A stretch of 64,000 nucleotides of DNA, taken from positions 62,001 through 126,000 of the forward strand of contig JAGGAC010000002.1 of the NCBI GenBank assembly GCA_017889635.1, written 5' to 3'. The notes under the pieces were generated by a model, which did no database searches, was not told where the DNA came from, and saw only the letters and a list, made by a program, of their open reading frames with translations. A program made the position numbers and the translations under genes. Positions within the stretch are counted from its first letter, which is position 1; every line of letters starts with the position of its first letter. Positions 1 to 64,000 of this stretch are shown here, piece by piece. The stretch is from Bacillota bacterium (lineage in GTDB: Bacteria; Bacillota; Negativicutes; Sporomusales; CTSoil-080).

Positions 1-1947
1 AATCTCTCGCATAGTAGGTAGTTGCCGATGCTCAGAATGAAAGCAGCCCCACAAACGGTTACCAGTGGTAAGAATCAGAGGAAATTCCCTCATCAGCTCA
101 GGTGTAGTGTAAGGCCCCTCGACTGGCTCAATATGTTTTGGCAACATATCAAACCCCCAGACATCAAACAGTGGTGAGGTAAATTCATATAGACCTGTCG
201 GAGTAACAAATCCAGGCTGCCCATCACTCCGCAGCAAGCCTTTTTCGTGTTTTTGATAGGTGTAATCCCAGTCCCAGAAGTCGTTAACCCGTTCCACCAG
301 CGTGTCAAAATCATAATCAACACCGCCGTCCTCTTTGAGCAGTTGGGTCAGATATTCATTTACATCCTTGTACTTATCAAATCGGTCAGGCCTAATTCGT
401 TTACCTAAATCAAGCACAATTTCCTCATCAGATTTACTCTGTTCATATTGCTCGGCTCCCCTAGCAATAGACCTGAGCGGAGTCCACCAGGCTCTAAAGC
501 TGTCACGCTCAACGCTCATTGCCGCAGGCAAAACAAGATCAGCGAAAGCTACTGCCGATGGAGTCATAAAGAGATCTACCACTACACAAAATGGTACTTT
601 CTTCATTGCAGCATAAACGCGCGGAGCCTCGCCCGCCATATTAGCTATTGGGTTAGTTCCCTGGAGCCAAAGCATCTGTACCGGATATGGGCGACCAGTC
701 TCCAAACATTCTAAAAGTTTATCCGGGGGAATAAAGGGGGTATAACCAGATTCATGGATTGGGGATTCATAGGTACCGATTCGCTTCAATAGCATTTCTT
801 CCGGTATATACTCAATAGCACTGCCATATTTTTTGCTGCGATTATAGGCGTAGCGTTGAATAATATTTCCACCAGGCACATCAATATTGCCGGTAAGAGC
901 CATCAAATCAGTAATAGCACCTGAAGCTTCCATCGCTGCCATCTGCATATCAATAGCCAACCCCCACTGAATGGCCGCCGGTTTGGCTTTTGCATACATA
1001 CGGGCCGCTTCAACAATCTGGTCTTTGGGAATCCAGGTAATATCAGCGACTTTCTCCGGCGGATATTCCTTTACCCGCTCCACCAAATCCTCAAACCCAT
1101 AAGTCCAATTTTCAACAAAATCATGATCATAGAGATCTTCATTAATAATTACATTAAGAAAACCAAGCGCCAGCGCAGCGTCTGTGCCAGGTCTTCCCCT
1201 CAGCCAAATATCCGCTTTAGCTGCCAGCCAGGTCAAAGCCGGATCAACAACTATAAGTTTTGTACCCAGTCGCATCATATCTACGATCCAGTGCCCCATA
1301 AAGCCGTCTCCGTTTGAGACAAGCGGATTATTGCCCCAAACCACAATTACCTCAGGCTTCTTCCACTCAGAATTCTTCTCGCGCAGGGGATGCGTCTGCG
1401 AACAGTCACTAATTACACAGTCGCCCAACTTTATTAAGTTAGCCGTCATACGGGGCTGATAACAAGAATCGCCGCTTAGGAACCCAAAGCAAAGGTTGGG
1501 ACTACCAAAAATAGCTCTAGTAATTACCGCCGGCTGCCACATGGAATTTCTACCCGTTCCCACTAAGGTAGCAATGCTTTCTACGCCGTGATTATCTTTA
1601 ATTTCATTATATTTAGCCTCGATAATATCATAAGCTTCATCCCAGGTAATCCGCTGCCATTTATTATCACCCTTTTCCCCAACCCGTTTCAAAGGCCATT
1701 TTAAACGATCATTGCTGTATACCTGCTCAATCATATTTATGCATCGCAAACATAATCTACCGCGGTTAAATGGAGCATTGGGGTCGCCCTCAATTTTTTC
1801 CAGCTTACCGTTTTTACTGTACAATAGCACCCCACAACCATTATGACAGCCCGGAGCGGTCCATACCGAAGTGCGCGTTACTGTATACTCGCCTTCCTGC
1901 CATCTGGCTTCGGTTCTATACAGTTCCATGTTAAAGTCTTCGAACAC
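1..1947 (-). CDS. Molybdopterin-dependent oxidoreductase, C-terminus beyond window
   Basis: An open frame runs from a GTG at 1947 to the left edge (about 649 codons) without a stop. The GTG has a GGAGGA ribosome site 7 nt upstream; an in-frame ATG lies at 1929. It belongs to the DMSO-reductase/formate dehydrogenase superfamily (bis-MGD cofactor). N-terminal cysteines are C34, C38, C66 and C69, inside a family-typical stretch (GCHNGCGV, then EGDPNAPFNRGRLC). Later conserved stretches include WGNNP and WLQGTNPIANMAGEAP, typical of pterin-binding regions. The usual C-x2-C-x3-C-x27-C pattern is altered: Ala31 sits at the first Cys position and C69 is extra. No signal peptide or Tat motif is seen, so it is probably cytoplasmic. 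A sigma-54 promoter at 2065-2080 and the activator downstream of it on the map (2296-4416) suggest inducible expression. The substrate is unknown; hydratase/transhydroxylase-like relatives are possible. Confidence 0.9.
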   Translation of the reverse strand, partial: MFEDFNMELYRTEARWQEGEYTVTRTSVWTAPGCHNGCGVLLYSKNGKLEKIEGDPNAPFNRGRLCLRCINMIEQVYSNDRLKWPLKRVGEKGDNKWQRITWDEAYDIIEAKYNEIKDNHGVESIATLVGTGRNSMWQPAVITRAIFGSPNLCFGFLSGDSCYQPRMTANLIKLGDCVISDCSQTHPLREKNSEWKKPEVIVVWGNNPLVSNGDGFMGHWIVDMMRLGTKLIVVDPALTWLAAKADIWLRGRPGTDAALALGFLNVIINEDLYDHDFVENWTYGFEDLVERVKEYPPEKVADITWIPKDQIVEAARMYAKAKPAAIQWGLAIDMQMAAMEASGAITDLMALTGNIDVPGGNIIQRYAYNRSKKYGSAIEYIPEEMLLKRIGTYESPIHESGYTPFIPPDKLLECLETGRPYPVQMLWLQGTNPIANMAGEAPRVYAAMKKVPFCVVVDLFMTPSAVAFADLVLPAAMSVERDSFRAWWTPLRSIARGAEQYEQSKSDEEIVLDLGKRIRPDRFDKYKDVNEYLTQLLKEDGGVDYDFDTLVERVNDFWDWDYTYQKHEKGLLRSDGQPGFVTPTGLYEFTSPLFDVWGFDMLPKHIEPVEGPYTTPELMREFPLILTTGNRLWGCFHSEHRQLPTMREI

Positions 1948-2064
1948 CTCTAACTCCTCCTTATTCCTTTGATCCCATAGGCTAAATGTAAAAATTTTTA
2001 ACTAGCCGTTACAACCTCCCGGTTTCGAAATCAGGACTGCTTCCATTCGCTTGCTTATACATTT

Positions 2065-2080
2065 AGCAACATGCGTGCCA
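2065..2080 (-). promoter_or_regulatory. Sigma-54 (-24/-12) promoter of the molybdopterin oxidoreductase
   Basis: On the minus strand this reads TGGCACGCATGTTGCT. It has GG and GC exactly 10 nt apart and matches the consensus TGGCAC-N5-TTGCW at every key base. Predicted transcription start is near 2054, about 107 nt upstream of the GTG at 1947. A 16-bp inverted repeat, ACATAGCAACCTATGT (2083-2098), abuts the -24 side. The rest of the 348-nt gap (1948-2295) holds no gene I can support; distal activator sites may lie in it. Confidence 0.9.
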
Positions 2081-2295
2081 ATACATAGCAACCTATGTAG
2101 AATACCGTTCAACGATCATTTGACATCTGGTGACCAACTCTAACTCAACAAACAGTCGTTCCATTTAAAGACTCATCGTTTTTTTTTGAGAACTGAAAGC
2201 CCTAGTTGTACTACAAGCCACCAAAAATAATGCTATAAACAAAAATACAGCCCACCTTCGTTAAGGCAAACTGCACATTCTATGGACACTATATT

Positions 2296-4416
2296 TTAAT
2301 CGTCGATACTAATATTATATTCCTTTAATTTTCGGTACAGCGTAGACTTGCCCATACCTACTAGTTCCGCAGCTCTTGTTATGTTATTCCTTGTTTTATA
2401 TAAAGCATTCTCAATAATAACCCTTTCCATTGTTTCAATGTTATATATCTCCTCCAGCTTTTTACCGCTATCAGATATAGTAAATTTACCGTTTAAAACA
2501 ATGTCCGGCAAATCCCCCGGTTCGATAATATCACCTTGACCATTGTTGTTAACTGCATAGATTACAGCATTCTCCAGTTGCCGTACGTTACCAGGCCAAT
2601 TATAACATCCGAGCACCTTCATAGCCGATGCCGATATCTGCAGAGACTTACAACCCAGCTTTTTGCAATACTTTTTGATAAAATACCGACTAAGAACTTC
2701 CACATCATACTCTCTTTGGCGTAGTGGCGGAAGATTTATCGACAAAACTGCCAACCGAAAATAGAGATCTTCACGAAAAAGATTTTCCTTTACCAATTGA
2801 TAGAGATCTTTATTTGTGGCAGCAATAACTCGGAAATCCACCTTCTTATAACGGCGACCACCTATACGCATAACCTGCTTATCTTCAAGAACTCTTAAAA
2901 GTACTGCCTGGAGTTCAACCGGCATGTCTCCAATCTCATCTAAAAGTAGCGTTCCTCCATGAGCCAACTCAAATTTTCCTGGTCTTCCGCTACGCTCAGC
3001 ACCGGTAAAACTCCCACCTTCATAACCGAAAAGTTCGCTTTCAATCAGATCTTTAGGTACGGCGGCACAATTTATAGCCATAAACGGACCTTGTGGACGA
3101 TACCTGTTATGAATTGCCTGAGCAAAAAGCTCCTTTCCAGTACCACTTTCACCGATCAAAAGAATATTTTCCGCTGAACCGGCGAACCGCTTGCCAAGCT
3201 CTACAGCCCTTTTGAAACTTTTGCTCTCACCAATAAGGTCTTCGAATTTACAGCCAGCTACCATCCCATACCGGCTTGGCAGTATTGCATTTACTTTTTC
3301 TACGCTGCTCAGTTTTAACACTGCTCCATCTACTTCATCAGAGCTAGCATTCAACACTGGTCGGATATTCACGATATATTGTTGTTCATCATTACCGTTG
3401 CAGATAGTTTCTCCTACCTCAACATTCTCACCAAGTAAAACAAGCTTCATCAATCGAGACTGGCTGGTTAAAAATTCATTGATATTTCGGTTTTCTATTT
3501 CGCCAAGTCCCAGTTGTAGTATCCTGCCACTTTCCTTATTTATGTGAATTATATTGCCGTTTCTGTCTATGCTGATTATCCCCTCATCAATAACAGCTAA
3601 AGTTGCATTTAGTATATAATGGGTAGTTTTTAAGTGGTTATTAGCAGTTTCCAAATAATCATAACTTTTTTTAAGCTGCAAATTATTTTCAATAGCTGTC
3701 GCTAATGCTGTTGTTAACGCTAAAACATGCATATGGGAACTGAAGTTTATAAAACAGTCCATTGGCAACTTATTCAAATGCTGGCTCAAAACCAAAATGG
3801 CAATTACATCGCCATTGTCATCCAGTATAGGAGCTGCTGAAGCGCTGGAATTGTAGAAAGTTAAACAATAGTGTTCCGGACCCAAAAGATGCACCGGACG
3901 CTTTAGCTGCATACTTAGTATATGAGCGCAAGTACCTATCGTCTTCTCATTCCATATTAGACCTGTCAGCGAATCTTTATCCAAAGCTGTTTGAAGATTA
4001 TCACCTTCGTGCAGCAAAAGAACACCGTTTTTTTCGAACAGATATAACGCAAATTCAGAAGCTTGGAGCAAATCCTTCAATGTTTCAAATAATGCCTTAG
4101 TAATATCAATAAGGCGCTTATTTCGCTTAAGAATTTTTGTAATCTTCCCATTATCTAAGCGACTATTTATTGTCTCGTTATAAGGATTGACCCCTAGTGC
4201 CTGTGATCTAATCCAAGATTCAGCAACATCCTGATTAATATAAGCGCACCGGCGTGGATCTTCATTATATTGGATAAATTTGAGTTTGCTCTCCTGAATT
4301 TCATGCCAACGCATCTTAATACTACTATGATCATTCTCCGCACACTTTGGATTCCGATAATCACGTACCTGTAAAAGGTTAGTCGTATACACACCTTCAC
4401 TGCTGAACTTTTCCAC
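2296..4416 (-). CDS. Sigma-54-dependent enhancer-binding transcriptional activator (AcoR-like)
   Basis: 706 aa from a GTG at 4416, chosen because GGAGGG lies 8 nt upstream. An earlier ORF start exists at 4497 and a later ATG at 4314. Domain order: N-terminal sensor region with the SWIRSQ motif common in AcoR-type proteins; GAF-like region; PAS-like region (about 270-380); AAA+ domain with Walker A GESGTGKE (about 422) and the sigma-54 contact loop written GSFTGA instead of GAFTGA (about 469); C-terminal Fis-type helix-turn-helix. It should activate the sigma-54 promoter at 2065-2080, which lies just downstream of this gene, and so the molybdopterin enzyme. Ligand unknown. Confidence 0.92.
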   Translation of the reverse strand: MEKFSSEGVYTTNLLQVRDYRNPKCAENDHSSIKMRWHEIQESKLKFIQYNEDPRRCAYINQDVAESWIRSQALGVNPYNETINSRLDNGKITKILKRNKRLIDITKALFETLKDLLQASEFALYLFEKNGVLLLHEGDNLQTALDKDSLTGLIWNEKTIGTCAHILSMQLKRPVHLLGPEHYCLTFYNSSASAAPILDDNGDVIAILVLSQHLNKLPMDCFINFSSHMHVLALTTALATAIENNLQLKKSYDYLETANNHLKTTHYILNATLAVIDEGIISIDRNGNIIHINKESGRILQLGLGEIENRNINEFLTSQSRLMKLVLLGENVEVGETICNGNDEQQYIVNIRPVLNASSDEVDGAVLKLSSVEKVNAILPSRYGMVAGCKFEDLIGESKSFKRAVELGKRFAGSAENILLIGESGTGKELFAQAIHNRYRPQGPFMAINCAAVPKDLIESELFGYEGGSFTGAERSGRPGKFELAHGGTLLLDEIGDMPVELQAVLLRVLEDKQVMRIGGRRYKKVDFRVIAATNKDLYQLVKENLFREDLYFRLAVLSINLPPLRQREYDVEVLSRYFIKKYCKKLGCKSLQISASAMKVLGCYNWPGNVRQLENAVIYAVNNNGQGDIIEPGDLPDIVLNGKFTISDSGKKLEEIYNIETMERVIIENALYKTRNNITRAAELVGMGKSTLYRKLKEYNISIDD

Positions 4417-4841
4417 ACCCAGTACCCTCCCTGTACATATAAGGCGTGCCGGAAGCAGCAAACTGCAGTTTCTTTCCAAGGCTCCGCCAACAACCAAACG
4501 GCGTTGTCAGGAAATATTAACACTAAATTTCTTCAAGTGGACTCATCGCTATTATCGGCCCATTTATAAAAATAGCAGTGAGTCTGAAATAAAATTATAA
4601 TACAGACAGCTAATTAAAGTACGCCACCATCGTCTTTTAAAATTATAAAATGCGCCCGAAACTTACCTTAGCTCCTTAAACAGGAATAACACTCTGGCGT
4701 TTACTATTTTATGCCAAGATGCAACCACTTATGTTATAAGCCCTTCCAAAAGTCACACTTATACCAAGCTCTTTTCTTTACTTTTGCGCTTTTTAACATT
4801 CGCTATTTTCTAATATTTTCCTGCACATTTTAAGAATAGAT
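4417..4841. other. Intergenic region upstream of the sigma-54 activator
   Basis: About 425 nt between the acyl-CoA ligase terminator and the activator GTG. It is AT-rich. I see no convincing gene, RNA or consensus promoter; small open frames here lack ribosome sites. Confidence 0.5.
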
Positions 4842-4870
4842 AAAAGACCTGGTCTCAGCCAAGTCTTTTT
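4842..4870 (-). terminator. Rho-independent terminator of the acyl-CoA synthetase gene
   Basis: Inverted repeat with arms AAAAGACCTGG (4842-4852) and CCAAGTCTTTT (4859-4869), one mismatch. It overlaps the stop codon of the gene that ends at 4869. Confidence 0.6.
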
Positions 4871-6362
4871 ATCCAACTTCATCATTATTATCTGTATTTG
4901 CAATCCGTTCCAGAAGTACCCTTTTGAGTATCTTTCCAGTATTATTTTTAGGCAAATCACTAACTTGAATAAAATCCCTGGGGATCTTATAAGCTGCAAG
5001 ATTGACTTGTAAATAATCTTTCAATGCTTTCTTGTCCAAATTTTGCCCTTCTTCCAGAACAATGTATGCGCAAACAGCCTGTCCCCGAAGGTTATCCGAC
5101 ACTCCAACAACACTTGCCTCAACAACACCGGGATAAGCATATAAAATCTCTTCAATCTCCCTTGGATAAACATTCTCACCATTTACAATAATCATATCTT
5201 TTAATCGGTCAACAATGAAATAGTAACCTTCGTCATCTTGATAAGCTAAATCACCGGTATGAAGCCAACCACCACTAATAGCGCGCGCAGTATCGAGCGG
5301 CAAATTAAAGTATTCTTTCATAACACTAGGCCCTTTAACAACCAGTTCGCCCACCTTACCAGGCGGCAGCATTTCCCCCTCTTGATTTACAACCTTAACA
5401 GCTAAACCGGGAAGCGGCTTACCAATAGAACAGTACTTTGTTTTATCAGGAGGATTAAGCATTACAACCGGCGACGCTTCCGATAATCCATAACCTTCAA
5501 TAATTTTATTGCCAAACTTCTGAAAAAATTGCTCTGCTACCATTTGCGGCAACGAAGCTCCACCGGATACAAATAGTTTAACTCCGGCTAAATCTGCGTT
5601 TGTCCCTATCCGGAGTAGTAGATTATAGATTGGCGGCACACCATACATCACAGTCACCGCATACTCTTTGATCGCAGCCAGCGTTTCTTTAGGCATAAAG
5701 GCGCTCATTATTACAATTGATGCACCAGCAAGCAGCGAATTAAGTATTGAACAGGTCCAGGAAAAACAATGATACATCGGCAGAACACATAAAACTACAT
5801 CGGATTCTCTTACATTTAAAACAGCTTCAAAGGCCTGAGCATTGCTGACAAGATTTCCATGAGTCAACAAGGCGCCCTTAGGATTACCGGTCGTACCTGA
5901 AGTATAAATAATTGCGCAAGGATGATTCTTATCAAAATCATCTGCAAGTTTCGGCGCCTTGAAACTAGCTCCTCTTGAGAGCTCATTAGAAAAATCGGGA
6001 ATAACAAGTTGTACTACTTCACCTTGATTATCTAATTCACTACTAAAATCCAGCAGCGTCATTGTAATAAGAAAGCCTATCTTAGCATCGTTGATAATAT
6101 AGGCAATTTCGCGCAACGTAAGCTGAAAATTGAGTGGAACAACAATCGCCCCTAAACTTATAATCGCCATATAACTATAAACGAACTCAGCAGAATTCCG
6201 CGAAAATAATCCTACCGTTTGTCCTGGCCGAACGCCTTGATAATATAAATAATCCCGGTAAAATTCCACCATTTCCTGAAATTGGCGATATGTAACATTC
6301 TCTTTGTCACGAAAAGCCACCGCATCGTCTTTGCCTTGATAAATAAGCTGATGCACTAACAT
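4869..6362 (-). CDS. Long-chain fatty acid--CoA ligase family protein (AMP-forming)
   Basis: 497 aa, the usual length of a class I acyl-CoA synthetase. Adenylate-forming motifs: P-loop IYTSGTTGNPKGA (about 151-163), the A5-like stretch EGYGLSEASP, the A7 hinge region GWLHTGDLA, then DRLKDMIIVNGENVYPREIEE and the C-terminal catalytic lysine region NNTGKILKR. It would activate a carboxylic acid with ATP and CoA to acyl-CoA in the cytoplasm. The substrate cannot be read from sequence. It stands alone: the LysR gene at 6440-7348 is upstream on the same strand and its own terminator is at 4842-4870. The ribosome site is weak (GGGG about 14 nt before ATG). Confidence 0.9.
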   Translation of the reverse strand: MLVHQLIYQGKDDAVAFRDKENVTYRQFQEMVEFYRDYLYYQGVRPGQTVGLFSRNSAEFVYSYMAIISLGAIVVPLNFQLTLREIAYIINDAKIGFLITMTLLDFSSELDNQGEVVQLVIPDFSNELSRGASFKAPKLADDFDKNHPCAIIYTSGTTGNPKGALLTHGNLVSNAQAFEAVLNVRESDVVLCVLPMYHCFSWTCSILNSLLAGASIVIMSAFMPKETLAAIKEYAVTVMYGVPPIYNLLLRIGTNADLAGVKLFVSGGASLPQMVAEQFFQKFGNKIIEGYGLSEASPVVMLNPPDKTKYCSIGKPLPGLAVKVVNQEGEMLPPGKVGELVVKGPSVMKEYFNLPLDTARAISGGWLHTGDLAYQDDEGYYFIVDRLKDMIIVNGENVYPREIEEILYAYPGVVEASVVGVSDNLRGQAVCAYIVLEEGQNLDKKALKDYLQVNLAAYKIPRDFIQVSDLPKNNTGKILKRVLLERIANTDNNDEVG

Positions 6363-6439
6363 TTAATAAAACAGCCCCTTCCGCATTTCCTATCAGAACA
6401 ACCGGCCTCGGCGATTCTATAATATATGTTTAAAAATTC

Positions 6440-7348
6440 CTAGACTATCCTATTCGGTTTCTCTTTATCATTCAAAAGCAGCTGGGTAAATCTTATCCAT
6501 TCCCGAGCAGCAAACGATAAATATCGCCCCTTTCGCCAAATGACAGCTAGATTCCAAGGAATCGACGGTTCAACCAACGGTATAACTCTAACCCGCGACC
6601 TGTCAATCCCCCGGCAAATTGTATCCGGCAATAACGCAATACCAAGCTTCGCTGCCACCATACCACCGATAAAATCCCACTGAGAACTCTCAGATATGAT
6701 CTTGGGCCTGAATCCAGCTTGCCCACAGGCTGAAATAATTCGATCATGCAGAACAAAATCTTCATTAAGTAAAATAAAAAAATCCTGGGCAAGCTCGCTC
6801 AGCTTTACTTCCTCTCTATTAGCCAAAGAATGTGACACAGGTACCAACAGCATTAATTTTTCCTCAACAAACGGAAACCAATTAAATTGTATATCATTTA
6901 TTGGCAATAAAGTAACGCCAATATCCAGCACACCACTGTCGACATCATTCTCAATTTTTTTTGCTCCATTTTCAGTCAGCTGAATAACAACCTCTGGATA
7001 CTGCTCATGAAACTTACCAATTACATGAGGAAAGAAGCTAGATCCAACCATTGGTGGCAATCCGATATTAATATGCCCTACTTTTAAATGTACCAAGTCA
7101 TCAAGTTCTAGGGAAATATTGCGAACCGCAGTAACAATATTTTGCGCCTGGGAAAAAACAACTTGTCCTGCATCTGTTAATTCAACCGCCTTACCCAAAC
7201 GGTTAAAGAGCTCAACCCCCAATTCTTCTTCAATATTCTTTATCATCTTACTAATTGTCGGCTGGGTAACAAATAAAACCTGCGCCGCTTTAGTAAAGCT
7301 CCCGCACTTAGCTACCGCCAAAAAATACTCAATATGCCTAATATTCAC
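6440..7348 (-). CDS. LysR-family regulator, divergent from lrgAB-type genes
   Basis: 302 aa from a GTG at 7348 with AAGGAG 7 nt upstream. N-terminal winged HTH (residues 1-60, LysR pattern FTKAAQVLFVTQPTISKMI) and a C-terminal periplasmic-binding-like effector domain. It is divergently transcribed from the holin-like pair at 7460-8508, the arrangement seen for CidR-type LysR regulators of cidAB/ywbHG. By that analogy it would activate lrgAB in response to a metabolic signal such as acetate or pyruvate overflow; this is inference. Confidence 0.9.
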   Translation of the reverse strand: MNIRHIEYFLAVAKCGSFTKAAQVLFVTQPTISKMIKNIEEELGVELFNRLGKAVELTDAGQVVFSQAQNIVTAVRNISLELDDLVHLKVGHINIGLPPMVGSSFFPHVIGKFHEQYPEVVIQLTENGAKKIENDVDSGVLDIGVTLLPINDIQFNWFPFVEEKLMLLVPVSHSLANREEVKLSELAQDFFILLNEDFVLHDRIISACGQAGFRPKIISESSQWDFIGGMVAAKLGIALLPDTICRGIDRSRVRVIPLVEPSIPWNLAVIWRKGRYLSFAAREWIRFTQLLLNDKEKPNRIV

Positions 7349-7378
7349 AGTGTGCTCCTTACCAATTATAGATAAATA

Positions 7379-7393
7379 GAATGTAAATCATTC
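7379..7393. promoter_or_regulatory. Candidate LysR operator between the divergent genes
   Basis: A 15-bp palindrome, GAATGTAAATCATTC, lies between the LysR gene and the lrgA promoter. Size and symmetry suit a LysR site; binding is inferred only. Confidence 0.4.
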
Positions 7394-7404
7394 AATATAT
7401 TCAT

Positions 7405-7433
7405 TTTACCTATAGCAATGCATATTGTATACT
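7405..7433 (+). promoter_or_regulatory. Probable sigma-A promoter of the lrgAB pair
   Basis: TTTACC (7405-7410) and TATACT (7428-7433) are separated by 17 nt. This lies 27 nt before the lrgA start. The -10 is good, the -35 weak, as expected for an activator-dependent promoter. Confidence 0.45.
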
Positions 7434-7459
7434 TTTAATCACTAAGGGAGGCCTCACTA

Positions 7460-7834
7460 ATGAAAAAAATATTACAAGGAACCGGACAAGTTGCATTATT
7501 ATATGCTATCTCATTTTTGCTTGATAGATTGTTATCGCTTCTACATCTTGCAATTCCAAACAGTATGCTTGGAATTGCTATTCTTCTCTTATTACTACAT
7601 ACTAAAATAATCCGTGAAGAATGGTTTGAAATTGGAGCCAACTGGCTTTTAACAGAACTTTTACTGTTTTTCATTCCTTCCGCAGTAGGAATTATAGATT
7701 ATCAAAATGTATTTATAGCAATGGGAATACAGGTAATTGGCACTATTTTTCTTAGCACAACTTTAGTAATGATTTTCGCCGGACTATCGGCACAATTAAT
7801 AGCGAAATTTAAAGTGAGAAACCACTCATGTTAG
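7460..7834 (+). CDS. LrgA/CidA-family holin-like membrane protein
   Basis: 124 aa with a GGGAGG ribosome site before ATG 7460. Four hydrophobic segments fill nearly the whole protein, as in CidA/LrgA. The family forms small membrane proteins acting with LrgB/CidB in export of overflow metabolites (pyruvate/acetate) or in control of murein hydrolysis. Its reading frame overlaps the start of the lrgB-type gene by 7 nt, so translation is coupled. Cid versus Lrg subtype cannot be told from sequence alone. Confidence 0.88.
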   Translation: MKKILQGTGQVALLYAISFLLDRLLSLLHLAIPNSMLGIAILLLLLHTKIIREEWFEIGANWLLTELLLFFIPSAVGIIDYQNVFIAMGIQVIGTIFLSTTLVMIFAGLSAQLIAKFKVRNHSC

Positions 7835-8508
7835 CTCTTGCTTGTTTAATACTTACCGTCATCATCTACTTTAGCGCAAAATGGTACTACCAAAATAACC
7901 CCAAAGCCTATTTATCACCGTTGCTTACTGCGCCACTGCTAATTATCGCCTTTTTAACGCTAACTCATATCTCCTATCAAGCCTACTATTCTGGAGCAAA
8001 ATGGCTAAGCAATACCTTGCAGCCAGCAACCATCGCCTTCGCCTTTCCGCTATATAAATACCGCAGTACATTAAAACAACATGCTGGCGAAATAATTGTT
8101 GGTGTATTGTTCGGTTCAATTATTGCCATTATATCATCAGACTGGATTGCCAAAAGCTTCAGCTTAAACCCCCAACTAGTTAGCAGCCTTATTCCCCACT
8201 CCATTACTACTCCCATAGCCATGGATATCGCCAAAAACATTGGCGGCATACCAGCTATTGCCGCGGTATTCGTAATCATAACTGGTCTAGCAGGAGCACT
8301 AATTGGACCGCTTATAATTAAATTACTTAAGATTGAAACTGAAGTTGCCCGCGGCATTCTTTTTGGTACCAGCGCTCATGGTGCCGGTACCGCAAAAGCC
8401 TTTGAATTCAGTTCTGTCACAGGCACAATTTCTAGTTTAGCAATGATCATTACCGCTATCATCAGTGCCTGCATCATACCTACACTCATAATATGGTTAG
8501 GTTTATAA
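7828..8508 (+). CDS. LrgB/CidB-family membrane protein
   Basis: 226 aa, the normal LrgB length, with multiple transmembrane segments. Conserved family stretches include SLIPHSITTPIAMDIAKNIG (about 129-148) and GTSAHGAGTAKAFE (about 184-197). It starts 7 nt inside the lrgA-type gene. The two proteins are expected to act together at the cytoplasmic membrane. A hairpin after the stop (8538-8581) ends the unit. Confidence 0.92.
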   Translation: MLALACLILTVIIYFSAKWYYQNNPKAYLSPLLTAPLLIIAFLTLTHISYQAYYSGAKWLSNTLQPATIAFAFPLYKYRSTLKQHAGEIIVGVLFGSIIAIISSDWIAKSFSLNPQLVSSLIPHSITTPIAMDIAKNIGGIPAIAAVFVIITGLAGALIGPLIIKLLKIETEVARGILFGTSAHGAGTAKAFEFSSVTGTISSLAMIITAIISACIIPTLIIWLGL

Positions 8509-8537
8509 CTGCCATAATAAACCCCTTTCTTTATATC

Positions 8538-8581
8538 GAAAGAAGCCGACTTAAGCTATCATGCCGTGGTCCGCTTCTTTC
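8538..8581. terminator. Bidirectional terminator between lrgB and the ABC transporter operon
   Basis: Arms GAAAGAAGCCGAC (8538-8550) and GTCCGCTTCTTTC (8569-8581), one mismatch. It sits between convergent genes ending at 8508 and 8587. Confidence 0.6.
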
Positions 8582-8586
8582 TTAGT

Positions 8587-9345
8587 TTATAGCACTTTTT
8601 CCAAAAAGGCCTTGGTTCGTGAATGTGTTGGGCAGTTAAAAATAACCTTCGGCGTTCCTTCTTCCACGATTTCTCCATTATCCATAAACACCACTCGATT
8701 GGCTACTTCCCTGGCAAAAGCCATCTCATGCGTGACAACAAGCATTGTCATATGTTCTTCAGCCAACTTACGCATAGTTTTTAGTACTTCTCCGGTAAGC
8801 TCCGGGTCAAGCGCCGAAGTAGGCTCATCAAACAACATAATATCAGGTTTCATAGCCAAAGCCCTGGCAATAGCCACCCTTTGCTTTTGTCCGCCAGAAA
8901 GCCTGGCCGGATAACTGTCGCGTTTCTCTGCTAATCCAACCTTACGCAGAAGTTCCTCCGCTTCTGGTATGACTTCCTCCCGTTTCAGACCCTTAACCAC
9001 AACAGGCGCTTCAATTAAATTATCCAAAACCGTCAAATGGGGAAATAAGTTAAACTGCTGAAAAACCATCCCCATTCTTCCGCAGATACGTCTGGCTTCT
9101 GGTTCCGGCACATAGCGGCTCCGTCCGTCCGGCCCTGGAGCGACAAGTACTTCACCTTCGATTTGAATGGTTCCCCTATCGATTGTTTCCAGACGGTTTA
9201 AACACCTGAGAAAAGTACTTTTACCAGAGCCGGAAGGACCAATGACAGCCGCCACCTCACCTTGCTCCAAAGTAAGGGAAATACCTTTCAAAACCTCTAA
9301 GTTTTGAAATCGTTTATAAATATCAATAGCCTGTAGCATCTTCAT
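8587..9345 (-). CDS. Polar amino acid ABC transporter, ATP-binding protein (GlnQ-like)
   Basis: 252 aa from ATG 9345, chosen because AGGAGA lies 6 nt upstream; a longer frame from 9366 overlaps the permease stop. Walker [10 protein letters not shown] (36-44), Q-loop VFQQFN, signature LSGGQKQR, Walker [13 protein letters not shown] and the H-loop VVTHEM are all intact. It powers uptake of a polar amino acid with the permease (9356-10009) and lipoprotein (10107-10871) upstream in the same operon. Confidence 0.95.
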
Positions 9346-9355
9346 GTTAATTCTC

Positions 9356-10009
9356 CTACTCATCATAAATACCGTAGCGCTTCTCCAGCCTCTGGAAAAA
9401 CCATGTAAGCACCAGCGTCATGACTAAGTAAAACCCTGCCGCAACTAAAAAGGGAGTCGTTGTAAAGTCGCGTTGAACAATCGCTCTAGCAGTACGGAGT
9501 AAGTCATTCATTGCCAACACATAAATTAAGGATGTATCTTTCACCAAGGTTATCGTTTCATTGCTAACCGGCGGCAAGACACGACAAATAACCTGCGGCA
9601 AAATAATACGCCGCATCGTTTGAACATAATTCATCCCCAATACCTTAGCGCCTTCATACTGCCCCCGATCAATAGACTGGATACCAGCCCGGAAGATCTC
9701 CGCAAAATACGCAGCATAATTTAATACAAATGCAACTAGCGCCGCCGGAAAATCTGGCAATCTAACCCCGATATAAGGTATAAACGGCAGTGCAAAATAC
9801 ACAAATAATAACTGCAGCATCAGCGGTGTTCCCCTCAACAGCCAGATATAGACGCCTGTCGCCCCTCTTAGCCATTTAAAACGGGAAATGCGAGCCAAAG
9901 CCAAACAGAGTCCAAGCGGCAGCGACAAAATAATAGTAACAAAAAACATTTTTAATGTTACCAGTGTCCCATCCAGCATTGGGCCGATAATCATCCCTAA
10001 GTATTGCAT
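9356..10009 (-). CDS. Polar amino acid ABC transporter, permease (HisM/GlnP-like)
   Basis: 217 aa integral membrane protein of the His/Glu/Gln/Arg/opine permease family. Several hydrophobic helices, and the EAA loop region ([22 protein letters not shown], shown here in part as [14 protein letters not shown]) that docks to the ATPase. AGGAG lies about 10 nt before the ATG. It follows the binding-protein gene after a hairpin at 10050-10077 and precedes the ATPase by 10 nt. Confidence 0.94.
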
Positions 10010-10049
10010 AAAGTAAGTCTCTCCTGTTTGTCAGATAATAATTATCAAG

Positions 10050-10077
10050 AAAAAAGGCCAATGGCAAATGCCATCGG
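10050..10077 (-). terminator. Partial terminator between binding protein and permease
   Basis: Minus strand: CCGATGGCA / TGCCATTGG hairpin followed by CCTTTTTTC. Position inside the operon suggests it reduces read-through, so that the binding protein is made in excess over the membrane subunits. Confidence 0.65.
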
Positions 10078-10106
10078 CACCATTAGCAAAATACGCCTAT
10101 TGGACG

Positions 10107-10871
10107 TTATTTTACAATATCAGTTCCAAACCATTTTTTAGAAATAGCAGCAGAAGTGCCGTCTTTTTTCATTTCGTCTAAAGCCTTTTGCAATTTATCT
10201 AATAAGTCCTTGTCATCTTTGCGCAGGCCTACACCATACTCCTCAGCTCCGAAATCATCTGATAAAACTACATACTCACCCGGCTTTTTTGATATATAGT
10301 ATCGTCCAACCACTTCATCAACAACAAGAGCATCAAGCCGTCCGGCTTTTAAATCCAATAATGCTGCAATATTATCGCCGTACTTTTTAAGTTCCTTAAA
10401 CGACTTCATTGTTGACTCGTCTTTTTCAATAGCCTCTACACTACTGCTGCCTTCTTGCGTGCCAACAACCTTGCCGGCTAAGTCGGCTTTACCTTTAATC
10501 GGCGAATCAGCATTAACTACAATAATTTGATGATTTTCCATATAAGGCTTGGTAAATGCAATATTCTCTTTGCGCTTTTCGGTAATAGTCAAACCATTCC
10601 ACAATACGTCAACCCGTTTACCGTTAAGCTCTGCTTCCTTGCTGTTCCAGTCAATGGGCTTAAATTCTACCTCCATGCCCAGCCTTTTCGCAGCTTCATT
10701 GGCCATCTCAACATCAAAGCCGACAAGATTATTACTTTCATCTCTAAAACCCATCGGCGGGAAATTGTCGTCCAGCCCGACAACTATTTTTTTCTTATCC
10801 GAACTTCCACACCCGGCTATAAGAGTACCCGCCGTTACCAAGACCAATAAAAAACATACTAATTTTCTCAA
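10107..10871 (-). CDS. Polar amino acid ABC transporter, substrate-binding lipoprotein
   Basis: 254 aa if started at a TTG (10871), which has GAGGTG 8 nt upstream and gives a clean signal peptide MRKLVCFLLVLV...; the upstream GTG at 10883 overlaps the ribosome site. Lipobox LIAGC with the cysteine at about residue 21. Family-3 solute-binding fold (SBP_bac_3), with the typical DNFPPMGFRDESNN and GFDVEMANEAAKRLG stretches. It binds a polar amino acid outside the cytoplasmic membrane. First gene of the three-gene operon. Exact ligand unknown. Confidence 0.92.
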   Translation of the reverse strand: MRKLVCFLLVLVTAGTLIAGCGSSDKKKIVVGLDDNFPPMGFRDESNNLVGFDVEMANEAAKRLGMEVEFKPIDWNSKEAELNGKRVDVLWNGLTITEKRKENIAFTKPYMENHQIIVVNADSPIKGKADLAGKVVGTQEGSSSVEAIEKDESTMKSFKELKKYGDNIAALLDLKAGRLDALVVDEVVGRYYISKKPGEYVVLSDDFGAEEYGVGLRKDDKDLLDKLQKALDEMKKDGTSAAISKKWFGTDIVK

Positions 10872-11035
10872 ACCACATTTCACCTCTTCGCAAAATCTAA
10901 CTAATCTCAGTTTACTTTAGGACGTTAAAATAGCGAATTGGTAAAAAGTCAGGAAATCGTTAATTACAGCTTGTTTATCCAACAATCCTCGTTTTTCCTC
11001 ACTATATCACAGTTTTAAATTGTTTATAAATCAAG

Positions 11036-11713
11036 TCACCCTTTAAGCCACTCCATCGTTTTCTGAGCCGAAAACTCACTCATCCCTTTGCTAAACAATA
11101 AATCGGCTGTCAGATAGCTATCATCCAGAGACTCCTGCGGCGGATATGGTATCGCAACGCAATACATCCCAGCACTTTTAGCGGCCATAACACCATACCG
11201 TGAATCTTCCACCACCAGGCACTGTTCGCCTTTTATTCCCCATTGACTGGCAACCTCAAGAAATATATCTGGTGCAGGTTTACCTTGCTTTACTTCTTCA
11301 GCAGAAATCACAACACTAAAAAACTTCCGTAAATCAACGCTGCCTAAAACTATATCAATTACTTCTGGGGAAGATCCAGAAGCCACTGCTATAAGATATT
11401 GCTGCTCCTTTAAAAGCTCCAATAGTCTTTTCATCTCAGGAAAAACCTGTGTTTTTTCTCTAGCTATTTCCAAGTAGCGTTGATTATGCTTTTCAACCAC
11501 AGTTTCAACCGAATCCTTGATCTGATATTGCGCTTTCAGCTCCTCCACCATCTTCACTGAACCAATACCGATATATTTATTTTTCATCGCCAAATCATAA
11601 TTCACACCATACTCGGCAAAAAGCTTTTTATCTGTCTCAAAATAAATCGGCTCACTATCAATCAATGTCCCATCCAAATCAAAAATTACTGCTTTAATTT
11701 GCCGTCTATCCAT
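11036..11713 (-). CDS. HAD-superfamily phosphatase, beta-phosphoglucomutase-like
   Basis: 225 aa from ATG 11713 with GGAGG 8 nt upstream. HAD motif I DLDGTLIDSE (about 11-20; both Asp present), motif II VASGSS, the lysine motif GKPAPDIF and motif IV VVEDSRYGV. The cap inserted between motif I and II is the helical type of subfamily I, as in beta-phosphoglucomutase and 2-deoxyglucose-6-phosphatase. It lies 22 nt downstream of manA, so a sugar-phosphate substrate is likely; whether phosphatase or mutase cannot be decided. Confidence 0.88.
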   Translation of the reverse strand: MDRRQIKAVIFDLDGTLIDSEPIYFETDKKLFAEYGVNYDLAMKNKYIGIGSVKMVEELKAQYQIKDSVETVVEKHNQRYLEIAREKTQVFPEMKRLLELLKEQQYLIAVASGSSPEVIDIVLGSVDLRKFFSVVISAEEVKQGKPAPDIFLEVASQWGIKGEQCLVVEDSRYGVMAAKSAGMYCVAIPYPPQESLDDSYLTADLLFSKGMSEFSAQKTMEWLKG

Positions 11714-11735
11714 CCTCGACCGCCTCCACTCAACG

Positions 11736-12674
11736 CTAACTTTTATTAACACTAGAAACTACTTTTAGCCAAGTAATGCTACCAACTACTGTAAATTCAC
11801 CTAAACAGGCGGGAATCAGTATTGTATCGCCCTTTGCAATCGACTCTTCTCCTCCGCGCCATGCAATTTCTCCCTCACCAGCAATCACATACATAACTAC
11901 AAACTGATCACAAATATTAAATTCTGATTTACCATTAACCATTAGCCTTTCTATCGCAAAAAAAGGCGTTTTGAGGCTTGCTTGCTTGAAATTGTAATCC
12001 AACTTCTGGTTAAAATTTAAACAAGCAATAGCATTATCAACCTGAAGTGGCCTTAACTTTTCGTCGCTACGTTCATAATCATATAGACGATAAGTAATAT
12101 CCGAATTTTGCTGAATCTCATAAACCACCATACCGCCGCCAATAGCATGAACCGTTCCCGCAGGTACATAAATCATATCCCCTGATTGCACAGGAACGCT
12201 GCATAAACTGTCTAGCACATTATCTTTCACCGATCGAATGAACTCAGCTTTGTTAATCCCTGGTTTTAATCCATAAATTATCTTGGCATTCTCCTGAGCA
12301 TCCAGCACATACCAGGCTTCACTTTTACCGTTGCCGACTTCCATGCGCGCAGCAAAACCATCATCAGGGTGAACCTGAATGGAAAGATTATCAGTCGCAT
12401 CAATAATCTTTATCAAAAACGGAAACATTTGTTCATTAATTGCCATTTCTCCCAGCAACCGTTTTTTATACAAACCCACTAATTCCTGCAGAGTTCTACC
12501 AGCCAAAACTCCATTACGTACGATGCTCATACCTCGTGCATGACTCGCTAACTCCCAAGCTTCTCCAATCCGCTCTGTTGGCAGCTTCCGGCCAAACATT
12601 GTCTTCAAAGCATTTCCGCCCCATACCTTATCCTTATATACTGGCACAAACTTTAGCGGATAAATGTCAATCAC
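11736..12674 (-). CDS. manA: Mannose-6-phosphate isomerase, class I
   Basis: 312 aa, the short Bacillus-type class I enzyme. Zinc-binding elements are visible: QVHPDD (about 97-102), the Glu in GKSEAWYVLDA, and the His in VPAGTVHAIGGG, followed by the conserved YEIQQNSDITYRLYDY. It interconverts mannose-6-phosphate and fructose-6-phosphate. It lies directly downstream of the mannose-family PTS genes, separated by a hairpin at 12713-12750, and so completes entry of PTS-imported mannose into glycolysis. Confidence 0.95.
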   Translation of the reverse strand: MIDIYPLKFVPVYKDKVWGGNALKTMFGRKLPTERIGEAWELASHARGMSIVRNGVLAGRTLQELVGLYKKRLLGEMAINEQMFPFLIKIIDATDNLSIQVHPDDGFAARMEVGNGKSEAWYVLDAQENAKIIYGLKPGINKAEFIRSVKDNVLDSLCSVPVQSGDMIYVPAGTVHAIGGGMVVYEIQQNSDITYRLYDYERSDEKLRPLQVDNAIACLNFNQKLDYNFKQASLKTPFFAIERLMVNGKSEFNICDQFVVMYVIAGEGEIAWRGGEESIAKGDTILIPACLGEFTVVGSITWLKVVSSVNKS

Positions 12675-12712
12675 GCCTTTCTCTCAAACCCACGCTCTGC
12701 TCCGAGTTAAAA

Positions 12713-12750
12713 GCTAAGGGACTGTCTCAGCCTTGAGACAGCCCCTTAGC
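12713..12750 (-). terminator. Strong hairpin between PTS IID and manA
   Basis: 17-bp arms GCTAAGGGACTGTCTCA and TGAGACAGCCCCTTAGC with a 4-nt loop and one G-U pair, followed on the minus strand by TTTT. It likely ends or attenuates the PTS transcript before manA. The arms contain TGAGACAG, shared with other hairpins of this window. Confidence 0.7.
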
Positions 12751-12770
12751 CGGACCGAATTAAGCAGCAA

Positions 12771-13598
12771 TTATTTAAGTATTCCCAAGGCAAATCCGAC
12801 AATTCCTATCGCAAACAAGCCAAAAATAAGCCAAATTGCACTGATCTTCTTTTTTAGTAGATTCATACAGATAAAAGTCAAAATAAGCGGTACTAACCCT
12901 GGAATTAATTGATTAAAGATATCTTGTATCGTCGTTGTAATAATTTTTCCGTCGGCCATTGTTATTGATAAAATTACAACCGGTATATTGATGGTCGTCC
13001 ATTTACATACAAGGGCTCCCATTACAAACAAACCGAGGATAGACGCGCCTTCAGTCAGCTTTTGCAGCTTGTTGCCAGCCATATCCTTGACCACATTAAG
13101 GCCTTTTACATATCCATACTCAATGCCATACCACCTAACAGCCAGACGAACGACATTAAACAGTACAAAAAATAATAACGGACCGGCAATACTTCCTGTA
13201 AGAGCCACCGATGCTCCCAGCGCCGCTACAAGAGGCCTCAAAGTTCCCCAGAAAATCGGATCTCCAACCCCGGCCAGCGGTCCCATAAGACCTACTTTAA
13301 TTCCATTGATTGCCGTATCATCGATTTGAGCCCCTTTTGCCCTTTCCTCTTCCATCGCCGCAGTTACCCCAAGTATAGGCGCGGTAACAAATGGCTGAGT
13401 ATTAAAGAACTCCAGATGCCTTTTCATCGCTTTTACTTTTTCATCACCCTGATATAGCCGCTTAATAATCGGTACCATCATGAAACAGTATCCCAAAGCC
13501 TGCATTCTCTCATAATTCCATGAACCCTGGTGCAGATTAGATCGGATAAACATATTAAACAAATCGCTTTTTTTAAGACGAACATCTTGACTAGTCAT
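12771..13598 (-). CDS. PTS mannose family transporter, IID component
   Basis: 275 aa with AAGGAGG before the ATG. ManZ/IID family: N-terminal LKKSDLFNMFIRSNLHQGSW and GYCFMMVPIIKRLY are family hallmarks, with hydrophobic C-terminal segments. With IIC it forms the membrane channel for mannose-type sugars. Last of four PTS genes in order IIA-IIB-IIC-IID. Confidence 0.95.
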   Translation of the reverse strand: MTSQDVRLKKSDLFNMFIRSNLHQGSWNYERMQALGYCFMMVPIIKRLYQGDEKVKAMKRHLEFFNTQPFVTAPILGVTAAMEEERAKGAQIDDTAINGIKVGLMGPLAGVGDPIFWGTLRPLVAALGASVALTGSIAGPLLFFVLFNVVRLAVRWYGIEYGYVKGLNVVKDMAGNKLQKLTEGASILGLFVMGALVCKWTTINIPVVILSITMADGKIITTTIQDIFNQLIPGLVPLILTFICMNLLKKKISAIWLIFGLFAIGIVGFALGILK

Positions 13599-13620
13599 TA
13601 ATTATCCCTCCTTTTCTGGT

Positions 13621-14439
13621 TTAAGCATCCAGGTCGTCATCCAAATCGTTATCTGCAGCCGAAGCAGCCTGTGCACCAGCCAGCGCAGGAGCCGAAGCAA
13701 CATTATATTTAGGATTGAGTTGAATATAGATTATTGCTATAACAGCACCAATCACGCCAAATGCAATCAAATTGAAACTCGTAAAGGCCGCCAATACAAA
13801 ACCAAGAAAAAAGAAAGGCATTAAGTATTTTGCTTGCATCATATTTATAACCATTGCATAACCGACAACTACGATAAATCCGCCTGCAACCTGCAGACCA
13901 CCTGTTATCACCGGAGGAATGGCGCCAAGCATAGTCTGAACCACACTTGTACCAATAAATATTGCCACTAAAACCGCCGGAATTGAAACCCTGAGCGCCT
14001 GAATAAAAAGGGCCAAAATGTGGCATACATCAATACCTGTTAAATTCCCTGCTAAAGCATATTGATCGGCCTTATGTTGGAAAAACACCGTGATCGTTCT
14101 GGCAAATACCGTCAGCATCTGACCAGCTACTGCCAGCGGCATAGCAACAGCAATCCCTGCTCCAATACTTTGATGACCAGCAATAACTAGTATCGTTGAA
14201 ACAACTGATGCCAATGCGGAATCTGGAGACTGAGCTGCGCCGATATTCATCCAACCCAAAGCGATCATTTCCAATGTCCCACCGATAATAATACCGGTCG
14301 TAACATCACCCAGGATCAGCCCAACTAAGGTGCACGCTACAAGTGGCCGATGAGTTTGAAATTCATCCAAAACACTTCCCATACCTGAAATACAGGAAAC
14401 AATAAAAATTAGAACAATCTGGACTACGCTAATTTCCAT
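13621..14439 (-). CDS. PTS mannose/sorbose family transporter, IIC component
   Basis: 272 aa from ATG 14439 with GGGAGG 8 nt upstream; the longer frame from 14463 has no ribosome site. ManY/IIC family: many hydrophobic segments, and TTGIIIGGTLEMIALGWMN near residue 50-70, a conserved IIC region. The C-terminus is a short acidic tail (DNDLDDDLDA). It forms the translocation unit with IID. Confidence 0.94.
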   Translation of the reverse strand: MEISVVQIVLIFIVSCISGMGSVLDEFQTHRPLVACTLVGLILGDVTTGIIIGGTLEMIALGWMNIGAAQSPDSALASVVSTILVIAGHQSIGAGIAVAMPLAVAGQMLTVFARTITVFFQHKADQYALAGNLTGIDVCHILALFIQALRVSIPAVLVAIFIGTSVVQTMLGAIPPVITGGLQVAGGFIVVVGYAMVINMMQAKYLMPFFFLGFVLAAFTSFNLIAFGVIGAVIAIIYIQLNPKYNVASAPALAGAQAASAADNDLDDDLDA

Positions 14440-14481
14440 TTTTATATACCTCCCTTGTAACATTTATTTTAATGTCTACTT

Positions 14482-14955
14482 TTATAGGATAGACATTAAA
14501 TTCACTTTAGTATCAGCCGTTACCTTACGGATTTCAAGTTCTATTCCCTTTTCATGCAACTTTCGGAAAGCTTCTTTATCTTCCGCATCAACCGACACGG
14601 CATTTGTTATCTGCCTTTTCCCTTCTTTAAAACTCATGCCGCCGATATTGACACTTTTTATAACTACTCCGCCCTCAACCATTCGAAGTACATCAGTCGG
14701 ATTAGTAAATAGCAGCATTGCTTTTGTTGTCTCGTATTTGGGGTTGTTATATGCCCTGATGGCTTTTTCCACATCAACCACATTTGAAATGATGCCCGGC
14801 GGAGCAACCTGAGTTAAAAGGGTTTTTCTTATAGCATCATTAGCTACCTCATCATTGCACACAATAATTCGCTCGCATTTAGTTTCTTTGGCCCAGACAG
14901 TAACCACTTGTCCATGAATTAATCTGTCATCGATCCTTGCAAGTACAATGTTCAC
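14482..14955 (-). CDS. PTS mannose/sorbose family transporter, IIB component
   Basis: 157 aa. The N-terminus ARIDDRLIHGQV carries the phosphorylation site His14 typical of mannose-family IIB. It accepts phosphate from IIA and passes it to the sugar. The ATG begins one base after the IIA stop, so translation is likely coupled. Confidence 0.95.
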   Translation of the reverse strand: MNIVLARIDDRLIHGQVVTVWAKETKCERIIVCNDEVANDAIRKTLLTQVAPPGIISNVVDVEKAIRAYNNPKYETTKAMLLFTNPTDVLRMVEGGVVIKSVNIGGMSFKEGKRQITNAVSVDAEDKEAFRKLHEKGIELEIRKVTADTKVNLMSIL

Positions 14956-15381
14956 TTATAAGTCCTCCACTTCATTTGTATTTAATCTTTCAAACACTTG
15001 AATTCCTTGTTTTCCCGCGGTTTGCGCTACTTCTACATACTCCTTGATCTTGATATTTCCAAGATTAAGGACCTCTAATAACATCGGCAGATTGGCCCCG
15101 GTAATAATCCCAATATTATCAGCCTCAGCATCTACTTCCATTGCGATCCGACAGGCTGCATTATAAGGACTCCCCCCCAATAAATCGGTCATAAATAATA
15201 CTCCATCTTTCACGTCTAAGTTTCTGAGCGCTGCTTGATATTTTTCAACTAATCCTTCCACACTTTCTCCCGGCTCCAAAGTTACTGCCGCAATATTTTC
15301 CCTTGGACCGCAAATCATTTCACAAGATCTGAGCAGTGCCTCAGATAGTTTTCCATGTGTGCCTATAATAATTGCTGCCAT
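14956..15381 (-). CDS. PTS mannose family transporter, IIA component
   Basis: 141 aa from ATG 15381 with GAGGTGG 5 nt upstream. A longer frame to 15483 is excluded because its start would overlap the sigma-54 promoter at 15495-15510. IIA-Man fold with phospho-acceptor His9 in IIGTHGKLS. It takes phosphate from HPr. First gene of the operon; an 8+5 bp hairpin sits in its leader (15421-15454). Confidence 0.93.
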   Translation of the reverse strand: MAAIIIGTHGKLSEALLRSCEMICGPRENIAAVTLEPGESVEGLVEKYQAALRNLDVKDGVLFMTDLLGGSPYNAACRIAMEVDAEADNIGIITGANLPMLLEVLNLGNIKIKEYVEVAQTAGKQGIQVFERLNTNEVEDL

Positions 15382-15420
15382 TATACCACCTCTTTCAAAC
15401 TCTAAATATAAGTGAATCTT

Positions 15421-15454
15421 GCGTTCGGATGGGGTTATTGCCCCCACCGAACGC
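15421..15454 (-). promoter_or_regulatory. Leader hairpin of the mannose PTS mRNA
   Basis: Inverted repeat GCGTTCGG-A-TGGGG (15421-15434) with CCCCCA-CCGAACGC (15441-15454). It lies between the predicted transcription start (near 15484) and the IIA ATG, with no U-tract. It may stabilise the mRNA or be a control site. Confidence 0.6.
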
Positions 15455-15494
15455 TTAGAACGAACTTCGATAATTTCAATCAATTAATACTATT

Positions 15495-15510
15495 CGCAAG
15501 CTTCGTGCCA
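15495..15510 (-). promoter_or_regulatory. Sigma-54 (-24/-12) promoter of the mannose PTS operon
   Basis: Minus strand TGGCACGAAGCTTGCG; GG and GC are 10 nt apart, matching the consensus. Predicted start is near 15484. Candidate LevR upstream sites are TAGTGTATCAA (15514-15524) and its reverse-complement elements ATACACTA (15575-15582) and TTGATAC (15592-15598). Confidence 0.9.
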
Positions 15511-15641
15511 AATTAGTGTATCAACTGCAAACCCTTCAATACTAGGCATTGAAATAGCGACTTTCTTATTTTTAATACACTATTGATTATATTGATACTC
15601 TAATCTTTAAACTCCGAAATAATGTATATTGAATATAAAAT

Positions 15642-15670
15642 AGAGAGGCTGACCTATAGTCAACCTCTCT
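15642..15670 (-). terminator. Terminator of the LevR-type activator gene
   Basis: 12-bp arms AGAGAGGCTGAC and GTCAACCTCTCT with a 5-nt loop, followed by TTTTAT on the minus strand. It touches the stop codon at 15670-15672. Confidence 0.75.
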
Positions 15671-18447
15671 TACAGCATCTCCGCTATATACATCATTTCA
15701 TCTTCTGTTAAATCAATCTGGATAGTATTCTTAAAAACTGCTGCCGCCTTCTTGATACTGTTTACGGCTTTGGCGCTAACGCTGGCCCTATCGCCACTAT
15801 ATTCCATCCCGTCCTTAATAACCATTCGTTCCAACGCACAGCCTACGTGAACTATTAGTTTGATTTTCGTCGAACGAGAAAACTCCTGGTTTAATTCCTT
15901 CTCCAATACACTCTGAAACTCAATTAATACACTAACAACTTTTGTTGGATTAAGATACGTCAAAAATTGATTTAGTATATCCTGACAGATACTTTTAACA
16001 ACGATATCCCGTTTTTTTTCAACAACTGTAAAGTTATTACTCACAATATCTTTTAATATTTCTTCTCCCTGGCTGCCAATTAAAGCTTCCAAAGGAATAA
16101 ACGGCGCATCGATTTCCGGATTTACCACTCCCACAGAAGCAATTATTTTATGATGCTGTTGAATTTCCTCGATACTTTCCTTTAATTTGTATACACCGAC
16201 CGGCAAAACTTCAATATGCTCGTCAATTAAGTTATTAACAATATCCTCAACCAGCTTTTTCAATTTGACAGCGGTTCCTTTACCAGAGGTACAAATCGTT
16301 ACAATAACACCATTATCGTAATTATATAACTGATCTTTTTCGAGAGCATCTGCATAACCCTTAAATTTTGTGAGTGAATTATAAATTCCCTCCAGATCCG
16401 TCCCTAAAAGACTGGCTCTTCGCGCCGCCTCTAACACCAAAGGAGTTGAAACCATATCCACGGTTTTAACCTTAATGTCTACCTTTTCCATAATCATTGC
16501 CCCAAGGTTGACCAACGAACCCATATCAACCAAAAGCAGCACTCCCTTACCGCTCTCCATTTCTTGAACCTTCACGATTAGAGTTTCCAATACATCTCTT
16601 GGACTTACTTCCAAAGACATATCAATAGCCGCAATATTACAGCCGCAATTTAATAGCTTTTGCGTTACTTCTACCATCGAGCTTGCTGTAGAATTTCCAT
16701 GGGCGACAACAATAATTGCGACATTTCCGTCTTGCTCAGTTTCCTGAACAGAACTTAATAATATTGTAAAATATTCCAGCTCACCACTTGGTATATCGAT
16801 ATTATAGCGTTCTTCAATTTTAGCCTTAATTTCCAACGCCGCTTTGAACTCGTTCGGATAATCGGTTATTACACTTTCAAGCTCTGCATATTGTAACGTC
16901 TGATTACTCTTTAGCCTTTTGAAAAGCGCGCTTAAATGCAGACTGAATGCATATAAAAAACGCTCATTATACTCTTTGTTGAGTCTTTTAGACGCCAACT
17001 GTTGAATTTCCTCAGCAAATTCCAACAAGCTTTTATCTACAATCTTCAGTATCTTTTGTCGTTCGCTCATTAAAGTATTAAACTTATTATAAAAGGACTT
17101 GATATGCAGATTCATATCAGCCGATATAAACTTTTTAATTAGCTCGTCATCTATCCCCTCATCTTTTAATAAAGTTGCTTTATCTTCAATTGTTTTGTAT
17201 AAATTAAATGGTAATTCGTAGGGATCATCTTCCACTAATGCTTTCTGGCCTTGCGGAATTATGACTATTTTATCATCAATATATTGCGTTAACGCTTCCG
17301 CTTCTTTACGATTGCCGGCTAATATCAACAATCCATTTTTTACATTATCCGGCAATGTCTTAAAATCAATTTCAATATATTTTTCATTATTGATTCCATT
17401 TAAAAACGCTTTTGCACAGACTAGTTGAATATTTGACTTGAGTTGTCCAATATTGCCGTATGATATGCTGCCAACAAGAGCCTTAATAGCTTCAGACGAA
17501 ATTTTCACTGGTTTATTTACTCGGTGTACCTCATTAGAAAGAAGGAACTTTATTATATCCACTCTTTCTTGAAGCGACCGTTCTGTCAGCGCTGGTATCG
17601 TGATAACATTGGGAATTCTTCTAACAAACGTCTTAATTAAAGAAGAAGTCTGATCTTCTGTCGTCGCCCCGATAATAAGCACATTAGCCTTGCGCTTGCG
17701 TTCGGTTTCTCCAAGCTTATTAAAAGTCCCGGTATCAATAAAATAGAAGATCATCTCCTGCCCTTCAGGCGGCAGCCGATGAATCTCATCAAGGAACAGA
17801 ACTCCACCATCAGCTGATTCAACCACCCCCTTCTTTTCTGTATCAGCTCCAGTAAAAGCGCCCTTAACATGCCCAAAAAGGTGCGCCATCAGTAATTGCG
17901 AATTATTATAATAATCGGCACAGTTAAATATTATAAAGGGAGAAGCTTCACTTAGCCTTTTTACAGACTTTCCATAGCTATACATCATATTGGCAAATAA
18001 CGTCTTCCCCACACCGGTTTGCCCAACAATCAAAGTATGAAGACCATTCGGCGGATAAAGCACCGCGGCTTTTGCTTGTTCGATATGTTTTTGTAAACTA
18101 CCCTTTGCTCCGATCAACTGTTTAAAAGGATCTTTCTCTGAACTTTTTCCACTAACATCAACGACTTCTTCCAAGCAGCCAACTTCAATTGGCCCTTTGC
18201 CTAATGCCTTGCCGCATAACGTCTCCAGTGCTTGTTTATCTAAATACAAGACTGGTCGGCCCTTTATTTTTATAACCTTATCCATTTTAAAAAGCACATT
18301 AAGTTCCATGCTTACATTATTTTTTAAAATTTTCAAGTGATCCGAAATCTCACCAGCATCAACGCCAATTCGCCCCCGCAATTGCTCAATATTATATTGT
18401 TTAGAAGTACTCTTAATGTAATTGTAAATCTTGTCAATTCGCTTCAT
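15670..18447 (-). CDS. LevR/ManR-type sigma-54 activator with PRD and EIIA-Man domains
   Basis: 925 aa. N-terminal HTH (about 1-65); AAA+ domain with Walker [10 protein letters not shown] (142-149), an intact GAFTGA loop (196-201) and Walker [10 protein letters not shown]; a PTS regulation domain (about 460-560); an EIIA-Man-like domain (about 575-700, [15 protein letters not shown] with a putative phospho-His); an EIIB-like segment (about 725-810); and a second PRD at the C-terminus. This is the LevR family, in which PTS phosphorylation of the PRDs sets activity. It lies directly upstream of the mannose PTS operon, whose sigma-54 promoter it should drive. Confidence 0.95.
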
Positions 18448-18560
18448 AAATATGTTCCTCTCTCATAACACGAGCACATTACATTCCCGTCTGGAGCATT
18501 AACAACTAACTTTTCATATATATATTTCAAAATTAACACGATAAGAAGGAGGGGGTTGTC

Positions 18561-18902
18561 TTGCCCCTAGGGTCAGACTTTCAAAATATCTTGGAGGTTT
18601 TCATATTTACCAATCTTCCCCTTCTGACAAACCCAAATGTTGTTCAGACCGCCGTTATTTCAAATGCTATCGTGCCAACAGCGCCAACCGTTCCGCTTGC
18701 TCCCACGACTCCTGAAGCTTCCACTGCTGCCCCTACTACGACAACATTGGTTATAACGCCAGAAGTCCTACTTGCGCTGCAAGCAGCATCCTTAAACAAT
18801 TTTAAGGATTTAGGCTTACGCCAAGACCTAACAGACATTGCCCAAGTTTTTTTTGCCAACCTTCCTCCCGTCCTCCGTACGCCAATAACGCAAACAGTTT
18901 AA
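18561..18902 (+). CDS. Small Ala/Thr/Pro-rich hypothetical protein with TTG start
   Basis: 113 aa from TTG 18561, which has a very strong AAGGAGGGGG site just upstream. Residues about 35-70 are rich in Ala, Pro and Thr, flanked by two hydrophobic-amphipathic regions that resemble each other: IFTNLPLLTNP near the N-terminus and VFFANLPPVLRTP near the C-terminus. No signal peptide or known domain is recognised. It stands alone between the LevR gene and a terminator. A spore-surface or structural role is possible but unproven. Confidence 0.7.
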   Translation: MPLGSDFQNILEVFIFTNLPLLTNPNVVQTAVISNAIVPTAPTVPLAPTTPEASTAAPTTTTLVITPEVLLALQAASLNNFKDLGLRQDLTDIAQVFFANLPPVLRTPITQTV

Positions 18903-18931
18903 TGTTTACATTCATCCAAACTAAGTCATAC

Positions 18932-18964
18932 AAGTCAGGCAGGGGATGTACCCCTGCCTGACTT
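18932..18964. terminator. Bidirectional terminator
   Basis: Perfect 14-bp arms AAGTCAGGCAGGGG and CCCCTGCCTGACTT with loop ATGTA, between convergent genes ending at 18902 and 18966. Confidence 0.85.
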
Positions 18965-18965
18965 A

Positions 18966-19367
18966 TCAATCTTCCAAAATCTTTTTTACAACTTCTTTAA
19001 CATTATAATAACCGGGTTTATGCCATTTTTCCGGAAAGGTTTCTGAGGATGTCAGGCGGTCGCCCCTGGTATATCTCTCTATGGCTTGCAAGTAACACTG
19101 ACCAGATTTTCTATTTATTACATAAGTATTTATTGTGTACTCATCCTCGGTTAGATTATTTATATATTTAATGCTGGCACTAGGTATTACCTTAAGCCTG
19201 GCCTTTAAATATTGAGTGTCACTTTCACTGCACTGCTCGGTTGAAGTATTATCTAAATAAAAATCGCCCAAAGAATTTGTTACTAAGTAATTCCATTGAG
19301 GCGCAGCCATGCAGACACTTCCGCCTGTAAATAGTAGCACTAAAATAAGCACAATAATGCGGTTCAT
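18966..19367 (-). CDS. Small exported hypothetical protein
   Basis: 133 aa with AGGAGGAAAGAGA before ATG. A clear signal peptide (hydrophobic residues 4-16, probable cleavage near CMAA) is followed by a polar domain with WNYLVTNSLGDFYLDNTS, two cysteines and a C-terminal amphipathic helix. The layout resembles small surface/adhesin-E-like exported proteins common in Negativicutes, but I cannot assign a function. Confidence 0.7.
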   Translation of the reverse strand: MNRIIVLILVLLFTGGSVCMAAPQWNYLVTNSLGDFYLDNTSTEQCSESDTQYLKARLKVIPSASIKYINNLTEDEYTINTYVINRKSGQCYLQAIERYTRGDRLTSSETFPEKWHKPGYYNVKEVVKKILED

Positions 19368-19595
19368 TCTCTTTCCTCCTTAAAATAATTGAAAATTTCC
19401 GAATTTATTACAGCCTTTTATTAGTATAATTTACCGCAAAAAACAAAAATCCTGCCAATTTAAGGAAGATAAATCAATATTTGATGACTACTTCACAAAC
19501 AAGAGCAGTTCAAAAGAATTGTTGATTTATAACAATAGTGCCGGGGAATGTTATATATGGTATAAATACTCTATTCGAAATGAGGTATGACATAT

Positions 19596-20459
19596 ATGAG
19601 TACTCCCCAAACACCAAGCTTTCCACCCCAACACCAAAATCAGCAGCCAGGAATAGAATCACAAATGAACCCCCGACCAGTCTCAATTAGAGACAACTAT
19701 CGCCCCAGCCAAAAACTAGAAAACAAAGTGGCTTTAATCAGCGGCGGCGATAGCGGCATTGGCCGGGCGGTAGCTTATGCCTTTGCCCGCGAAGGAGCAA
19801 ATATCGCAATAACCTATCTAAATGAACACGACGACGCTAATGAAACTAAACGCGTTATCGAAGAAATGGGTAACCGCTGTTTTGTATTTGCTGGCGACAT
19901 AGGAACTGAACAATTCTGCCAACAAGTTATAGCCAATACTGCAAAAGAACTAGGTGGTTTAAATATCCTTGTCAATAACGCGGCCGAACAACATGTTCAA
20001 ACAAGTTTGCAAAACATTAGTTCCGAACAACTAGAAAAAACCTTTCGCACAAATATCTTTTCATATTTTTACCTAACCAAGGCAGCTCTTTCCTATTTAA
20101 AAAGTGGCAGCACTATTATTAACACCACTTCAATTACCGCCTATCAGGGTCATGAACAATTAATTGATTACGCGTCAACTAAAGGTGCCATTGTCACCTT
20201 TACCCGCTCAATGGCACTTTCTTTAGTCAACCAAGGTATCCGGGTTAACGGCGTAGCCCCAGGACCAATCTGGACCCCACTTATTCCCGCTTCGTTTTCA
20301 GAAGCACATGTCGCCGCCTTTGGCCAGGATACCCCGATGAAACGAGCTGGCCAGCCCGCCGAAGTAGCTTCCTCTTACGTATTTCTAGCTTCGGATGATT
20401 CGTCTTATATGTCAGGCCAAATCCTCCACCCCAACGGCGGAACAATTGTAAACGGTTAA
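19596..20459 (+). CDS. SDR-family oxidoreductase, general-stress type
   Basis: 287 aa from ATG 19596, 10 nt after GAGG; an ATG at 19587 is too close to that site. It has an N-terminal proline/glutamine-rich extension of about 40 residues, typical of the YhxC/YhdF-type bacterial SDRs. NAD(P) motif GGDSGIGRA, NNAAEQ, catalytic Ser and the YASTK (YxxxK) motif, and the C-terminal GPIWTPLIP. It reduces or oxidises an unknown alcohol/carbonyl in the cytoplasm. Convergent with the peptidase gene at 20474. Confidence 0.9.
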   Translation: MSTPQTPSFPPQHQNQQPGIESQMNPRPVSIRDNYRPSQKLENKVALISGGDSGIGRAVAYAFAREGANIAITYLNEHDDANETKRVIEEMGNRCFVFAGDIGTEQFCQQVIANTAKELGGLNILVNNAAEQHVQTSLQNISSEQLEKTFRTNIFSYFYLTKAALSYLKSGSTIINTTSITAYQGHEQLIDYASTKGAIVTFTRSMALSLVNQGIRVNGVAPGPIWTPLIPASFSEAHVAAFGQDTPMKRAGQPAEVASSYVFLASDDSSYMSGQILHPNGGTIVNG

Positions 20460-20473
20460 TAGTAGAATAGCAT

Positions 20474-21388
20474 TTATATTCCGAATTGCTGAGTATCCAT
20501 CCATTCCATATTAAGCAGTGACCAAAAATCTAACGCCAATTTATTAAGCACATAATCATAGGGAAGCCAGCCGTAGCCTGATTCACCCCAGCTTTTCCCC
20601 CAGGAATTTTTAAATAGCAAAGCTCCAATTGTGGTTTTATTGCATTTTGTATTAGTAATTTTTTTACTGTCATCATAGCCAACCGCAGTAATCGCATGCC
20701 CCCATTGGGCCTCTTCCCCTGCACAGGGATACGGAATACCACCCGGCGTGTCCGAGGCCTCAAATGAACTAAAACCCCAAAAACCAAACATTGCCGGAAT
20801 ACCTGCCGCAAGATATTTTTTTACACTGTCAAGAACAGCCACCGGCTGTATATTAAGACTAAGTGCATCATGGCAAAAATACTTAGTTGCTTTAAAATCT
20901 GCAGCAACCGAATATACAAAAGCAGTTGGCTCTTCGTCAAACGTCGGGGGTTGATCAGTATACGGCCAATATTTTTCTTCTGGTGCCCCGCAAAGTGCCA
21001 AAGCTCCCATTGTGTTTCTAAGCCAGGCTCCGGTATCGCCTTTCACCTCTAATAAATTGCGCGTAGTCTTATAAATAAACAACCTGGATACATGACTGTA
21101 TTTACCAAATGACTTTTGCTCAAAATATTCAAATATGTTAGCTGCCGCATGAGCGGTACATGCACCTAGCGCTCCTTGGTCATGAATCTCTGGGCACCAT
21201 TCTCGTAAATCAACTTTATCCGGTAACGCTGACGAAATACCTGGTTCGATCCTAATCTTTTTTGTCAGCTTTTTTATCTCCGGATGACCTTCAGTATAAT
21301 CACGAAGATCAGGCAAAGGCGGCAGCCAACCGGTGCCTACCATCTTGTTTATATTCGCTAGTTGGACTTTACGATATAATGCATACAT
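20474..21388 (-). CDS. Papain-like (C1 family) cysteine peptidase
   Basis: 304 aa. The catalytic set is complete: Gln71 and Cys77 in DQGALGACTAHA, His231 in WGHAITAVGYD and Asn261 in FKNSWGKSWGESGYGW. The N-terminal part (about 1-55) precedes the mature-like domain but no signal peptide is visible, so it may act inside the cell or in the spore. GAGAGGAG lies before the ATG. Bacterial stand-alone C1A peptidases are common in clostridia and Negativicutes; substrate unknown. Confidence 0.9.
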   Translation of the reverse strand: MYALYRKVQLANINKMVGTGWLPPLPDLRDYTEGHPEIKKLTKKIRIEPGISSALPDKVDLREWCPEIHDQGALGACTAHAAANIFEYFEQKSFGKYSHVSRLFIYKTTRNLLEVKGDTGAWLRNTMGALALCGAPEEKYWPYTDQPPTFDEEPTAFVYSVAADFKATKYFCHDALSLNIQPVAVLDSVKKYLAAGIPAMFGFWGFSSFEASDTPGGIPYPCAGEEAQWGHAITAVGYDDSKKITNTKCNKTTIGALLFKNSWGKSWGESGYGWLPYDYVLNKLALDFWSLLNMEWMDTQQFGI

Positions 21389-21561
21389 AGTTTAAATTCT
21401 CCTCTCGTTAATCATAGCCTTAATAAAATCTATGATTCCTTCTAACTTTTAGCACAATATTCAACTGGAGAAATCATACTATACAGTATCCGTTGATTCG
21501 CTCTTTTCATAAACTACAATAGGATAATTCACTATCCAGTCAAATAAAAGGAGCGAAAGAA

Positions 21562-21816
21562 ATGACAAATTCCCGCCAACTTGTATTTCCGCAAGGAGCA
21601 ACCGTTTCTGTGCTAACTTCTACCGGAATAGTTTTTGTCGGTCAGGTAATTAGAGATACCGCCCAACGTAATCATGAAGAACCACTAGATCCGTTTTTTG
21701 CAATTCAACTAACTACAGCTGTTACTATTGACAGTACTGTCTATTACACGGTCGGCGAAATAGTCGCCCTTAATATTAATTCAATTGAAGCTATTGGTCC
21801 TGTGTCCATCGTATAG
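21562..21816 (+). CDS. Small hypothetical protein, beta-rich
   Basis: 84 aa with AAAGGAG 8 nt before ATG 21562. The sequence alternates hydrophobic and polar residues (VSVLTSTGIVFVGQVIRD, YYTVGEIVALNINSIEAIGP), suggesting a small beta-barrel of the SH3/LSm type. No cysteine, signal peptide or known motif. It is followed by a strong bidirectional terminator at 21877. Function not recognised. Confidence 0.72.
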   Translation: MTNSRQLVFPQGATVSVLTSTGIVFVGQVIRDTAQRNHEEPLDPFFAIQLTTAVTIDSTVYYTVGEIVALNINSIEAIGPVSIV

Positions 21817-21876
21817 TTTTTCAATTACACACCTTCTCTATATAAGTTTGTAATGTACCTACATTCATCTTGTACA

Positions 21877-21934
21877 ACAAACAATGAGACAGTCTTAAAA
21901 GCGCAAGCGCTTTTAAGACTGTCTCATTGTTTGT
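21877..21934. terminator. Perfect 28-bp inverted repeat, bidirectional terminator
   Basis: Arms 21877-21904 and 21907-21934 are exact reverse complements with only AA between. The arm contains TGAGACAGTCTTAAAAGCGC. It lies between convergent genes ending at 21816 and 21946. Confidence 0.8.
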
Positions 21935-21945
21935 CCACTAATTTA

Positions 21946-22884
21946 TTATCCTTTAATAATATACGCTGTTATTTGTCTCCGTCCATAATCAAACGCTTCA
22001 TCCAATGAATCCATAGCCAAATCAATTCGGTGGCCTTGAATCGCACCACCAATGTCGTCGGCAATTGCATAGCCATAGTCAGGAACATATAGTTTGCTCC
22101 CCAGCGGAATTACATCAGGATCAACCGCTACCAGTCCTCTCCGGAGATAGTTTCCGCGATATGTATAATCGGTACACCCTTCATCATAACGGGTATATGC
22201 CGTTGCCTCCAGCGATATCGGCAGCCAATTGGGCGATTTTGAGGTATCTATATTAGGCTGTACTGGTACCGGGAGCTTAGGATTATTCCCTCGAATAATG
22301 GAATTATTAATTGGTGGCTGCTTAAGCGGCGTTTTTACCTTTCCCTTCAGCTTGGGCGGCTTATAAGCCTTGATCATGTCAAGCGTTTTGGCACCCACCA
22401 TACCATCAGCCGTCAGCCTCGCCGCCTGTTGAAACTCTCTAACTGCTGCTAAAGTGGCCTGTCCAAAAATACCATCAGGCTTGCCTGCCAAAAAACCGTT
22501 CTTTATCAGATAACTCTGAAGCTCATTTACATTATTACCGCGCATCCCAATCCGAAGTACACTTATGTTATCCGCTTTAGCTTGGACGATAGAAGCTTTA
22601 CCTGGCAACTTATAAGCTTTTAATGCTTCCATAGTTACTGGCCCAACTAGTCCATCCGCCTGTAAGTTTGTCACTTGTTGAAACCGTTTTACAGCAGCCA
22701 ACGTTTCTTGATCAAATACACCATTTGCTTTCTGGTTTAAAAACTTTCCTTTTATCAAATAGTTTTGAACCGCCTTGACCTCACTACCCTTCATACCATA
22801 TCTAATAATACCTATGGTTGCATTAGCGAAAGTCGTAGACTGAAGAAAGATACAGATGCACATTAGAAGCATCACTACCCTCAA
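21946..22884 (-). CDS. Exported protein with two peptidoglycan-binding domains and a 3D domain
   Basis: 312 aa from a TTG at 22884 preceded by GAGGTGG; an ATG at 22872 is the alternative. Signal peptide (about 1-22), two PG_binding_1 repeats (about 28-90 and 105-170, each with GSEVKAVQNYL- or NNVNELQSYL-type helices and ADGLVG/ADGMVG ends), a basic/proline linker, then a C-terminal 3D domain with the three aspartates (ADDIGG, RIDLAMD) and the LEATAYT motif. Such proteins (YocH/YabE relatives) cleave or modify peptidoglycan, often as lytic transglycosylase-like enzymes in growth or germination. Confidence 0.92.
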   Translation of the reverse strand: MRVVMLLMCICIFLQSTTFANATIGIIRYGMKGSEVKAVQNYLIKGKFLNQKANGVFDQETLAAVKRFQQVTNLQADGLVGPVTMEALKAYKLPGKASIVQAKADNISVLRIGMRGNNVNELQSYLIKNGFLAGKPDGIFGQATLAAVREFQQAARLTADGMVGAKTLDMIKAYKPPKLKGKVKTPLKQPPINNSIIRGNNPKLPVPVQPNIDTSKSPNWLPISLEATAYTRYDEGCTDYTYRGNYLRRGLVAVDPDVIPLGSKLYVPDYGYAIADDIGGAIQGHRIDLAMDSLDEAFDYGRRQITAYIIKG

Positions 22885-23101
22885 CTTACCACCTCACACA
22901 CATTATCTTCATCTACTTTACTTATACCAGCTCTCAGGCCAAAAATAAATAGGTACAAAGTTTCATTTTTTAGCTTCTATTAAGGAAATTTATATGGATT
23001 TATCACCGTTAAAGATTGCGTACAAACACGATAAGCGAAGCTACTAGGTGCTTTTTTTGCTTAATTACCAACTGCTACCGTTTATCGCTTTACCAATCGT
23101 T

Positions 23102-23129
23102 TTGTTATATATACATTAACGTGTATAAT
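23102..23129 (+). promoter_or_regulatory. Probable sigma-A promoter of the solute-binding lipoprotein gene
   Basis: TTGTTA (23102-23107) and a perfect TATAAT (23124-23129) are 16 nt apart. The start codon is at 23163, with GGAAAGGGG before it. Confidence 0.6.
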
Positions 23130-23162
23130 TGTTATGTATAAAAGTAGGAAAGGGGTTTAGTA

Positions 23163-23933
23163 ATGTCAAAAAAGTTAATTACTTTAACCATGTTAGCCTT
23201 ATTTCTTCTGACTTTGGCTATAAGCGGGTGCGGACAACAACCCAGCCAGTCAGCAAAAGTACTTAAAGTAGGAGCGGAAACTACCTTCCCGCCATTCGAG
23301 TTTCAGGATGATAAAACAAAAGACTATGTAGGGTTTGATGTTGACCTAATGAAAGCTATTGGCAAACAACTTGGCTATGAAGTCGAGATCGTCAGCATGG
23401 GCTTTGATGGACTTATTCCTGCACTGGAATCAGGCCAAATTGACGTCATAGCCTCAGGAATGAGCATTACTCCCGAACGTCAGCAAAAAGTCACCTTCTC
23501 CGACCCCTATTACAAGTCCGGCCTATCAATCGTGGTAAAAAAAGCTGACACCGCTATAAACAGCTTTAAAGACCTAGAAGGTAAACGCCTGGCAACACAA
23601 ATCGGCACTACCAGCGCTGAAGAAGCAAAGAAAATCCCCAATGCTACCGTTCGTGAATTCAACAGTCCTTCAGAAGCTTTCCTCGAACTTCAGGCTGGCG
23701 GGGCTGATGCAGTAATCAATGACCTTCCAGTTAATCAATATTATCTGGCTCAAGGTGGCAATAAAGAAGCCAAGCTTATCGGTGACATACTTAATTCGGA
23801 GGAGTACGGTCTGGCCATCAGTAAGAAAAATAATGAATTAACCCAAAAAATCAACACTGCTTTAGCTGAATTAAAAAAGAACGGTGAATACGGCAAAATC
23901 TATGAGAAATGGTTTGGTAAAAAGCCCGAGTAA
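23163..23933 (+). CDS. Orphan polar amino acid solute-binding lipoprotein
   Basis: 256 aa with signal peptide and lipobox AISGC (Cys at about 22). SBP_bac_3 family: ETTFPPFEF, GFDVDLMKAIGKQLGY, MSITPERQQKVTFSDPYY and the GTTSAEEAKK loop. It resembles glutamine/histidine-binding proteins. Permease and ATPase genes are not adjacent, so it probably shares the membrane subunits of another system, possibly the one at 8587-10009. Own promoter and terminator. Confidence 0.92.
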   Translation: MSKKLITLTMLALFLLTLAISGCGQQPSQSAKVLKVGAETTFPPFEFQDDKTKDYVGFDVDLMKAIGKQLGYEVEIVSMGFDGLIPALESGQIDVIASGMSITPERQQKVTFSDPYYKSGLSIVVKKADTAINSFKDLEGKRLATQIGTTSAEEAKKIPNATVREFNSPSEAFLELQAGGADAVINDLPVNQYYLAQGGNKEAKLIGDILNSEEYGLAISKKNNELTQKINTALAELKKNGEYGKIYEKWFGKKPE

Positions 23934-23940
23934 CTTAATA

Positions 23941-23988
23941 GATAAAGGCCGAAACAACCTCAATTTTTGAGGTATTTCGGCCTTTATC
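23941..23988 (+). terminator. Terminator after the solute-binding protein gene
   Basis: GATAAAGGCCGAAA pairs with TTTCGGCCTTTATC in outer arms, and ACCTCA/TGAGGT forms an inner stem. It starts 8 nt after the stop. Confidence 0.8.
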
Positions 23989-24035
23989 TATGTTTATTAG
24001 TAAACGATACCTTATCATAGTCAAAGGAGAACATT

Positions 24036-25262
24036 ATGGATAATGCAGGAAAAGTATTAATTGCTCAAGGTGGCGGCCCTACCGCCGTCATTAATCAAAC
24101 TTTAGCTGGAATTGTATTAGAAGCTCGGAAATTTCCGCGCATTTCAAACGTCTATGGAGCGCTTAACGGAGTCGAAGGTATTGTTAACGAAGACTTTATA
24201 GACTTGACTCAGGAAACCTCACACAATCTTGAGCAAGTTGCATTGACCCCGTCATCTGCACTACTTACAACAAGAATCAAGCCGAACGAAAACTACTGTA
24301 AAGAAATCTTTAAAGTATTAAAAGCCCACGATATCCGCAATTTTTTCTACATTGGCGGAAATGATTCTGCTGACACAGTACGAATTGTCAATGAGCAGGC
24401 AAAATCAGCTAACTATAACTTATGTGCAATTCACGTTCCTAAAACAATTGACAATGATCTTACGGAAAATGATCATACGCCTGGCTATGGCTCATCCGCC
24501 CGTTTCGTGGTTCAAGCCTTTTCAGGCATCAATCTTGATACTAAGGCTTTAGGCGGCGTGTACATAGGTGTTGTTATGGGCCGAAACGCCGGTTTTCTAA
24601 CCGCTGCCGCCAGTCTGGCCCAAAAATTTCCTGGTGATGGCCCCCATCTGATCTACTTGCCTGAACGAAAGTTTTCTCTCGAACAATTTTTACAAGATGT
24701 AAAAATTGTTCATGATAAGTACGGGTATTGCGTAATTGCAGTATCTGAAGGAATTAAGGATGCTGCGGGAACACCAATCATCAGCACCTTAAAAAACAAT
24801 CTGGATACTGACAGCCATGGCAATGTCACAATGTCAGGCACCGGAGCGCTAGGGGATCTACTTTCCGAGTACATCAAAGATAAATTAGCAATCAACAGAG
24901 TTCGTAGTGATACCTTTGGCTATTTGCAGCGATCTTTTTTAGGTTGTGTATCTGACGTTGATCAACACGAAGCAAGAGAAGCTGGGGAACGCGCCGTTCA
25001 CTTCGCGCTTTGGAACCGGCAAACAGAAGGCTCTGTTACCATCCAGCGAACAGGCTATTACTCCGTTAATTATCACTTAACGCCACTAGAGCTTGTAGCA
25101 GGAAAAACCAGGTATATGCCTGATGAATTTATTAACCAGACCGGTAATCATGTTACCGACGCTTTTAAATTTTATGTTAGGCCGCTATTAGGTTCAGGTC
25201 TTTTGTCGCCGGCACAGCTCAGGTCGCCCCGCGTGCCTAAGCTGCTTTTACCAAACTCATAG
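24036..25262 (+). CDS. 6-phosphofructokinase, predicted PPi-dependent
   Basis: 408 aa. PFK family motifs: GGGPTAVINQT (12-22), GGNDS (107-111), PKTIDND (135-141; catalytic Asp in TIDND), then GYGSSA and GVVMGRNAGFL. The Asp after GGN and the Lys of PKTIDND occupy the positions that are Gly in ATP-dependent enzymes, which predicts use of pyrophosphate. It would catalyse reversible fructose-6-phosphate phosphorylation. AAAGGAG precedes ATG 24036. Monocistronic; converges with the germination gene. Confidence 0.9.
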   Translation: MDNAGKVLIAQGGGPTAVINQTLAGIVLEARKFPRISNVYGALNGVEGIVNEDFIDLTQETSHNLEQVALTPSSALLTTRIKPNENYCKEIFKVLKAHDIRNFFYIGGNDSADTVRIVNEQAKSANYNLCAIHVPKTIDNDLTENDHTPGYGSSARFVVQAFSGINLDTKALGGVYIGVVMGRNAGFLTAAASLAQKFPGDGPHLIYLPERKFSLEQFLQDVKIVHDKYGYCVIAVSEGIKDAAGTPIISTLKNNLDTDSHGNVTMSGTGALGDLLSEYIKDKLAINRVRSDTFGYLQRSFLGCVSDVDQHEAREAGERAVHFALWNRQTEGSVTIQRTGYYSVNYHLTPLELVAGKTRYMPDEFINQTGNHVTDAFKFYVRPLLGSGLLSPAQLRSPRVPKLLLPNS

Positions 25263-25284
25263 ATTCTACTTTTATATCTTGGCA

Positions 25285-26760
25285 TCAATTGTCCCTGCGG
25301 TCTTTATCGAGAGGTTTAACCAATTCCGGTCGCTGTGTTTTCTGCGGCGTTGGCAGGCGAAAAAGCACATCTTTCATTGCTTTGTAGTTAAATGGCAGCA
25401 GTGGCCATAAATATGAATGATCAAAAGATTTTGTAGCTGCCACCATAATAAAAATAACCAATAAACCTACTATTAGCCCCGGTATCTTCCATAACATTAC
25501 AAAAATAAGCAGTCCCAGTCTGAAAAGTCGCATTGCCATCGAAAGCTCAATGCTGGGAGTTGCAAACGCCCCTACAGCCGCTATAGCAGTATAAAAAATT
25601 ACCTCATTGCCAAACAGTCCTACTTTTGTAGCAAACTCCCCAAGCATAAATGAACCAATAAACCCTAACGAAGTCGACTGCGCAGACGGAACATGAATTG
25701 TTGCCATCCGCACCAATTCAACGCCAACCTCAGCCAAAATAAATTGTATTCCAAGCGGAATAATCCCTGGGTCGCGTGGTCCCAAAAAAGCAAGCGCCTC
25801 AGGCAGTAAATGATGCTGAAAAACCATAGCCAGCCACAACGGTGGCAAGATTAAGGATAATAACACGCCAAACAGCCTAATCAGCCGAAGGTACGAACCA
25901 ACAAGCGGGTTTTGGTGATATTCCTCTACATGCTGTACATGATGCCAAAAAGTTGTAGGCAAGATCATGACATTCGGAGTGGTATCGACAATAACACAAA
26001 CATGCCCCTCTAATAAGTGGACAGCCACCGCATCCGGACGCTCTGTGTACCGTACTTTCGGTAGCGGATTCCACCTATTACCGCCGGTGATGTATTCCTC
26101 AATTGCCTTTTCCGCCATCGGAACGCCGTCAATAGTGATATTATTTAGTCGTTTTTTCACACTTTCAATTAATTCCGGGTTAGCTATATCCTTGATATAA
26201 GCGACTGCTACGTCAGTTTGTGATCTAGCCCCGACCTTAACAATTTCAAACCTTAGATTAGGATCACGCAGCCGTCGACGAATCAGAGTTGTATTAAATG
26301 GCAGCGTTTCAACAAATGAATCTCTAGACCCTCTTGTCACCTTTTCGATATTTGATTCTTGCGGCGACCTAATGGGGTAGCTTCTGGCATCAAATACAAT
26401 TACCTGTTCTTCCTTATCAACAAAAAATAGTAGTTCGCCTGACAACAAACTTAAAAGCGCATCCTGCATACTATCAACAAGTTTCACCTGGGAATGGGTG
26501 GCATGAGAATAAAACAGATGCTGCAGCGCATTAACCGACAGCTCATCCTGGTTAAAAACCATCAAATCCTGAAAAACAGTGGAAAGAAGAAGGTCATTTG
26601 TCATCCCATTGACAGAAAAAGACGCAGCCCTTCGACGACCTACCTTGTATTCCCTAAAAATAATATCAAAGCTTTCCCCCACTCCAAGAAGATCCTTCAA
26701 ATGATTGATATTTACATCAATATCCTTGTTAATTTTCATATCCGTAGATTCTTTGGTCAT
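25285..26760 (-). CDS. spoVAF: Spore germination protein of the GerA/SpoVAF family
   Basis: 491 aa with GAGGTGG before ATG. The soluble N-terminal domain carries VTRGSRDSFVETLPFNT, LIRRRLRDPNL and the long stretch VRYTERPDAVAVHLLEGHV; the C-terminal half has five to six membrane helices, then a basic tail. The length and motifs fit GerA A-subunits and especially SpoVAF. It sits in the spore inner membrane in known species. No gerB/gerC or spoVA genes are adjacent, so it is an orphan. Its presence argues that the host forms endospores. Confidence 0.85.
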   Translation of the reverse strand: MTKESTDMKINKDIDVNINHLKDLLGVGESFDIIFREYKVGRRRAASFSVNGMTNDLLLSTVFQDLMVFNQDELSVNALQHLFYSHATHSQVKLVDSMQDALLSLLSGELLFFVDKEEQVIVFDARSYPIRSPQESNIEKVTRGSRDSFVETLPFNTTLIRRRLRDPNLRFEIVKVGARSQTDVAVAYIKDIANPELIESVKKRLNNITIDGVPMAEKAIEEYITGGNRWNPLPKVRYTERPDAVAVHLLEGHVCVIVDTTPNVMILPTTFWHHVQHVEEYHQNPLVGSYLRLIRLFGVLLSLILPPLWLAMVFQHHLLPEALAFLGPRDPGIIPLGIQFILAEVGVELVRMATIHVPSAQSTSLGFIGSFMLGEFATKVGLFGNEVIFYTAIAAVGAFATPSIELSMAMRLFRLGLLIFVMLWKIPGLIVGLLVIFIMVAATKSFDHSYLWPLLPFNYKAMKDVLFRLPTPQKTQRPELVKPLDKDRRDN

Positions 26761-26900
26761 ATTCTATGAGCCACCTCATTTCGATATTTTCTCCGCTACC
26801 GTCAAAAGATTGGCCATTGATTGCTACGCCATAGTACTTGTAGTAAGTTTTTCCACGTTGTTTTTCTTATATACAGTTTTTAAGCCGTCAATATAAAAAT

Positions 26901-26945
26901 GGGGGTGTCTCAAATAGGTTTTAAAAACCTATTTGAGACACCCCC
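26901..26945. terminator. Long perfect hairpin terminator downstream of the DUF362 gene
   Basis: GGGGGTGTCTCAAATAGG (26901-26918) pairs with CCTATTTGAGACACCCCC (26928-26945), extended by TTTT/AAAA pairs. It lies between the DUF362 stop (26993) and the upstream region of spoVAF. Confidence 0.8.
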
Positions 26946-26992
26946 ATAGTACAAAAAAGCATCTATTAAGAACGCTTACCCGAAACCGAGGT

Positions 26993-28111
26993 TCATAAAA
27001 ATCGTCGCACTAATTTTAATAACCGTCCTTCCCTTAAACTTACTGCATTTGCCGGACAGAGTTCCTGGCAACAGTAGCACCGAATACAAACATTATAGTT
27101 AATTGTCGCCCGGCTATTGGATATACGCATAGCCTTAGGCGGGCAGTGAGCCACACATCGGCCGCAACCGATACAGTTCACAGCAATTTCTGGTTGCGCA
27201 GTCAAATGACTACGCCCAAATTTGGCCAGCCATCTTGGAACCCGCTCCTCCAAAGATTTTAAGCTGCGTGGCTCCAAAAATTTCAACCTGATGTCCCTGG
27301 CATCGCCGACAAGCTCAATTTCACTAAACGGTAATGTAAGCTGGCGTTCTAACGCCAGCGCCGTCAAAGGAATACGTTCAGACGAAAATCCCATCATTTC
27401 TGCCATAACAATATCTACAGCCAAACAGCTTTCCCCTGCCAACATAACCCCTGCCTTAACAGGTATCCCATTACGGGGACCGTTTCCTTCCATCCCGACA
27501 ACACCGTCAACAATAGAAAGAACGGGTCGTAGAAGACTAGCCAGATCAATAATCATACCGGCAAACTCCTGACGGGCCTGCATCCGAAGATGAAACTGCG
27601 CCTTCTCCATTCCGACGATACAGCCAAACAAATTCTTCGTCGCCCCGGTTATTCCCATAAAAGTGTGAGTCTTCATTTTCGCAAGAGAAATTACCTTATC
27701 CACTTCATTCAGGCAACTTGCTACTGTAAACTTTTTTATCATCTCACCTTCAGGATAGGACATTTCTACTGTTTTATCAAACAAAACCAGTTCTGCCCCT
27801 TCCTCTCGGCAAACCGCCAAAATACCACATTTTTCTGCGGCCTTCAACGTGCCTGTTGTCCCCGGCGAATCTCCAACAAGAGGTACTGCGCCTGCCTTTC
27901 TCACTTCGCGTATAACCGCTCGCACTAATTCCGGATTCGTCGTAACTGCTTTCTCCGGCGGCAAAGCTTCAAGCATGTTGGGCTTTATAAGTACCCTATC
28001 GCCGCCATTAACAAATCGCTCCATTCCTCCAAGAAGCTCAAGCGCTTCTTTCAATCCACGCTCCACTTCAGCGTAATTGTAATCAGTTACTTTAACCGCT
28101 GCCACTTTCAT
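26993..28111 (-). CDS. DUF362 domain protein with C-terminal 2[4Fe-4S] ferredoxin
   Basis: 372 aa from ATG 28111, which overlaps the TetR stop as ATGA and has GAGGGG 7 nt upstream. The N-terminal DUF362 domain (about 1-270) contains IKPNML, GDSPGTTGT, KMKTHTFMGITGATKNLFG and DGVVGMEGNGPRNG. The C-terminus has two ferredoxin motifs, CIGCGRCVAHCP and CIRCYCCQELCP. The role is unknown, presumably electron transfer or binding of an Fe-S partner. Third gene of the flavoprotein-TetR-DUF362 operon. Confidence 0.9.
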   Translation of the reverse strand: MKVAAVKVTDYNYAEVERGLKEALELLGGMERFVNGGDRVLIKPNMLEALPPEKAVTTNPELVRAVIREVRKAGAVPLVGDSPGTTGTLKAAEKCGILAVCREEGAELVLFDKTVEMSYPEGEMIKKFTVASCLNEVDKVISLAKMKTHTFMGITGATKNLFGCIVGMEKAQFHLRMQARQEFAGMIIDLASLLRPVLSIVDGVVGMEGNGPRNGIPVKAGVMLAGESCLAVDIVMAEMMGFSSERIPLTALALERQLTLPFSEIELVGDARDIRLKFLEPRSLKSLEERVPRWLAKFGRSHLTAQPEIAVNCIGCGRCVAHCPPKAMRISNSRATINYNVCIRCYCCQELCPANAVSLREGRLLKLVRRFL

Positions 28112-28749
28112 TCTCTGACCCCTCTCACATTCTCTGAACATGAAATCATACCCAAGCCAACCAAATCTATTGCTGCTTCAATCATTTCGTCAAGACTAAT
28201 CTCGGATTGTTTCAGCACGCCGATACGATTCGAAAGAAAAATGCCTTCAGCCACAGAATAGAGGTAGAGGGCCAGTTTCCGGGGCTCAACCGGTCTTAGT
28301 TCCTTGCGTAAAATTCCCTCACTGGTAACCTGTTCCATAATACTGACTTTTTCCTGAGCCTTTTGCTTTAATAATTCTACCAACTCCGCCGGAAGATCAA
28401 TCCCGGCCATTGGATCAGTCGCAAGATGCATAATCTCAAACAGCTGCGGCTCCCGATAATAAAACTTCTTGTATACATAATAAATATTTTTTAGCCTCCT
28501 GGCGGCATGGCTGGAATCTCCTGCAACAACCCGAAAATCAGCGATTAAATAATCAAAGGCCTGATTGCAAATATGAAAAAACACCTCAGCCTTACTTTGA
28601 AAGTGAAAGTACAAGGGGCCGGTAGAAATACCGGCCGCCTCAGCAATTGCCCGCATAGTCGTCTTGTGATAGCCAAGCGCCAAAAAAAGCTCTTTTGATC
28701 GTTCCAGAATAATCTCGCGAGTGTTAGTTACATCGATATTTTCTGTCAT
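28108..28749 (-). CDS. TetR-family transcriptional regulator
   Basis: 213 aa. N-terminal TetR HTH: SKELFLALGYHKTTMRAIAE followed by AGISTGPLYFHFQSKAEVF. The ligand domain is of the common TetR C-terminal type. It lies between the flavoprotein and DUF362 genes, and two copies of a 15-bp palindrome upstream of the operon (30215-30256) are its likely operators, so it probably represses its own operon. Confidence 0.93.
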   Translation of the reverse strand: MTENIDVTNTREIILERSKELFLALGYHKTTMRAIAEAAGISTGPLYFHFQSKAEVFFHICNQAFDYLIADFRVVAGDSSHAARRLKNIYYVYKKFYYREPQLFEIMHLATDPMAGIDLPAELVELLKQKAQEKVSIMEQVTSEGILRKELRPVEPRKLALYLYSVAEGIFLSNRIGVLKQSEISLDEMIEAAIDLVGLGMISCSENVRGVRE

Positions 28750-28775
28750 AGCTCCTCCATAGTAAAATCAACCGA

Positions 28776-30158
28776 TTAAAGTTTAGCAAGCAGCTTTTTA
28801 TATGGCTCAACCATTTTGGTTATCATTAAGCCTCCATATAGTTTATCTCGAACCGCAGGAACCTTGATAAGCAATCCGAACAAAATATTACGCAGCCTGG
28901 TAGTATAATCCCGCTGCGGGAAGTCGTATACTCCGTTATCTTTATAATACTTGTGATCGGCAGCAAATGGAAACCTGATCTGACCCCATATTTCATCCCG
29001 AAAAATCTTTCTCCCACCAACGCCAAGAAAAGTCGCTGGTTTTATATAGCGCCGCTTCGCAAATTCGATGCTTTGGCGCGCCATTTCCTCTAATAAACCG
29101 TCAATTTCCTTAGATTCCGAGTATTCATCAGTCACAATACCTGCCAAATTGGCTTCTTGCCACTCTGTATAGCCTTCAAATATCTGCCTAAGATTCGGCA
29201 ATTGCCTAAATGGTCCGCTGATCAGAAACCCAATTTGCTTTCCTTTTAGCATCGGCATATGGGTATTGAAAAAAGCCCGGTCAAAAAATGTTTTCCATAA
29301 CGACGATAAATATCGGTCACAAATCGCCCCGGCAAATATAATAATGTCGGCGTTCTTTATCCTACTATTATAAAAATCGATAAAGCCGTCTTTGCCACTA
29401 TACGCGCAGGTATTATCATATCCGCACTTAATACACCCCAGGCAGCCGCCTTTAATATCGACATTGTGGAGATTAAATACTTCCGCCTGCCCGGAAAAAC
29501 GCGCGGTCATGCTCTCGATCATCCGCTTTAAGTTTATCTGATACTCTTCAGCGTCTGTTACGATAACAACCTTTAACCCTCCCGCATCAAATTTACGCTG
29601 CTGTGAACCTGGGACATACTCACTGCCTTGATTTAGAATTGGCGGATATACCTTAGCTGCTGGCAGTCTTCCCTCAATAGCAGCAAAAAATGTTTCTGAA
29701 AACTCAAGCAAACTCCCCCGGGCATCCTCTTTAAAAATATCGTGCATTCCCGCAGAGTATGAACCATAAACCTTCATATCCAAATCATCGCAAATACCAT
29801 GCAGATAATTATGAGCCGTATGATCAAAAAAGTGAATTGAGGTTGTTAATATCGCCGCCGGTTTACCAGCAAAAGCTTCTTGGGCCGCCCGCTCGGTTAT
29901 AAGTTCAATAAACCGCTTATACCCTGAATGCACCAAAAAAACATACAAGGGGAACGCCCACACCACACCGTCAGCCGCTCTGACCTTCTCAGTTATTTCC
30001 TCAAACACCTGATTATCACTTTCAAGTTTCCTAATCCCTTGAGCTACATTACATATTACAAATTCATGCTGTGAATACTTTTTTTTGATGAACGCTACAT
30101 ACTGCATTGTAACACTATTATCGCCCTTCGGACTTCCATTAAGCACAACAATCTTCAT
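28776..30158 (-). CDS. Tandem flavodoxin-like NAD(P)H-dependent FMN reductase fusion
   Basis: 460 aa from ATG 30158 with GGAG 8 nt upstream. Two flavodoxin-like domains in one chain: the first begins KIVVLNGSPKGDNS and contains WAFPLYVF (FMN loops); the second starts near residue 205 (LKVVIVTDAEE) and has a GGCLGCIKCGYDNTCAY cysteine motif, as in iron-sulfur flavoproteins and FMN reductases. The C-terminal 100 residues are basic and unlike either domain. The usual family length is about 190-250 aa, so this is a fusion or duplication. First gene of the TetR operon. Confidence 0.85.
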   Translation of the reverse strand: MKIVVLNGSPKGDNSVTMQYVAFIKKKYSQHEFVICNVAQGIRKLESDNQVFEEITEKVRAADGVVWAFPLYVFLVHSGYKRFIELITERAAQEAFAGKPAAILTTSIHFFDHTAHNYLHGICDDLDMKVYGSYSAGMHDIFKEDARGSLLEFSETFFAAIEGRLPAAKVYPPILNQGSEYVPGSQQRKFDAGGLKVVIVTDAEEYQINLKRMIESMTARFSGQAEVFNLHNVDIKGGCLGCIKCGYDNTCAYSGKDGFIDFYNSRIKNADIIIFAGAICDRYLSSLWKTFFDRAFFNTHMPMLKGKQIGFLISGPFRQLPNLRQIFEGYTEWQEANLAGIVTDEYSESKEIDGLLEEMARQSIEFAKRRYIKPATFLGVGGRKIFRDEIWGQIRFPFAADHKYYKDNGVYDFPQRDYTTRLRNILFGLLIKVPAVRDKLYGGLMITKMVEPYKKLLAKL

Positions 30159-30214
30159 ATTTAAATTCTCCTTTTTGCTTCTAGGTTTAAACCTCAAACG
30201 CAGGCTCCGCTTAC

Positions 30215-30256
30215 TATAACGGTGTTATATTCCATTCCTACTATAACACCGTTATA
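30215..30256 (-). promoter_or_regulatory. Double TetR operator
   Basis: Two copies of a near-palindrome, TATAACGGTGTTATA (30215-30229) and its reverse complement TATAACACCGTTATA (30242-30256), 27 nt centre to centre. They lie 57 nt upstream of the flavoprotein ATG. Size, symmetry and the tetR gene in the operon support autoregulation. Confidence 0.75.
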
Positions 30257-30359
30257 CTACTGAGTCAAGATTTTCCTCTGGTCTTACTTCTCATACATCT
30301 TCCACTTGTGCGATTAACTAAAATTTGCTATGATAAATAAAATTGCATAGTATTCAAAC

Positions 30360-30466
30360 ATCTTCGGGATAGGGTTAAACTCCCAACCGGTGGTAAAAGC
30401 CCACGAGCCGCAAGGCAGACTTGGTGTGATTCCAAGGCCGACAGTATAGTCTGGATAAAAGAAGAT
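30360..30466 (+). promoter_or_regulatory. FMN riboswitch (RFN element)
   Basis: The closing stem ATCTTC/GAAGAT (30360-30365 with 30461-30466) encloses typical RFN elements: GGGATAGGG, the CCCAACCGGTGG loop, AAGCCCACGAGCC, and TGTGATTCCAAGGCCGAC. It precedes ribU and a terminator, the standard arrangement for riboflavin-transport control: FMN binding should favour termination. Confidence 0.95.
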
Positions 30467-30470
30467 AAGC

Positions 30471-30509
30471 AAAATCCCCATCCCGAAGAATTTTGGGATG
30501 GGGATTTTT
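30471..30509 (+). terminator. Riboswitch-controlled terminator
   Basis: AAAATCCCCATCCC (30471-30484) pairs with GGGATGGGGATTTT (30495-30508) and ends in a T-run. Located between the RFN element and the ribU start. Confidence 0.9.
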
Positions 30510-30534
30510 ACTGTATTTTTCAGGAGGAGCTATT

Positions 30535-31122
30535 ATGCATAATTATAATGTTAAATATTTAGTAAAAGTAAGTTTGCTTGCCGCTATGGCAACGTTGTTG
30601 ATGTTTATGGAAATACCATTACCACTACTGCCGGTTTTCCTGAAACTTGATATCAGTGAATTACCGGCTATAATTGCCGCATTTTCCATGGGGCCACTAG
30701 CCGGCATACTTGTTGAACTCATCAAAAATGTCCTACATTCAGCCAATACCCAGACACTTGGCATCGGCGAATGTGCCAACTTTTTAGTAGGTACGGCTTT
30801 TTTGGTTCCTGCTGGCTATGTGTATCGGAAACGTGCTAATTACCTTGGCGCGATCATAGCCTTAGTCTTAGGAACTGTCTCAATGGTCGCTTTGGCCTCA
30901 GTGCTTAATTACTTTATACTGCTACCACTATACCAGTACGCTCTCCATTTCCCACTGGATCAGATAGTTGCCTCAGGCTCCGCTGCCAATCCCCATGTCA
31001 GAGATTTAAAAAGCTTTATTACCTTTGCAATTGCACCCTTTAATGCCATTAAAGGCTTGGTGATATCCTTATTTACTTTGCTGATTTATAAAAAAGTACT
31101 GCCTATGCTGCGGGAAGGATAG
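30535..31122 (+). CDS. ribU: ECF transporter riboflavin-binding S component
   Basis: 195 aa from ATG 30535 with GGAGGAG 5 nt upstream; the longer frame from 30493 lies in the terminator. Six hydrophobic segments; the N-terminus LVKVSLLAAMATLLMFMEIP and the stretch LKLDISELPAIIAAFSMGPL match RibU-type ECF S components. It takes up riboflavin with shared ECF energising subunits encoded elsewhere. The FMN riboswitch directly upstream supports the assignment. Confidence 0.95.
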   Translation: MHNYNVKYLVKVSLLAAMATLLMFMEIPLPLLPVFLKLDISELPAIIAAFSMGPLAGILVELIKNVLHSANTQTLGIGECANFLVGTAFLVPAGYVYRKRANYLGAIIALVLGTVSMVALASVLNYFILLPLYQYALHFPLDQIVASGSAANPHVRDLKSFITFAIAPFNAIKGLVISLFTLLIYKKVLPMLREG

Positions 31123-33255
31123 TTAACAAAACATCTTCTTCTTCAATTTACCATATTCACTTTGTACATAGCCTTCTGCCCACTCCTGATCAGCAATACT
31201 TTCCACTTTGACAGCGCAATATTTATACTCTGGTGTTTTAGAAATAGGATCTAAATGGTCGATTGTCAATTCATTACAAGCACCAATCCACCAATGATAG
31301 GTCATATACACAGTACCTGTATTCACTCGTTCTGACTCAAGCACTCTGGTTATAACTTTGCCCCGGCGCGAAGCTACCCATACAAGCTCTTGATCTTTGA
31401 TCCCCAACTTTTCCGCATCTGCAGAATTTATCTGTACGCAACCCGGTTCATCCGCTAATGTTTGAAGAGCTGCACAGTTTCCGGTCATCGTCCGAACAGA
31501 ATAATGGCCAATCTCTCTTACCGTGCACAATATCAATGGATATTCTTTATCCGGCACTTCCTTAGGAGCGCGGTATTCGGCAGCAAACAGCAAACCTTTG
31601 CCACTTGGCGTATCAAACTTGTTCCCTTCATACAAATACTTTGTACCAGGATGGGTTTCACTTGGACAAGGCCACTGAATGCTGCCTAACTCTTCTAGCC
31701 GCTTATATGTTACACCATAATAAATCGGGCACAATAATCTGAGTTCTTCCCAAATTTCCTCGGCATTATTATATTTCATCGGATAACCCATAGCCGTAGA
31801 CAACAAAGAAATTATCTCCCAATCTGGCTTGACATCGCCTTTAGGTTCGATTGCCTTATTAAATTTCTGAAACCCTCGGTCAGCAGCCGAATAAACACCC
31901 TCATGTTCCCCCCATGAAGTAGCCGGGAAAATAACATCAGCACAGAGCGCCGTCTTATTCATAAATATGTCTTGAACAATCACCAATTCCATACTTTCTA
32001 AAGCTTCTCTAACCCCAGCTGCATCAGGATCACTTTGCACCGGATCTTCGCCGAAAATATAATAAGCTTTTAGTTTACCTTCTTTAACAAGATGCGGCAC
32101 TTCAGTAAGATGGTAACCAGGTTTAGCAGGTAAACTTACCCCCCAGGCTTTTTCGAATTTTTTTCTAATTTCCTCATCCTCAACCGATTGATACCCTGGA
32201 AACACATTTGGCAATGCACCATGGTCGCAGGCTCCCTGTACATTGTTTTGCCCCCGCACCGGGCCTACCCCGACATTGGGCCGACCTAAATTCCCGGTTA
32301 ATAGCGCTAGCGAAGATAAACCCTTAACAACATCAACAGCTTGGCCAAATTGCGTTACTCCCATACCCCAAAGAATAGTAGCACTAGAAGCCTTCGCATA
32401 CATTCGGATTGCTTCCCGAATAGTTTTAGCCGGAATTCCGGTAATACCTTCTACATACTCTGGCGTATATTTTTTTACATTTTTTTTGTATTCGGCAAAG
32501 CCTTCAGTATAATTGGCTACATATTGCTTATTATATAACTCTTCTTCAATCAATACATTTCCAAATGCATTAACCAGTGCCATATTAGAACCGTTCTTAA
32601 GCGGCAGCCACAAATCAGCAATTTTTGCCTGCTCAGTAAACCGGGGATCAGCTACAATGATTTTGGCGCCTTTTTCTTTGGCCTTTATAATTCGCCGGGC
32701 TACAATCGGATGTGATTCTGCTGGATTATAGCCAAAAACAAATACACACTTCGTATCTTCAATTTCCGGAATAGAATTCGACATAGCGCCATTTCCTAAG
32801 GTAGCAGCCAACCCTGATACAGAAGACCCATGGCAGACCCTAGCACAATGATCAATATTATTGGTCCCTATAGTCGCCCTGGCAAATTTCTGCATAATAT
32901 AATTGGCCTCGTTACCAGGCCCCCGCGCCGCTCCGGTACACATAATTGCATCCGGACCATACTTTTCTTTAATTGACTGCAATTTTCTCGCCGCAAAATC
33001 AATTGCTTCCTCCCAAGATACCTCTTCAAATGCATCTGACCTTTTACGCCGTAAAAGCGGCTTAGTTAAGCGTGCTGTTAATCTTTTAGTATTCTTTAAA
33101 AAATCCCATCCGTAATAGCCTTTTAGACATAACTCACTTTCATTAGTACGTCCATTGCCAGGTTCAGCACCAATTACCTCGCCATTTTCTACCGTAAGAT
33201 AAATCTGACAGCCGCTACCACAATAAGGACATATCGTTAGCACTTTCTTTGCCAT
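31123..33255 (-). CDS. fdhF: Formate dehydrogenase catalytic subunit of HDCR (Cys type)
   Basis: 710 aa from ATG 33255, with GGGGG 7 nt upstream; the longer frame starts inside that site. [4Fe-4S] ligands are C9, C12, C16 and C43. The molybdenum/tungsten ligand position, in ARVCHGSSVSGL, is Cys141 (TGC), where E. coli FdhF has selenocysteine. Size and motifs match FdhF (715 aa). It interconverts CO2 and formate. It is the last gene of the hycB-hydA2-hycB-fdhF unit, the composition of hydrogen-dependent CO2 reductase. The gene ends directly against the ribU gene. Confidence 0.95.
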   Translation of the reverse strand: MAKKVLTICPYCGSGCQIYLTVENGEVIGAEPGNGRTNESELCLKGYYGWDFLKNTKRLTARLTKPLLRRKRSDAFEEVSWEEAIDFAARKLQSIKEKYGPDAIMCTGAARGPGNEANYIMQKFARATIGTNNIDHCARVCHGSSVSGLAATLGNGAMSNSIPEIEDTKCVFVFGYNPAESHPIVARRIIKAKEKGAKIIVADPRFTEQAKIADLWLPLKNGSNMALVNAFGNVLIEEELYNKQYVANYTEGFAEYKKNVKKYTPEYVEGITGIPAKTIREAIRMYAKASSATILWGMGVTQFGQAVDVVKGLSSLALLTGNLGRPNVGVGPVRGQNNVQGACDHGALPNVFPGYQSVEDEEIRKKFEKAWGVSLPAKPGYHLTEVPHLVKEGKLKAYYIFGEDPVQSDPDAAGVREALESMELVIVQDIFMNKTALCADVIFPATSWGEHEGVYSAADRGFQKFNKAIEPKGDVKPDWEIISLLSTAMGYPMKYNNAEEIWEELRLLCPIYYGVTYKRLEELGSIQWPCPSETHPGTKYLYEGNKFDTPSGKGLLFAAEYRAPKEVPDKEYPLILCTVREIGHYSVRTMTGNCAALQTLADEPGCVQINSADAEKLGIKDQELVWVASRRGKVITRVLESERVNTGTVYMTYHWWIGACNELTIDHLDPISKTPEYKYCAVKVESIADQEWAEGYVQSEYGKLKKKMFC

Positions 33256-33297
33256 TTTTATTCCCCCTACCTGCTTCATGTCCGCACTATCAAATTC

Positions 33298-33792
33298 TTA
33301 CCCTAAAGCAGCCCGTATCCGTTTATTTTTTATTTCCTCAATCAAGTCATAACCATGAATCTCATTAATAGCCTTAGTCGGACATACTTTCACACAAGCC
33401 GGACTACCATCACTAGTTTTACATAAATCACATTTTATTACTTTAACCGTCTTAGCGTCGTCGTTGTCGGCGCATAACTCTATAGCCCCATAAGGGCATG
33501 CCATAACACACTCCTTGCAACCAATGCATACCCCTTCAACTACTTGCACTGAATCGCCGCTTTGAACAAGAGCCGCTTTAGTACACGCCTTAACACACGG
33601 AGCATTTTCACAATGCCGGCATTGAATCGGCGTAGTTACCCTTGCGGTTTTAACAACCTTTAATCTTGCTACAAAACTCTCTGCCGTAAGGCTAGAGAGC
33701 GCCCCATCTTTACTGTGCGCTAACGCGCAAGCAATTTCACAAGTCCGGCATCCAATACACCGTCCTGGATCTGCTACTACAAAGTCATTCAT
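33298..33792 (-). CDS. hycB: HycB-type four-cluster ferredoxin subunit of HDCR
   Basis: 164 aa from ATG 33792; alignment to HydN/HycB N-termini (MNxFxxAD..CIGCRTCE) supports this start over the GTG at 33801. Four [4Fe-4S] motifs: CIGCRTCEIAC, CRHCENAPCVKAC, CIGCKECVMACP and the CDLC...CVKVCP set. It passes electrons between the formate dehydrogenase and the hydrogenase subunit. It lies between hydA2 and fdhF, 42 nt before fdhF. Confidence 0.93.
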   Translation of the reverse strand: MNDFVVADPGRCIGCRTCEIACALAHSKDGALSSLTAESFVARLKVVKTARVTTPIQCRHCENAPCVKACTKAALVQSGDSVQVVEGVCIGCKECVMACPYGAIELCADNDDAKTVKVIKCDLCKTSDGSPACVKVCPTKAINEIHGYDLIEEIKNKRIRAALG

Positions 33793-33909
33793 ACTCCTCA
33801 CCCCACGCGTATGGTTTTCTTTCCTTATACATTAATTTGTGCCGCAGTTATTATCCAATAGCGGTCAAACGACAATATCCACCTAACATCCGTTTATCCC
33901 TCTATGAAC

Positions 33910-35292
33910 TTATACGGATTTCTTCGGCTTATAGTGAGTATGCAGCAACTTATGAGCTTGATGACCGAGCGGTTCGCCTAAAAATCTCTGATAAATATCT
34001 TGTATTTCCGGATTTTCATGCGATTTGCGAATATATTGCTCTTTATCATGTTCGTAAATACTGCATCCCCGCCTATCATATGCCTTAATCGAATCATCCT
34101 TTAGCAGCATTTTGGGCTGACCGCCGCCACTAATACAACCAGCTGGACAAGTCATAACCTCCATAAAATGAAAATCAGCTTCGCCTTGCTTTAGATTTTC
34201 CAAAATTGGTACAACATTTTTCAAGCCTGCTACCACAACAGTTTTAAGCTTCAATTCACCAGTATCTAACGTAAGTCTCTTAATACTTTGCTCCCCTCTG
34301 GCTGCAGTTACGTCTACATCACTAAGTTGTTTACCTGTAAGCATTTCATAGGCAGTACGAATTGCCGCTTCCGTTACCCCGCCAGTTATGCCAAAAATAC
34401 TGCCGGCTCCGGAGTATACGCCTAACGGCTTATCAAAAGTTTCTTCCGGCAAGCTACTAAAATCAATCATTGCTTCTTTAATCAAATAAGCTAGTTCCCG
34501 AGTTGTCAGTACTGCATCTACGTCTTGATAGCCGCTGGCTTTCATCTCCCGCCGTTCAGCCTCAAATTTCTTACAAGTACAAGGCATAATCGCCACACTA
34601 TATACTCTTTCAGGCTCTACACCATCAACGCTTGCCCCATAAGTTTTAAACATGCTGCCAGCCATTTGCTGAGGTGATTTACAGCTTGATAAATTATCGA
34701 TAAACTCGGGATAATGTGTTTCCACAAACTTTACCCAAGCCGGACAGCACGATGTAAACATCGGCAACAAACCATGGTTTCTCACTCGGCTTACCAGTTC
34801 ACTTGCTTCTTCCATAATTGTTAAATCTGCAGCAAAATTTGTGTCATAAACCCGGTTAAAACCAATCCGCCTAAGTGCCGCCGCCATTTTCCCTGGTACA
34901 AGACTGCCAAGCGGCAATCCAAACTCTTCGGCAAGAGCCACTCTGACAGCTGGAGCGCACTGCACCATCATAAATTTGGTTTTACTCTTAAGCACATCCC
35001 TAACTTTTAGCAAATCGCCAATACTATGAGCTGCAAAAAGCGGCTCCGTTATAAATTCCGGCAAATGCCGAACACTAAGCCTTTTTTGCCGCGAAACATT
35101 ATGCTTTTCAAACACTGAATCATAGGCACTACATACCTGAATACATTGCCCGCACATAACACACTTAGCCTGATTAATAATTTGCGTGCCGCCCTGCTCA
35201 CCTTCAATAGCATTGACAGGGCATACAGCAGCACATTGACGGCATCCGGTACAAAGGTCCGGATCTATTTTTATTCCATCATAAGATTTCAC
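33910..35292 (-). CDS. hydA2: [FeFe]-hydrogenase HydA2 subunit of HDCR
   Basis: 460 aa from GTG 35292 with GGGGG 7 nt upstream. Two N-terminal ferredoxin motifs (C14-C24 and C44-C54 region), then the H-cluster domain with L1 TSCCPAW (180-186), L2 MPCTCKKFE (236-244) and L3 TCPAGCISGGGQP (381-393). L3 has CPAGC where CPGGC is usual. It oxidises or makes H2. Context (two hycB genes, fdhF) identifies an HDCR complex rather than a bifurcating hydrogenase. Confidence 0.94.
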   Translation of the reverse strand: MKSYDGIKIDPDLCTGCRQCAAVCPVNAIEGEQGGTQIINQAKCVMCGQCIQVCSAYDSVFEKHNVSRQKRLSVRHLPEFITEPLFAAHSIGDLLKVRDVLKSKTKFMMVQCAPAVRVALAEEFGLPLGSLVPGKMAAALRRIGFNRVYDTNFAADLTIMEEASELVSRVRNHGLLPMFTSCCPAWVKFVETHYPEFIDNLSSCKSPQQMAGSMFKTYGASVDGVEPERVYSVAIMPCTCKKFEAERREMKASGYQDVDAVLTTRELAYLIKEAMIDFSSLPEETFDKPLGVYSGAGSIFGITGGVTEAAIRTAYEMLTGKQLSDVDVTAARGEQSIKRLTLDTGELKLKTVVVAGLKNVVPILENLKQGEADFHFMEVMTCPAGCISGGGQPKMLLKDDSIKAYDRRGCSIYEHDKEQYIRKSHENPEIQDIYQRFLGEPLGHQAHKLLHTHYKPKKSV

Positions 35293-35309
35293 TCGATTTC
35301 CCCCGCCCA

Positions 35310-35831
35310 CTATATATACTTTTCTTTAACTTCAGCAAGTCGTTTAGCAGCCGCTATGCGGCGCTCACTCTGGTCTCTACCAATATCCGCAACATACTTT
35401 AATGCATTATGCGGACACGCTTCAACACACGCCGGTCCTTGCGACCGTTCGCTGCACAAGTCACATTTACTGGCAACAACGGTATTATTTACTGTAATAA
35501 GCTCTATAGCACCAAATGGACAAACTAAAATACAGCTCTTACAGCCAATACAGTTGGTTTCATCAATCACAATCCGGTTACCCTGCTTTTTTATTGCAGA
35601 AACCGGACAACTCCTTAGACACAAGGCATCCTCACAGTTACGGCACTGAACTGGAACACTCACCTCAGGAGTTTTCACAAGATACAAGCGTGACATAATT
35701 GGAACATCCATATTTCCAACTGTTTTAATCTCTTTCTTACTATGTGCTACAGCACAGGCTACTTCACAAGAACGACAGCCAACACATTTTTTTGCATCGG
35801 CTGTCACAAATGAATTTAGATGACTATGCAC
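35310..35831 (-). CDS. hycB: HycB3-like four-cluster ferredoxin subunit of HDCR
   Basis: 173 aa from GTG 35831, which has GGGGG 8 nt upstream; ATGs at 35861 and 35846 are possible but have no ribosome site. Motifs CVGCRSCEVAC, CRNCEDALCLRSCP, CIGCKSCILVCP and CDLC...CVEACP give four [4Fe-4S] clusters. A C-terminal helix (about 150-173) rich in Lys, Arg and Ala extends past the last cluster; in the filamentous HDCR of other acetogens such a helix takes part in assembly. First gene of the HDCR operon. Confidence 0.9.
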   Translation of the reverse strand: MHSHLNSFVTADAKKCVGCRSCEVACAVAHSKKEIKTVGNMDVPIMSRLYLVKTPEVSVPVQCRNCEDALCLRSCPVSAIKKQGNRIVIDETNCIGCKSCILVCPFGAIELITVNNTVVASKCDLCSERSQGPACVEACPHNALKYVADIGRDQSERRIAAAKRLAEVKEKYI

Positions 35832-35990
35832 TTCTAAATCCCCCATTATTATACTTAACATGTTTTAAAACCAATTTGTTTCATTCTACTTAACATTAAA
35901 TTACGAGACTAATTGACTCTACTGTCCTCAGCACTTACAATTATATCAAATCGCTATCCATACTAATAATACTAATAATATTTGGATTCA

Positions 35991-36005
35991 ATACCTTATA
36001 GGTAT
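35991..36005. promoter_or_regulatory. LysR-type T-N11-A operator between HDCR and LysR genes
   Basis: Palindrome ATACCTTATAGGTAT contains T-N11-A. It lies 24 nt upstream of the LysR start and in the 197-nt divergent region with the HDCR operon. Confidence 0.5.
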
Positions 36006-36028
36006 GGTTACATCAGGAGGATTCTTTT

Positions 36029-36949
36029 ATGATAAACATGCGTGAACTAGAATACTTTCTTACTATTGCCCAAGAAGGTAATATCACTACAGCCGCCAAA
36101 ACTTTACATATGGCCCAGCCTCCGCTTAGCCGCCAAATGAAACTGTTAGAAGAAACCTTGGGTACCAAACTTTTTGAGCGCGGCCACCGCAAAATTCAGC
36201 TTACCGAAGCCGGCCGCGTACTTAGAAATCGGGGAGAACAGTTACTTAAATTAATGGATAATACAATAAAAGAAATTAATGAAATCGAAACAGGCACGCA
36301 CGGTACTCTATCGCTTGGTACAGCCACTACTTCCGGAGTAACTATTCTGCCAAAAGTCGCTCGTATCTTCCGCAATCAATTTCCGGATTTAAAGTTTGAA
36401 CTGTGGGAAGGAGAATCCATACGAATCATTGAGTTATTAAATGCCGGTTTAATCGAGATAGGGTTAATACGCTTTTATTTTGATACCGATACTTATGAAT
36501 CAATTCAACTGCCAAACGAACCAATGGTAGCTGCAATTAACAAGAATACCGATGATTATATTGACGACAGCCAATCTACAATTAAACTTCGTGATCTAGC
36601 AGACAAACCGCTAATGATTCACCGCAAATATGAAGCCCTTCTCACTGAATATTGTCAGCAAAATGGTTTTAATCCTTATTTTCTTTGCAAAAGCGACGAC
36701 ATCATGCCAATTTTAGCTTGGGCTGATGCAGGCGTAGGCATAGCCATTGTACCGCAAGCAGCAATTGGTCTCATCCCAAGTACTTCAACAGTTTTCAAAA
36801 CAATAATCGATCCCTGTATTGAAACTTCATCAGCCATTATCTGGATGCGTAGCCGCCGTCTCTCAACCGCAGCCCGCCAATTTTTAACTTTGTTCACAAC
36901 AATAAATAACGCTACTGAGTCACGCTTCAAATATCAATCTTCTCCCTAA
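36029..36949 (+). CDS. LysR-family regulator divergent from the HDCR operon
   Basis: 306 aa with AGGAGG before ATG 36029. N-terminal HTH (FLTIAQEGNITTAAKTLHMAQPPLSRQMKLLEE) is typical of the CatM/CynR branch; its C-terminal effector domain ends near residue 295. It is divergent from hycB-hydA2-hycB-fdhF and convergent with the glycyl radical enzyme operon. Control of the HDCR genes is the simplest reading; the inducer is unknown. Confidence 0.9.
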   Translation: MINMRELEYFLTIAQEGNITTAAKTLHMAQPPLSRQMKLLEETLGTKLFERGHRKIQLTEAGRVLRNRGEQLLKLMDNTIKEINEIETGTHGTLSLGTATTSGVTILPKVARIFRNQFPDLKFELWEGESIRIIELLNAGLIEIGLIRFYFDTDTYESIQLPNEPMVAAINKNTDDYIDDSQSTIKLRDLADKPLMIHRKYEALLTEYCQQNGFNPYFLCKSDDIMPILAWADAGVGIAIVPQAAIGLIPSTSTVFKTIIDPCIETSSAIIWMRSRRLSTAARQFLTLFTTINNATESRFKYQSSP

Positions 36950-36984
36950 AAAACAACTATCTCACAAAAATTAGCGTATCATAA

Positions 36985-37028
36985 AAAAGTAGATGGCTGT
37001 GTTGATATCAACACAGCCATCTACTTTT
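36985..37028. terminator. Perfect 22-bp palindromic bidirectional terminator
   Basis: AAAAGTAGATGGCTGTGTTGAT pairs with ATCAACACAGCCATCTACTTTT with no loop bases between, between the convergent LysR gene and the activase gene. Confidence 0.85.
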
Positions 37029-37046
37029 CTTACCACTTTATCAAGA

Positions 37047-37967
37047 CTACCCCCCAAGCTGGGTGTTTAGTCCGTGCGCTTCAAAAAGCGCCTTGATTCT
37101 TTCCTGCCGCTCTGGCGGAATTGGCTCCACATTCAGCTTATATTCCATCCCAAGCTGCGCATACTTGACCTTTCCAAACTCATGCACAGCCATAATATCA
37201 ACTCGTTCTACTGATTTTAACGAACCCAAAAGTTCGGCAATGCCGTTAAGGGTTTCTTCCGAATCAGTATATCCGGGAATAACAGGCACCCTGATTATCA
37301 GGGGTTTACCAATTGCGTCCAAACGTTTTAGGTTTTGAAGAATAGGTTCATTGGATACACCGGTATTTCTCTGGTGCGCCGCTAGCTCAATACCCTTAAC
37401 ATCAAACAACAATAGGTCGGCTTCCTCAAGCGCTTTAATGCCTTCCGGCGACGTTACAAAGCCGCAGGTATCTATCGCCGTATGAATATAATTTTCTTTA
37501 CACCTTTTGATAAGCTCTAAAACAAACTCAGGATAACAAGTTGCTTCGCCACCGCCAATAGTTACCCCGCCACCGGAAGAACGGTAAAACTGCTCATCCT
37601 TTTTAATCACGGCGAAGAGTTCATCAACAGTGTAGTACTCACCAAAACGATCTAAAGCACCTGTATAGCATACATCGATACATTTGAAGCAATTCGTGCA
37701 TAACTGTCGGTCAATATCTAGCCTGACATTGCCCGCATCTGTTTCAAGCTTAATGGCACCTACAGGACATACTGACACGCAATTCCCGCAGCCCGTGCAC
37801 TTTGCAGCGCTTACCTTAAGTTCGGGATGAAATTTCTGTCCCTCGGGATTACAGCACCAGATGCATTTTAACGGGCAGCCTTTTAAAAAAACTGTAGTTC
37901 TTATGCCATAGCCATCGACAAATGAACCGTGAATTATATGAAATATCGGCGCTCTTACTTCGTCCAT
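37047..37967 (-). CDS. Glycyl radical enzyme activating enzyme (radical SAM)
   Basis: 306 aa with GGAG before ATG. Radical SAM motif GCPLKCIWCCNPEG (C-x3-C-x2-C, about residues 30-37), followed by two ferredoxin-like motifs CTGCGNCVSVCP and CTNCFKCIDVCY, then GGGEATCYPE. This is the long activase type with an auxiliary ferredoxin insert. It should install a glycyl radical on the enzyme at 37989-40436, just upstream on the same strand. All catalytic residues look intact, although the partner lacks the acceptor glycine. Confidence 0.95.
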   Translation of the reverse strand: MDEVRAPIFHIIHGSFVDGYGIRTTVFLKGCPLKCIWCCNPEGQKFHPELKVSAAKCTGCGNCVSVCPVGAIKLETDAGNVRLDIDRQLCTNCFKCIDVCYTGALDRFGEYYTVDELFAVIKKDEQFYRSSGGGVTIGGGEATCYPEFVLELIKRCKENYIHTAIDTCGFVTSPEGIKALEEADLLLFDVKGIELAAHQRNTGVSNEPILQNLKRLDAIGKPLIIRVPVIPGYTDSEETLNGIAELLGSLKSVERVDIMAVHEFGKVKYAQLGMEYKLNVEPIPPERQERIKALFEAHGLNTQLGG

Positions 37968-37988
37968 TTTTGTTCTCCTTGTTTAGTG

Positions 37989-40436
37989 TTATACTTCCTC
38001 GAACTGCATTCTGGCAATAATATCATTCTGAAGTTCAGGACTTAGTTCGACAAAGTAAGCACTATAGGTCGCCACCCGAACCAGTAGATCCTTATACTGC
38101 TCAGGATGTTTTTGGGCTTCTTTCAGCGTATCGGTGCTCACAATGTTGAATTGGATTAAAAATCCGCCGGTTTCACAGTACGTACGGATAAGCGATGCAA
38201 ATTTCCGAAGTTTCTGGCCATCTTTTAGCGCGTCAGGACTAAACCGCATATTCAGAACCGAACCGTTGGTTATTTTTGTATGATCTAATTTTGCTACCGA
38301 CATCATGGTCGCAGTCGGACCAGCTACGTTTCTTCCCTGATGTGGCGATATCCCGCCTTCAGCAATTGGCTGACCGGCTTTTCTTCCATCCGGCAGTGCT
38401 CCGACAACAAAGCCCAGCGGTATATTCGCGGTTACTGTACCAGCGGCACAGTTAGATACCGATCCGGCAAAACCTTTCACTTTGCCCACTTCTTTGCTGG
38501 CCATGGAAATTACGTCATTAACAATTGCATCGACATATTCGTTATCATTGCCGAATTTAGGCGCTGACGACAAAATATGGAGGACTTCTTCTTCGCCTTC
38601 AAAGTTTTTAGCCAGAGCATCCAGAACTCGCGCCATAGTAAGTTTCTTATCTTCAAATACTGCTTTTTTGATCGCCGCCAGCGAATCGCCAACATTAGGC
38701 GTTCCGGCCAACGATACCGCGTAAGTAGAGTACGGAGTTCCCCCATTACATGCATCTCGGCCATTCTTAATGCAGTCATAATAGAGGCTGGATTGAAATG
38801 GTATTGGAGCAAATTCAGCAAAAAGCTGTTTATCGACGTTTCTGAACATTAGGGCTACAGGCATTAACGTTTCTACTTGTTTTTGGAATGCCGCCCATAA
38901 TTCTTCATATGTTTTGAAATTGCGCGCATCACCAGTTTGGGGACCTACTTGTTCGCCAATGATCCGTGAAACACCATTATTTAGTGCCAGTTCCAACAAT
39001 AGCGGCATATTGACCATTCCTCCAGGAATGTCCAAAGAGTGTCCGGCTACCGTCGGGCTGTTGCAGCCGGTTATGCCATAGCAACGTGCCAGGTCGATAG
39101 GTTTCCCGTCTTTCAGTAGCTGCTGAATAGTCGTCTCATCACTTAAGAATTTTACTTTTCCACTTAGAGCTTTAGCAACTTCACAAGCTTTCATTACAAA
39201 AGCATCAGGAGTTTTCTTATGGATTCGAACGATAATATCTTCCGAGTTTAAGGCAACTTCCTTCTCAGCTTCCAGGAAAAGATATGATAGTTCGTTGACT
39301 GCGTCTTTTCCGTCTGCTGTCAGGCCGCCAAGAACAATGTTCGCTCCTAACGTAAAACCGGCGAAGAAACTGGCCATTGGAGTAGGATAAGGTATTACCA
39401 AGCCATTGGTTTTTATATAAAAAAGTTGGATTAGTTCACGGGCTAAATCAGGAGTAATAGTTCCTGCTTCTACATCCTTTTTGTATAACGGATACAGGTA
39501 CTGATCCGCCCGCACGAAACCGTTGCCAGGTCCTGGAGCTTCGATTATTAGCACCAGATAAGTTATCCACATCGACTGTAGTGCTTCATAGAAAGTGCGC
39601 GCCGGATTAGCCGGAACCCTTTTACAGGTCTCAGCAATAAGTTCCAGTTCAGCTTTTCTTGTCGCATTAGTTTCTTTTGCAGCCATGTCTTTAGCAAGTT
39701 TAGCGTATCTTTCAGCAAACGCCGCCGCCGCTTCGAGTGTAATTTTCACGGCGCTAAGATATTGATATTTTTCAAACTCACTGACGTCGGCAAGATTGAG
39801 TTTAGCAATTTCTTCGTCAACTTCTTCTTTAATACCGTTTAAACCTTTATTGATTATAATTTCATAATCAGCGCTGGAGTGCCCATAGTATTGGTTATTG
39901 CCGCAAAAAGCAGCTCCGCCCTGAACTACATTATTGAGTTTCAAGAGATTTTCTGGTATCCTTGCAGTCCACTTGTCAATAAGTGATTTTCCTTTCCAGT
40001 AAGGAAGAAACTCTTGCATTTTTTCTTGCGCTTCTTTTGGTATCGGGGCAAATCTGTCAACGTTTCGCGTTGACAGAAGTTCCATTTCTTCCAAATACCA
40101 ACCGGAGGTTAGTTCTGGCGTCAGCAGACCGCCACGTTGTTTGCTTGAACCACGGCCTACAATTAGTTCGTCGTTAGCGATGCCAATAGTCATTTCTTTT
40201 AAAATCTTAGCCAAAGCCTTGGCTCTTCTGATTGCTTCCGGCTGCCCTTCGGTTTCTTTGTAGGACTCGGTCATCAGATAGCCTCTCTCGACGCATATCT
40301 CAGGAGTTGTGAGCATTTTTTCACGTAAATTTTTAATTCGTTCTTTTCCAATACTTTGCACTTTGTTTTTCTCTCTCCCTTTTCCTCTTAATTTACTTAA
40401 ACCTTTTTGAAACTTATTTGAAAGATTTAGGCACAT
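37989..40436 (-). CDS. Glycyl radical enzyme family protein lacking the radical glycine
   Basis: 815 aa, full length and intact. N-terminal PFL-like domain; active-site cysteine Cys458 in GITGCNSPTVAG, without the Glu two residues on that marks CutC-, glycerol dehydratase- and HPAD-type eliminases; C-terminal glycyl-radical domain from about 690. The radical loop reads RVATYSAYFVEL: Thr790 (codon ACC, 38067-38069) where RVxGYS is invariant. A GGC-to-ACC change needs two substitutions. The activase gene follows 21 nt downstream; a sensor and an MFS carrier lie upstream. The substrate is not predictable. ATG 40436 has GGAG 12 nt upstream; a GTG at 40358 is an alternative start. Confidence 0.9.
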   Translation of the reverse strand: MCLNLSNKFQKGLSKLRGKGREKNKVQSIGKERIKNLREKMLTTPEICVERGYLMTESYKETEGQPEAIRRAKALAKILKEMTIGIANDELIVGRGSSKQRGGLLTPELTSGWYLEEMELLSTRNVDRFAPIPKEAQEKMQEFLPYWKGKSLIDKWTARIPENLLKLNNVVQGGAAFCGNNQYYGHSSADYEIIINKGLNGIKEEVDEEIAKLNLADVSEFEKYQYLSAVKITLEAAAAFAERYAKLAKDMAAKETNATRKAELELIAETCKRVPANPARTFYEALQSMWITYLVLIIEAPGPGNGFVRADQYLYPLYKKDVEAGTITPDLARELIQLFYIKTNGLVIPYPTPMASFFAGFTLGANIVLGGLTADGKDAVNELSYLFLEAEKEVALNSEDIIVRIHKKTPDAFVMKACEVAKALSGKVKFLSDETTIQQLLKDGKPIDLARCYGITGCNSPTVAGHSLDIPGGMVNMPLLLELALNNGVSRIIGEQVGPQTGDARNFKTYEELWAAFQKQVETLMPVALMFRNVDKQLFAEFAPIPFQSSLYYDCIKNGRDACNGGTPYSTYAVSLAGTPNVGDSLAAIKKAVFEDKKLTMARVLDALAKNFEGEEEVLHILSSAPKFGNDNEYVDAIVNDVISMASKEVGKVKGFAGSVSNCAAGTVTANIPLGFVVGALPDGRKAGQPIAEGGISPHQGRNVAGPTATMMSVAKLDHTKITNGSVLNMRFSPDALKDGQKLRKFASLIRTYCETGGFLIQFNIVSTDTLKEAQKHPEQYKDLLVRVATYSAYFVELSPELQNDIIARMQFEEV

Positions 40437-40571
40437 AAGCTACAATCACTCCTACATAATCAGCATTTCAGTTTTTACAACTGCGCCTATATTTAATATA
40501 TAAAAATTATTTAATTAGGAATTATCCAATAATCTTATTTTCGAAATCAAATCAGAAATCACCACGACCAG

Positions 40572-41405
40572 TTATATTGCTTCTGCGATTCTTTCAACCT
40601 CGTTAGCTGTAGAAGCCAGTGCTTGCATAGTTGCCCCCATTTCTGCTGTTGCCGCAGCTTGCCTTTCACTAAGTTCTGAGGTGTTTTGAATTATTTTTAC
40701 TACCCCAGTAGTCTCTTTATGAATATCTTGAAGAATCTTTTTGATTTCACTAACCGATTGTGCACTATTAACCGCCATTTTGCGAATCTCGTCTGCCACA
40801 ACAGCAAAACCACGGCCATGCTCGCCAGCTCGTGCGGCTTCAATGGCGGCATTCAAACCAAGCAAATTCGAATTCGAAGCAACATCGCTGACAAACCGTA
40901 AAATATCATCCGTTTTATTAATTTGAGCTAATACACCTTCACCGCCAATCTTAACTTTGCTTAAATCTTCAGCCAATCGGGCGGCAGTAACTCCTAATTC
41001 TTCAGTTGTTGCTGCAACTTCCTCAGTTGTAGCGGCTATTGTTTGTGCCGTTGTATGAAGCGTATCATAAACATCCAAACTCACTGCCACACTGAGAACG
41101 CCACTAATATTACCAGCATCATCAAATATCGGAGTATTCGTAGTTTTCCATTTAAAGCCAAAAATTTCCTTAGGAACAATAATCGTAAGTTTTCTTCGCT
41201 CTTTAATGCAATTAAAAGTCAATGCATCAGAAGGAAGCCTGTCACCAACTTTAAATGCTGGTATTTGCGGGTTTTTCAAATGAAAATCTGCCATGTGATG
41301 AGCAAGTACATAACCATCTCTGTCTATTACAAGAACGCTGCAATCAACCGGAGATGATTCCTTAATTAGATCAGCGGAAGCGACAAGAGCCTCTAATTTA
41401 GTCAT
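40572..41405 (-). CDS. Soluble methyl-accepting chemotaxis-like sensor protein
   Basis: 277 aa from ATG 41405 with GGGGG 8 nt upstream. The N-terminal sensor domain (about 1-125; [42 protein letters not shown]) is PAS/Cache-like and has no membrane helix. The C-terminal half is an MCP signalling coiled-coil with the highly conserved hairpin tip [32 protein letters not shown] in pieces such as [17 protein letters not shown]. It is much shorter than normal chemoreceptors and cytoplasmic. Its place between an MFS carrier and the glycyl radical enzyme suggests sensing of the pathway substrate. Confidence 0.85.
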
Positions 41406-41470
41406 TTTAACTACCCCCACTTTTTTATCATTGCTACATCAAACCTTAACCCGCATCAAAAAAGCGGAAT

Positions 41471-41509
41471 GGTAACCCGCACTGAATTCATAACCCACTG
41501 CGGATTACC
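41471..41509 (-). promoter_or_regulatory. Intercistronic hairpin between MFS and sensor genes
   Basis: GGTAACCCGCA (41471-41481) pairs with TGCGGATTACC (41499-41509), one mismatch, 17-nt loop. No strong U-tract follows; it may be a processing or attenuation site. Confidence 0.4.
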
Positions 41510-41567
41510 TCCAAACCATTATTATCTTGTTAGAGCGGTAACACCTTTTTAAAAGCTTATTCCTGTC

Positions 41568-42821
41568 CTATTTCCTGGCAAAAATCTTTGGTGGATTCAT
41601 AGCCAATGCGAAAAAGCAACCAACAACTGCAACCGCGGTTACAATCACCATTGATACTGAATAAAGGCCGGTAGTATGCAAAGCATATGAGCCTGCAAAA
41701 ACACCTGCCGTACCACCAAAAACGCCGATACCCTGCGCCAAACCGCCTAATTTACCGGTAACATGTTCCGGATAATTACGAGCGATGAAGGCGATGGAAG
41801 GCGGAATACACAGTGCCTGGAAGAATCCGGCCAAAATGAGGTTGACCAGCATAATTGATTCACTGCTGGTAACAAAAGCGAATTTCATGCCGGCACAGAA
41901 GATGGCAAAACCAATGAAACCAATGAAGACAACTGGTTTGGAACGGCCACCAAAGAGTTTTTCCACAATGAAACCACTCAATACCGCCCCAACCATAAAT
42001 GCGAACTGTAACGCTGTCATAAACTGACCGGCAGCCACTGGACCTTTACCAAGACCTACCGGTGAATCAATCGCGATATAGCCGGGAATAAGATCATTGA
42101 ACCCTTGCATTACCCAGGATAGCAAAACAACACACATTATTGCGCCCCAGGTTGCAGGCAGCTTCAACGCCGCCGCAAAGTCACTCTGACCACCAGCCGC
42201 TGTTCCAGCTTCTTCAGCCGATGGCATAGCAGGCGGCTTAGGTCCAAAAACAATTACCAGCGTCATTACCAAGGCAATTACAGTAATAACAGTCAGCCAA
42301 GCCATTGTAACAGCCCAATCACCAGTAGACTCAAACACAGCCGGTGCAACCATAAAGCCAATGGCAATCCCAAGTCCCATTGACATCCCCTGGATACCGG
42401 TAACAATCCCACGTTCATTTGCCGGAAACCATTGCGCCGCAACCCTGGCAGTAGACGCCATAATCGGACCGGTACCAATACCCTCGATAATCCGAAGAAC
42501 GCTCAGACCACCAAGGGTAGTCCCAAAAAACGGCATTGCCAGTTCACCGATCGCAATAAGTATAAGGCAAACAACCCAAACCCTAAACGGGCCGAAACGG
42601 TCAAGTAGCGCTCCACCAATAAGACAAAAGATCGCAACAAACAGGTTATACATTCCCATGGTAGCGCCAGTCGCTTCACCCAGACTGATACCAAGTGCTT
42701 TAGCTATCGGCCCCATCAATGGAGCAGGCGAAATCAGAGCTACAGCAGTAGTTGCTGTTGTAATGCAAAGTGTAATCAAAACAAACCAACGAAAGCGCGG
42801 AAATAGTGCAGATGTACTCAT
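41568..42821 (-). CDS. MFS transporter
   Basis: 417 aa with AGGAG before ATG. Twelve hydrophobic segments; the MFS loop 2-3 motif reads GGALLDRFGPFRVW (about 68-81). A polar loop with PSAEEAGTAAGGQSD divides the two halves. No signal for substrate specificity; relatives include organic acid/formate-oxalate type carriers. It precedes the sensor, glycyl radical enzyme and activase on the same strand and is presumably their uptake system. Confidence 0.9.
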   Translation of the reverse strand: MSTSALFPRFRWFVLITLCITTATTAVALISPAPLMGPIAKALGISLGEATGATMGMYNLFVAIFCLIGGALLDRFGPFRVWVVCLILIAIGELAMPFFGTTLGGLSVLRIIEGIGTGPIMASTARVAAQWFPANERGIVTGIQGMSMGLGIAIGFMVAPAVFESTGDWAVTMAWLTVITVIALVMTLVIVFGPKPPAMPSAEEAGTAAGGQSDFAAALKLPATWGAIMCVVLLSWVMQGFNDLIPGYIAIDSPVGLGKGPVAAGQFMTALQFAFMVGAVLSGFIVEKLFGGRSKPVVFIGFIGFAIFCAGMKFAFVTSSESIMLVNLILAGFFQALCIPPSIAFIARNYPEHVTGKLGGLAQGIGVFGGTAGVFAGSYALHTTGLYSVSMVIVTAVAVVGCFFALAMNPPKIFARK

Positions 42822-43248
42822 TCATTTCTCCTCTTTTCTACGATAATTACAATGTCCTTAACTGCATTTTAATGTTGATATTTCTGAGTAAAAATATTGC
42901 AACTCACCATCTCGCCCTTGATAGCTCAAGTTAATACCCAAACCTTTACTCTATTAAAGCAATTCTGACTTTTAGCAAAAAATAGAATTCTAGAGGAATT
43001 CAGGCATTTAGATGCTTTATCGCCACCTTTTCACTAAAACATCCAGCTACATATTATCTACTTATACTATAAGCGAGGAATTAATAAACTACGTCTTACT
43101 TAACTATCTGCTTTGTTCGTAATCGGAGCAACATCGTTAGATCCTGATGGAGCTACCAATGTTGCTCCACTTGTTATCTTCTGAGAACCATCTGAATTGA
43201 AACTGTTATGCTTTTTTTACCTATAAACACCGCTTTTCAGCAGTCAGA
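42822..43248. other. Intergenic region between ompM1 and the MFS gene
   Basis: 427 nt with no supported gene. It contains an inverted repeat GGAGCAACAT (43125-43134)/ATGTTGCTCC (43159-43168) and an overlapping alternative hairpin using TGGAGC/GCTCCA, about 80 nt after the ompM1 stop. The MFS promoter is probably near 42880-43080 but I see no clear consensus. Confidence 0.45.
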
Positions 43249-44574
43249 CTATTTGAAGAAGAAATCAAGCTGTGCCCGGAAGAAATTGTCTTTTTTTCCA
43301 CTAGTAACAGCAATACTACTATCTCTAGTAGAAGTACCAGCATCAATATACTTCTGCATATCATACCAAACTGTCAATAGCGTGCTGTTCCACGGAGCAT
43401 AATGCATGCCAACTCTAACGCCTTTCAGGTTGGCATAGTATCTATCATCGTTACTTATGATTGAGTTACTTTCAAGGTTGTGATAGGCAACATAAAAATC
43501 ATAAGTTTTAGCCACAAACGGGATAGCGTTTTTATACGTAAGTTGGGCGAAGTAGCCTTTATTAGCTTCATCATAATTAGATTTCACATAAGCTGCTTTG
43601 AAGGCCAGATCTTTACTTAATTTGGTGTCAAAACCGCCCTCAAAGTAATTATAGTAATCATCATTACCTATAGCCACAGGCGCTACACCTAGGTTAGTTT
43701 GATTTCTTTGATAAGAAGCCTTAATATTAGTATTCGGAGTAACAGCAAAAACAACATCAGCTGCCTGGTAACCCATACTACCAAATGTCCCCTGAGGAAC
43801 ATACATGGTATCCTGACCAGCTACGAATGTGGTTTTTACCTTATCACCGAAAGATACCAAAGCACCGCTGACTTCCAGGTAATCACCATGAGTCAGTCCA
43901 TAAGCCGGAATGTATGTGAAGCGGCCAAGTTTAGCACTCATCCCGTTAAACTTTAAATCTGCGTAAGCCTGAAGACCAAAATGCTGCCAGTCGGCTTTCC
44001 CATTTGGAGAATCAGTTGAAGTATTGTTATTCCATTGCGTAGAATTCTGTAAGAATTGTCTGTGCAGTTCACTCTGCGTAACTACTTGAAAATTGTCGTT
44101 GACTTTAAAATAGGTATTAAGTACGAATACCATACTTTTATCATCGACTTTTTCTACGTCGTAATGATCATAACGGTTGCCAAAAATGCCAAAATAACTA
44201 AAATTGCTAGTATTATTTTTTAGCGCTGCTACGTTGTTTTCCAGAGTTGTCACCCTGGTGCCGAGACTCTGCAGTTCGGCGGAAAATTCACGTGCCAATT
44301 TTCCGATCAGTGCCTTGTTTTCAGCATCGGCTTTATCGACTTTAGTCATAGCGTTGGCTACAATTTGAGCCATTTCATAACGAGTCAGAGTTTTTTCGCC
44401 TCTATAAGTACCATCGCCCATACCATCGATGATACCGGCTTTAGCAAGCTTATTTACCGCCCCATAGGCCCAATGATTTGCCGGAACATCGCTAAATGGA
44501 CTGACAGCCGCTGCGGCCACACTAGCGAAACAGAATATACACACCATAATCATAGCGATTAGGCTTTTCTTCAT
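43249..44574 (-). CDS. ompM1: OmpM-type outer-membrane porin with SLH domain
   Basis: 441 aa from ATG 44574 with GAGGTGG 6 nt upstream. Signal peptide (1-22, ending AAAA); SLH domain (about 25-75: FSDVPANHWAYGAVNKLAKAGII, TLTRYEMAQIVANAM, in parts) that binds polyamine-modified peptidoglycan; coiled coil (about 85-125); then a beta-barrel rich in alternating aromatic residues, ending in Phe-Phe-Phe-Lys. This layout is the OmpM of Negativicutes, tethering the outer membrane to the wall. It has a long leader conserved with the second porin. Confidence 0.93.
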   Translation of the reverse strand: MKKSLIAMIMVCIFCFASVAAAAVSPFSDVPANHWAYGAVNKLAKAGIIDGMGDGTYRGEKTLTRYEMAQIVANAMTKVDKADAENKALIGKLAREFSAELQSLGTRVTTLENNVAALKNNTSNFSYFGIFGNRYDHYDVEKVDDKSMVFVLNTYFKVNDNFQVVTQSELHRQFLQNSTQWNNNTSTDSPNGKADWQHFGLQAYADLKFNGMSAKLGRFTYIPAYGLTHGDYLEVSGALVSFGDKVKTTFVAGQDTMYVPQGTFGSMGYQAADVVFAVTPNTNIKASYQRNQTNLGVAPVAIGNDDYYNYFEGGFDTKLSKDLAFKAAYVKSNYDEANKGYFAQLTYKNAIPFVAKTYDFYVAYHNLESNSIISNDDRYYANLKGVRVGMHYAPWNSTLLTVWYDMQKYIDAGTSTRDSSIAVTSGKKDNFFRAQLDFFFK

Positions 44575-44673
44575 ATTTAACCACCTCATTCATTTTTTTA
44601 AGGAATTCCGTGGTTCATATATTGCTAGCACTAATCTGCGAATCCAATTACTCCCAAGCTGAACACCAGCTGG

Positions 44674-44784
44674 TTTGACCCGGTTGTTCCGGTTTTCACG
44701 AAGTTCAGTGAACTATTCCACAGTTTCTTTCACTTTTCCGTTAAACCATTCTCGCCGAATCGGTTATGTCACCTCCCTTTCCCT
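44674..44784 (-). promoter_or_regulatory. Conserved structured 5' leader, ompM copy 1
   Basis: About 110 nt, closely similar to 46497-46609 upstream of ompM2. Shared elements (minus strand) include GGGAGGTG, AAAGTGAAAGAAACT, a TTCACTG...CGTGAA hairpin and a small CCGG-type hairpin before GTCAAA. It ends 100 nt before the start codon. Not a riboswitch class that I recognise. A shared promoter element CTTATAACTTTGC lies upstream at 44850-44862. Confidence 0.65.
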
Positions 44785-45262
44785 TAAAGGTCTTTTAGTG
44801 CACACAACCCTCCTTTAACTAATGCGTTATTTATTATAAAATAGGTACCGCAAAGTTATAAGTTAAAGTATTATCGGCTTTCATTAACTATATGTAAGCA
44901 GCTATCCAAGAATTCATATAATATATCGATAATCAAAGTCGCCAATACTATAGCTTTTAATTGATATATATCAACCAACTAAAGAAATGCTTAACTATTT
45001 AAGCACTATTTAGGTATTATTCAAATTTTTGCTATAAATCTGAATATTAATCTTAATTAAATATTATCCTATAAATTATTCGAAGTCAATTCCGCATTAA
45101 TACCAATTAAGAATTAGTGAAATAACTATTATAAAAAGAACTTCTTTAGCTCCATTTATTTAAAGCGAGCTGTCCGTTATACGCTCGCTTTTAACTTGTG
45201 CTCTTTAATTGACAACCTGTCCATTTCAAGTACAAATACTAACTATCATACTTAATCTAAAA

Positions 45263-45297
45263 AACGAAAACTCCCCTTAAAAGAGGGAGTTTTCGTT
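45263..45297 (-). terminator. Terminator of the SLH-less porin gene
   Basis: AACGAAAACTCCC (45263-45275) pairs with GGGAGTTTTCGTT (45285-45297), 100 nt after the stop codon. The remaining 44863-45262 is AT-rich with no supported gene. Confidence 0.7.
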
Positions 45298-45396
45298 AGA
45301 CAGCAGGAGAGTCTTATCCTACTGAAGGAATTTGTTCAACCTTAGCTGAGCAAACTCCAGATTTTTTTACCGTCTGCTTCTTCGTTACCTCACAGA

Positions 45397-46398
45397 CTAT
45401 TTGAAAAAGAAGTCCAGTTGAGCCCGGTAGAAATTCTGCGAAGCGCCGGTGCTGATATATTTGGCATTATCATACCATAAAGTCAGCAGCGAGCTATTCC
45501 ACGGAGCATAATGTACACCATATTTGATACCTTTACGATCCGCCAAGAGCGGAATATCATTGCTCATAATTGAATTGGCTTCCAAATTGTGATAAGTCAC
45601 AAACACATCATAGGTCTTAGCAACAAAAGGTATTGCATTTTTGTAACTAAGTTTAGCATAGTAGCCTTTGTTATCTGCACTAACATCTGACTTTACATAT
45701 GCTGCTTCAAAACCTAAGTCTTGAGTTAATTTAGTGTCAAAACCGCCTTCAAAATAATTAACGTCACTAGTGTCGGAATTTTGCATATAGACTGCCCGCA
45801 CATTAGTATTTTGTGCAACCGGACAAACTACGTCAATTGCCTTATAGTCGGTTTTTGCCAATTCCATATCAGGAATGTATAAGCTATTGCGGCCTGCAAC
45901 AAGCGTTGTTTTAACATTATTGCCAAAAGAAACAAGACCACCAGTGACTTGTTGATAATCACCATGTACAAGACCGTAAGCCGGCAAATAACTGAACCGG
46001 CCAACTTTGGCGCTCCAGCCCTCGAAAGTGCCTTCTCCATAAAACTGCCTGCCCACCTGATTCCAAGCCCGATTACCTGCTACAGACTCGTCATATGTGT
46101 GATGAAATTCACTTTGAGTTACAACTTTAAACTGATCGCTAAATTTATAGGATGCGTTAAAAATAAAAACAGCACTTTTATCGGTAACTCCACTATCAGA
46201 CTTGTGGTCATACCGGCTACCGAAGATACCAAGATAACTGAACTTGTTCGAATCATTATTATCTGCGGCTACTGGAGTTTCTTCCTGCTGTGATACTTTA
46301 TTAGCAGAATCATCTGCAGCTGTATTTGTGGCCGCAGCAGCCACACTTGCAAAACATAATATTCCTGCCATAGTCATAGCGATTAGGCTTTTCTTCAT
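45397..46398 (-). CDS. ompM2: OmpM-like porin paralogue lacking the SLH domain
   Basis: 333 aa with GAGGTGG before ATG. The signal peptide is nearly identical to that of ompM1 (MKKSLIAM...CFASVAAAA). After it only a short polar linker with Asp, Asn and Ser remains, then the beta-barrel begins with FSYLGIFGSRYDH, homologous to FSYFGIFGNRYDH of ompM1 and co-linear to the end. The SLH and coiled-coil segments (about 110 residues) are absent, so the protein should form a pore without tethering to peptidoglycan. Confidence 0.9.
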   Translation of the reverse strand: MKKSLIAMTMAGILCFASVAAAATNTAADDSANKVSQQEETPVAADNNDSNKFSYLGIFGSRYDHKSDSGVTDKSAVFIFNASYKFSDQFKVVTQSEFHHTYDESVAGNRAWNQVGRQFYGEGTFEGWSAKVGRFSYLPAYGLVHGDYQQVTGGLVSFGNNVKTTLVAGRNSLYIPDMELAKTDYKAIDVVCPVAQNTNVRAVYMQNSDTSDVNYFEGGFDTKLTQDLGFEAAYVKSDVSADNKGYYAKLSYKNAIPFVAKTYDVFVTYHNLEANSIMSNDIPLLADRKGIKYGVHYAPWNSSLLTLWYDNAKYISTGASQNFYRAQLDFFFK

Positions 46399-46496
46399 TT
46401 AGTTACCACCTCTTCATTTTTTTGAGGAATCCGTGTTTCATCTTGTCAACCATTAATGACTACGATTTTAACTACGACTGGCTAAAAGTATAGGCA

Positions 46497-46609
46497 TTTG
46501 ACTCGGTTATTACCGTTTCACGAAAACAGTGAACTGTCCAAAGTTTCTTTCACTTTCCGCTAAACAGATTGCACCAAATCATAAATACCTGTGCCACCTC
46601 CCTTCCTCT
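46497..46609 (-). promoter_or_regulatory. Conserved structured 5' leader, ompM copy 2
   Basis: Homologous to 44674-44784 and ending 99 nt before its start codon. Here the TTCACTG/CGTGAA hairpin and a CGGT-AATA-ACCG hairpin are intact despite base changes. A promoter element CTTATAATTTTGC lies at 46680-46692, aligned with that of copy 1, giving a leader of about 250 nt. Confidence 0.65.
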
Positions 46610-46987
46610 TCACTTTTTGTAGCTTTGCCTTCCACCCCCTTCAGCTAAACAAAAGTCTATCAATAAATAAGAAGTACAAGCAAAATTATAAGATATACTA
46701 ATCTAACACCATCAAATATGTAAACCGCTAATCCGTACTAATACTTACTACTGGATTAAGCGTTATTGACAAATTATAACCCAATTACCAAAGCAATCCC
46801 AATTTACTACAATTCATCTAATATATTGATTATTTGAGCTTTAAATACTGTTTAAAATTTGTTCAAATTTACCCTGTATAAATTTTATCCTATAAATTTG
46901 ACTTAGTCAATTGATAATTAAATAATTAAGTATTGCCCAACAATTAATTATTCAATTAATGTTTAGCAATGGGATTATACAAATAAA

Positions 46988-47015
46988 CTGACACCACTTT
47001 TAAAAGCGGTGTCAG
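46988..47015 (-). terminator. Terminator of the thiolase operon
   Basis: CTGACACC...GGTGTCAG hairpin with TTTT/AAAA at its top, 75 nt after the thiolase stop. The 46693-46987 stretch is AT-rich with no supported gene. Confidence 0.65.
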
Positions 47016-47089
47016 TCAGCGTAATTTTTAAGTTATTCTACGGGAAAACATTCTTTTTACGGCCAATAAATAAACAATCCTGTTTATTT

Positions 47090-48259
47090 TTACACTCTTT
47101 CCAGGACGACAGAGACACCAGCACCGCCGCCAGCACAGAAGCTGATAAGACCAGTGCTAAGGTTACGCCTTTTCAATTCGTAAACTGTTTTAGCAACCAA
47201 AACAGCACCCGAACCTGCTAATGGATGACCATGAGCAATAGCGCCGCCGTTTACATTGAACTTGTCCTCAGGAATGTTAAGATCACGAACACAAGCAATT
47301 GACTGAGAAGCAAACGCTTCGTTGATTTCTACAAGGTCAATATCCTTCATGGTCATGCCGGTTTTCTTGAACAATATATTTGTCGAAGCAACCGGTCCAA
47401 CACCCATGATTTTAGGATCAACACCAGCCGTAGCATAAGCTTTGAATTTAGCCAAAATTTCAAGTCCCATCGATTTGGCCAATTCTTTTTCCATAACAAC
47501 CATAGCGCCGCCGCCGTCACTCATTGGCGAACTATTGCCGGCAGTCAGAACGCCGTCCTTTTTAAACGACGGACGCAACTTAGCAAGACTTTCCATGCTA
47601 GTTTCAGGCCGCAAAGCTTCATCCTTGGTAAACATTGAAGTTTTGCCTTTACCCAAATTCACTTCAACCGGAACAATCTGCTCATTAAAATAACCTGCAT
47701 CCCAGGCAGCAGCTAATTTTTGATGGCTGCGAACCGCAAATTTGTCACATTCCTCACGTGTTATGCCATACTTTTCTGCTATATTTTCAGCCGTAATACC
47801 CATTGGCAGATTGCCAAGTTCATCAGGAGCCGTATGAATTACGGACCACTGCGGCGCAGCCACCTGATAGCCGACAGTCGCTTTATCCATAACATAAGGC
47901 CGACGTGAGTCGCTTTCTACACCACCAGCAACAAGAACATCATGATAGCCAGCTTCAATAAGAATTGCCGCATAAGCAAGCGCGTTAAGTGATGCCGGGC
48001 ACTGACGATCAAGGGTAATACCGGGAACAGTGATCGGCAAACCAGCTGCCAGAGCAACCATACGGCCCATGTTGTTAATTTCATGGTTCATTAGATTAGC
48101 GTAGATTACATCTTCAATAATTGACGGATCAATCTTTGCCCTTTTAACAGCTTCTTTTACAGACAACGCGCCCAATTCATGAGCCGGAACCGACGCTAAA
48201 GCGCCACGGCACTTACCTACCGGTGTACGTACTGCGGAAACAATTACTGCTTCTCTCAT
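47090..48259 (-). CDS. Acetyl-CoA acetyltransferase (thiolase)
   Basis: 389 aa from ATG 48259 with AGGAGGAG upstream. Catalytic residues: Cys87 in LDRQCPASLNALA, His in GGAIAHGHPLAGSG (about 342) and Cys in SFCAGGGAG (about 372). It cleaves or forms acetoacetyl-CoA. Downstream of the BKACE gene by 44 nt, so acetoacetate from BKACE, once activated, would be split to acetyl-CoA. The same enzyme can supply the first step for the butyrate genes at 54-60 kb, which lack their own thiolase. Confidence 0.93.
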   Translation of the reverse strand: MREAVIVSAVRTPVGKCRGALASVPAHELGALSVKEAVKRAKIDPSIIEDVIYANLMNHEINNMGRMVALAAGLPITVPGITLDRQCPASLNALAYAAILIEAGYHDVLVAGGVESDSRRPYVMDKATVGYQVAAPQWSVIHTAPDELGNLPMGITAENIAEKYGITREECDKFAVRSHQKLAAAWDAGYFNEQIVPVEVNLGKGKTSMFTKDEALRPETSMESLAKLRPSFKKDGVLTAGNSSPMSDGGGAMVVMEKELAKSMGLEILAKFKAYATAGVDPKIMGVGPVASTNILFKKTGMTMKDIDLVEINEAFASQSIACVRDLNIPEDKFNVNGGAIAHGHPLAGSGAVLVAKTVYELKRRNLSTGLISFCAGGGAGVSVVLERV

Positions 48260-48303
48260 TAAATATACTCCTCCTATTTGCTTGTTCATTAGTAAATAAT
48301 TTT

Positions 48304-49128
48304 CTACTTAGCACCCTTTAGACCAAGAATTTTTCTTGCGTCAGCCGGAGTAGCAACATCCTTATTAAACTCCTTAATCAGACGAGCAGCCCGTTGTACT
48401 AATTCTACATTAGTCGCCAATCGATCAGGAGCATAGTAAATATTGTCCTCCAGTCCTACCCTCACATTACCGCCAAGAGCAATAGCCGCATAGAGAAGCG
48501 GCAAATGGCCTTTGCCAATACCAAAAGCGGACCAGGTAGCATCTTTTGGCAACAGGTTTTTCAGATAAACCAAATCATCCACAGTGGCCATCGCCGCACC
48601 AAGTACACCAAGTACAAATTGATAGTGCGGTGGTGCTTTAAGCACACCTTTTTTGATGAAGTAGTTAGTGGTATGAATCATTCCGGAGTCAAAAATTTCA
48701 AGTTCCGGTTTAATATTGTGTTCGATCATAACTTTGCCCAGTTTATCCAAGAACTGCGGTGAATTCATAAACACACCGGCAGGCATCCAGTTGAAGGACC
48801 CAGCGTCGAACGAAGCCATCTCTGGTTCAATCTCAATTAAATGAGCCATTCTTTCATCATCCGATGCCCGGTTGTCACCTGAAGTGGTCAGGTTAATTAC
48901 AACATCGCATTTTTCTTTAACAAGATTAACTGCTTCTTTAAAGATTTCCTTATTCATGGTACCTAGGCCTTCGGAATCCCGCATGTGCAAATGAACTACA
49001 GCAGCGCCAGCTTTCCAGCACTCGTAAGCATCGTTGGCAATTTCCTTAGGCGTCAAGGGAATATGCGGATTAGCATCTTTGGGAGTCACGGCACCAGTAA
49101 GAGCCGCAGTAATAATTACTTTATCCAT
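48304..49128 (-). CDS. Beta-keto acid cleavage enzyme (BKACE, Kce/DUF849 family)
   Basis: 274 aa. Zn ligands His46 and His48 in VVHLHMRD and Glu227 in VGLEDN agree with the Kce pattern. The family condenses a beta-keto acid with acetyl-CoA and splits off acetoacetate and a new acyl-CoA. Members act on 3-keto-5-aminohexanoate (lysine fermentation) or dehydrocarnitine, among others. No lysine-fermentation (kam/kdd/kal) genes are here; the carnitine-dehydrogenase-like gene 24 nt upstream points to a 3-hydroxy-acid such as carnitine as source. Confidence 0.92.
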   Translation of the reverse strand: MDKVIITAALTGAVTPKDANPHIPLTPKEIANDAYECWKAGAAVVHLHMRDSEGLGTMNKEIFKEAVNLVKEKCDVVINLTTSGDNRASDDERMAHLIEIEPEMASFDAGSFNWMPAGVFMNSPQFLDKLGKVMIEHNIKPELEIFDSGMIHTTNYFIKKGVLKAPPHYQFVLGVLGAAMATVDDLVYLKNLLPKDATWSAFGIGKGHLPLLYAAIALGGNVRVGLEDNIYYAPDRLATNVELVQRAARLIKEFNKDVATPADARKILGLKGAK

Positions 49129-49152
49129 GTTCTCACTCCATCATTAAAATAA

Positions 49153-50118
49153 TTATAGCTTTTTATGCATCTTCAGTATTTCAATTAGCATATTATCCCG
49201 GAATTTGATAATTTCTTCCGGAGTTTTACCAAATTCAGCGGGGCGATTCTCAAGTTCCTTGAGCACACCTTCTTGCGCAACATCAGGCCACTCCAATGGA
49301 ATATCAGTCCAATGCGCCATATCCTTGAGCCACATCTGGGAAGATTCGCGAATCATGGTATACAAACCTTTAGCTCCGCCAGCTCCGCCACCAAGATGCA
49401 TAGTTAGAATTGGACCAAGAATTGCCATGCGAAGTCCAGGGCCAAATAGCAACGCTTTATCAATATCCTCTACCGTACATACACCAGTTAAAATTAGATC
49501 CATGAACTCACGGGCTAAAGCAAGCTGCAATCGGTTGGCAATAAAACCCAGTGTCTCCTTGTTTAAGATAACTGGTTCTTTACCGATTTTTTCATAGAAA
49601 TTATAGGCGCATTGCAATGCTTCCGTACTGGTTTTTTCACCTTTGGTTATTTCAACCAACGGAATTAGATGCGGCGGATTATAAGGATGTCCACCAACAA
49701 ACCGTTCCGGATGCTCCGCAAATTTAGCAATCTCGGTAATTAACAACCCCGATGTACTGCTGGCAACAATAGTATCAGGAGCAGTATACTTTTCAATTTC
49801 TACCACTACACTGCGCTTAATTTCATATCTTTCCGGGCCGCTCTCCTGAATAAACTGAGCATCCTTTACGGCTTCCTCAATGCTGGTAGTATAACTAACT
49901 CGTTGTTCCGCTTTGGCAGCCTCTTCTTTGTTTACGATTCCTTTATCAAGAAGAAAAGCTATATTGCTCGCAACATTTTTCTTCGCAACAGCCAATGGAT
50001 CTTGACCAATGTCATAAATGCAAACCGGATATCCCCGGAGAGCGAAATTGGTCGCCCAGCTGGATCCAATAACACCCGCGCCTATACAAGCAACCTTTTT
50101 AATCTGCGCTACGTTCAT
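49153..50118 (-). CDS. L-carnitine dehydrogenase-like 3-hydroxyacyl dehydrogenase
   Basis: 321 aa from ATG 50118 with AAAGGAG upstream, the typical size of L-carnitine dehydrogenase. Rossmann motif GAGVIGSSWA (about 12-21), SSTSGL, and GHPYNPPHLIPLVE, which is characteristic of the carnitine dehydrogenase/lambda-crystallin branch rather than of short Hbd proteins. It would oxidise a 3-hydroxy acid to the 3-keto acid used by the adjacent BKACE. Exact substrate unproven. Confidence 0.85.
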   Translation of the reverse strand: MNVAQIKKVACIGAGVIGSSWATNFALRGYPVCIYDIGQDPLAVAKKNVASNIAFLLDKGIVNKEEAAKAEQRVSYTTSIEEAVKDAQFIQESGPERYEIKRSVVVEIEKYTAPDTIVASSTSGLLITEIAKFAEHPERFVGGHPYNPPHLIPLVEITKGEKTSTEALQCAYNFYEKIGKEPVILNKETLGFIANRLQLALAREFMDLILTGVCTVEDIDKALLFGPGLRMAILGPILTMHLGGGAGGAKGLYTMIRESSQMWLKDMAHWTDIPLEWPDVAQEGVLKELENRPAEFGKTPEEIIKFRDNMLIEILKMHKKL

Positions 50119-50251
50119 AAAAGCTCCTTTCAGCATCCGAATACCGTGTACCCAATTAAGCGGTGAACGGGTTACTTCCCCCCATCCATCGCATTAAGGC
50201 CATATCCGGACTCCTGTTACCATCCCAAGCACTGGAATAAAGTTACTAACG

Positions 50252-50297
50252 GAAGTCCCGAAACGAACTCTGATAGGCGAAAACGTTTCAGGACTTC
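50252..50297 (-). terminator. Hairpin between the SDR and carnitine-dehydrogenase-like genes
   Basis: GAAGTCCCGAAACG (50252-50265) pairs with CGTTTCAGGACTTC (50284-50297), one mismatch and an 18-nt loop. It may end the SDR transcript or mark an internal regulatory site. Confidence 0.5.
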
Positions 50298-50414
50298 TCA
50301 TTAACTATCTGCAATAATTTTCACAAACTAATTCCAAATATCTAACTTCTCTTTACCGCTACGCGGCTAAGCAAATACCTAAACAAATATACAAAATGTC
50401 TATCTGCCAACGAT

Positions 50415-51188
50415 TTAGCCTACTGCAGTAAGTCCGCCATCAGGATAAATAATTTGGCCGGTAACATAGTTAGATGCCTGAGACGCCAGGAATACCGCAG
50501 CACCAATACAATCTTCGACTACAGCCATGCGGTGGATTGGATGGGATGCAGCAATTCTTTCCTTCGCGCCAGGATCTTTCGACAGGAACTGAACCATCAT
50601 CGGAGTTTCGGTAACCGTAGGTCCGATAGCATTTACAGTAATATTATGAGGAGCCAATTCAACAGCCAGCGTCCGGGTCATCATATCCACTGCACCTTTG
50701 CTGGAACAGTATGCTGAATTGCCGCCGCCACATGCCCGCGCACCGCGAACCGACGAAACATTAATAATTTTGCCATAGTTTTGTTTAACCATTACTTTGG
50801 CAAACTCTGTACAGCACATCATCAGACCCTTAACATTAACGCTGAATACAGCATCCCAATTATTCATATCAAATTCAAGAGCTGGCGCCTTAATGTTAAG
50901 ACCTTGGGAATTCACCAAAATATCTACTCGACCCATATCCTTAACAACAGTACTAACCAGATTCTTTATGCTAGCTTCATCAGATGAATCAACCTGAAAT
51001 ACTTTTATTTCCTTGCCAACTTCATTACCAATCTCTTTAGCTGCTTTAGTAAGCCCTTCCATTTTTCTGCTGGCAATAGCAACATTTGCACCGTAAAAAG
51101 CCAATCCTTTAGCAATAGCCTGGCCTATTCCGCCAGCCCCACCGATAACAACAGCATTTTTGCCTTTCAATGAAAAAATATCTTCCAT
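50415..51188 (-). CDS. SDR-family oxidoreductase
   Basis: 257 aa from ATG 51188 (AAGGA 10 nt upstream); a longer frame starts at 51221. Classical SDR: GGAGGIGQA nucleotide motif, NSQGLN, catalytic Ser and YCSSK (YxxxK), IGPTVTETP. Similar to gluconate-5-dehydrogenase and 3-oxoacyl reductase types. Oriented with the BKACE group but separated by 296 nt and a hairpin. It could process a 3-hydroxy or polyol intermediate of that pathway. Confidence 0.9.
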   Translation of the reverse strand: MEDIFSLKGKNAVVIGGAGGIGQAIAKGLAFYGANVAIASRKMEGLTKAAKEIGNEVGKEIKVFQVDSSDEASIKNLVSTVVKDMGRVDILVNSQGLNIKAPALEFDMNNWDAVFSVNVKGLMMCCTEFAKVMVKQNYGKIINVSSVRGARACGGGNSAYCSSKGAVDMMTRTLAVELAPHNITVNAIGPTVTETPMMVQFLSKDPGAKERIAASHPIHRMAVVEDCIGAAVFLASQASNYVTGQIIYPDGGLTAVG

Positions 51189-51833
51189 TTTTTTCACATC
51201 CTTATGTAATTTCGTTTCCAAACTTATTAAAATCCGCTTAGTGAAGTATCAGGCAAATTAACAAATCCAACATACTGGCAGATATATCGGTTTTGTCATT
51301 AATGCTCGTTCGCCAGCACTGATACAAATTGAATCCATGCAGGCTCATCGCAATCTTGTTGAAGTGTCCATACGTTTAGTAAGACATAACGTTTTTCACT
51401 TCAACTTTTTCACCACGATCTCTCCTCTCTATAGCACTCTTAGCCTTATACTTACTTGCGGCACTTACCGTATTCTTACCACACTCTTACCATATATAAT
51501 TCCCGGCGTAGGGCATTTTTAAATCACCGCACCGCAAATTACTGTTTTGACAATACGAACTCAGTTAACTCGCATTAACCGGTTGATTAATATCAATATT
51601 TTCTATTTATCAAAATCTTTTAATTATATAGTATTATATCTATATTCAAAAATCAAATACCATGTTTAGAACCCTCTTATATTAAACAAGTATCACCAGA
51701 ATATTAAAGTAGCCGTGAAAAACCCTTGTTTATGCTTGCTTGTTTTCAAACAACCAGAATCATAGTATAATATATGTACATATTAAGGTGAAAAATCAGA
51801 CTTATTTCACCCATAAATATTGGGAGGAATATT
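51189..51833. other. Divergent promoter region between SDR and LysR genes
   Basis: 645 nt, AT-rich, no supported gene. A perfect TATAAT (51766-51771) preceded by TTTCAA 16 nt upstream is the likely LysR promoter. It overlaps the inverted repeat TTGTTT-TC-AAACAA (51740-51753), a possible autoregulatory site. TTGATTAATATCAA near 51580-51595 is another symmetric element. Confidence 0.45.
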
Positions 51834-52805
51834 ATGGAGCTTTGGCAATTGCGTGAATTCATTACTCTTGCTGAACGTTTAAATTTTAGTGAAGCAGCTA
51901 GACATTTATATATTGCCCAGCCAGTGCTGAGCCGACATATAGCTGAATTAGAACAAGAACTAGGTGTACAACTTTTTATCCGGAACAGACATTCAGTTCA
52001 GCTGACCACAATTGGCGAACTGTTGCTCGAAGAGTCTTATGCTCTACTTGCCCACTATGACGAAACGCTCCAGAAACTTCATATGGCTGCTTCAGGATTG
52101 GAAGGCTGTGTAAAGATTGGCTTTTTAGACGCGGCTGTTAAAGCATTTTTGGCTCCTTTTGCTGTACAATTTACCAAAACCAACCCGAAGATCCAACTAC
52201 AGCTGTTTTCGTTCGAATTCGTATCAACGCTTACTGATGCGTTGCGGCGAAATGAAATAGACGTTGGCTTCACTATCACCCTTGGCCTACCATATACTAC
52301 CGAATTAAGTTATAAAACAATCTACAGCGATGTTTTCTCTGTAGTAATGCATCATGACCATCCATTAGCCGGTCAAAGTGTTATTGATGCCGCTGACCTT
52401 GCCAAAGAATCCTTTATTCAGATTTCCCGCGACCAAAATCCTGAGGGCTATCACCGAGCATTGGCGATATGTAAAGCCCGAGGTTTTACTCCCAACATTG
52501 TTCGTGAAACGCCGCGTATGGACGCTGTACTCTTGATGGTCGAAATGGGTCTGGGCATTTCCATTATGCCCAGGCATTTCAAAGTCTACGCTAGCCCTTC
52601 GGTTCGATTTGTTGATCTTAAAGGTGAAGACTGCAACTTTGATGTCGTCCTTGCCTGGAAAGCCAACAATTCCAACCCGGCAATTATGCCTTTATTAAAA
52701 GAATATGAGGCTGTCAGTAAGACCTTATTCGAAAACTTGGTTTCCGCCAACAAAGATACTAGCAATCGTTTTATCAGTGATGTAACTGATATTCACTCAA
52801 TTTAA
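51834..52805 (+). CDS. LysR-family regulator of the fermentation region
   Basis: 323 aa with GGGAGG before ATG 51834. N-terminal HTH (LNFSEAARHLYIAQPVLSRHI) and effector domain to about 300. It lies between the BKACE group (divergent) and the butyrate operon (convergent), so it could control either; the SDR-BKACE side, sharing the divergent region, is more likely. Ends at a terminator at 52833. Confidence 0.9.
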   Translation: MELWQLREFITLAERLNFSEAARHLYIAQPVLSRHIAELEQELGVQLFIRNRHSVQLTTIGELLLEESYALLAHYDETLQKLHMAASGLEGCVKIGFLDAAVKAFLAPFAVQFTKTNPKIQLQLFSFEFVSTLTDALRRNEIDVGFTITLGLPYTTELSYKTIYSDVFSVVMHHDHPLAGQSVIDAADLAKESFIQISRDQNPEGYHRALAICKARGFTPNIVRETPRMDAVLLMVEMGLGISIMPRHFKVYASPSVRFVDLKGEDCNFDVVLAWKANNSNPAIMPLLKEYEAVSKTLFENLVSANKDTSNRFISDVTDIHSI

Positions 52806-52832
52806 CTCACTATGCGTAATATCTGCTACTTT

Positions 52833-52869
52833 GCCACAAGGCCCTTAGACGGCATTGTGGCTTTTTTTA
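52833..52869 (+). terminator. Terminator of the LysR gene
   Basis: GCCACAA (52833-52839) pairs with TTGTGGC (52855-52861), followed by TTTTTTT. Confidence 0.8.
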
Positions 52870-52929
52870 TTGCAAAAAAACACACGAACAATTGCTCCTG
52901 TATTTTTTTGAAATCTGATTCTATGTAAA

Positions 52930-53397
52930 TTATTTTTCCTTACTTTTATGGGCTAAATACCGTAAGCGACCTTCTTCGAAAGCCTTGCGTTCTTCCTCAG
53001 TGGTAATTTCTAAACTAGCCACCGGCTGCGGAGTACCGTTTTCATCTAAAGATACCAAAGTAAAAAATGCGGTTAGTGCGGTTTTGGGACTTTCATCCTT
53101 TGATAAGTCTTCCACCGTAACAGTAATCAATATTTCCATTGAAGTTCTACCAACATAAGTCAGTTGCCCATAACAAGTTACTACGTCACCAATACGAATA
53201 GGAAGGATAAATTTTACTTCATCAATCCTAGCGGTAACGACATTCGTCCGAGCATGCCGCTGTGCCACAGCCCCAGCCGCATTATCCATCATTTTTATTA
53301 TTTCACCGCCGTGAACATTGCCTGCCGGATTAGCATGCTGCGGCAACATTACATTGGCCATAACTACCTTCGATTCACTGATCGTTTTAGTCTTCAT
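52930..53397 (-). CDS. Hotdog-fold acyl-CoA thioesterase, copy 1
   Basis: 155 aa from ATG 53397 with AGGAGG upstream. Acyl-CoA hydrolase (BACH/YciA-type) motifs: PQHANPAGNVHGGEIIKMMD (the HGG...D active-site region) and TCYGQLTYVGRTSMEI. It hydrolyses acyl-CoA to acid and CoA. It is a tandem paralogue of the gene at 53564-54031, with the same length and most residues identical, pointing to recent duplication. Confidence 0.93.
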   Translation of the reverse strand: MKTKTISESKVVMANVMLPQHANPAGNVHGGEIIKMMDNAAGAVAQRHARTNVVTARIDEVKFILPIRIGDVVTCYGQLTYVGRTSMEILITVTVEDLSKDESPKTALTAFFTLVSLDENGTPQPVASLEITTEEERKAFEEGRLRYLAHKSKEK

Positions 53398-53498
53398 TAA
53401 TAAAATACCTCCTGACAGCACTTTTCATACGTACCATACCTTGATATTGTAATCTCTGAGCGCTATCATGTCAAAATGTATTCTTCCCTACGACATCT

Positions 53499-53540
53499 AA
53501 AAGGACTGCGCTGAATCTATAGCTTCAACACAGTCCTTTT
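53499..53540 (-). terminator. Terminator between the two thioesterase genes
   Basis: Minus strand AAAAGGACTGTGTTGAA pairs with TTCAGCGCAGTCCTTTT around an 8-nt loop, with a terminal T-run. It should reduce transcription into copy 1. Confidence 0.75.
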
Positions 53541-53563
53541 CTACTTGTCTGTACTACCCTAAT

Positions 53564-54031
53564 TTATCTTCTCTGGTTTTTATAGGCTAAATGCCTTTGC
53601 TGCCCTTCTTCAAAAGCCTGGCGTTCTTCCTCTGTTGTAATTTCTAAACAAGGTACCGGCTGAGGAATACCCTTCTCATCTAAAGACACTAAGGTAAAGA
53701 AAGCGGTCAGTGCTGTTCTGGGCCTTTCATCCTTTGATAGGTCTTCCACTGTAACAGTAACCAATATTTCCATAGATGTTTTGCCAACATAAGTCAATTG
53801 CCCATAACAAGTTACTACATCACCAATCCGAATAGGAAGAACAAACTTTAATTCGTCCACCCTAGCGGTAACAATATTCGTTCTGGCATGTTTTTTAGCT
53901 ACCGCTCCGGCCGCAGTATCCATCATTTTTACAATTTCACCGCCATGAACGTTGCCTGCCGGATTAGCGTGTTGAGGCATCATTACGTTAGCCATAACTA
54001 CCTTCGATTCACTGATCGTTTTGCATCTCAC
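53564..54031 (-). CDS. Hotdog-fold acyl-CoA thioesterase, copy 2
   Basis: 155 aa from GTG 54031 with AGGAGG 8 nt upstream. Same family and motifs as copy 1 (PQHANPAGNVHGGEIVKMMD). Differences are spread as substitutions, with none in the HGG region. It follows the second butyrate kinase gene by 73 nt and likely ends the main butyrate transcript. It could release free acid from butyryl-, crotonyl- or BKACE-derived acyl-CoA. Confidence 0.93.
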   Translation of the reverse strand: MRCKTISESKVVMANVMMPQHANPAGNVHGGEIVKMMDTAAGAVAKKHARTNIVTARVDELKFVLPIRIGDVVTCYGQLTYVGKTSMEILVTVTVEDLSKDERPRTALTAFFTLVSLDEKGIPQPVPCLEITTEEERQAFEEGQQRHLAYKNQRR

Positions 54032-54104
54032 TCGGAATACCTCCTGACAACATTTATTAAAAGTCGTACAGTTATTTATTTAAGCCTTACCCAAACTACT
54101 TTCT

Positions 54105-55181
54105 TTAGCCTAAATCGTATTCGTGAGCCTCTTCTTCACCCCGCAGTACCCTAAGACCGCCTAACGCCAATGATTCTAGCTCATTTTCCCCTGGATAGAT
54201 CGTCACCGGTGCTATAAACTCCACATTTTTCTTAATCCAATTCGTAAGCAGCTCGGAATATGCAAGACCGCCTGTCAAAATAATCCCTTCTACCTTACCT
54301 TGTACTACTGTAGCTAATTCGCCGATTGATTTTGCAATCTGATAAGCCATTGCCTGAAAAACTAACTCAGCTTCTTTATCACCGTTTTTAATTCTTTCCA
54401 AAACTTCAAGAGCACTATTTGTCCCAAGGTAGGCAACTAATCCACCTTTGCCACGCAGCATTTTACTCATGGTTTGATAGTCATACTTACCTGAATAGCA
54501 TTCGTCAATAAGTAACCGCCCATGCACCATTCCCGCTCTTTCTGGTGAAAAAGGGCCTTCATCATCAGAAACAATGTCAATCATTCTGCCTTGACTATGC
54601 AGACTAGAAGTAATACCGCCACCAAGATGGGTAACAATAAGATTTAAATCATCATATTTCTTCTGGTGCTCAGCCGCATACCTTCGGGCCACCGCCCGCA
54701 TGTTCAGGGTATGACAAATGCTAGCCCGCTTGATTATAGGCATACCTGTAATACGAGCAATATCATCAAGTTCATCAACAACGGTTGCATCGTAAATGTA
54801 CGAAGGTATACCCACTGATGAAGCAATCTCAAATGCTATAAGCGATGCTACATTAGATGCGTGTTCTGATATCGGGCGATATTTTAATCTATCAACTAAC
54901 TCCTCATTAATTCGGTAAGCTCCACCTTTTATTGGGGGCAGCGAGCCACCTCTGGCCACCACGGCAGACAAATCCTTGACACTTACATTGTTTGCAGCCA
55001 AAAAAGCCAAAACCGCGTCTTTACGGAAGTCGAACTGCTCAGCAATCGATTTATACTTTGCTAATTCCGCACTCGAATGTTCGATGTTCTGTCTGAATAG
55101 CTCTTTTTCGTTTTCAAATACGGCAATTTTAGTTGATGTCGATCCTGGGTTGATGGCAAGAATTTTATAAGTAGATGACAT
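54105..55181 (-). CDS. buk: Butyrate kinase, copy 2
   Basis: 358 aa. ASKHA acetate/butyrate kinase fold: the phosphate motif INPGSTSTKIAVFE (about 9-22), VARGG, ITHLGGG-type VTHLGGGI and GKGGLVAYLGTN. It makes butyrate and ATP from butyryl-phosphate and ADP. Tandem paralogue of the gene at 55305-56378, with the same gene structure and the same ribosome-site context (GGGGAGAGATATTNTA before ATG). Confidence 0.93.
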   Translation of the reverse strand: MSSTYKILAINPGSTSTKIAVFENEKELFRQNIEHSSAELAKYKSIAEQFDFRKDAVLAFLAANNVSVKDLSAVVARGGSLPPIKGGAYRINEELVDRLKYRPISEHASNVASLIAFEIASSVGIPSYIYDATVVDELDDIARITGMPIIKRASICHTLNMRAVARRYAAEHQKKYDDLNLIVTHLGGGITSSLHSQGRMIDIVSDDEGPFSPERAGMVHGRLLIDECYSGKYDYQTMSKMLRGKGGLVAYLGTNSALEVLERIKNGDKEAELVFQAMAYQIAKSIGELATVVQGKVEGIILTGGLAYSELLTNWIKKNVEFIAPVTIYPGENELESLALGGLRVLRGEEEAHEYDLG

Positions 55182-55304
55182 TAAAATATCTCTCCCCGAT
55201 ATAAAGTTCGATCTTAGTAGCCGCGATCAATAATACTAATCGGCAAATAAACTAGCTTTTTTTCGGAGCAACGCTATCATACAGAAAATCAATACGCCAC
55301 TTGC

Positions 55305-56378
55305 TTAACCTACATATTCGTGAGCTGTTTCTTCACCCCGAAGTACACGAAGCGTGCCCAGCGCTAATGATTCCAGCTCATTTTCACCAGGCAAAACATA
55401 AAAGGGCGCAATAAAGTCAACCCTTTCCTTAACCCAATCGGTAAGCATCTTGGAATGAGCAAGACCGCCAGTCAAGATAATTCCGTCAACTTTACCTTTC
55501 ACAACCGTAGACAGATCACCAATAGCTTTTGCAATCTGATAAGCCAACGCATGGAAGACCAACTCAGCTTCCTTGTCGCCATTCTTAATTTTTTCTTGAA
55601 CTTCAATAGCGTTATTTGTACCAAGGTAAGCGACCAAGCCGCCTTTGCCCCGAAGCATCTTGCGCATAGTCTCATGATCGTATTTACCGGAATAACACTC
55701 ATCAATTAGCAAGCGGCAAGATACTCGCCCTGCTCTTTCCGGCGAAAAAGGCCCATCGTCATCAGGCATAACATCAATCATTCGTCCATTGTGATGCATG
55801 CTGACAGTAATACCGCCGCCAAGATGAGCGATAACTAGATTCAGTGACGCATAGTCCTTGCCTAACTGCGCTGCCAGTTTTCTGCCCGCCGCCCGCATAT
55901 TCAAAGTATGAGCGTGACTGAAGCGTGGAATAGCAGGCATACCGGAAATCCGCGCAATATCTTCAAGCTCGTCTACACAAACGGCGTCATAAATATATGC
56001 TGGTATGGATACTGATTTCGCAATTTCATAAGCTATAATCGCTGCCACATTCGAAGCATGCTGAGATGACGGACGGTAGGTTAAATCGTCAACCATCGCT
56101 GCATTAACCCTATAGGCTCCGCCTTTCAAAGCCCCTAACGTCCCTCCTCTGGCCACAACAGCGGACAGATCCTTGGCGCTTAGATTATTATCTGCTAAAA
56201 AGGCCAGCACAGCTTTCTCACGAAAGTCGTATTGCTCCGCAATTGTTTTATATTTAGCAATTTCAGTACTCGAATGCTCAATATTCTGGCGAAATAATTC
56301 TTTTTCATCTTCAAATACGGCAATTTTAGTTGATGTTGATCCTGGGTTGATGGCAAGAATTTTATATGGTGACGCCAT
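55305..56378 (-). CDS. buk: Butyrate kinase, copy 1
   Basis: 357 aa from ATG 56378 with GGGGAGAGA upstream; the frame extends 80 codons further into ptb but without support. Motifs as in copy 2 (INPGSTSTKIAVFE, VARGGTLG, IAHLGGGI). It follows ptb by 49 nt. Together with Ptb it conserves energy as ATP. Why two kinases are kept is unknown; they may differ for branched or longer acyl-phosphates. Confidence 0.94.
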   Translation of the reverse strand: MASPYKILAINPGSTSTKIAVFEDEKELFRQNIEHSSTEIAKYKTIAEQYDFREKAVLAFLADNNLSAKDLSAVVARGGTLGALKGGAYRVNAAMVDDLTYRPSSQHASNVAAIIAYEIAKSVSIPAYIYDAVCVDELEDIARISGMPAIPRFSHAHTLNMRAAGRKLAAQLGKDYASLNLVIAHLGGGITVSMHHNGRMIDVMPDDDGPFSPERAGRVSCRLLIDECYSGKYDHETMRKMLRGKGGLVAYLGTNNAIEVQEKIKNGDKEAELVFHALAYQIAKAIGDLSTVVKGKVDGIILTGGLAHSKMLTDWVKERVDFIAPFYVLPGENELESLALGTLRVLRGEETAHEYVG

Positions 56379-56427
56379 TACAATATCTCTCCCCTGATAA
56401 TAGTTTAGTTTGCTGCCATAACTAGTA

Positions 56428-57327
56428 CTAACAAGCTGAAGCAGCCAATACAATTCCCATATATTTATCGTCAGTCGAGGCCGACCGGGATAAAAGGAGA
56501 ATAGGAACCTTCGCGCCGACAACAAACCCAGCTGTCCTAGCACCGCCGGAATAAACCAGGCCCTTAGCCAAAAGGTTTCCTGCAGTAATATTAGGTACAA
56601 CCATAAGATCAACGTCACCAGCTACCGGACTTAGGTACCCCTTAAGATCGGCGGCTTCTTTACTGATCGCCAAATCATAAGAAATTGGTCCTTCAACTAT
56701 ACAGTCCTTAATGATTCCAGAGAGCTGCATCTTTTTAAGTTCATCAGCATCCACGCTTTCCGGAACCTTGGGGTTAACTTCTTCTGCCGATGACATTACA
56801 GCAATCTTCGGCTGAGTAATACCCATTTTATTTAAAGTAATGACCGCATTTTCAATCATTTGCCTTTTTTGATCCAAATTAGGATAAGGATTAAGCGCAA
56901 CATCGGTAATAGCAAATACTTTATGATAAGTCGGCACATCCATAAAAGCTAGATGAGACATGATCCGCTCGGTACGCAAGTTGTTTTCTTTTTGCAGAAT
57001 CCCCCTCATCAAACTGGATGTTTCAATCTTCCCTTTCATGATGAAGTCTGCTTCGCCTGCATTAATCAGTTTCGCAGCATACTTAATAGATTCGTCCAAT
57101 TCAGGCGAATCGACAATAGTTGCGTCTGCAGACGAATAGCCTAATTCATTAAGATATGAAACAACAACAGTCTTTTTACCCACTAAAACAGCCTGAGCAA
57201 GATTGTCCTTTTGGGCCAGCATCACCGCTTCCAGCGAGTGACTATCCTCTGCGCCGACAAGTACAACTCGTTTTTTTGTTCCGGTCTTAAGTTTTTCTTT
57301 TAGAACGTCAAAGTCTTTGATGCTCAT
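56428..57327 (-). CDS. ptb: Phosphate butyryltransferase
   Basis: 299 aa from ATG 57327 with AGAGGTG 3-5 nt upstream. Phosphate acetyl/butyryltransferase family: VVLVGAEDSHSLEAV, MKGKIETSSLMRGIL, the TDVALNPYP segment and GARTAGFVVGAKVPILLLSRSA. It converts butyryl-CoA and phosphate to butyryl-phosphate and CoA for the downstream kinases. Confidence 0.94.
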   Translation of the reverse strand: MSIKDFDVLKEKLKTGTKKRVVLVGAEDSHSLEAVMLAQKDNLAQAVLVGKKTVVVSYLNELGYSSADATIVDSPELDESIKYAAKLINAGEADFIMKGKIETSSLMRGILQKENNLRTERIMSHLAFMDVPTYHKVFAITDVALNPYPNLDQKRQMIENAVITLNKMGITQPKIAVMSSAEEVNPKVPESVDADELKKMQLSGIIKDCIVEGPISYDLAISKEAADLKGYLSPVAGDVDLMVVPNITAGNLLAKGLVYSGGARTAGFVVGAKVPILLLSRSASTDDKYMGIVLAASAC

Positions 57328-57367
57328 TAGGCACCTCTTTTCTAGCAAAATTATTACTTATAATTTT

Positions 57368-57394
57368 CTTGCGGCCCTGTTCATGGGCCGCAAG
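57368..57394 (-). promoter_or_regulatory. Intercistronic hairpin between hbd and ptb
   Basis: Perfect 10-bp arms CTTGCGGCCC and GGGCCGCAAG, 7-nt loop, no U-tract on the coding strand. It is probably an mRNA stabiliser or processing site rather than a terminator. Confidence 0.55.
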
Positions 57395-57407
57395 AGCAAT
57401 TCAGGTA

Positions 57408-58265
57408 CTATTTTTTATATTTGTAAAAGCCTTCGCCGGTTTTACGGCCAATCAGTCCGGCCCGCAACCGTTGCTTAAGAATCTGTGGCGGAGCATAATT
57501 GGAGTTATTAAATTCCTTAGCGAAATACTCCATGATAGCAGTCGCTAAATCTATACCACCCATGTCAAACGATTCGAACGGTCCCATCGGGTAATTAAGG
57601 CCAAGTTTAATCGCAGTATCAATATCCTCAACACTAGCGACGCCTTCTTCCAAAATACGGGCTGCTTCAACCATGTAAGGGAAAGTAAGACGATTGACAA
57701 TAAATCCCGGAGAATCCTTTTTAACTTCTACAGTTGTTTTACCGAAAGAACGAGCTAACTCTATTGTTGCAGCGATAGTCTCATCCGAGCTCTGTATGGC
57801 GTGAATAACCTCGACCAGTTTCATTAACTGAGCAGGATTAAAGAAGTGCATTCCGCAGACTTTTTCCGGGCGACCTGAGGCGGCAGCGATTTCGGTTACC
57901 GACATTGACGAAGTATTTGTAGCAAAGATAGTATCCGGACCGCACACCTTATGCAGCGTCTGAAATACTTCTTTCTTCAGTTCTATCTTTTCCAATACAG
58001 CCTCGATAATAAAATCGGCGGATGCCATATCCTCAAGCGTTGTCGTCTTAGTAATTCTGGTAATAGTCTCCTTAGCGGCTTCTTCTGTCATCTTGCCTTT
58101 CTCTATCGAACGAGCCATGAACTTTTCCATTCTGGCAATAGCGTTATCAACAAACTTCATATCAATATCCCGCAAAATTACATTATAACCAGCCATTGCG
58201 GCAACCTGTGCAATACCGCCACCCATAGCTCCTGCACCAACAACACCAATTGTTTTAATAGTCAT
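57408..58265 (-). CDS. hbd: 3-hydroxybutyryl-CoA dehydrogenase
   Basis: 285 aa. NAD-binding GAGAMGGGIAQVAA (9-22), catalytic His in MHFFNPAQLMKLVEVI, and conserved GFIVNRLTFPYMVEA and GLNYPMGPFES. It interconverts 3-hydroxybutyryl-CoA and acetoacetyl-CoA. In the 4-hydroxybutyrate route it runs oxidatively on the hydrated crotonyl-CoA. Within the acd-crt-hbd-ptb-buk operon, 57 nt after crt. Confidence 0.95.
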   Translation of the reverse strand: MTIKTIGVVGAGAMGGGIAQVAAMAGYNVILRDIDMKFVDNAIARMEKFMARSIEKGKMTEEAAKETITRITKTTTLEDMASADFIIEAVLEKIELKKEVFQTLHKVCGPDTIFATNTSSMSVTEIAAASGRPEKVCGMHFFNPAQLMKLVEVIHAIQSSDETIAATIELARSFGKTTVEVKKDSPGFIVNRLTFPYMVEAARILEEGVASVEDIDTAIKLGLNYPMGPFESFDMGGIDLATAIMEYFAKEFNNSNYAPPQILKQRLRAGLIGRKTGEGFYKYKK

Positions 58266-58322
58266 TACAAATTCCTCCTTAATGTCCCCTCATGCCTAAT
58301 AAGCATGGGCAAAAAATTATTC

Positions 58323-59102
58323 CTATTCGTGAGTAAATACTGGTTTACGTTTTTCCGTAAATGCTTTCATGCCCTCTTTTTGGTCGGCACTGGAAAATAC
58401 CATAGCAAATCTAGCCCGTTCATAACTCTTACCGGTATTTACATCAACATTAACTGCATAGTTAATAGTTTCCTTTGCCAGCGCTAACGCTACCCGTGGT
58501 CTTTCCATCAACTTAGCGGCCATCTTTCGCGCTTCATCCATAACAACGTCATCAGCAACGACTTTATTTGCAAACCCGCATTCCGCAGCCTGCGGCCCCT
58601 TTACAGGAACGCCGAGTAAAACCATTTCTTTTGCCTTGGCAGGACCGACCAACTTCGTCAAACGCTGGGTACCACCTGCTCCTGGAATAACTCCTAGGGT
58701 TATCTCCGGCAATCCGATTAAACTGTTTTCACCAACTATCCTAAAATCACAGCACATAGAAAGCTCGCACCCGCCACCAAGCGCTGCTCCATTAATAGCA
58801 GCAATTGTTGGAAATGGCAGTGCTTCCAGACGGTCATAAACCCTGTGAGCATTGCTGCAATTACTATACGCTTCAAGAGTATCAGCGTTCATTAGCTCGG
58901 TAATATCAGCGCCGGCAGCAAAAACCTTGCTACCGCCAGTGATAATAACTACCCGTGCCTCACGGCTCTTTTCTAAGCTAGACATTACGTGGTCAAGTTC
59001 GCTTAACAGTTCAACACACAGAGCATTGTAAGCCTTAGGTCGGTTAAGGGTAATAATCGCCAAACCGCCTTCTTGAACATAGGTTAGATTCTTATATTCC
59101 AT
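58323..59102 (-). CDS. crt: Enoyl-CoA hydratase (crotonase)
   Basis: 259 aa. Crotonase fold: oxyanion-hole stretch VFAAGADITEL, GGGCELSMCCDFRI and the two catalytic glutamates in the LPEITLGVIPGAGGTQRL region. It hydrates crotonyl-CoA to 3-hydroxybutyryl-CoA. It lies between acd and hbd in the operon and fits the butyrate pathway. Confidence 0.94.
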   Translation of the reverse strand: MEYKNLTYVQEGGLAIITLNRPKAYNALCVELLSELDHVMSSLEKSREARVVIITGGSKVFAAGADITELMNADTLEAYSNCSNAHRVYDRLEALPFPTIAAINGAALGGGCELSMCCDFRIVGENSLIGLPEITLGVIPGAGGTQRLTKLVGPAKAKEMVLLGVPVKGPQAAECGFANKVVADDVVMDEARKMAAKLMERPRVALALAKETINYAVNVDVNTGKSYERARFAMVFSSADQKEGMKAFTEKRKPVFTHE

Positions 59103-59210
59103 TACTCCGCCTCCAATTTCGCTTCAATATCATACTTATTCAAACAAGTATTAATATTCTCAATTGTCTTATGTAAATTAACCCCATTACTAACTAACTA
59201 AATTTATACG

Positions 59211-60347
59211 TCACCTTAATAGCTCGCGTGCAATAACCAAACGGTTAATCTGATTAGTTCCCTCAAAAATTTGATATATCTTAGCATCACGCAATAGTTT
59301 TTCCACCGGGTAATCTCTTAAATAACCATAGCCGCCAAAAATCTGCACCGCATCGGTAGCCACCTTGACTGCCACATCACTTGCCCGGCATTTAGCCATT
59401 GCACCTTCTAGCGTTGGCGATAGCCCCTGATCAAGCAGCCATGCAGCCCTAAGCACCAAAAGACGAGCCGTATCCACATCGGTAGCCATATCGGCCAGCA
59501 TAATCTGTATTGCCTGATTATCACAAATAGGTTTTTCAAAAGTAACCCGCTCTTTAGAATAGGCAATTGCCGCAGCAAGCGCAGACCTAGCTATTCCTAC
59601 CGCCCCTGCTGCCACCTCCGGCCGGGACGAATCAAGAGTTTTCATGGCGATTTTAAAACCTTCGCCTTCTTCTCCCAAGCGGTTTTTCACCGGAATGCGA
59701 ACATTTTCCAAAATAACCTCTGAAACATTAGCTGCCCTAATCCCCAACTTAGCTGTTCTTTTACCTACTGACAAACCAGGCGTATTGCTCTCAACAATAA
59801 AAGCAGTTATTCCCTTACTTTTTTTGTCAACGTCCACACTGGCAAAAAAAGTGTATAGACTTGCAACCCCGCCGTTACTGATGAACCATTTAGCGCCGTT
59901 TAGTACGTACTCGTCGCCCTCCCGCCGCGCCACGGTTCTCATCGCGGCTACATCCGACCCCGCCTGAGCCTCAGTTAGGCCGAAAGCGGCCAAATTCGGC
60001 TTAACACATAATGGCCTAAGAAATTTGATTTTTTGCTCATTGGTACCTGCCAAAAGAATTGGCATTGTGGCCAAATTATTAACTCCTATAGCGTTAGCAA
60101 TACCAGCGCAGCCTGCCGACAATTCCTCTGTCACTAAACTAGCGCTTACATTGTCAAGTCCCTGTCCGCCATATTCTCTGGGAATTTTTAAATTCATAAA
60201 ACCCAGCGCATGGGCTTGCTGCACTACATCCCAAGGAAATTCTTCGGTTTCGTCATACTTTGACGTCACCGGTTTAATTTCTCTTTCGGCGAACCGGCGA
60301 GCCATGCTTTGCAACGACAGTTGTTTGTCCGACAGTCCAAAGTTCAT
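59211..60347 (-). CDS. Acyl-CoA dehydrogenase, probably butyryl-CoA dehydrogenase
   Basis: 378 aa, the length of Bcd. FAD-binding [15 protein letters not shown] and WFISNGG, catalytic Glu in [19 protein letters not shown], and the C-terminal [19 protein letters not shown]. In this context it reduces crotonyl-CoA to butyryl-CoA. EtfAB genes, needed for a bifurcating Bcd complex, are not in the window. The start lies 4 nt after the dead AbfD fragment, and the operon's sigma-54 promoter is further upstream. Confidence 0.92.
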
Positions 60348-60350
60348 GAT

Positions 60351-60634
60351 TTACAACATCCGCCGCAGAGCAACTGTCGGCCATTCGTAGATCGGTAGCT
60401 TCTTATTGATTCCAGTAAGATATTTAGCATATTTTTTCAGCCCCTCTAGATCGTATGCTCCCATCATCGCTTTGATCTCCAGCAGCGGCGAAACGCCACC
60501 ATCTGTAAGCCAGCGAAATACAAGCACAGCTGATTTTCCACCATTCTTATAAAACGATTGGTATATGCCGCGGAAATATTCGCATTTCTCTTGAAATACC
60601 TATTAACAAGTTCGCCCGTTTCTGGCGTTCTCAT
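60351..60634 (-). pseudogene. Degenerate C-terminal fragment of an abfD-like gene
   Basis: The minus strand encodes a recognisable AbfD C-terminus in two frames: ELVNRYFKRN and RMVENQLC, then after a deletion and frame change MMGAYDLEGLKKYAKYL and INKKLPIYEWPTV with a stop at 60351-60353. The best match is to the intact copy at 62495-64000. The HGGGSP region is shortened and the rest of the enzyme (about 390 residues) is missing. It lies in the 5' region of the acd operon. Confidence 0.9.
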
Positions 60635-60764
60635 AAGCTTCTAGGTTCCTACTGGCATGATATTTCCCCCTCGTATTATAGTAATCCCCAATCAAGCGCC
60701 AGATAACAAATTTATTCTTACCACACTACTTAGCGCTTAGGATACTTCTAATTTAAGGTTATAT

Positions 60765-60780
60765 TGCAAAATTCATGCCA
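60765..60780 (-). promoter_or_regulatory. Sigma-54 (-24/-12) promoter of the acd-crt-hbd-ptb-buk operon
   Basis: Minus strand TGGCATGAATTTTGCA, with GG and GC 10 nt apart. The predicted start is near 60754, upstream of the abfD fragment and acd. The activator gene ends 127 nt upstream (60907). The intervening 60781-60906 is AT-rich and holds a small palindrome GTTTAATAAAC, possibly part of the activator binding region. Confidence 0.85.
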
Positions 60781-60906
60781 ATTGATGCTACGCCAATCAA
60801 ATTAGCGGTTATGTTTAATAAACCAATCGGTATTATAAGAATATGTATATTTTAAATACATTTAAATAGTTACCATTTACCACGATTGTATACTATTAAA
60901 ACAGAA

Positions 60907-62325
60907 CTAATTGTCTATTTTCTGAATATCAATATTATATTTACGAAGTTTATCATAAAAAGCCCGCCGAGACATTCCAAGTTCACGCATTGCAGCACTT
61001 CTGTTGTTCCTATTCTTTGCCAGCGCCTCGACCATAAGCTCACGTTCCAGGTTAGCCAAAGCTTCCTTTGCATCACAAGGTTTTTCTTGAAGAGGCTGAT
61101 GTTCTTGATAAAGCGTCCGCAAATAGGTCGGTAAATGCTGGACTTCTATTTGTGCTCCGCTCCGAACAATGCTGGCGTGTTCCATTGCATTCTGCAGTTC
61201 CCTGACATTGCCAGGCCAATCATATTCCGCCAAAATTCTCACGACTTCCGGCGCAAGCGTTACCTGATCACCCGATTCTTCCGAAAACTGTGCAAGGAAT
61301 TTTTCCGCCAGCACGATTATATCATCCTTGCGTTCACGGAGCGGCGGCAAATTTAGAGGCACTATATTGAGCCGATAATATAAATCCTGCCGAAAAGTTC
61401 CATCAGTAATCATTTTCTCCAAATCGCGGTTAGTTGCAGCAATTACTCTAATATCTAATTTTATAGTTTTAGTACCGCCCAGTCGTTCCAACTCTTTTTC
61501 CTGTAAAACCCGAAGCAATTTCGCCTGCATGCTAATACTCATGTCACCGATTTCGTCCAAAAATATCGTACCACCATGAGCTAGTTCAAACTTACCAAGT
61601 TTGCCGCCTTTTTTTGCTCCGGAAAAAGCCCCTTCCTCATACCCGAATAACTCACTTTCCAAAAGGGCTTCAGGTATGGCTGCACAGTTAACAACAATCA
61701 AAGGCTTATCTTTGCGACGACTGCTATTATGAATTGCCTTAGCCAGCACCCCCTTACCGGCACCGCTTTCACCCCGGATAAGAACAGTGCTGTCAGTACG
61801 GGCCACCTTGGCCGCTAGTTCAAGAGTTTCCCGCAAATTTGGGGTTCGGCCCACATACTCTTTAAAAGATAACGGCAGTTGTTCCCGTTGATTCAACTGA
61901 TCCTGCAAATAATCAGCCACCTGCTTGGTTCGCTGCAATTCACGACTAAGTTGTACAACTTCTGATATATTATTAAAAATAGAAACACAACCGACAATTT
62001 TTTCGCCATCAAACAGCGGAAAACCGCTTCCTATTACGTCAATTCCAACTGAAGCAATATGATCTCTCAGATTATGATTAACCTCTCCTGTCCGGAGTAC
62101 TGATATAGCAAGAGCATTTGGCTCTATTGAATCCAGCCTCCGGCCCAAAACCTTGTCAACCGGCACACCTAATATCTTGGCATAAGCATTATTAAGATAA
62201 ACTATCGTTGTATTCGAATCCAAAACCATCACTATATCGTGAATATTATCAAGAATTTTAAATAATAAATCTTGATCCCACTGCTTAATAATGTTAGTAG
62301 TTATAGCATGAGATTCAATATTCAT
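60907..62325 (-). CDS. PAS-domain sigma-54 enhancer-binding activator
   Basis: 472 aa with GGGGG before ATG. PAS domain (about 15-125), linker, AAA+ domain with Walker A GESGAGKG (185-192) and the sigma-54 loop written GAFSGA (232-237), Walker B GTIFLDEIGDM, and C-terminal Fis-type HTH (RSAAMRELGMSRRAFYDKL). It sits between abfD and the acd operon, whose sigma-54 promoter at 60765-60780 it should activate. The PAS ligand is unknown. Confidence 0.94.
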   Translation of the reverse strand: MNIESHAITTNIIKQWDQDLLFKILDNIHDIVMVLDSNTTIVYLNNAYAKILGVPVDKVLGRRLDSIEPNALAISVLRTGEVNHNLRDHIASVGIDVIGSGFPLFDGEKIVGCVSIFNNISEVVQLSRELQRTKQVADYLQDQLNQREQLPLSFKEYVGRTPNLRETLELAAKVARTDSTVLIRGESGAGKGVLAKAIHNSSRRKDKPLIVVNCAAIPEALLESELFGYEEGAFSGAKKGGKLGKFELAHGGTIFLDEIGDMSISMQAKLLRVLQEKELERLGGTKTIKLDIRVIAATNRDLEKMITDGTFRQDLYYRLNIVPLNLPPLRERKDDIIVLAEKFLAQFSEESGDQVTLAPEVVRILAEYDWPGNVRELQNAMEHASIVRSGAQIEVQHLPTYLRTLYQEHQPLQEKPCDAKEALANLERELMVEALAKNRNNRSAAMRELGMSRRAFYDKLRKYNIDIQKIDN

Positions 62326-62451
62326 TGAAATTCCCCCAACCTGTTTCTTTTGTAAACATTATACCAAAAAAACAGGCTGGGGTTAAATCAGTACCATAAT
62401 AAATTATCCTGCCTAATTGTCAACAGGCACCTTCTAAAAAACTCTACCTTT

Positions 62452-62476
62452 GTCAGCTTCACCGCAAGTGGCTGAC
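62452..62476 (-). terminator. Weak terminator after abfD
   Basis: GTCAGC-CACTT... hairpin: GTCAGC (62452-62457) pairs with GCTGAC (62471-62476) with additional CAC/GTG pairs; a T-run follows about 10 nt on. 19 nt after the abfD stop. Confidence 0.5.
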
Positions 62477-62494
62477 TAAAACCAAGTTCGCAAA

Positions 62495-64000
62495 TTATTT
62501 TTTCTCAAACTTACGGAATTTTTCCAACATCCGCCGTGGAGTAACTGTCGGTCGTTCGTAAATAGGCAATTCTTTATTAATTCCAGCCAGATACTTAGCA
62601 ATATTTTTCAGTCCTTCTAGGTCATATGCTCCCATCATAGCTATAGTCTCCATTAACGGTGAACCGCCGCCGTGCATTCCCGCCACCATACTTGCCCCAG
62701 CAAAATGCGAACACAATTGGTTTTCCACCATCCGGAAGCAGCGGTGGGTATTTTCAGCAGTAATTGCCTGATTGCGCTTAGTATATTTATTGACCAGTTC
62801 CGCAGTCTCATCGGCAAAATATTCTTCTTCCATAGGCATGGTAGCACTAAGTCCGCCCGCCAAGTCAGCCAGAATGCTGTACTCGTTGTAAATCTCTTGC
62901 CCGGCTAATCTTCTGCCGGCATTAGTCAGGATTTCGTCAGGTACAAAAGAGCCGGACGGGAATTTCACGCCACGGTATGCACTGGCTTGACCTGCCGCAA
63001 ATACTAGTTCTGCAGTACCGATAATGTGCGAAATTTTTTCTTTGACATGTTCTGCTTTTTCTATTCCGTTGTATTCAGCAACCAAAGCCGCCTGGCTGGC
63101 CAGAACTTCAGATACTGCAGTTTTACAGCCAGTATAGGAGTGACGGTGGTAATGAGCAAACATCAGCGCCAGATATCCAGCAAACGGTACTACATCCGGA
63201 TTGGTCCGACCATTCATAAACACCCGCTCGTTCGGCACAAATACATCATCAAAAATAGTCATTGATTCAACGTCACCCACTTCACCCATTGGTGCTTTGA
63301 GGTGTTTGCGTTTGCTGTGACCGCCCGGCAACGCGATAAGTTTGATGCCATCCCAGTCAGCCGGAAGGGCGAAAGCTACCGCGTAGTCAGCATCCTTCGA
63401 GGACATAAACCGTGTCGGTGTCACGATAATTTCATCTGCATATGGCGCAATAGAATTACAAATTTTGGCTCCACGTACAATAATACCGTCAGGTTTTACA
63501 TCCACTATTCTAACGTACTGATCAGGATCTTCCTGTTCGTGCGGTCTCTTCAAGCGGTCACCTTTAGTATCGGTTTGAGCGCAGTTGGCCACAAGATCAT
63601 TAGCCTGGGAATACTCCAGGTAGTTAAGGAATCTTTTATTATAGTCTGTACCGCAAGCCTGATCCATATCATAGGTAACTACAGCCAACGCGTTCAGAGC
63701 ATCATTTCCCATACATCGCTGGATACAACCTCCAACACGGTGGCACAAGAGCCTTGTCATTCGTTGTTTCTTTAAGAGATCTTCCATACTCTGATGAATA
63801 TGAGTATAACGATTAATTTTTTCGCCAGTAAGATGCGAAGTGGCAGTACATACTTCCTCATAAGCCGGGTCATTCGCGCAATCATAAGTCTGTTTAATAA
63901 CATACAGTCCGCCATTTATCCAATCGCCTGTCCGGTCAAGCTTCTTTCCATTGATATAGACGTTAGGTTTCATCTTTCTCAACCGCGCAACATAAGCTTC
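62495..64000 (-). CDS. abfD: 4-hydroxybutyryl-CoA dehydratase, N-terminus beyond window
   Basis: The frame is open to the right edge (502 codons); residues EAYVARLRKMKPNVYING align without gaps to residue 6 onward of AbfD (490 aa), so only about five residues and the start are missing. A TTG at 63982 is therefore not the start. The [4Fe-4S] ligands match AbfD Cys99 and Cys103 (GGCIQRC), His292 and Cys299 (YHRHSYTGCK). FAD-dependent; it dehydrates 4-hydroxybutyryl-CoA to crotonyl-CoA and isomerises vinylacetyl-CoA. A degenerate second copy is at 60351. Confidence 0.95.
   Translation of the reverse strand, partial: EAYVARLRKMKPNVYINGKKLDRTGDWINGGLYVIKQTYDCANDPAYEEVCTATSHLTGEKINRYTHIHQSMEDLLKKQRMTRLLCHRVGGCIQRCMGNDALNALAVVTYDMDQACGTDYNKRFLNYLEYSQANDLVANCAQTDTKGDRLKRPHEQEDPDQYVRIVDVKPDGIIVRGAKICNSIAPYADEIIVTPTRFMSSKDADYAVAFALPADWDGIKLIALPGGHSKRKHLKAPMGEVGDVESMTIFDDVFVPNERVFMNGRTNPDVVPFAGYLALMFAHYHRHSYTGCKTAVSEVLASQAALVAEYNGIEKAEHVKEKISHIIGTAELVFAAGQASAYRGVKFPSGSFVPDEILTNAGRRLAGQEIYNEYSILADLAGGLSATMPMEEEYFADETAELVNKYTKRNQAITAENTHRCFRMVENQLCSHFAGASMVAGMHGGGSPLMETIAMMGAYDLEGLKNIAKYLAGINKELPIYERPTVTPRRMLEKFRKFEKK

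Follow-up and report, generated by a model that had tools for sequence, protein, structure and literature searches.

A predicted threonyl radical enzyme encoded near butyrate-forming genes in a Bacillota bacterium

The window, i.e. the whole 64,000-nucleotide stretch of DNA analyzed here, belongs to contig C122 of a Bacillota genome (G000) and carries the gene of a full-length homologue of glycyl radical enzymes (GREs) in which threonine occupies the place of the radical glycine. The gene, its activase and the sensor, transport and catabolic genes around them are arranged as follows; percentages are identities to counterparts in the related genomes G001, G002 and G363.

37047-37967, minus strand: activase of the threonyl radical enzyme (TRE), a radical SAM protein with a CX3CX2C motif (CPLKCIWC) and a ferredoxin-type insert
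37989-40436, minus strand: predicted TRE, 815 codons, PFL-like barrel and Gly_radical domain
38067-38069, minus strand: ACC codon of Thr790, the radical position in RVATYS
39063-39065, minus strand: codon of Cys458, the catalytic (thiyl) cysteine in TGCNSPT (GITGCNSPT)
40572-41420, minus strand: sensor with an MCP signalling domain, lacking a full periplasmic domain (80% to a syntenic copy in G001:C84)
41568-42821, minus strand: MFS transporter (relatives beside the TRE in G002, 67%, and beside the activase in G001, 66%)
43249-44589, minus strand: outer-membrane-type porin with an SLH domain
45397-46398, minus strand: second porin-like protein, SLH domain not evident, by eye a paralogue of the preceding one
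47090-48289, minus strand: thiolase (94% G001:C84, 73% G363 TRE cluster)
48304-49128, minus strand: beta-keto acid cleavage enzyme (BKACE), Val14 type (71% G363 cluster; lost in G001:C84)
49153-50136, minus strand: 3-hydroxyacid dehydrogenase, 3HCDH / carnitine-dehydrogenase type (94% G001, 60% G363)
50415-51221, minus strand: SDR oxidoreductase (95% G001, 69% G363)
51834-52805, plus strand: LysR-type regulator (84% G001:C84, 49% G363)
54105-55181 and 55305-56618, minus strand: two butyrate-kinase-like proteins
56428-57348, minus strand: phosphate butyryltransferase-like protein (Ptb), named from sequence
57408-60347, minus strand: 3-hydroxybutyryl-CoA dehydrogenase (HBD), crotonase and acyl-CoA dehydrogenase
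62495-63982, minus strand: protein of the HpaB / 4-hydroxybutyryl-CoA-dehydratase superfamily (below the family cut-off; 76% to a copy in the G363 cluster)

The reading frame at 37989-40436 runs without a break across 815 codons; it includes DLLVRVATYSAYFVELS, and the C-terminus of its product is RVATYSAYFVEL. The initial annotation had described an intact gene with an ACC codon for Thr790 that lies two base changes from a glycine codon, an active-site Cys458 and an apparently complete radical SAM activase gene alongside, all of which our analysis confirmed. Pfam matches to the PFL-like (628 bits) and Gly_radical (109 bits) domains cover the full length of the protein, and the closest folds to its AF2 model (pLDDT 87, pTM 0.89) in Foldseek were 1r8w, 5i2g, 8iof and 6vxc (TM 0.92-0.93, 32-37% identity). 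Residues 1-29 have a pLDDT <50 and the alignment of homologues begins after the first ~27 residues; judging from model and alignment, the first 27-29 residues are probably untranslated or disordered, and the true start may lie downstream. The canonical GRE fingerprint has glycine in RVxG[FWY], where the window protein reads RVATYS.

Searching 60 related genomes and a GTDB contig collection, we found relatives down to 25% identity. Every relative with at least 44% identity to the window protein has threonine at the radical site and all those at ~40% or less have glycine, the opposite of the all-glycine close homologues that the initial annotation had named as grounds for refutation. The threonine proteins number 12 and come from seven genomes: the window protein itself, three copies in G001 (75, 66 and 56%), one each in G002 (58%) and G363 (68%) and, more distantly, three in G453 (51, 49 and 45%), one in G454 (48%) and two in G455 (47 and 46%); no second threonine copy was found in the window genome. 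Threonine occupies the radical site in 12/12 of these proteins and in 0/74 of the aligned glycine-type relatives. Its codons (ACC in four, ACA in five, ACG in two and ACT in one) span all four ACN forms, indicating that threonine was held while the third base drifted. In a tree of 91 rows the 12 proteins formed one clade (SH-aLRT 100) and the threonine/glycine label changed once, compared with a mean of 11.5 changes upon shuffling; threonine at this position thus defines a clade, a point that the initial annotation had suggested checking. Eighteen alignment columns separate threonine from glycine proteins, the sharpest being T790, N703 (Asp in 74/74 glycine proteins), E399 (Pro in 74/74), D469 (Trp/Tyr) and, at 694, a clade-specific insertion of one residue. 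Comparison of the window and G001 TREs gave a dN of 0.17 and a dS of about 2.8, the latter near saturation; the gene is under strong purifying selection with a dN/dS far below 1, which argues against gene decay. A DNA pattern for the threonine loop was confined to the window genome, G001 and G002 in a set of 28 genomes from the order, and to the window genome and G363 in a set of 398 from the phylum; the distribution of these enzymes is rare and patchy.

The activases of the threonine proteins likewise fall into a matching clade of their own (SH-aLRT 100), which is marked by changes to V17 (His in 60/79 of the others), G138 in a GGGE motif (Ser in 72/79), A142 and T143. By these sequence comparisons, the activases co-vary with the threonine enzymes. 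The window genome has one TRE and one activase, so that the pairing of two TREs with a single activase, which is usual but not defining in TREs, is not found there; the corresponding numbers in G001 are three TREs and two intact activases. The TREs on contigs C84 and C35 of G001 have no intact activase next to them: the former lies 36 kb from an activase on the same contig, an arrangement that suggests relocation or loss after duplication. TREs can therefore persist after their local activase has been lost or moved apart from them, in keeping with a single activase that serves several TREs. Two further observations concern these loci: directly downstream of the intact TRE on C35 (66%) lies a 63-residue C-terminal activase remnant (G001:C35:30339-30527; L095 / L174), and at G001:C84:47345-47515 (L171) an MCP-type sensor and a TRE activase are ~160 bp apart where the window has its TRE.

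Threonyl radical chemistry is already published. Fu et al. (2024, JACS, PMC11528403) reported 71 TREs, together with alanyl and seryl radical enzymes, and placed TREs nearest the GRE eliminases. EPR of FpTRE1 and FpTRE2 from Flavonifractor plautii revealed a stable carbon radical, assigned to the alpha carbon of threonine, whose formation needed activase and SAM; the radical was still present in a Cys-to-Ser variant, a T770G variant gave a glycyl doublet, and FpTRE1 showed indirect evidence of thiyl exchange in addition to the threonyl radical (PMC11528403). The new chemistry proposed in the initial annotation was thus right in direction and not in newness, Fu et al. having reported it in 2024, and the starting point that the canonical radical has no place in this protein carries less weight than it was given, since threonine itself holds the radical in relatives. 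What the window adds is a further member, its gene context and the specificity residues of the TRE/activase pair.

FpTRE1 and FpTRE2 stand outside our 91-row tree, and the window clade is tied to them by its residue signature. Threonine in the RVxG[FWY] fingerprint, the catalytic cysteine, a Cys-Thr spacing of 332-333 residues throughout the clade (333 in FpTRE1, C437/T770; PMC11528403), a neighbouring CX3CX2C activase with extra Fe-S clusters, membership of a single clade and a patchy distribution are common to both, whereas the window differs in having one TRE per activase and in its linkage to a defined butyrate-forming gene set. Because its sequence, its activase and its clade all agree with this class, we filed the window protein as a TRE, and it very probably carries a threonyl radical. 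With the GRE eliminases (1r8w, 5i2g, 6vxc, 8iof and CutC, which include glycerol and 1,2-propanediol dehydratases) the TREs share the full-length fold and the cysteine loop but have threonine for glycine, N703, E399, D469 and the insertion at 694. They also lack the glutamate at Cys+2 of the GCVE loop, which is present in 60/80 glycine proteins and in 0/12 threonine proteins (Ser460, GCNS, in the window). The best match of the AF2 model to glycerol and propanediol dehydratases agrees with the published eliminase placement, whereas the absence of this glutamate from 12/12 TREs argues that proton handling differs from that of those dehydratases and speaks against a plain glutamate-assisted dehydration.

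Other explanations of Thr790 have to be weighed against this assignment. That the assembly is a draft of 152 contigs could point to a sequencing or assembly error at a glycine codon, the chance of which is negligible: two base changes would be needed, the same residue occurs in 11 proteins of six other genomes and in the 71 published TREs, and we ruled an error out on the conservation of threonine across the clade with four codons. Alternatively, Thr790 could be dead and the radical restored in trans by a small glycyl protein, in the way in which GrcA restores oxygen-damaged PFL. The spare part that the initial annotation had raised on the model of YfiD did not materialize. GrcA-type models do match the C-terminal domain of the window TRE, but in the window genome, which is 99% complete, the GrcA model matched only the C-termini of full-length radical enzymes, and PF01228 and TIGR04365 revealed no stand-alone GrcA/YfiD protein and nothing near the GrcA cut-off; the GrcA model was positive in control genomes, E. 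coli among them. Like GrcA/YfiD, the window protein has a C-terminal Gly_radical domain, but this domain is intact, sits in a full-length enzyme and bears threonine, and the FpTRE work shows that TREs carry their radical without a helper, which makes a spare part extremely improbable. Three weak Gly_radical matches were discarded as candidates: L005 is NrdD-like with an RRITGY end, L006 is nitroreductase-like and L007 holds no plausible protein and two stops.

A non-catalytic role, in which the protein would be a scaffold or sensor and the activase would serve another enzyme, could draw on the TREs of G001 C84 and C35 that persist without an intact adjacent activase. One activase for two TREs is, however, a known arrangement (PMC11528403), FpTRE1 did give a threonyl radical, and the invariant Cys458 and Thr790, the purifying selection and the co-evolved activases leave this possibility, also voiced in the initial annotation, decidedly unlikely. 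A subtler alternative retains catalysis: the activase would turn threonine into a glycyl radical by cleaving the bond between C-alpha and C-beta and releasing acetaldehyde. Side-chain alkoxyl radicals are known to undergo beta-scission and, by our own reasoning, the stereochemistry of activation puts the side chain of L-threonine where the hydrogen is taken, given that activation of glycine removes the pro-S hydrogen (PMC11528403). Yet FpTRE1 and FpTRE2 gave no glycyl doublet but a distinct carbon-centred signal, and it was T770G that produced the glycyl signal, so we consider this route very unlikely. We thus retain the reading of the window protein as a genuine TRE.

The pathway genes of the window (47090-63982) share the strand of the TRE and lie upstream of it, and the genes of the window as a whole likely span several transcription units. 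The 3HCDH-type dehydrogenase had its best models among 3-hydroxyacyl-CoA and carnitine dehydrogenases, and the SDR matched only broad SDR sub-families, all but one below cut-offs. Distant relatives of the LysR regulator stand divergent from the TREs at G001:C35 and C58. Elsewhere in the window, 31123-35861 encodes a formate-dehydrogenase-like molybdoprotein, HydN-like ferredoxins and an [FeFe] hydrogenase; these probably form a formate-hydrogen module, which a LysR gene (36029-36949, plus strand) separates from the adjacent TRE operon. Two near-identical hotdog thioesterase-like frames in tandem (52930-53421 and 53564-54031) adjoin the butyrate-kinase paralogues, both being local duplications, and at 28776-30197 two flavodoxin-like / NADPH-FMN-reductase domains are apparently fused in one protein. 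As to the organism, the paralogous porin-like pair (43249-46398), one with an SLH domain, points to a diderm member of the Bacillota and GerA at 25285-26760 points to spore formation.

To examine this neighbourhood beyond the window, we compared the loci of the related genomes. In G001, of the same family, the SDR, 3HCDH-type dehydrogenase, thiolase, LysR regulator, MCP sensor (80-95%, listed above) and activase (83%) keep the window gene order on a TRE-bearing contig, from which the BKACE is missing. In G363, of another family, TRE (68%) and activase (62%) lie in a same-strand run of ~25 kb with the thiolase, BKACE, 3HCDH-type dehydrogenase, SDR and HpaB-type protein (60-76%) and butyrate genes; the run also holds OYE, molybdopterin and other oxidoreductases. 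Adjoining this TRE (G363:C12; L109:11091-15046) are a 1028-residue molybdopterin oxidoreductase, which we take to resemble pyrogallol-phloroglucinol transhydroxylase, and a ferredoxin subunit with a Cna-B-like tail. G002 repeats the order porin, MFS transporter, TRE and activase. A conserved frame of ~565 residues is convergent to the TRE activase at two loci, from two genomes of the window's family (L097:4207-5907 and L096:3777-5462; G001:C58 and G002:C107); it had no Pfam match above cut-off, with collagenase and flagellin matches below. The other f42 genomes searched have neither a TRE nor a close BKACE. A triacetate-like BKACE of at least 65% identity was found in 5/396 phylum genomes, including both TRE carriers of the sample, an overlap that is suggestive only, as the threshold was set post hoc, one carrier was the source of the query and kinship was ignored. 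The distant TREs (G453-G455) lie outside such a gene cluster, so the pathway link may hold for this subgroup only.

The gene set invites comparison with the phloroglucinol cluster of Clostridium scatologenes, which comprises an SDR reductase (PGR), a cyclase-type hydrolase (DPGC), the 3HCDH-type TfD, the BKACE-type TAL and an MFS transporter (PMC10470551). Both share an SDR, a 3HCDH-type dehydrogenase, a BKACE, an MFS transporter and a regulator and lead toward acetoacetate/acetyl-CoA; in contrast, the window lacks the cyclase DPGC, its BKACE has Val14 in place of tryptophan, and a TRE with its activase is present. No cyclase-family ring hydrolase (PF04199) was found on the window contig, and matches occur on other contigs. 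The residue-14 position is Trp16 in CsTAL and glutamate in the lysine enzyme (PMC10470551), valine in the BKACEs of the window and the G363 cluster, and tryptophan or phenylalanine in triacetate-type copies. A role of the window BKACE as the KCE of lysine fermentation was rejected, since this model, although the best, stayed below its cut-off and Val14 stands against the glutamate of the lysine enzyme. A separate triplet of 3HCDH, cyclase and BKACE occurs in G363, G453, G454 and G455, and the window genome has other pairs of BKACE and 3HCDH on C149 (Phe type) and C82. The window cluster thus resembles a paralogous pathway that handles another acid. F. plautii, the host of the experimentally studied TREs, degrades flavonoids and phloroglucinol, and organisms with a TRE seem to break down (poly)phenols or comparable compounds; both readings are correlational.

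We propose the following scheme. By homology to the relatives in which this has been shown, the activase would cleave SAM reductively and the resulting 5'-deoxyadenosyl radical would abstract hydrogen from the alpha carbon of Thr790. The threonyl radical, as the resting form, would in turn abstract hydrogen from Cys458 to give a thiyl radical that would start the reaction on the substrate, as in GREs. The TRE would act early in a fermentative catabolic route, with uptake of the substrate by way of the porin and MFS transporter encoded nearby. Its product would pass through the SDR and the 3-hydroxyacid dehydrogenase to a 3-keto acid. Cleavage of this acid by the BKACE, together with acetyl-CoA, would give acetoacetate and an acyl-CoA, and the steps on to butyrate would be those of thiolase, HBD, crotonase, acyl-CoA dehydrogenase and Ptb/Buk. 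We predict, with somewhat better than even confidence, that the TRE works in this linked butyrate-forming pathway by making its substrate. The reaction is perhaps an elimination or dehydration, at rather less than even chances, and a substrate derived from a (poly)phenol or alicyclic ring is put forward only tentatively. More speculative is the reading in which the TRE provides an entry or ring-processing step parallel to phloroglucinol fermentation, replacing the cyclase-type hydrolase and feeding a new 3-hydroxy/3-keto acid to the Val14-type BKACE and on to acetoacetate and butyrate.

The enzyme could also be a genuine TRE whose linkage to the thiolase, BKACE, 3HCDH and SDR genes is coincidental, these genes belonging to another pathway. 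Distant TREs have other neighbours, the TRE is set apart from the pathway genes by the porins in the window and by >20 kb in G001, and the Mo- and flavin-dependent enzymes of the G363 region could be the real partners. Against this, the window, G001 and G363, which have the closest TREs, all possess the same set even though G363 belongs to another family, and neither the TRE nor a close BKACE was present in the other f42 genomes searched; coincidence is thus unlikely, though it keeps appreciable weight. Taken as a whole, the observations are best explained, we believe with good confidence, by a TRE with a proposed role in the linked butyrate-forming pathway.

Before October 2024 the exchange of glycine for threonine would have come as a great surprise; it now belongs to a documented class. 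No common or informative neighbourhood was found for TREs class-wide (PMC11528403), and the conserved pathway neighbourhood described here may be new. The pathway genes shared by the window and two related loci narrow the function of the TRE to a few testable substrates, and the clade-specific residues of enzyme and activase lead to a hypothesis of how the activase accepts an L-amino acid with a side chain. If true, the route parallel to phloroglucinol fermentation would give a TRE its first assigned function, and TREs would provide the radical chemistry for part of the anaerobic degradation of (poly)phenols.
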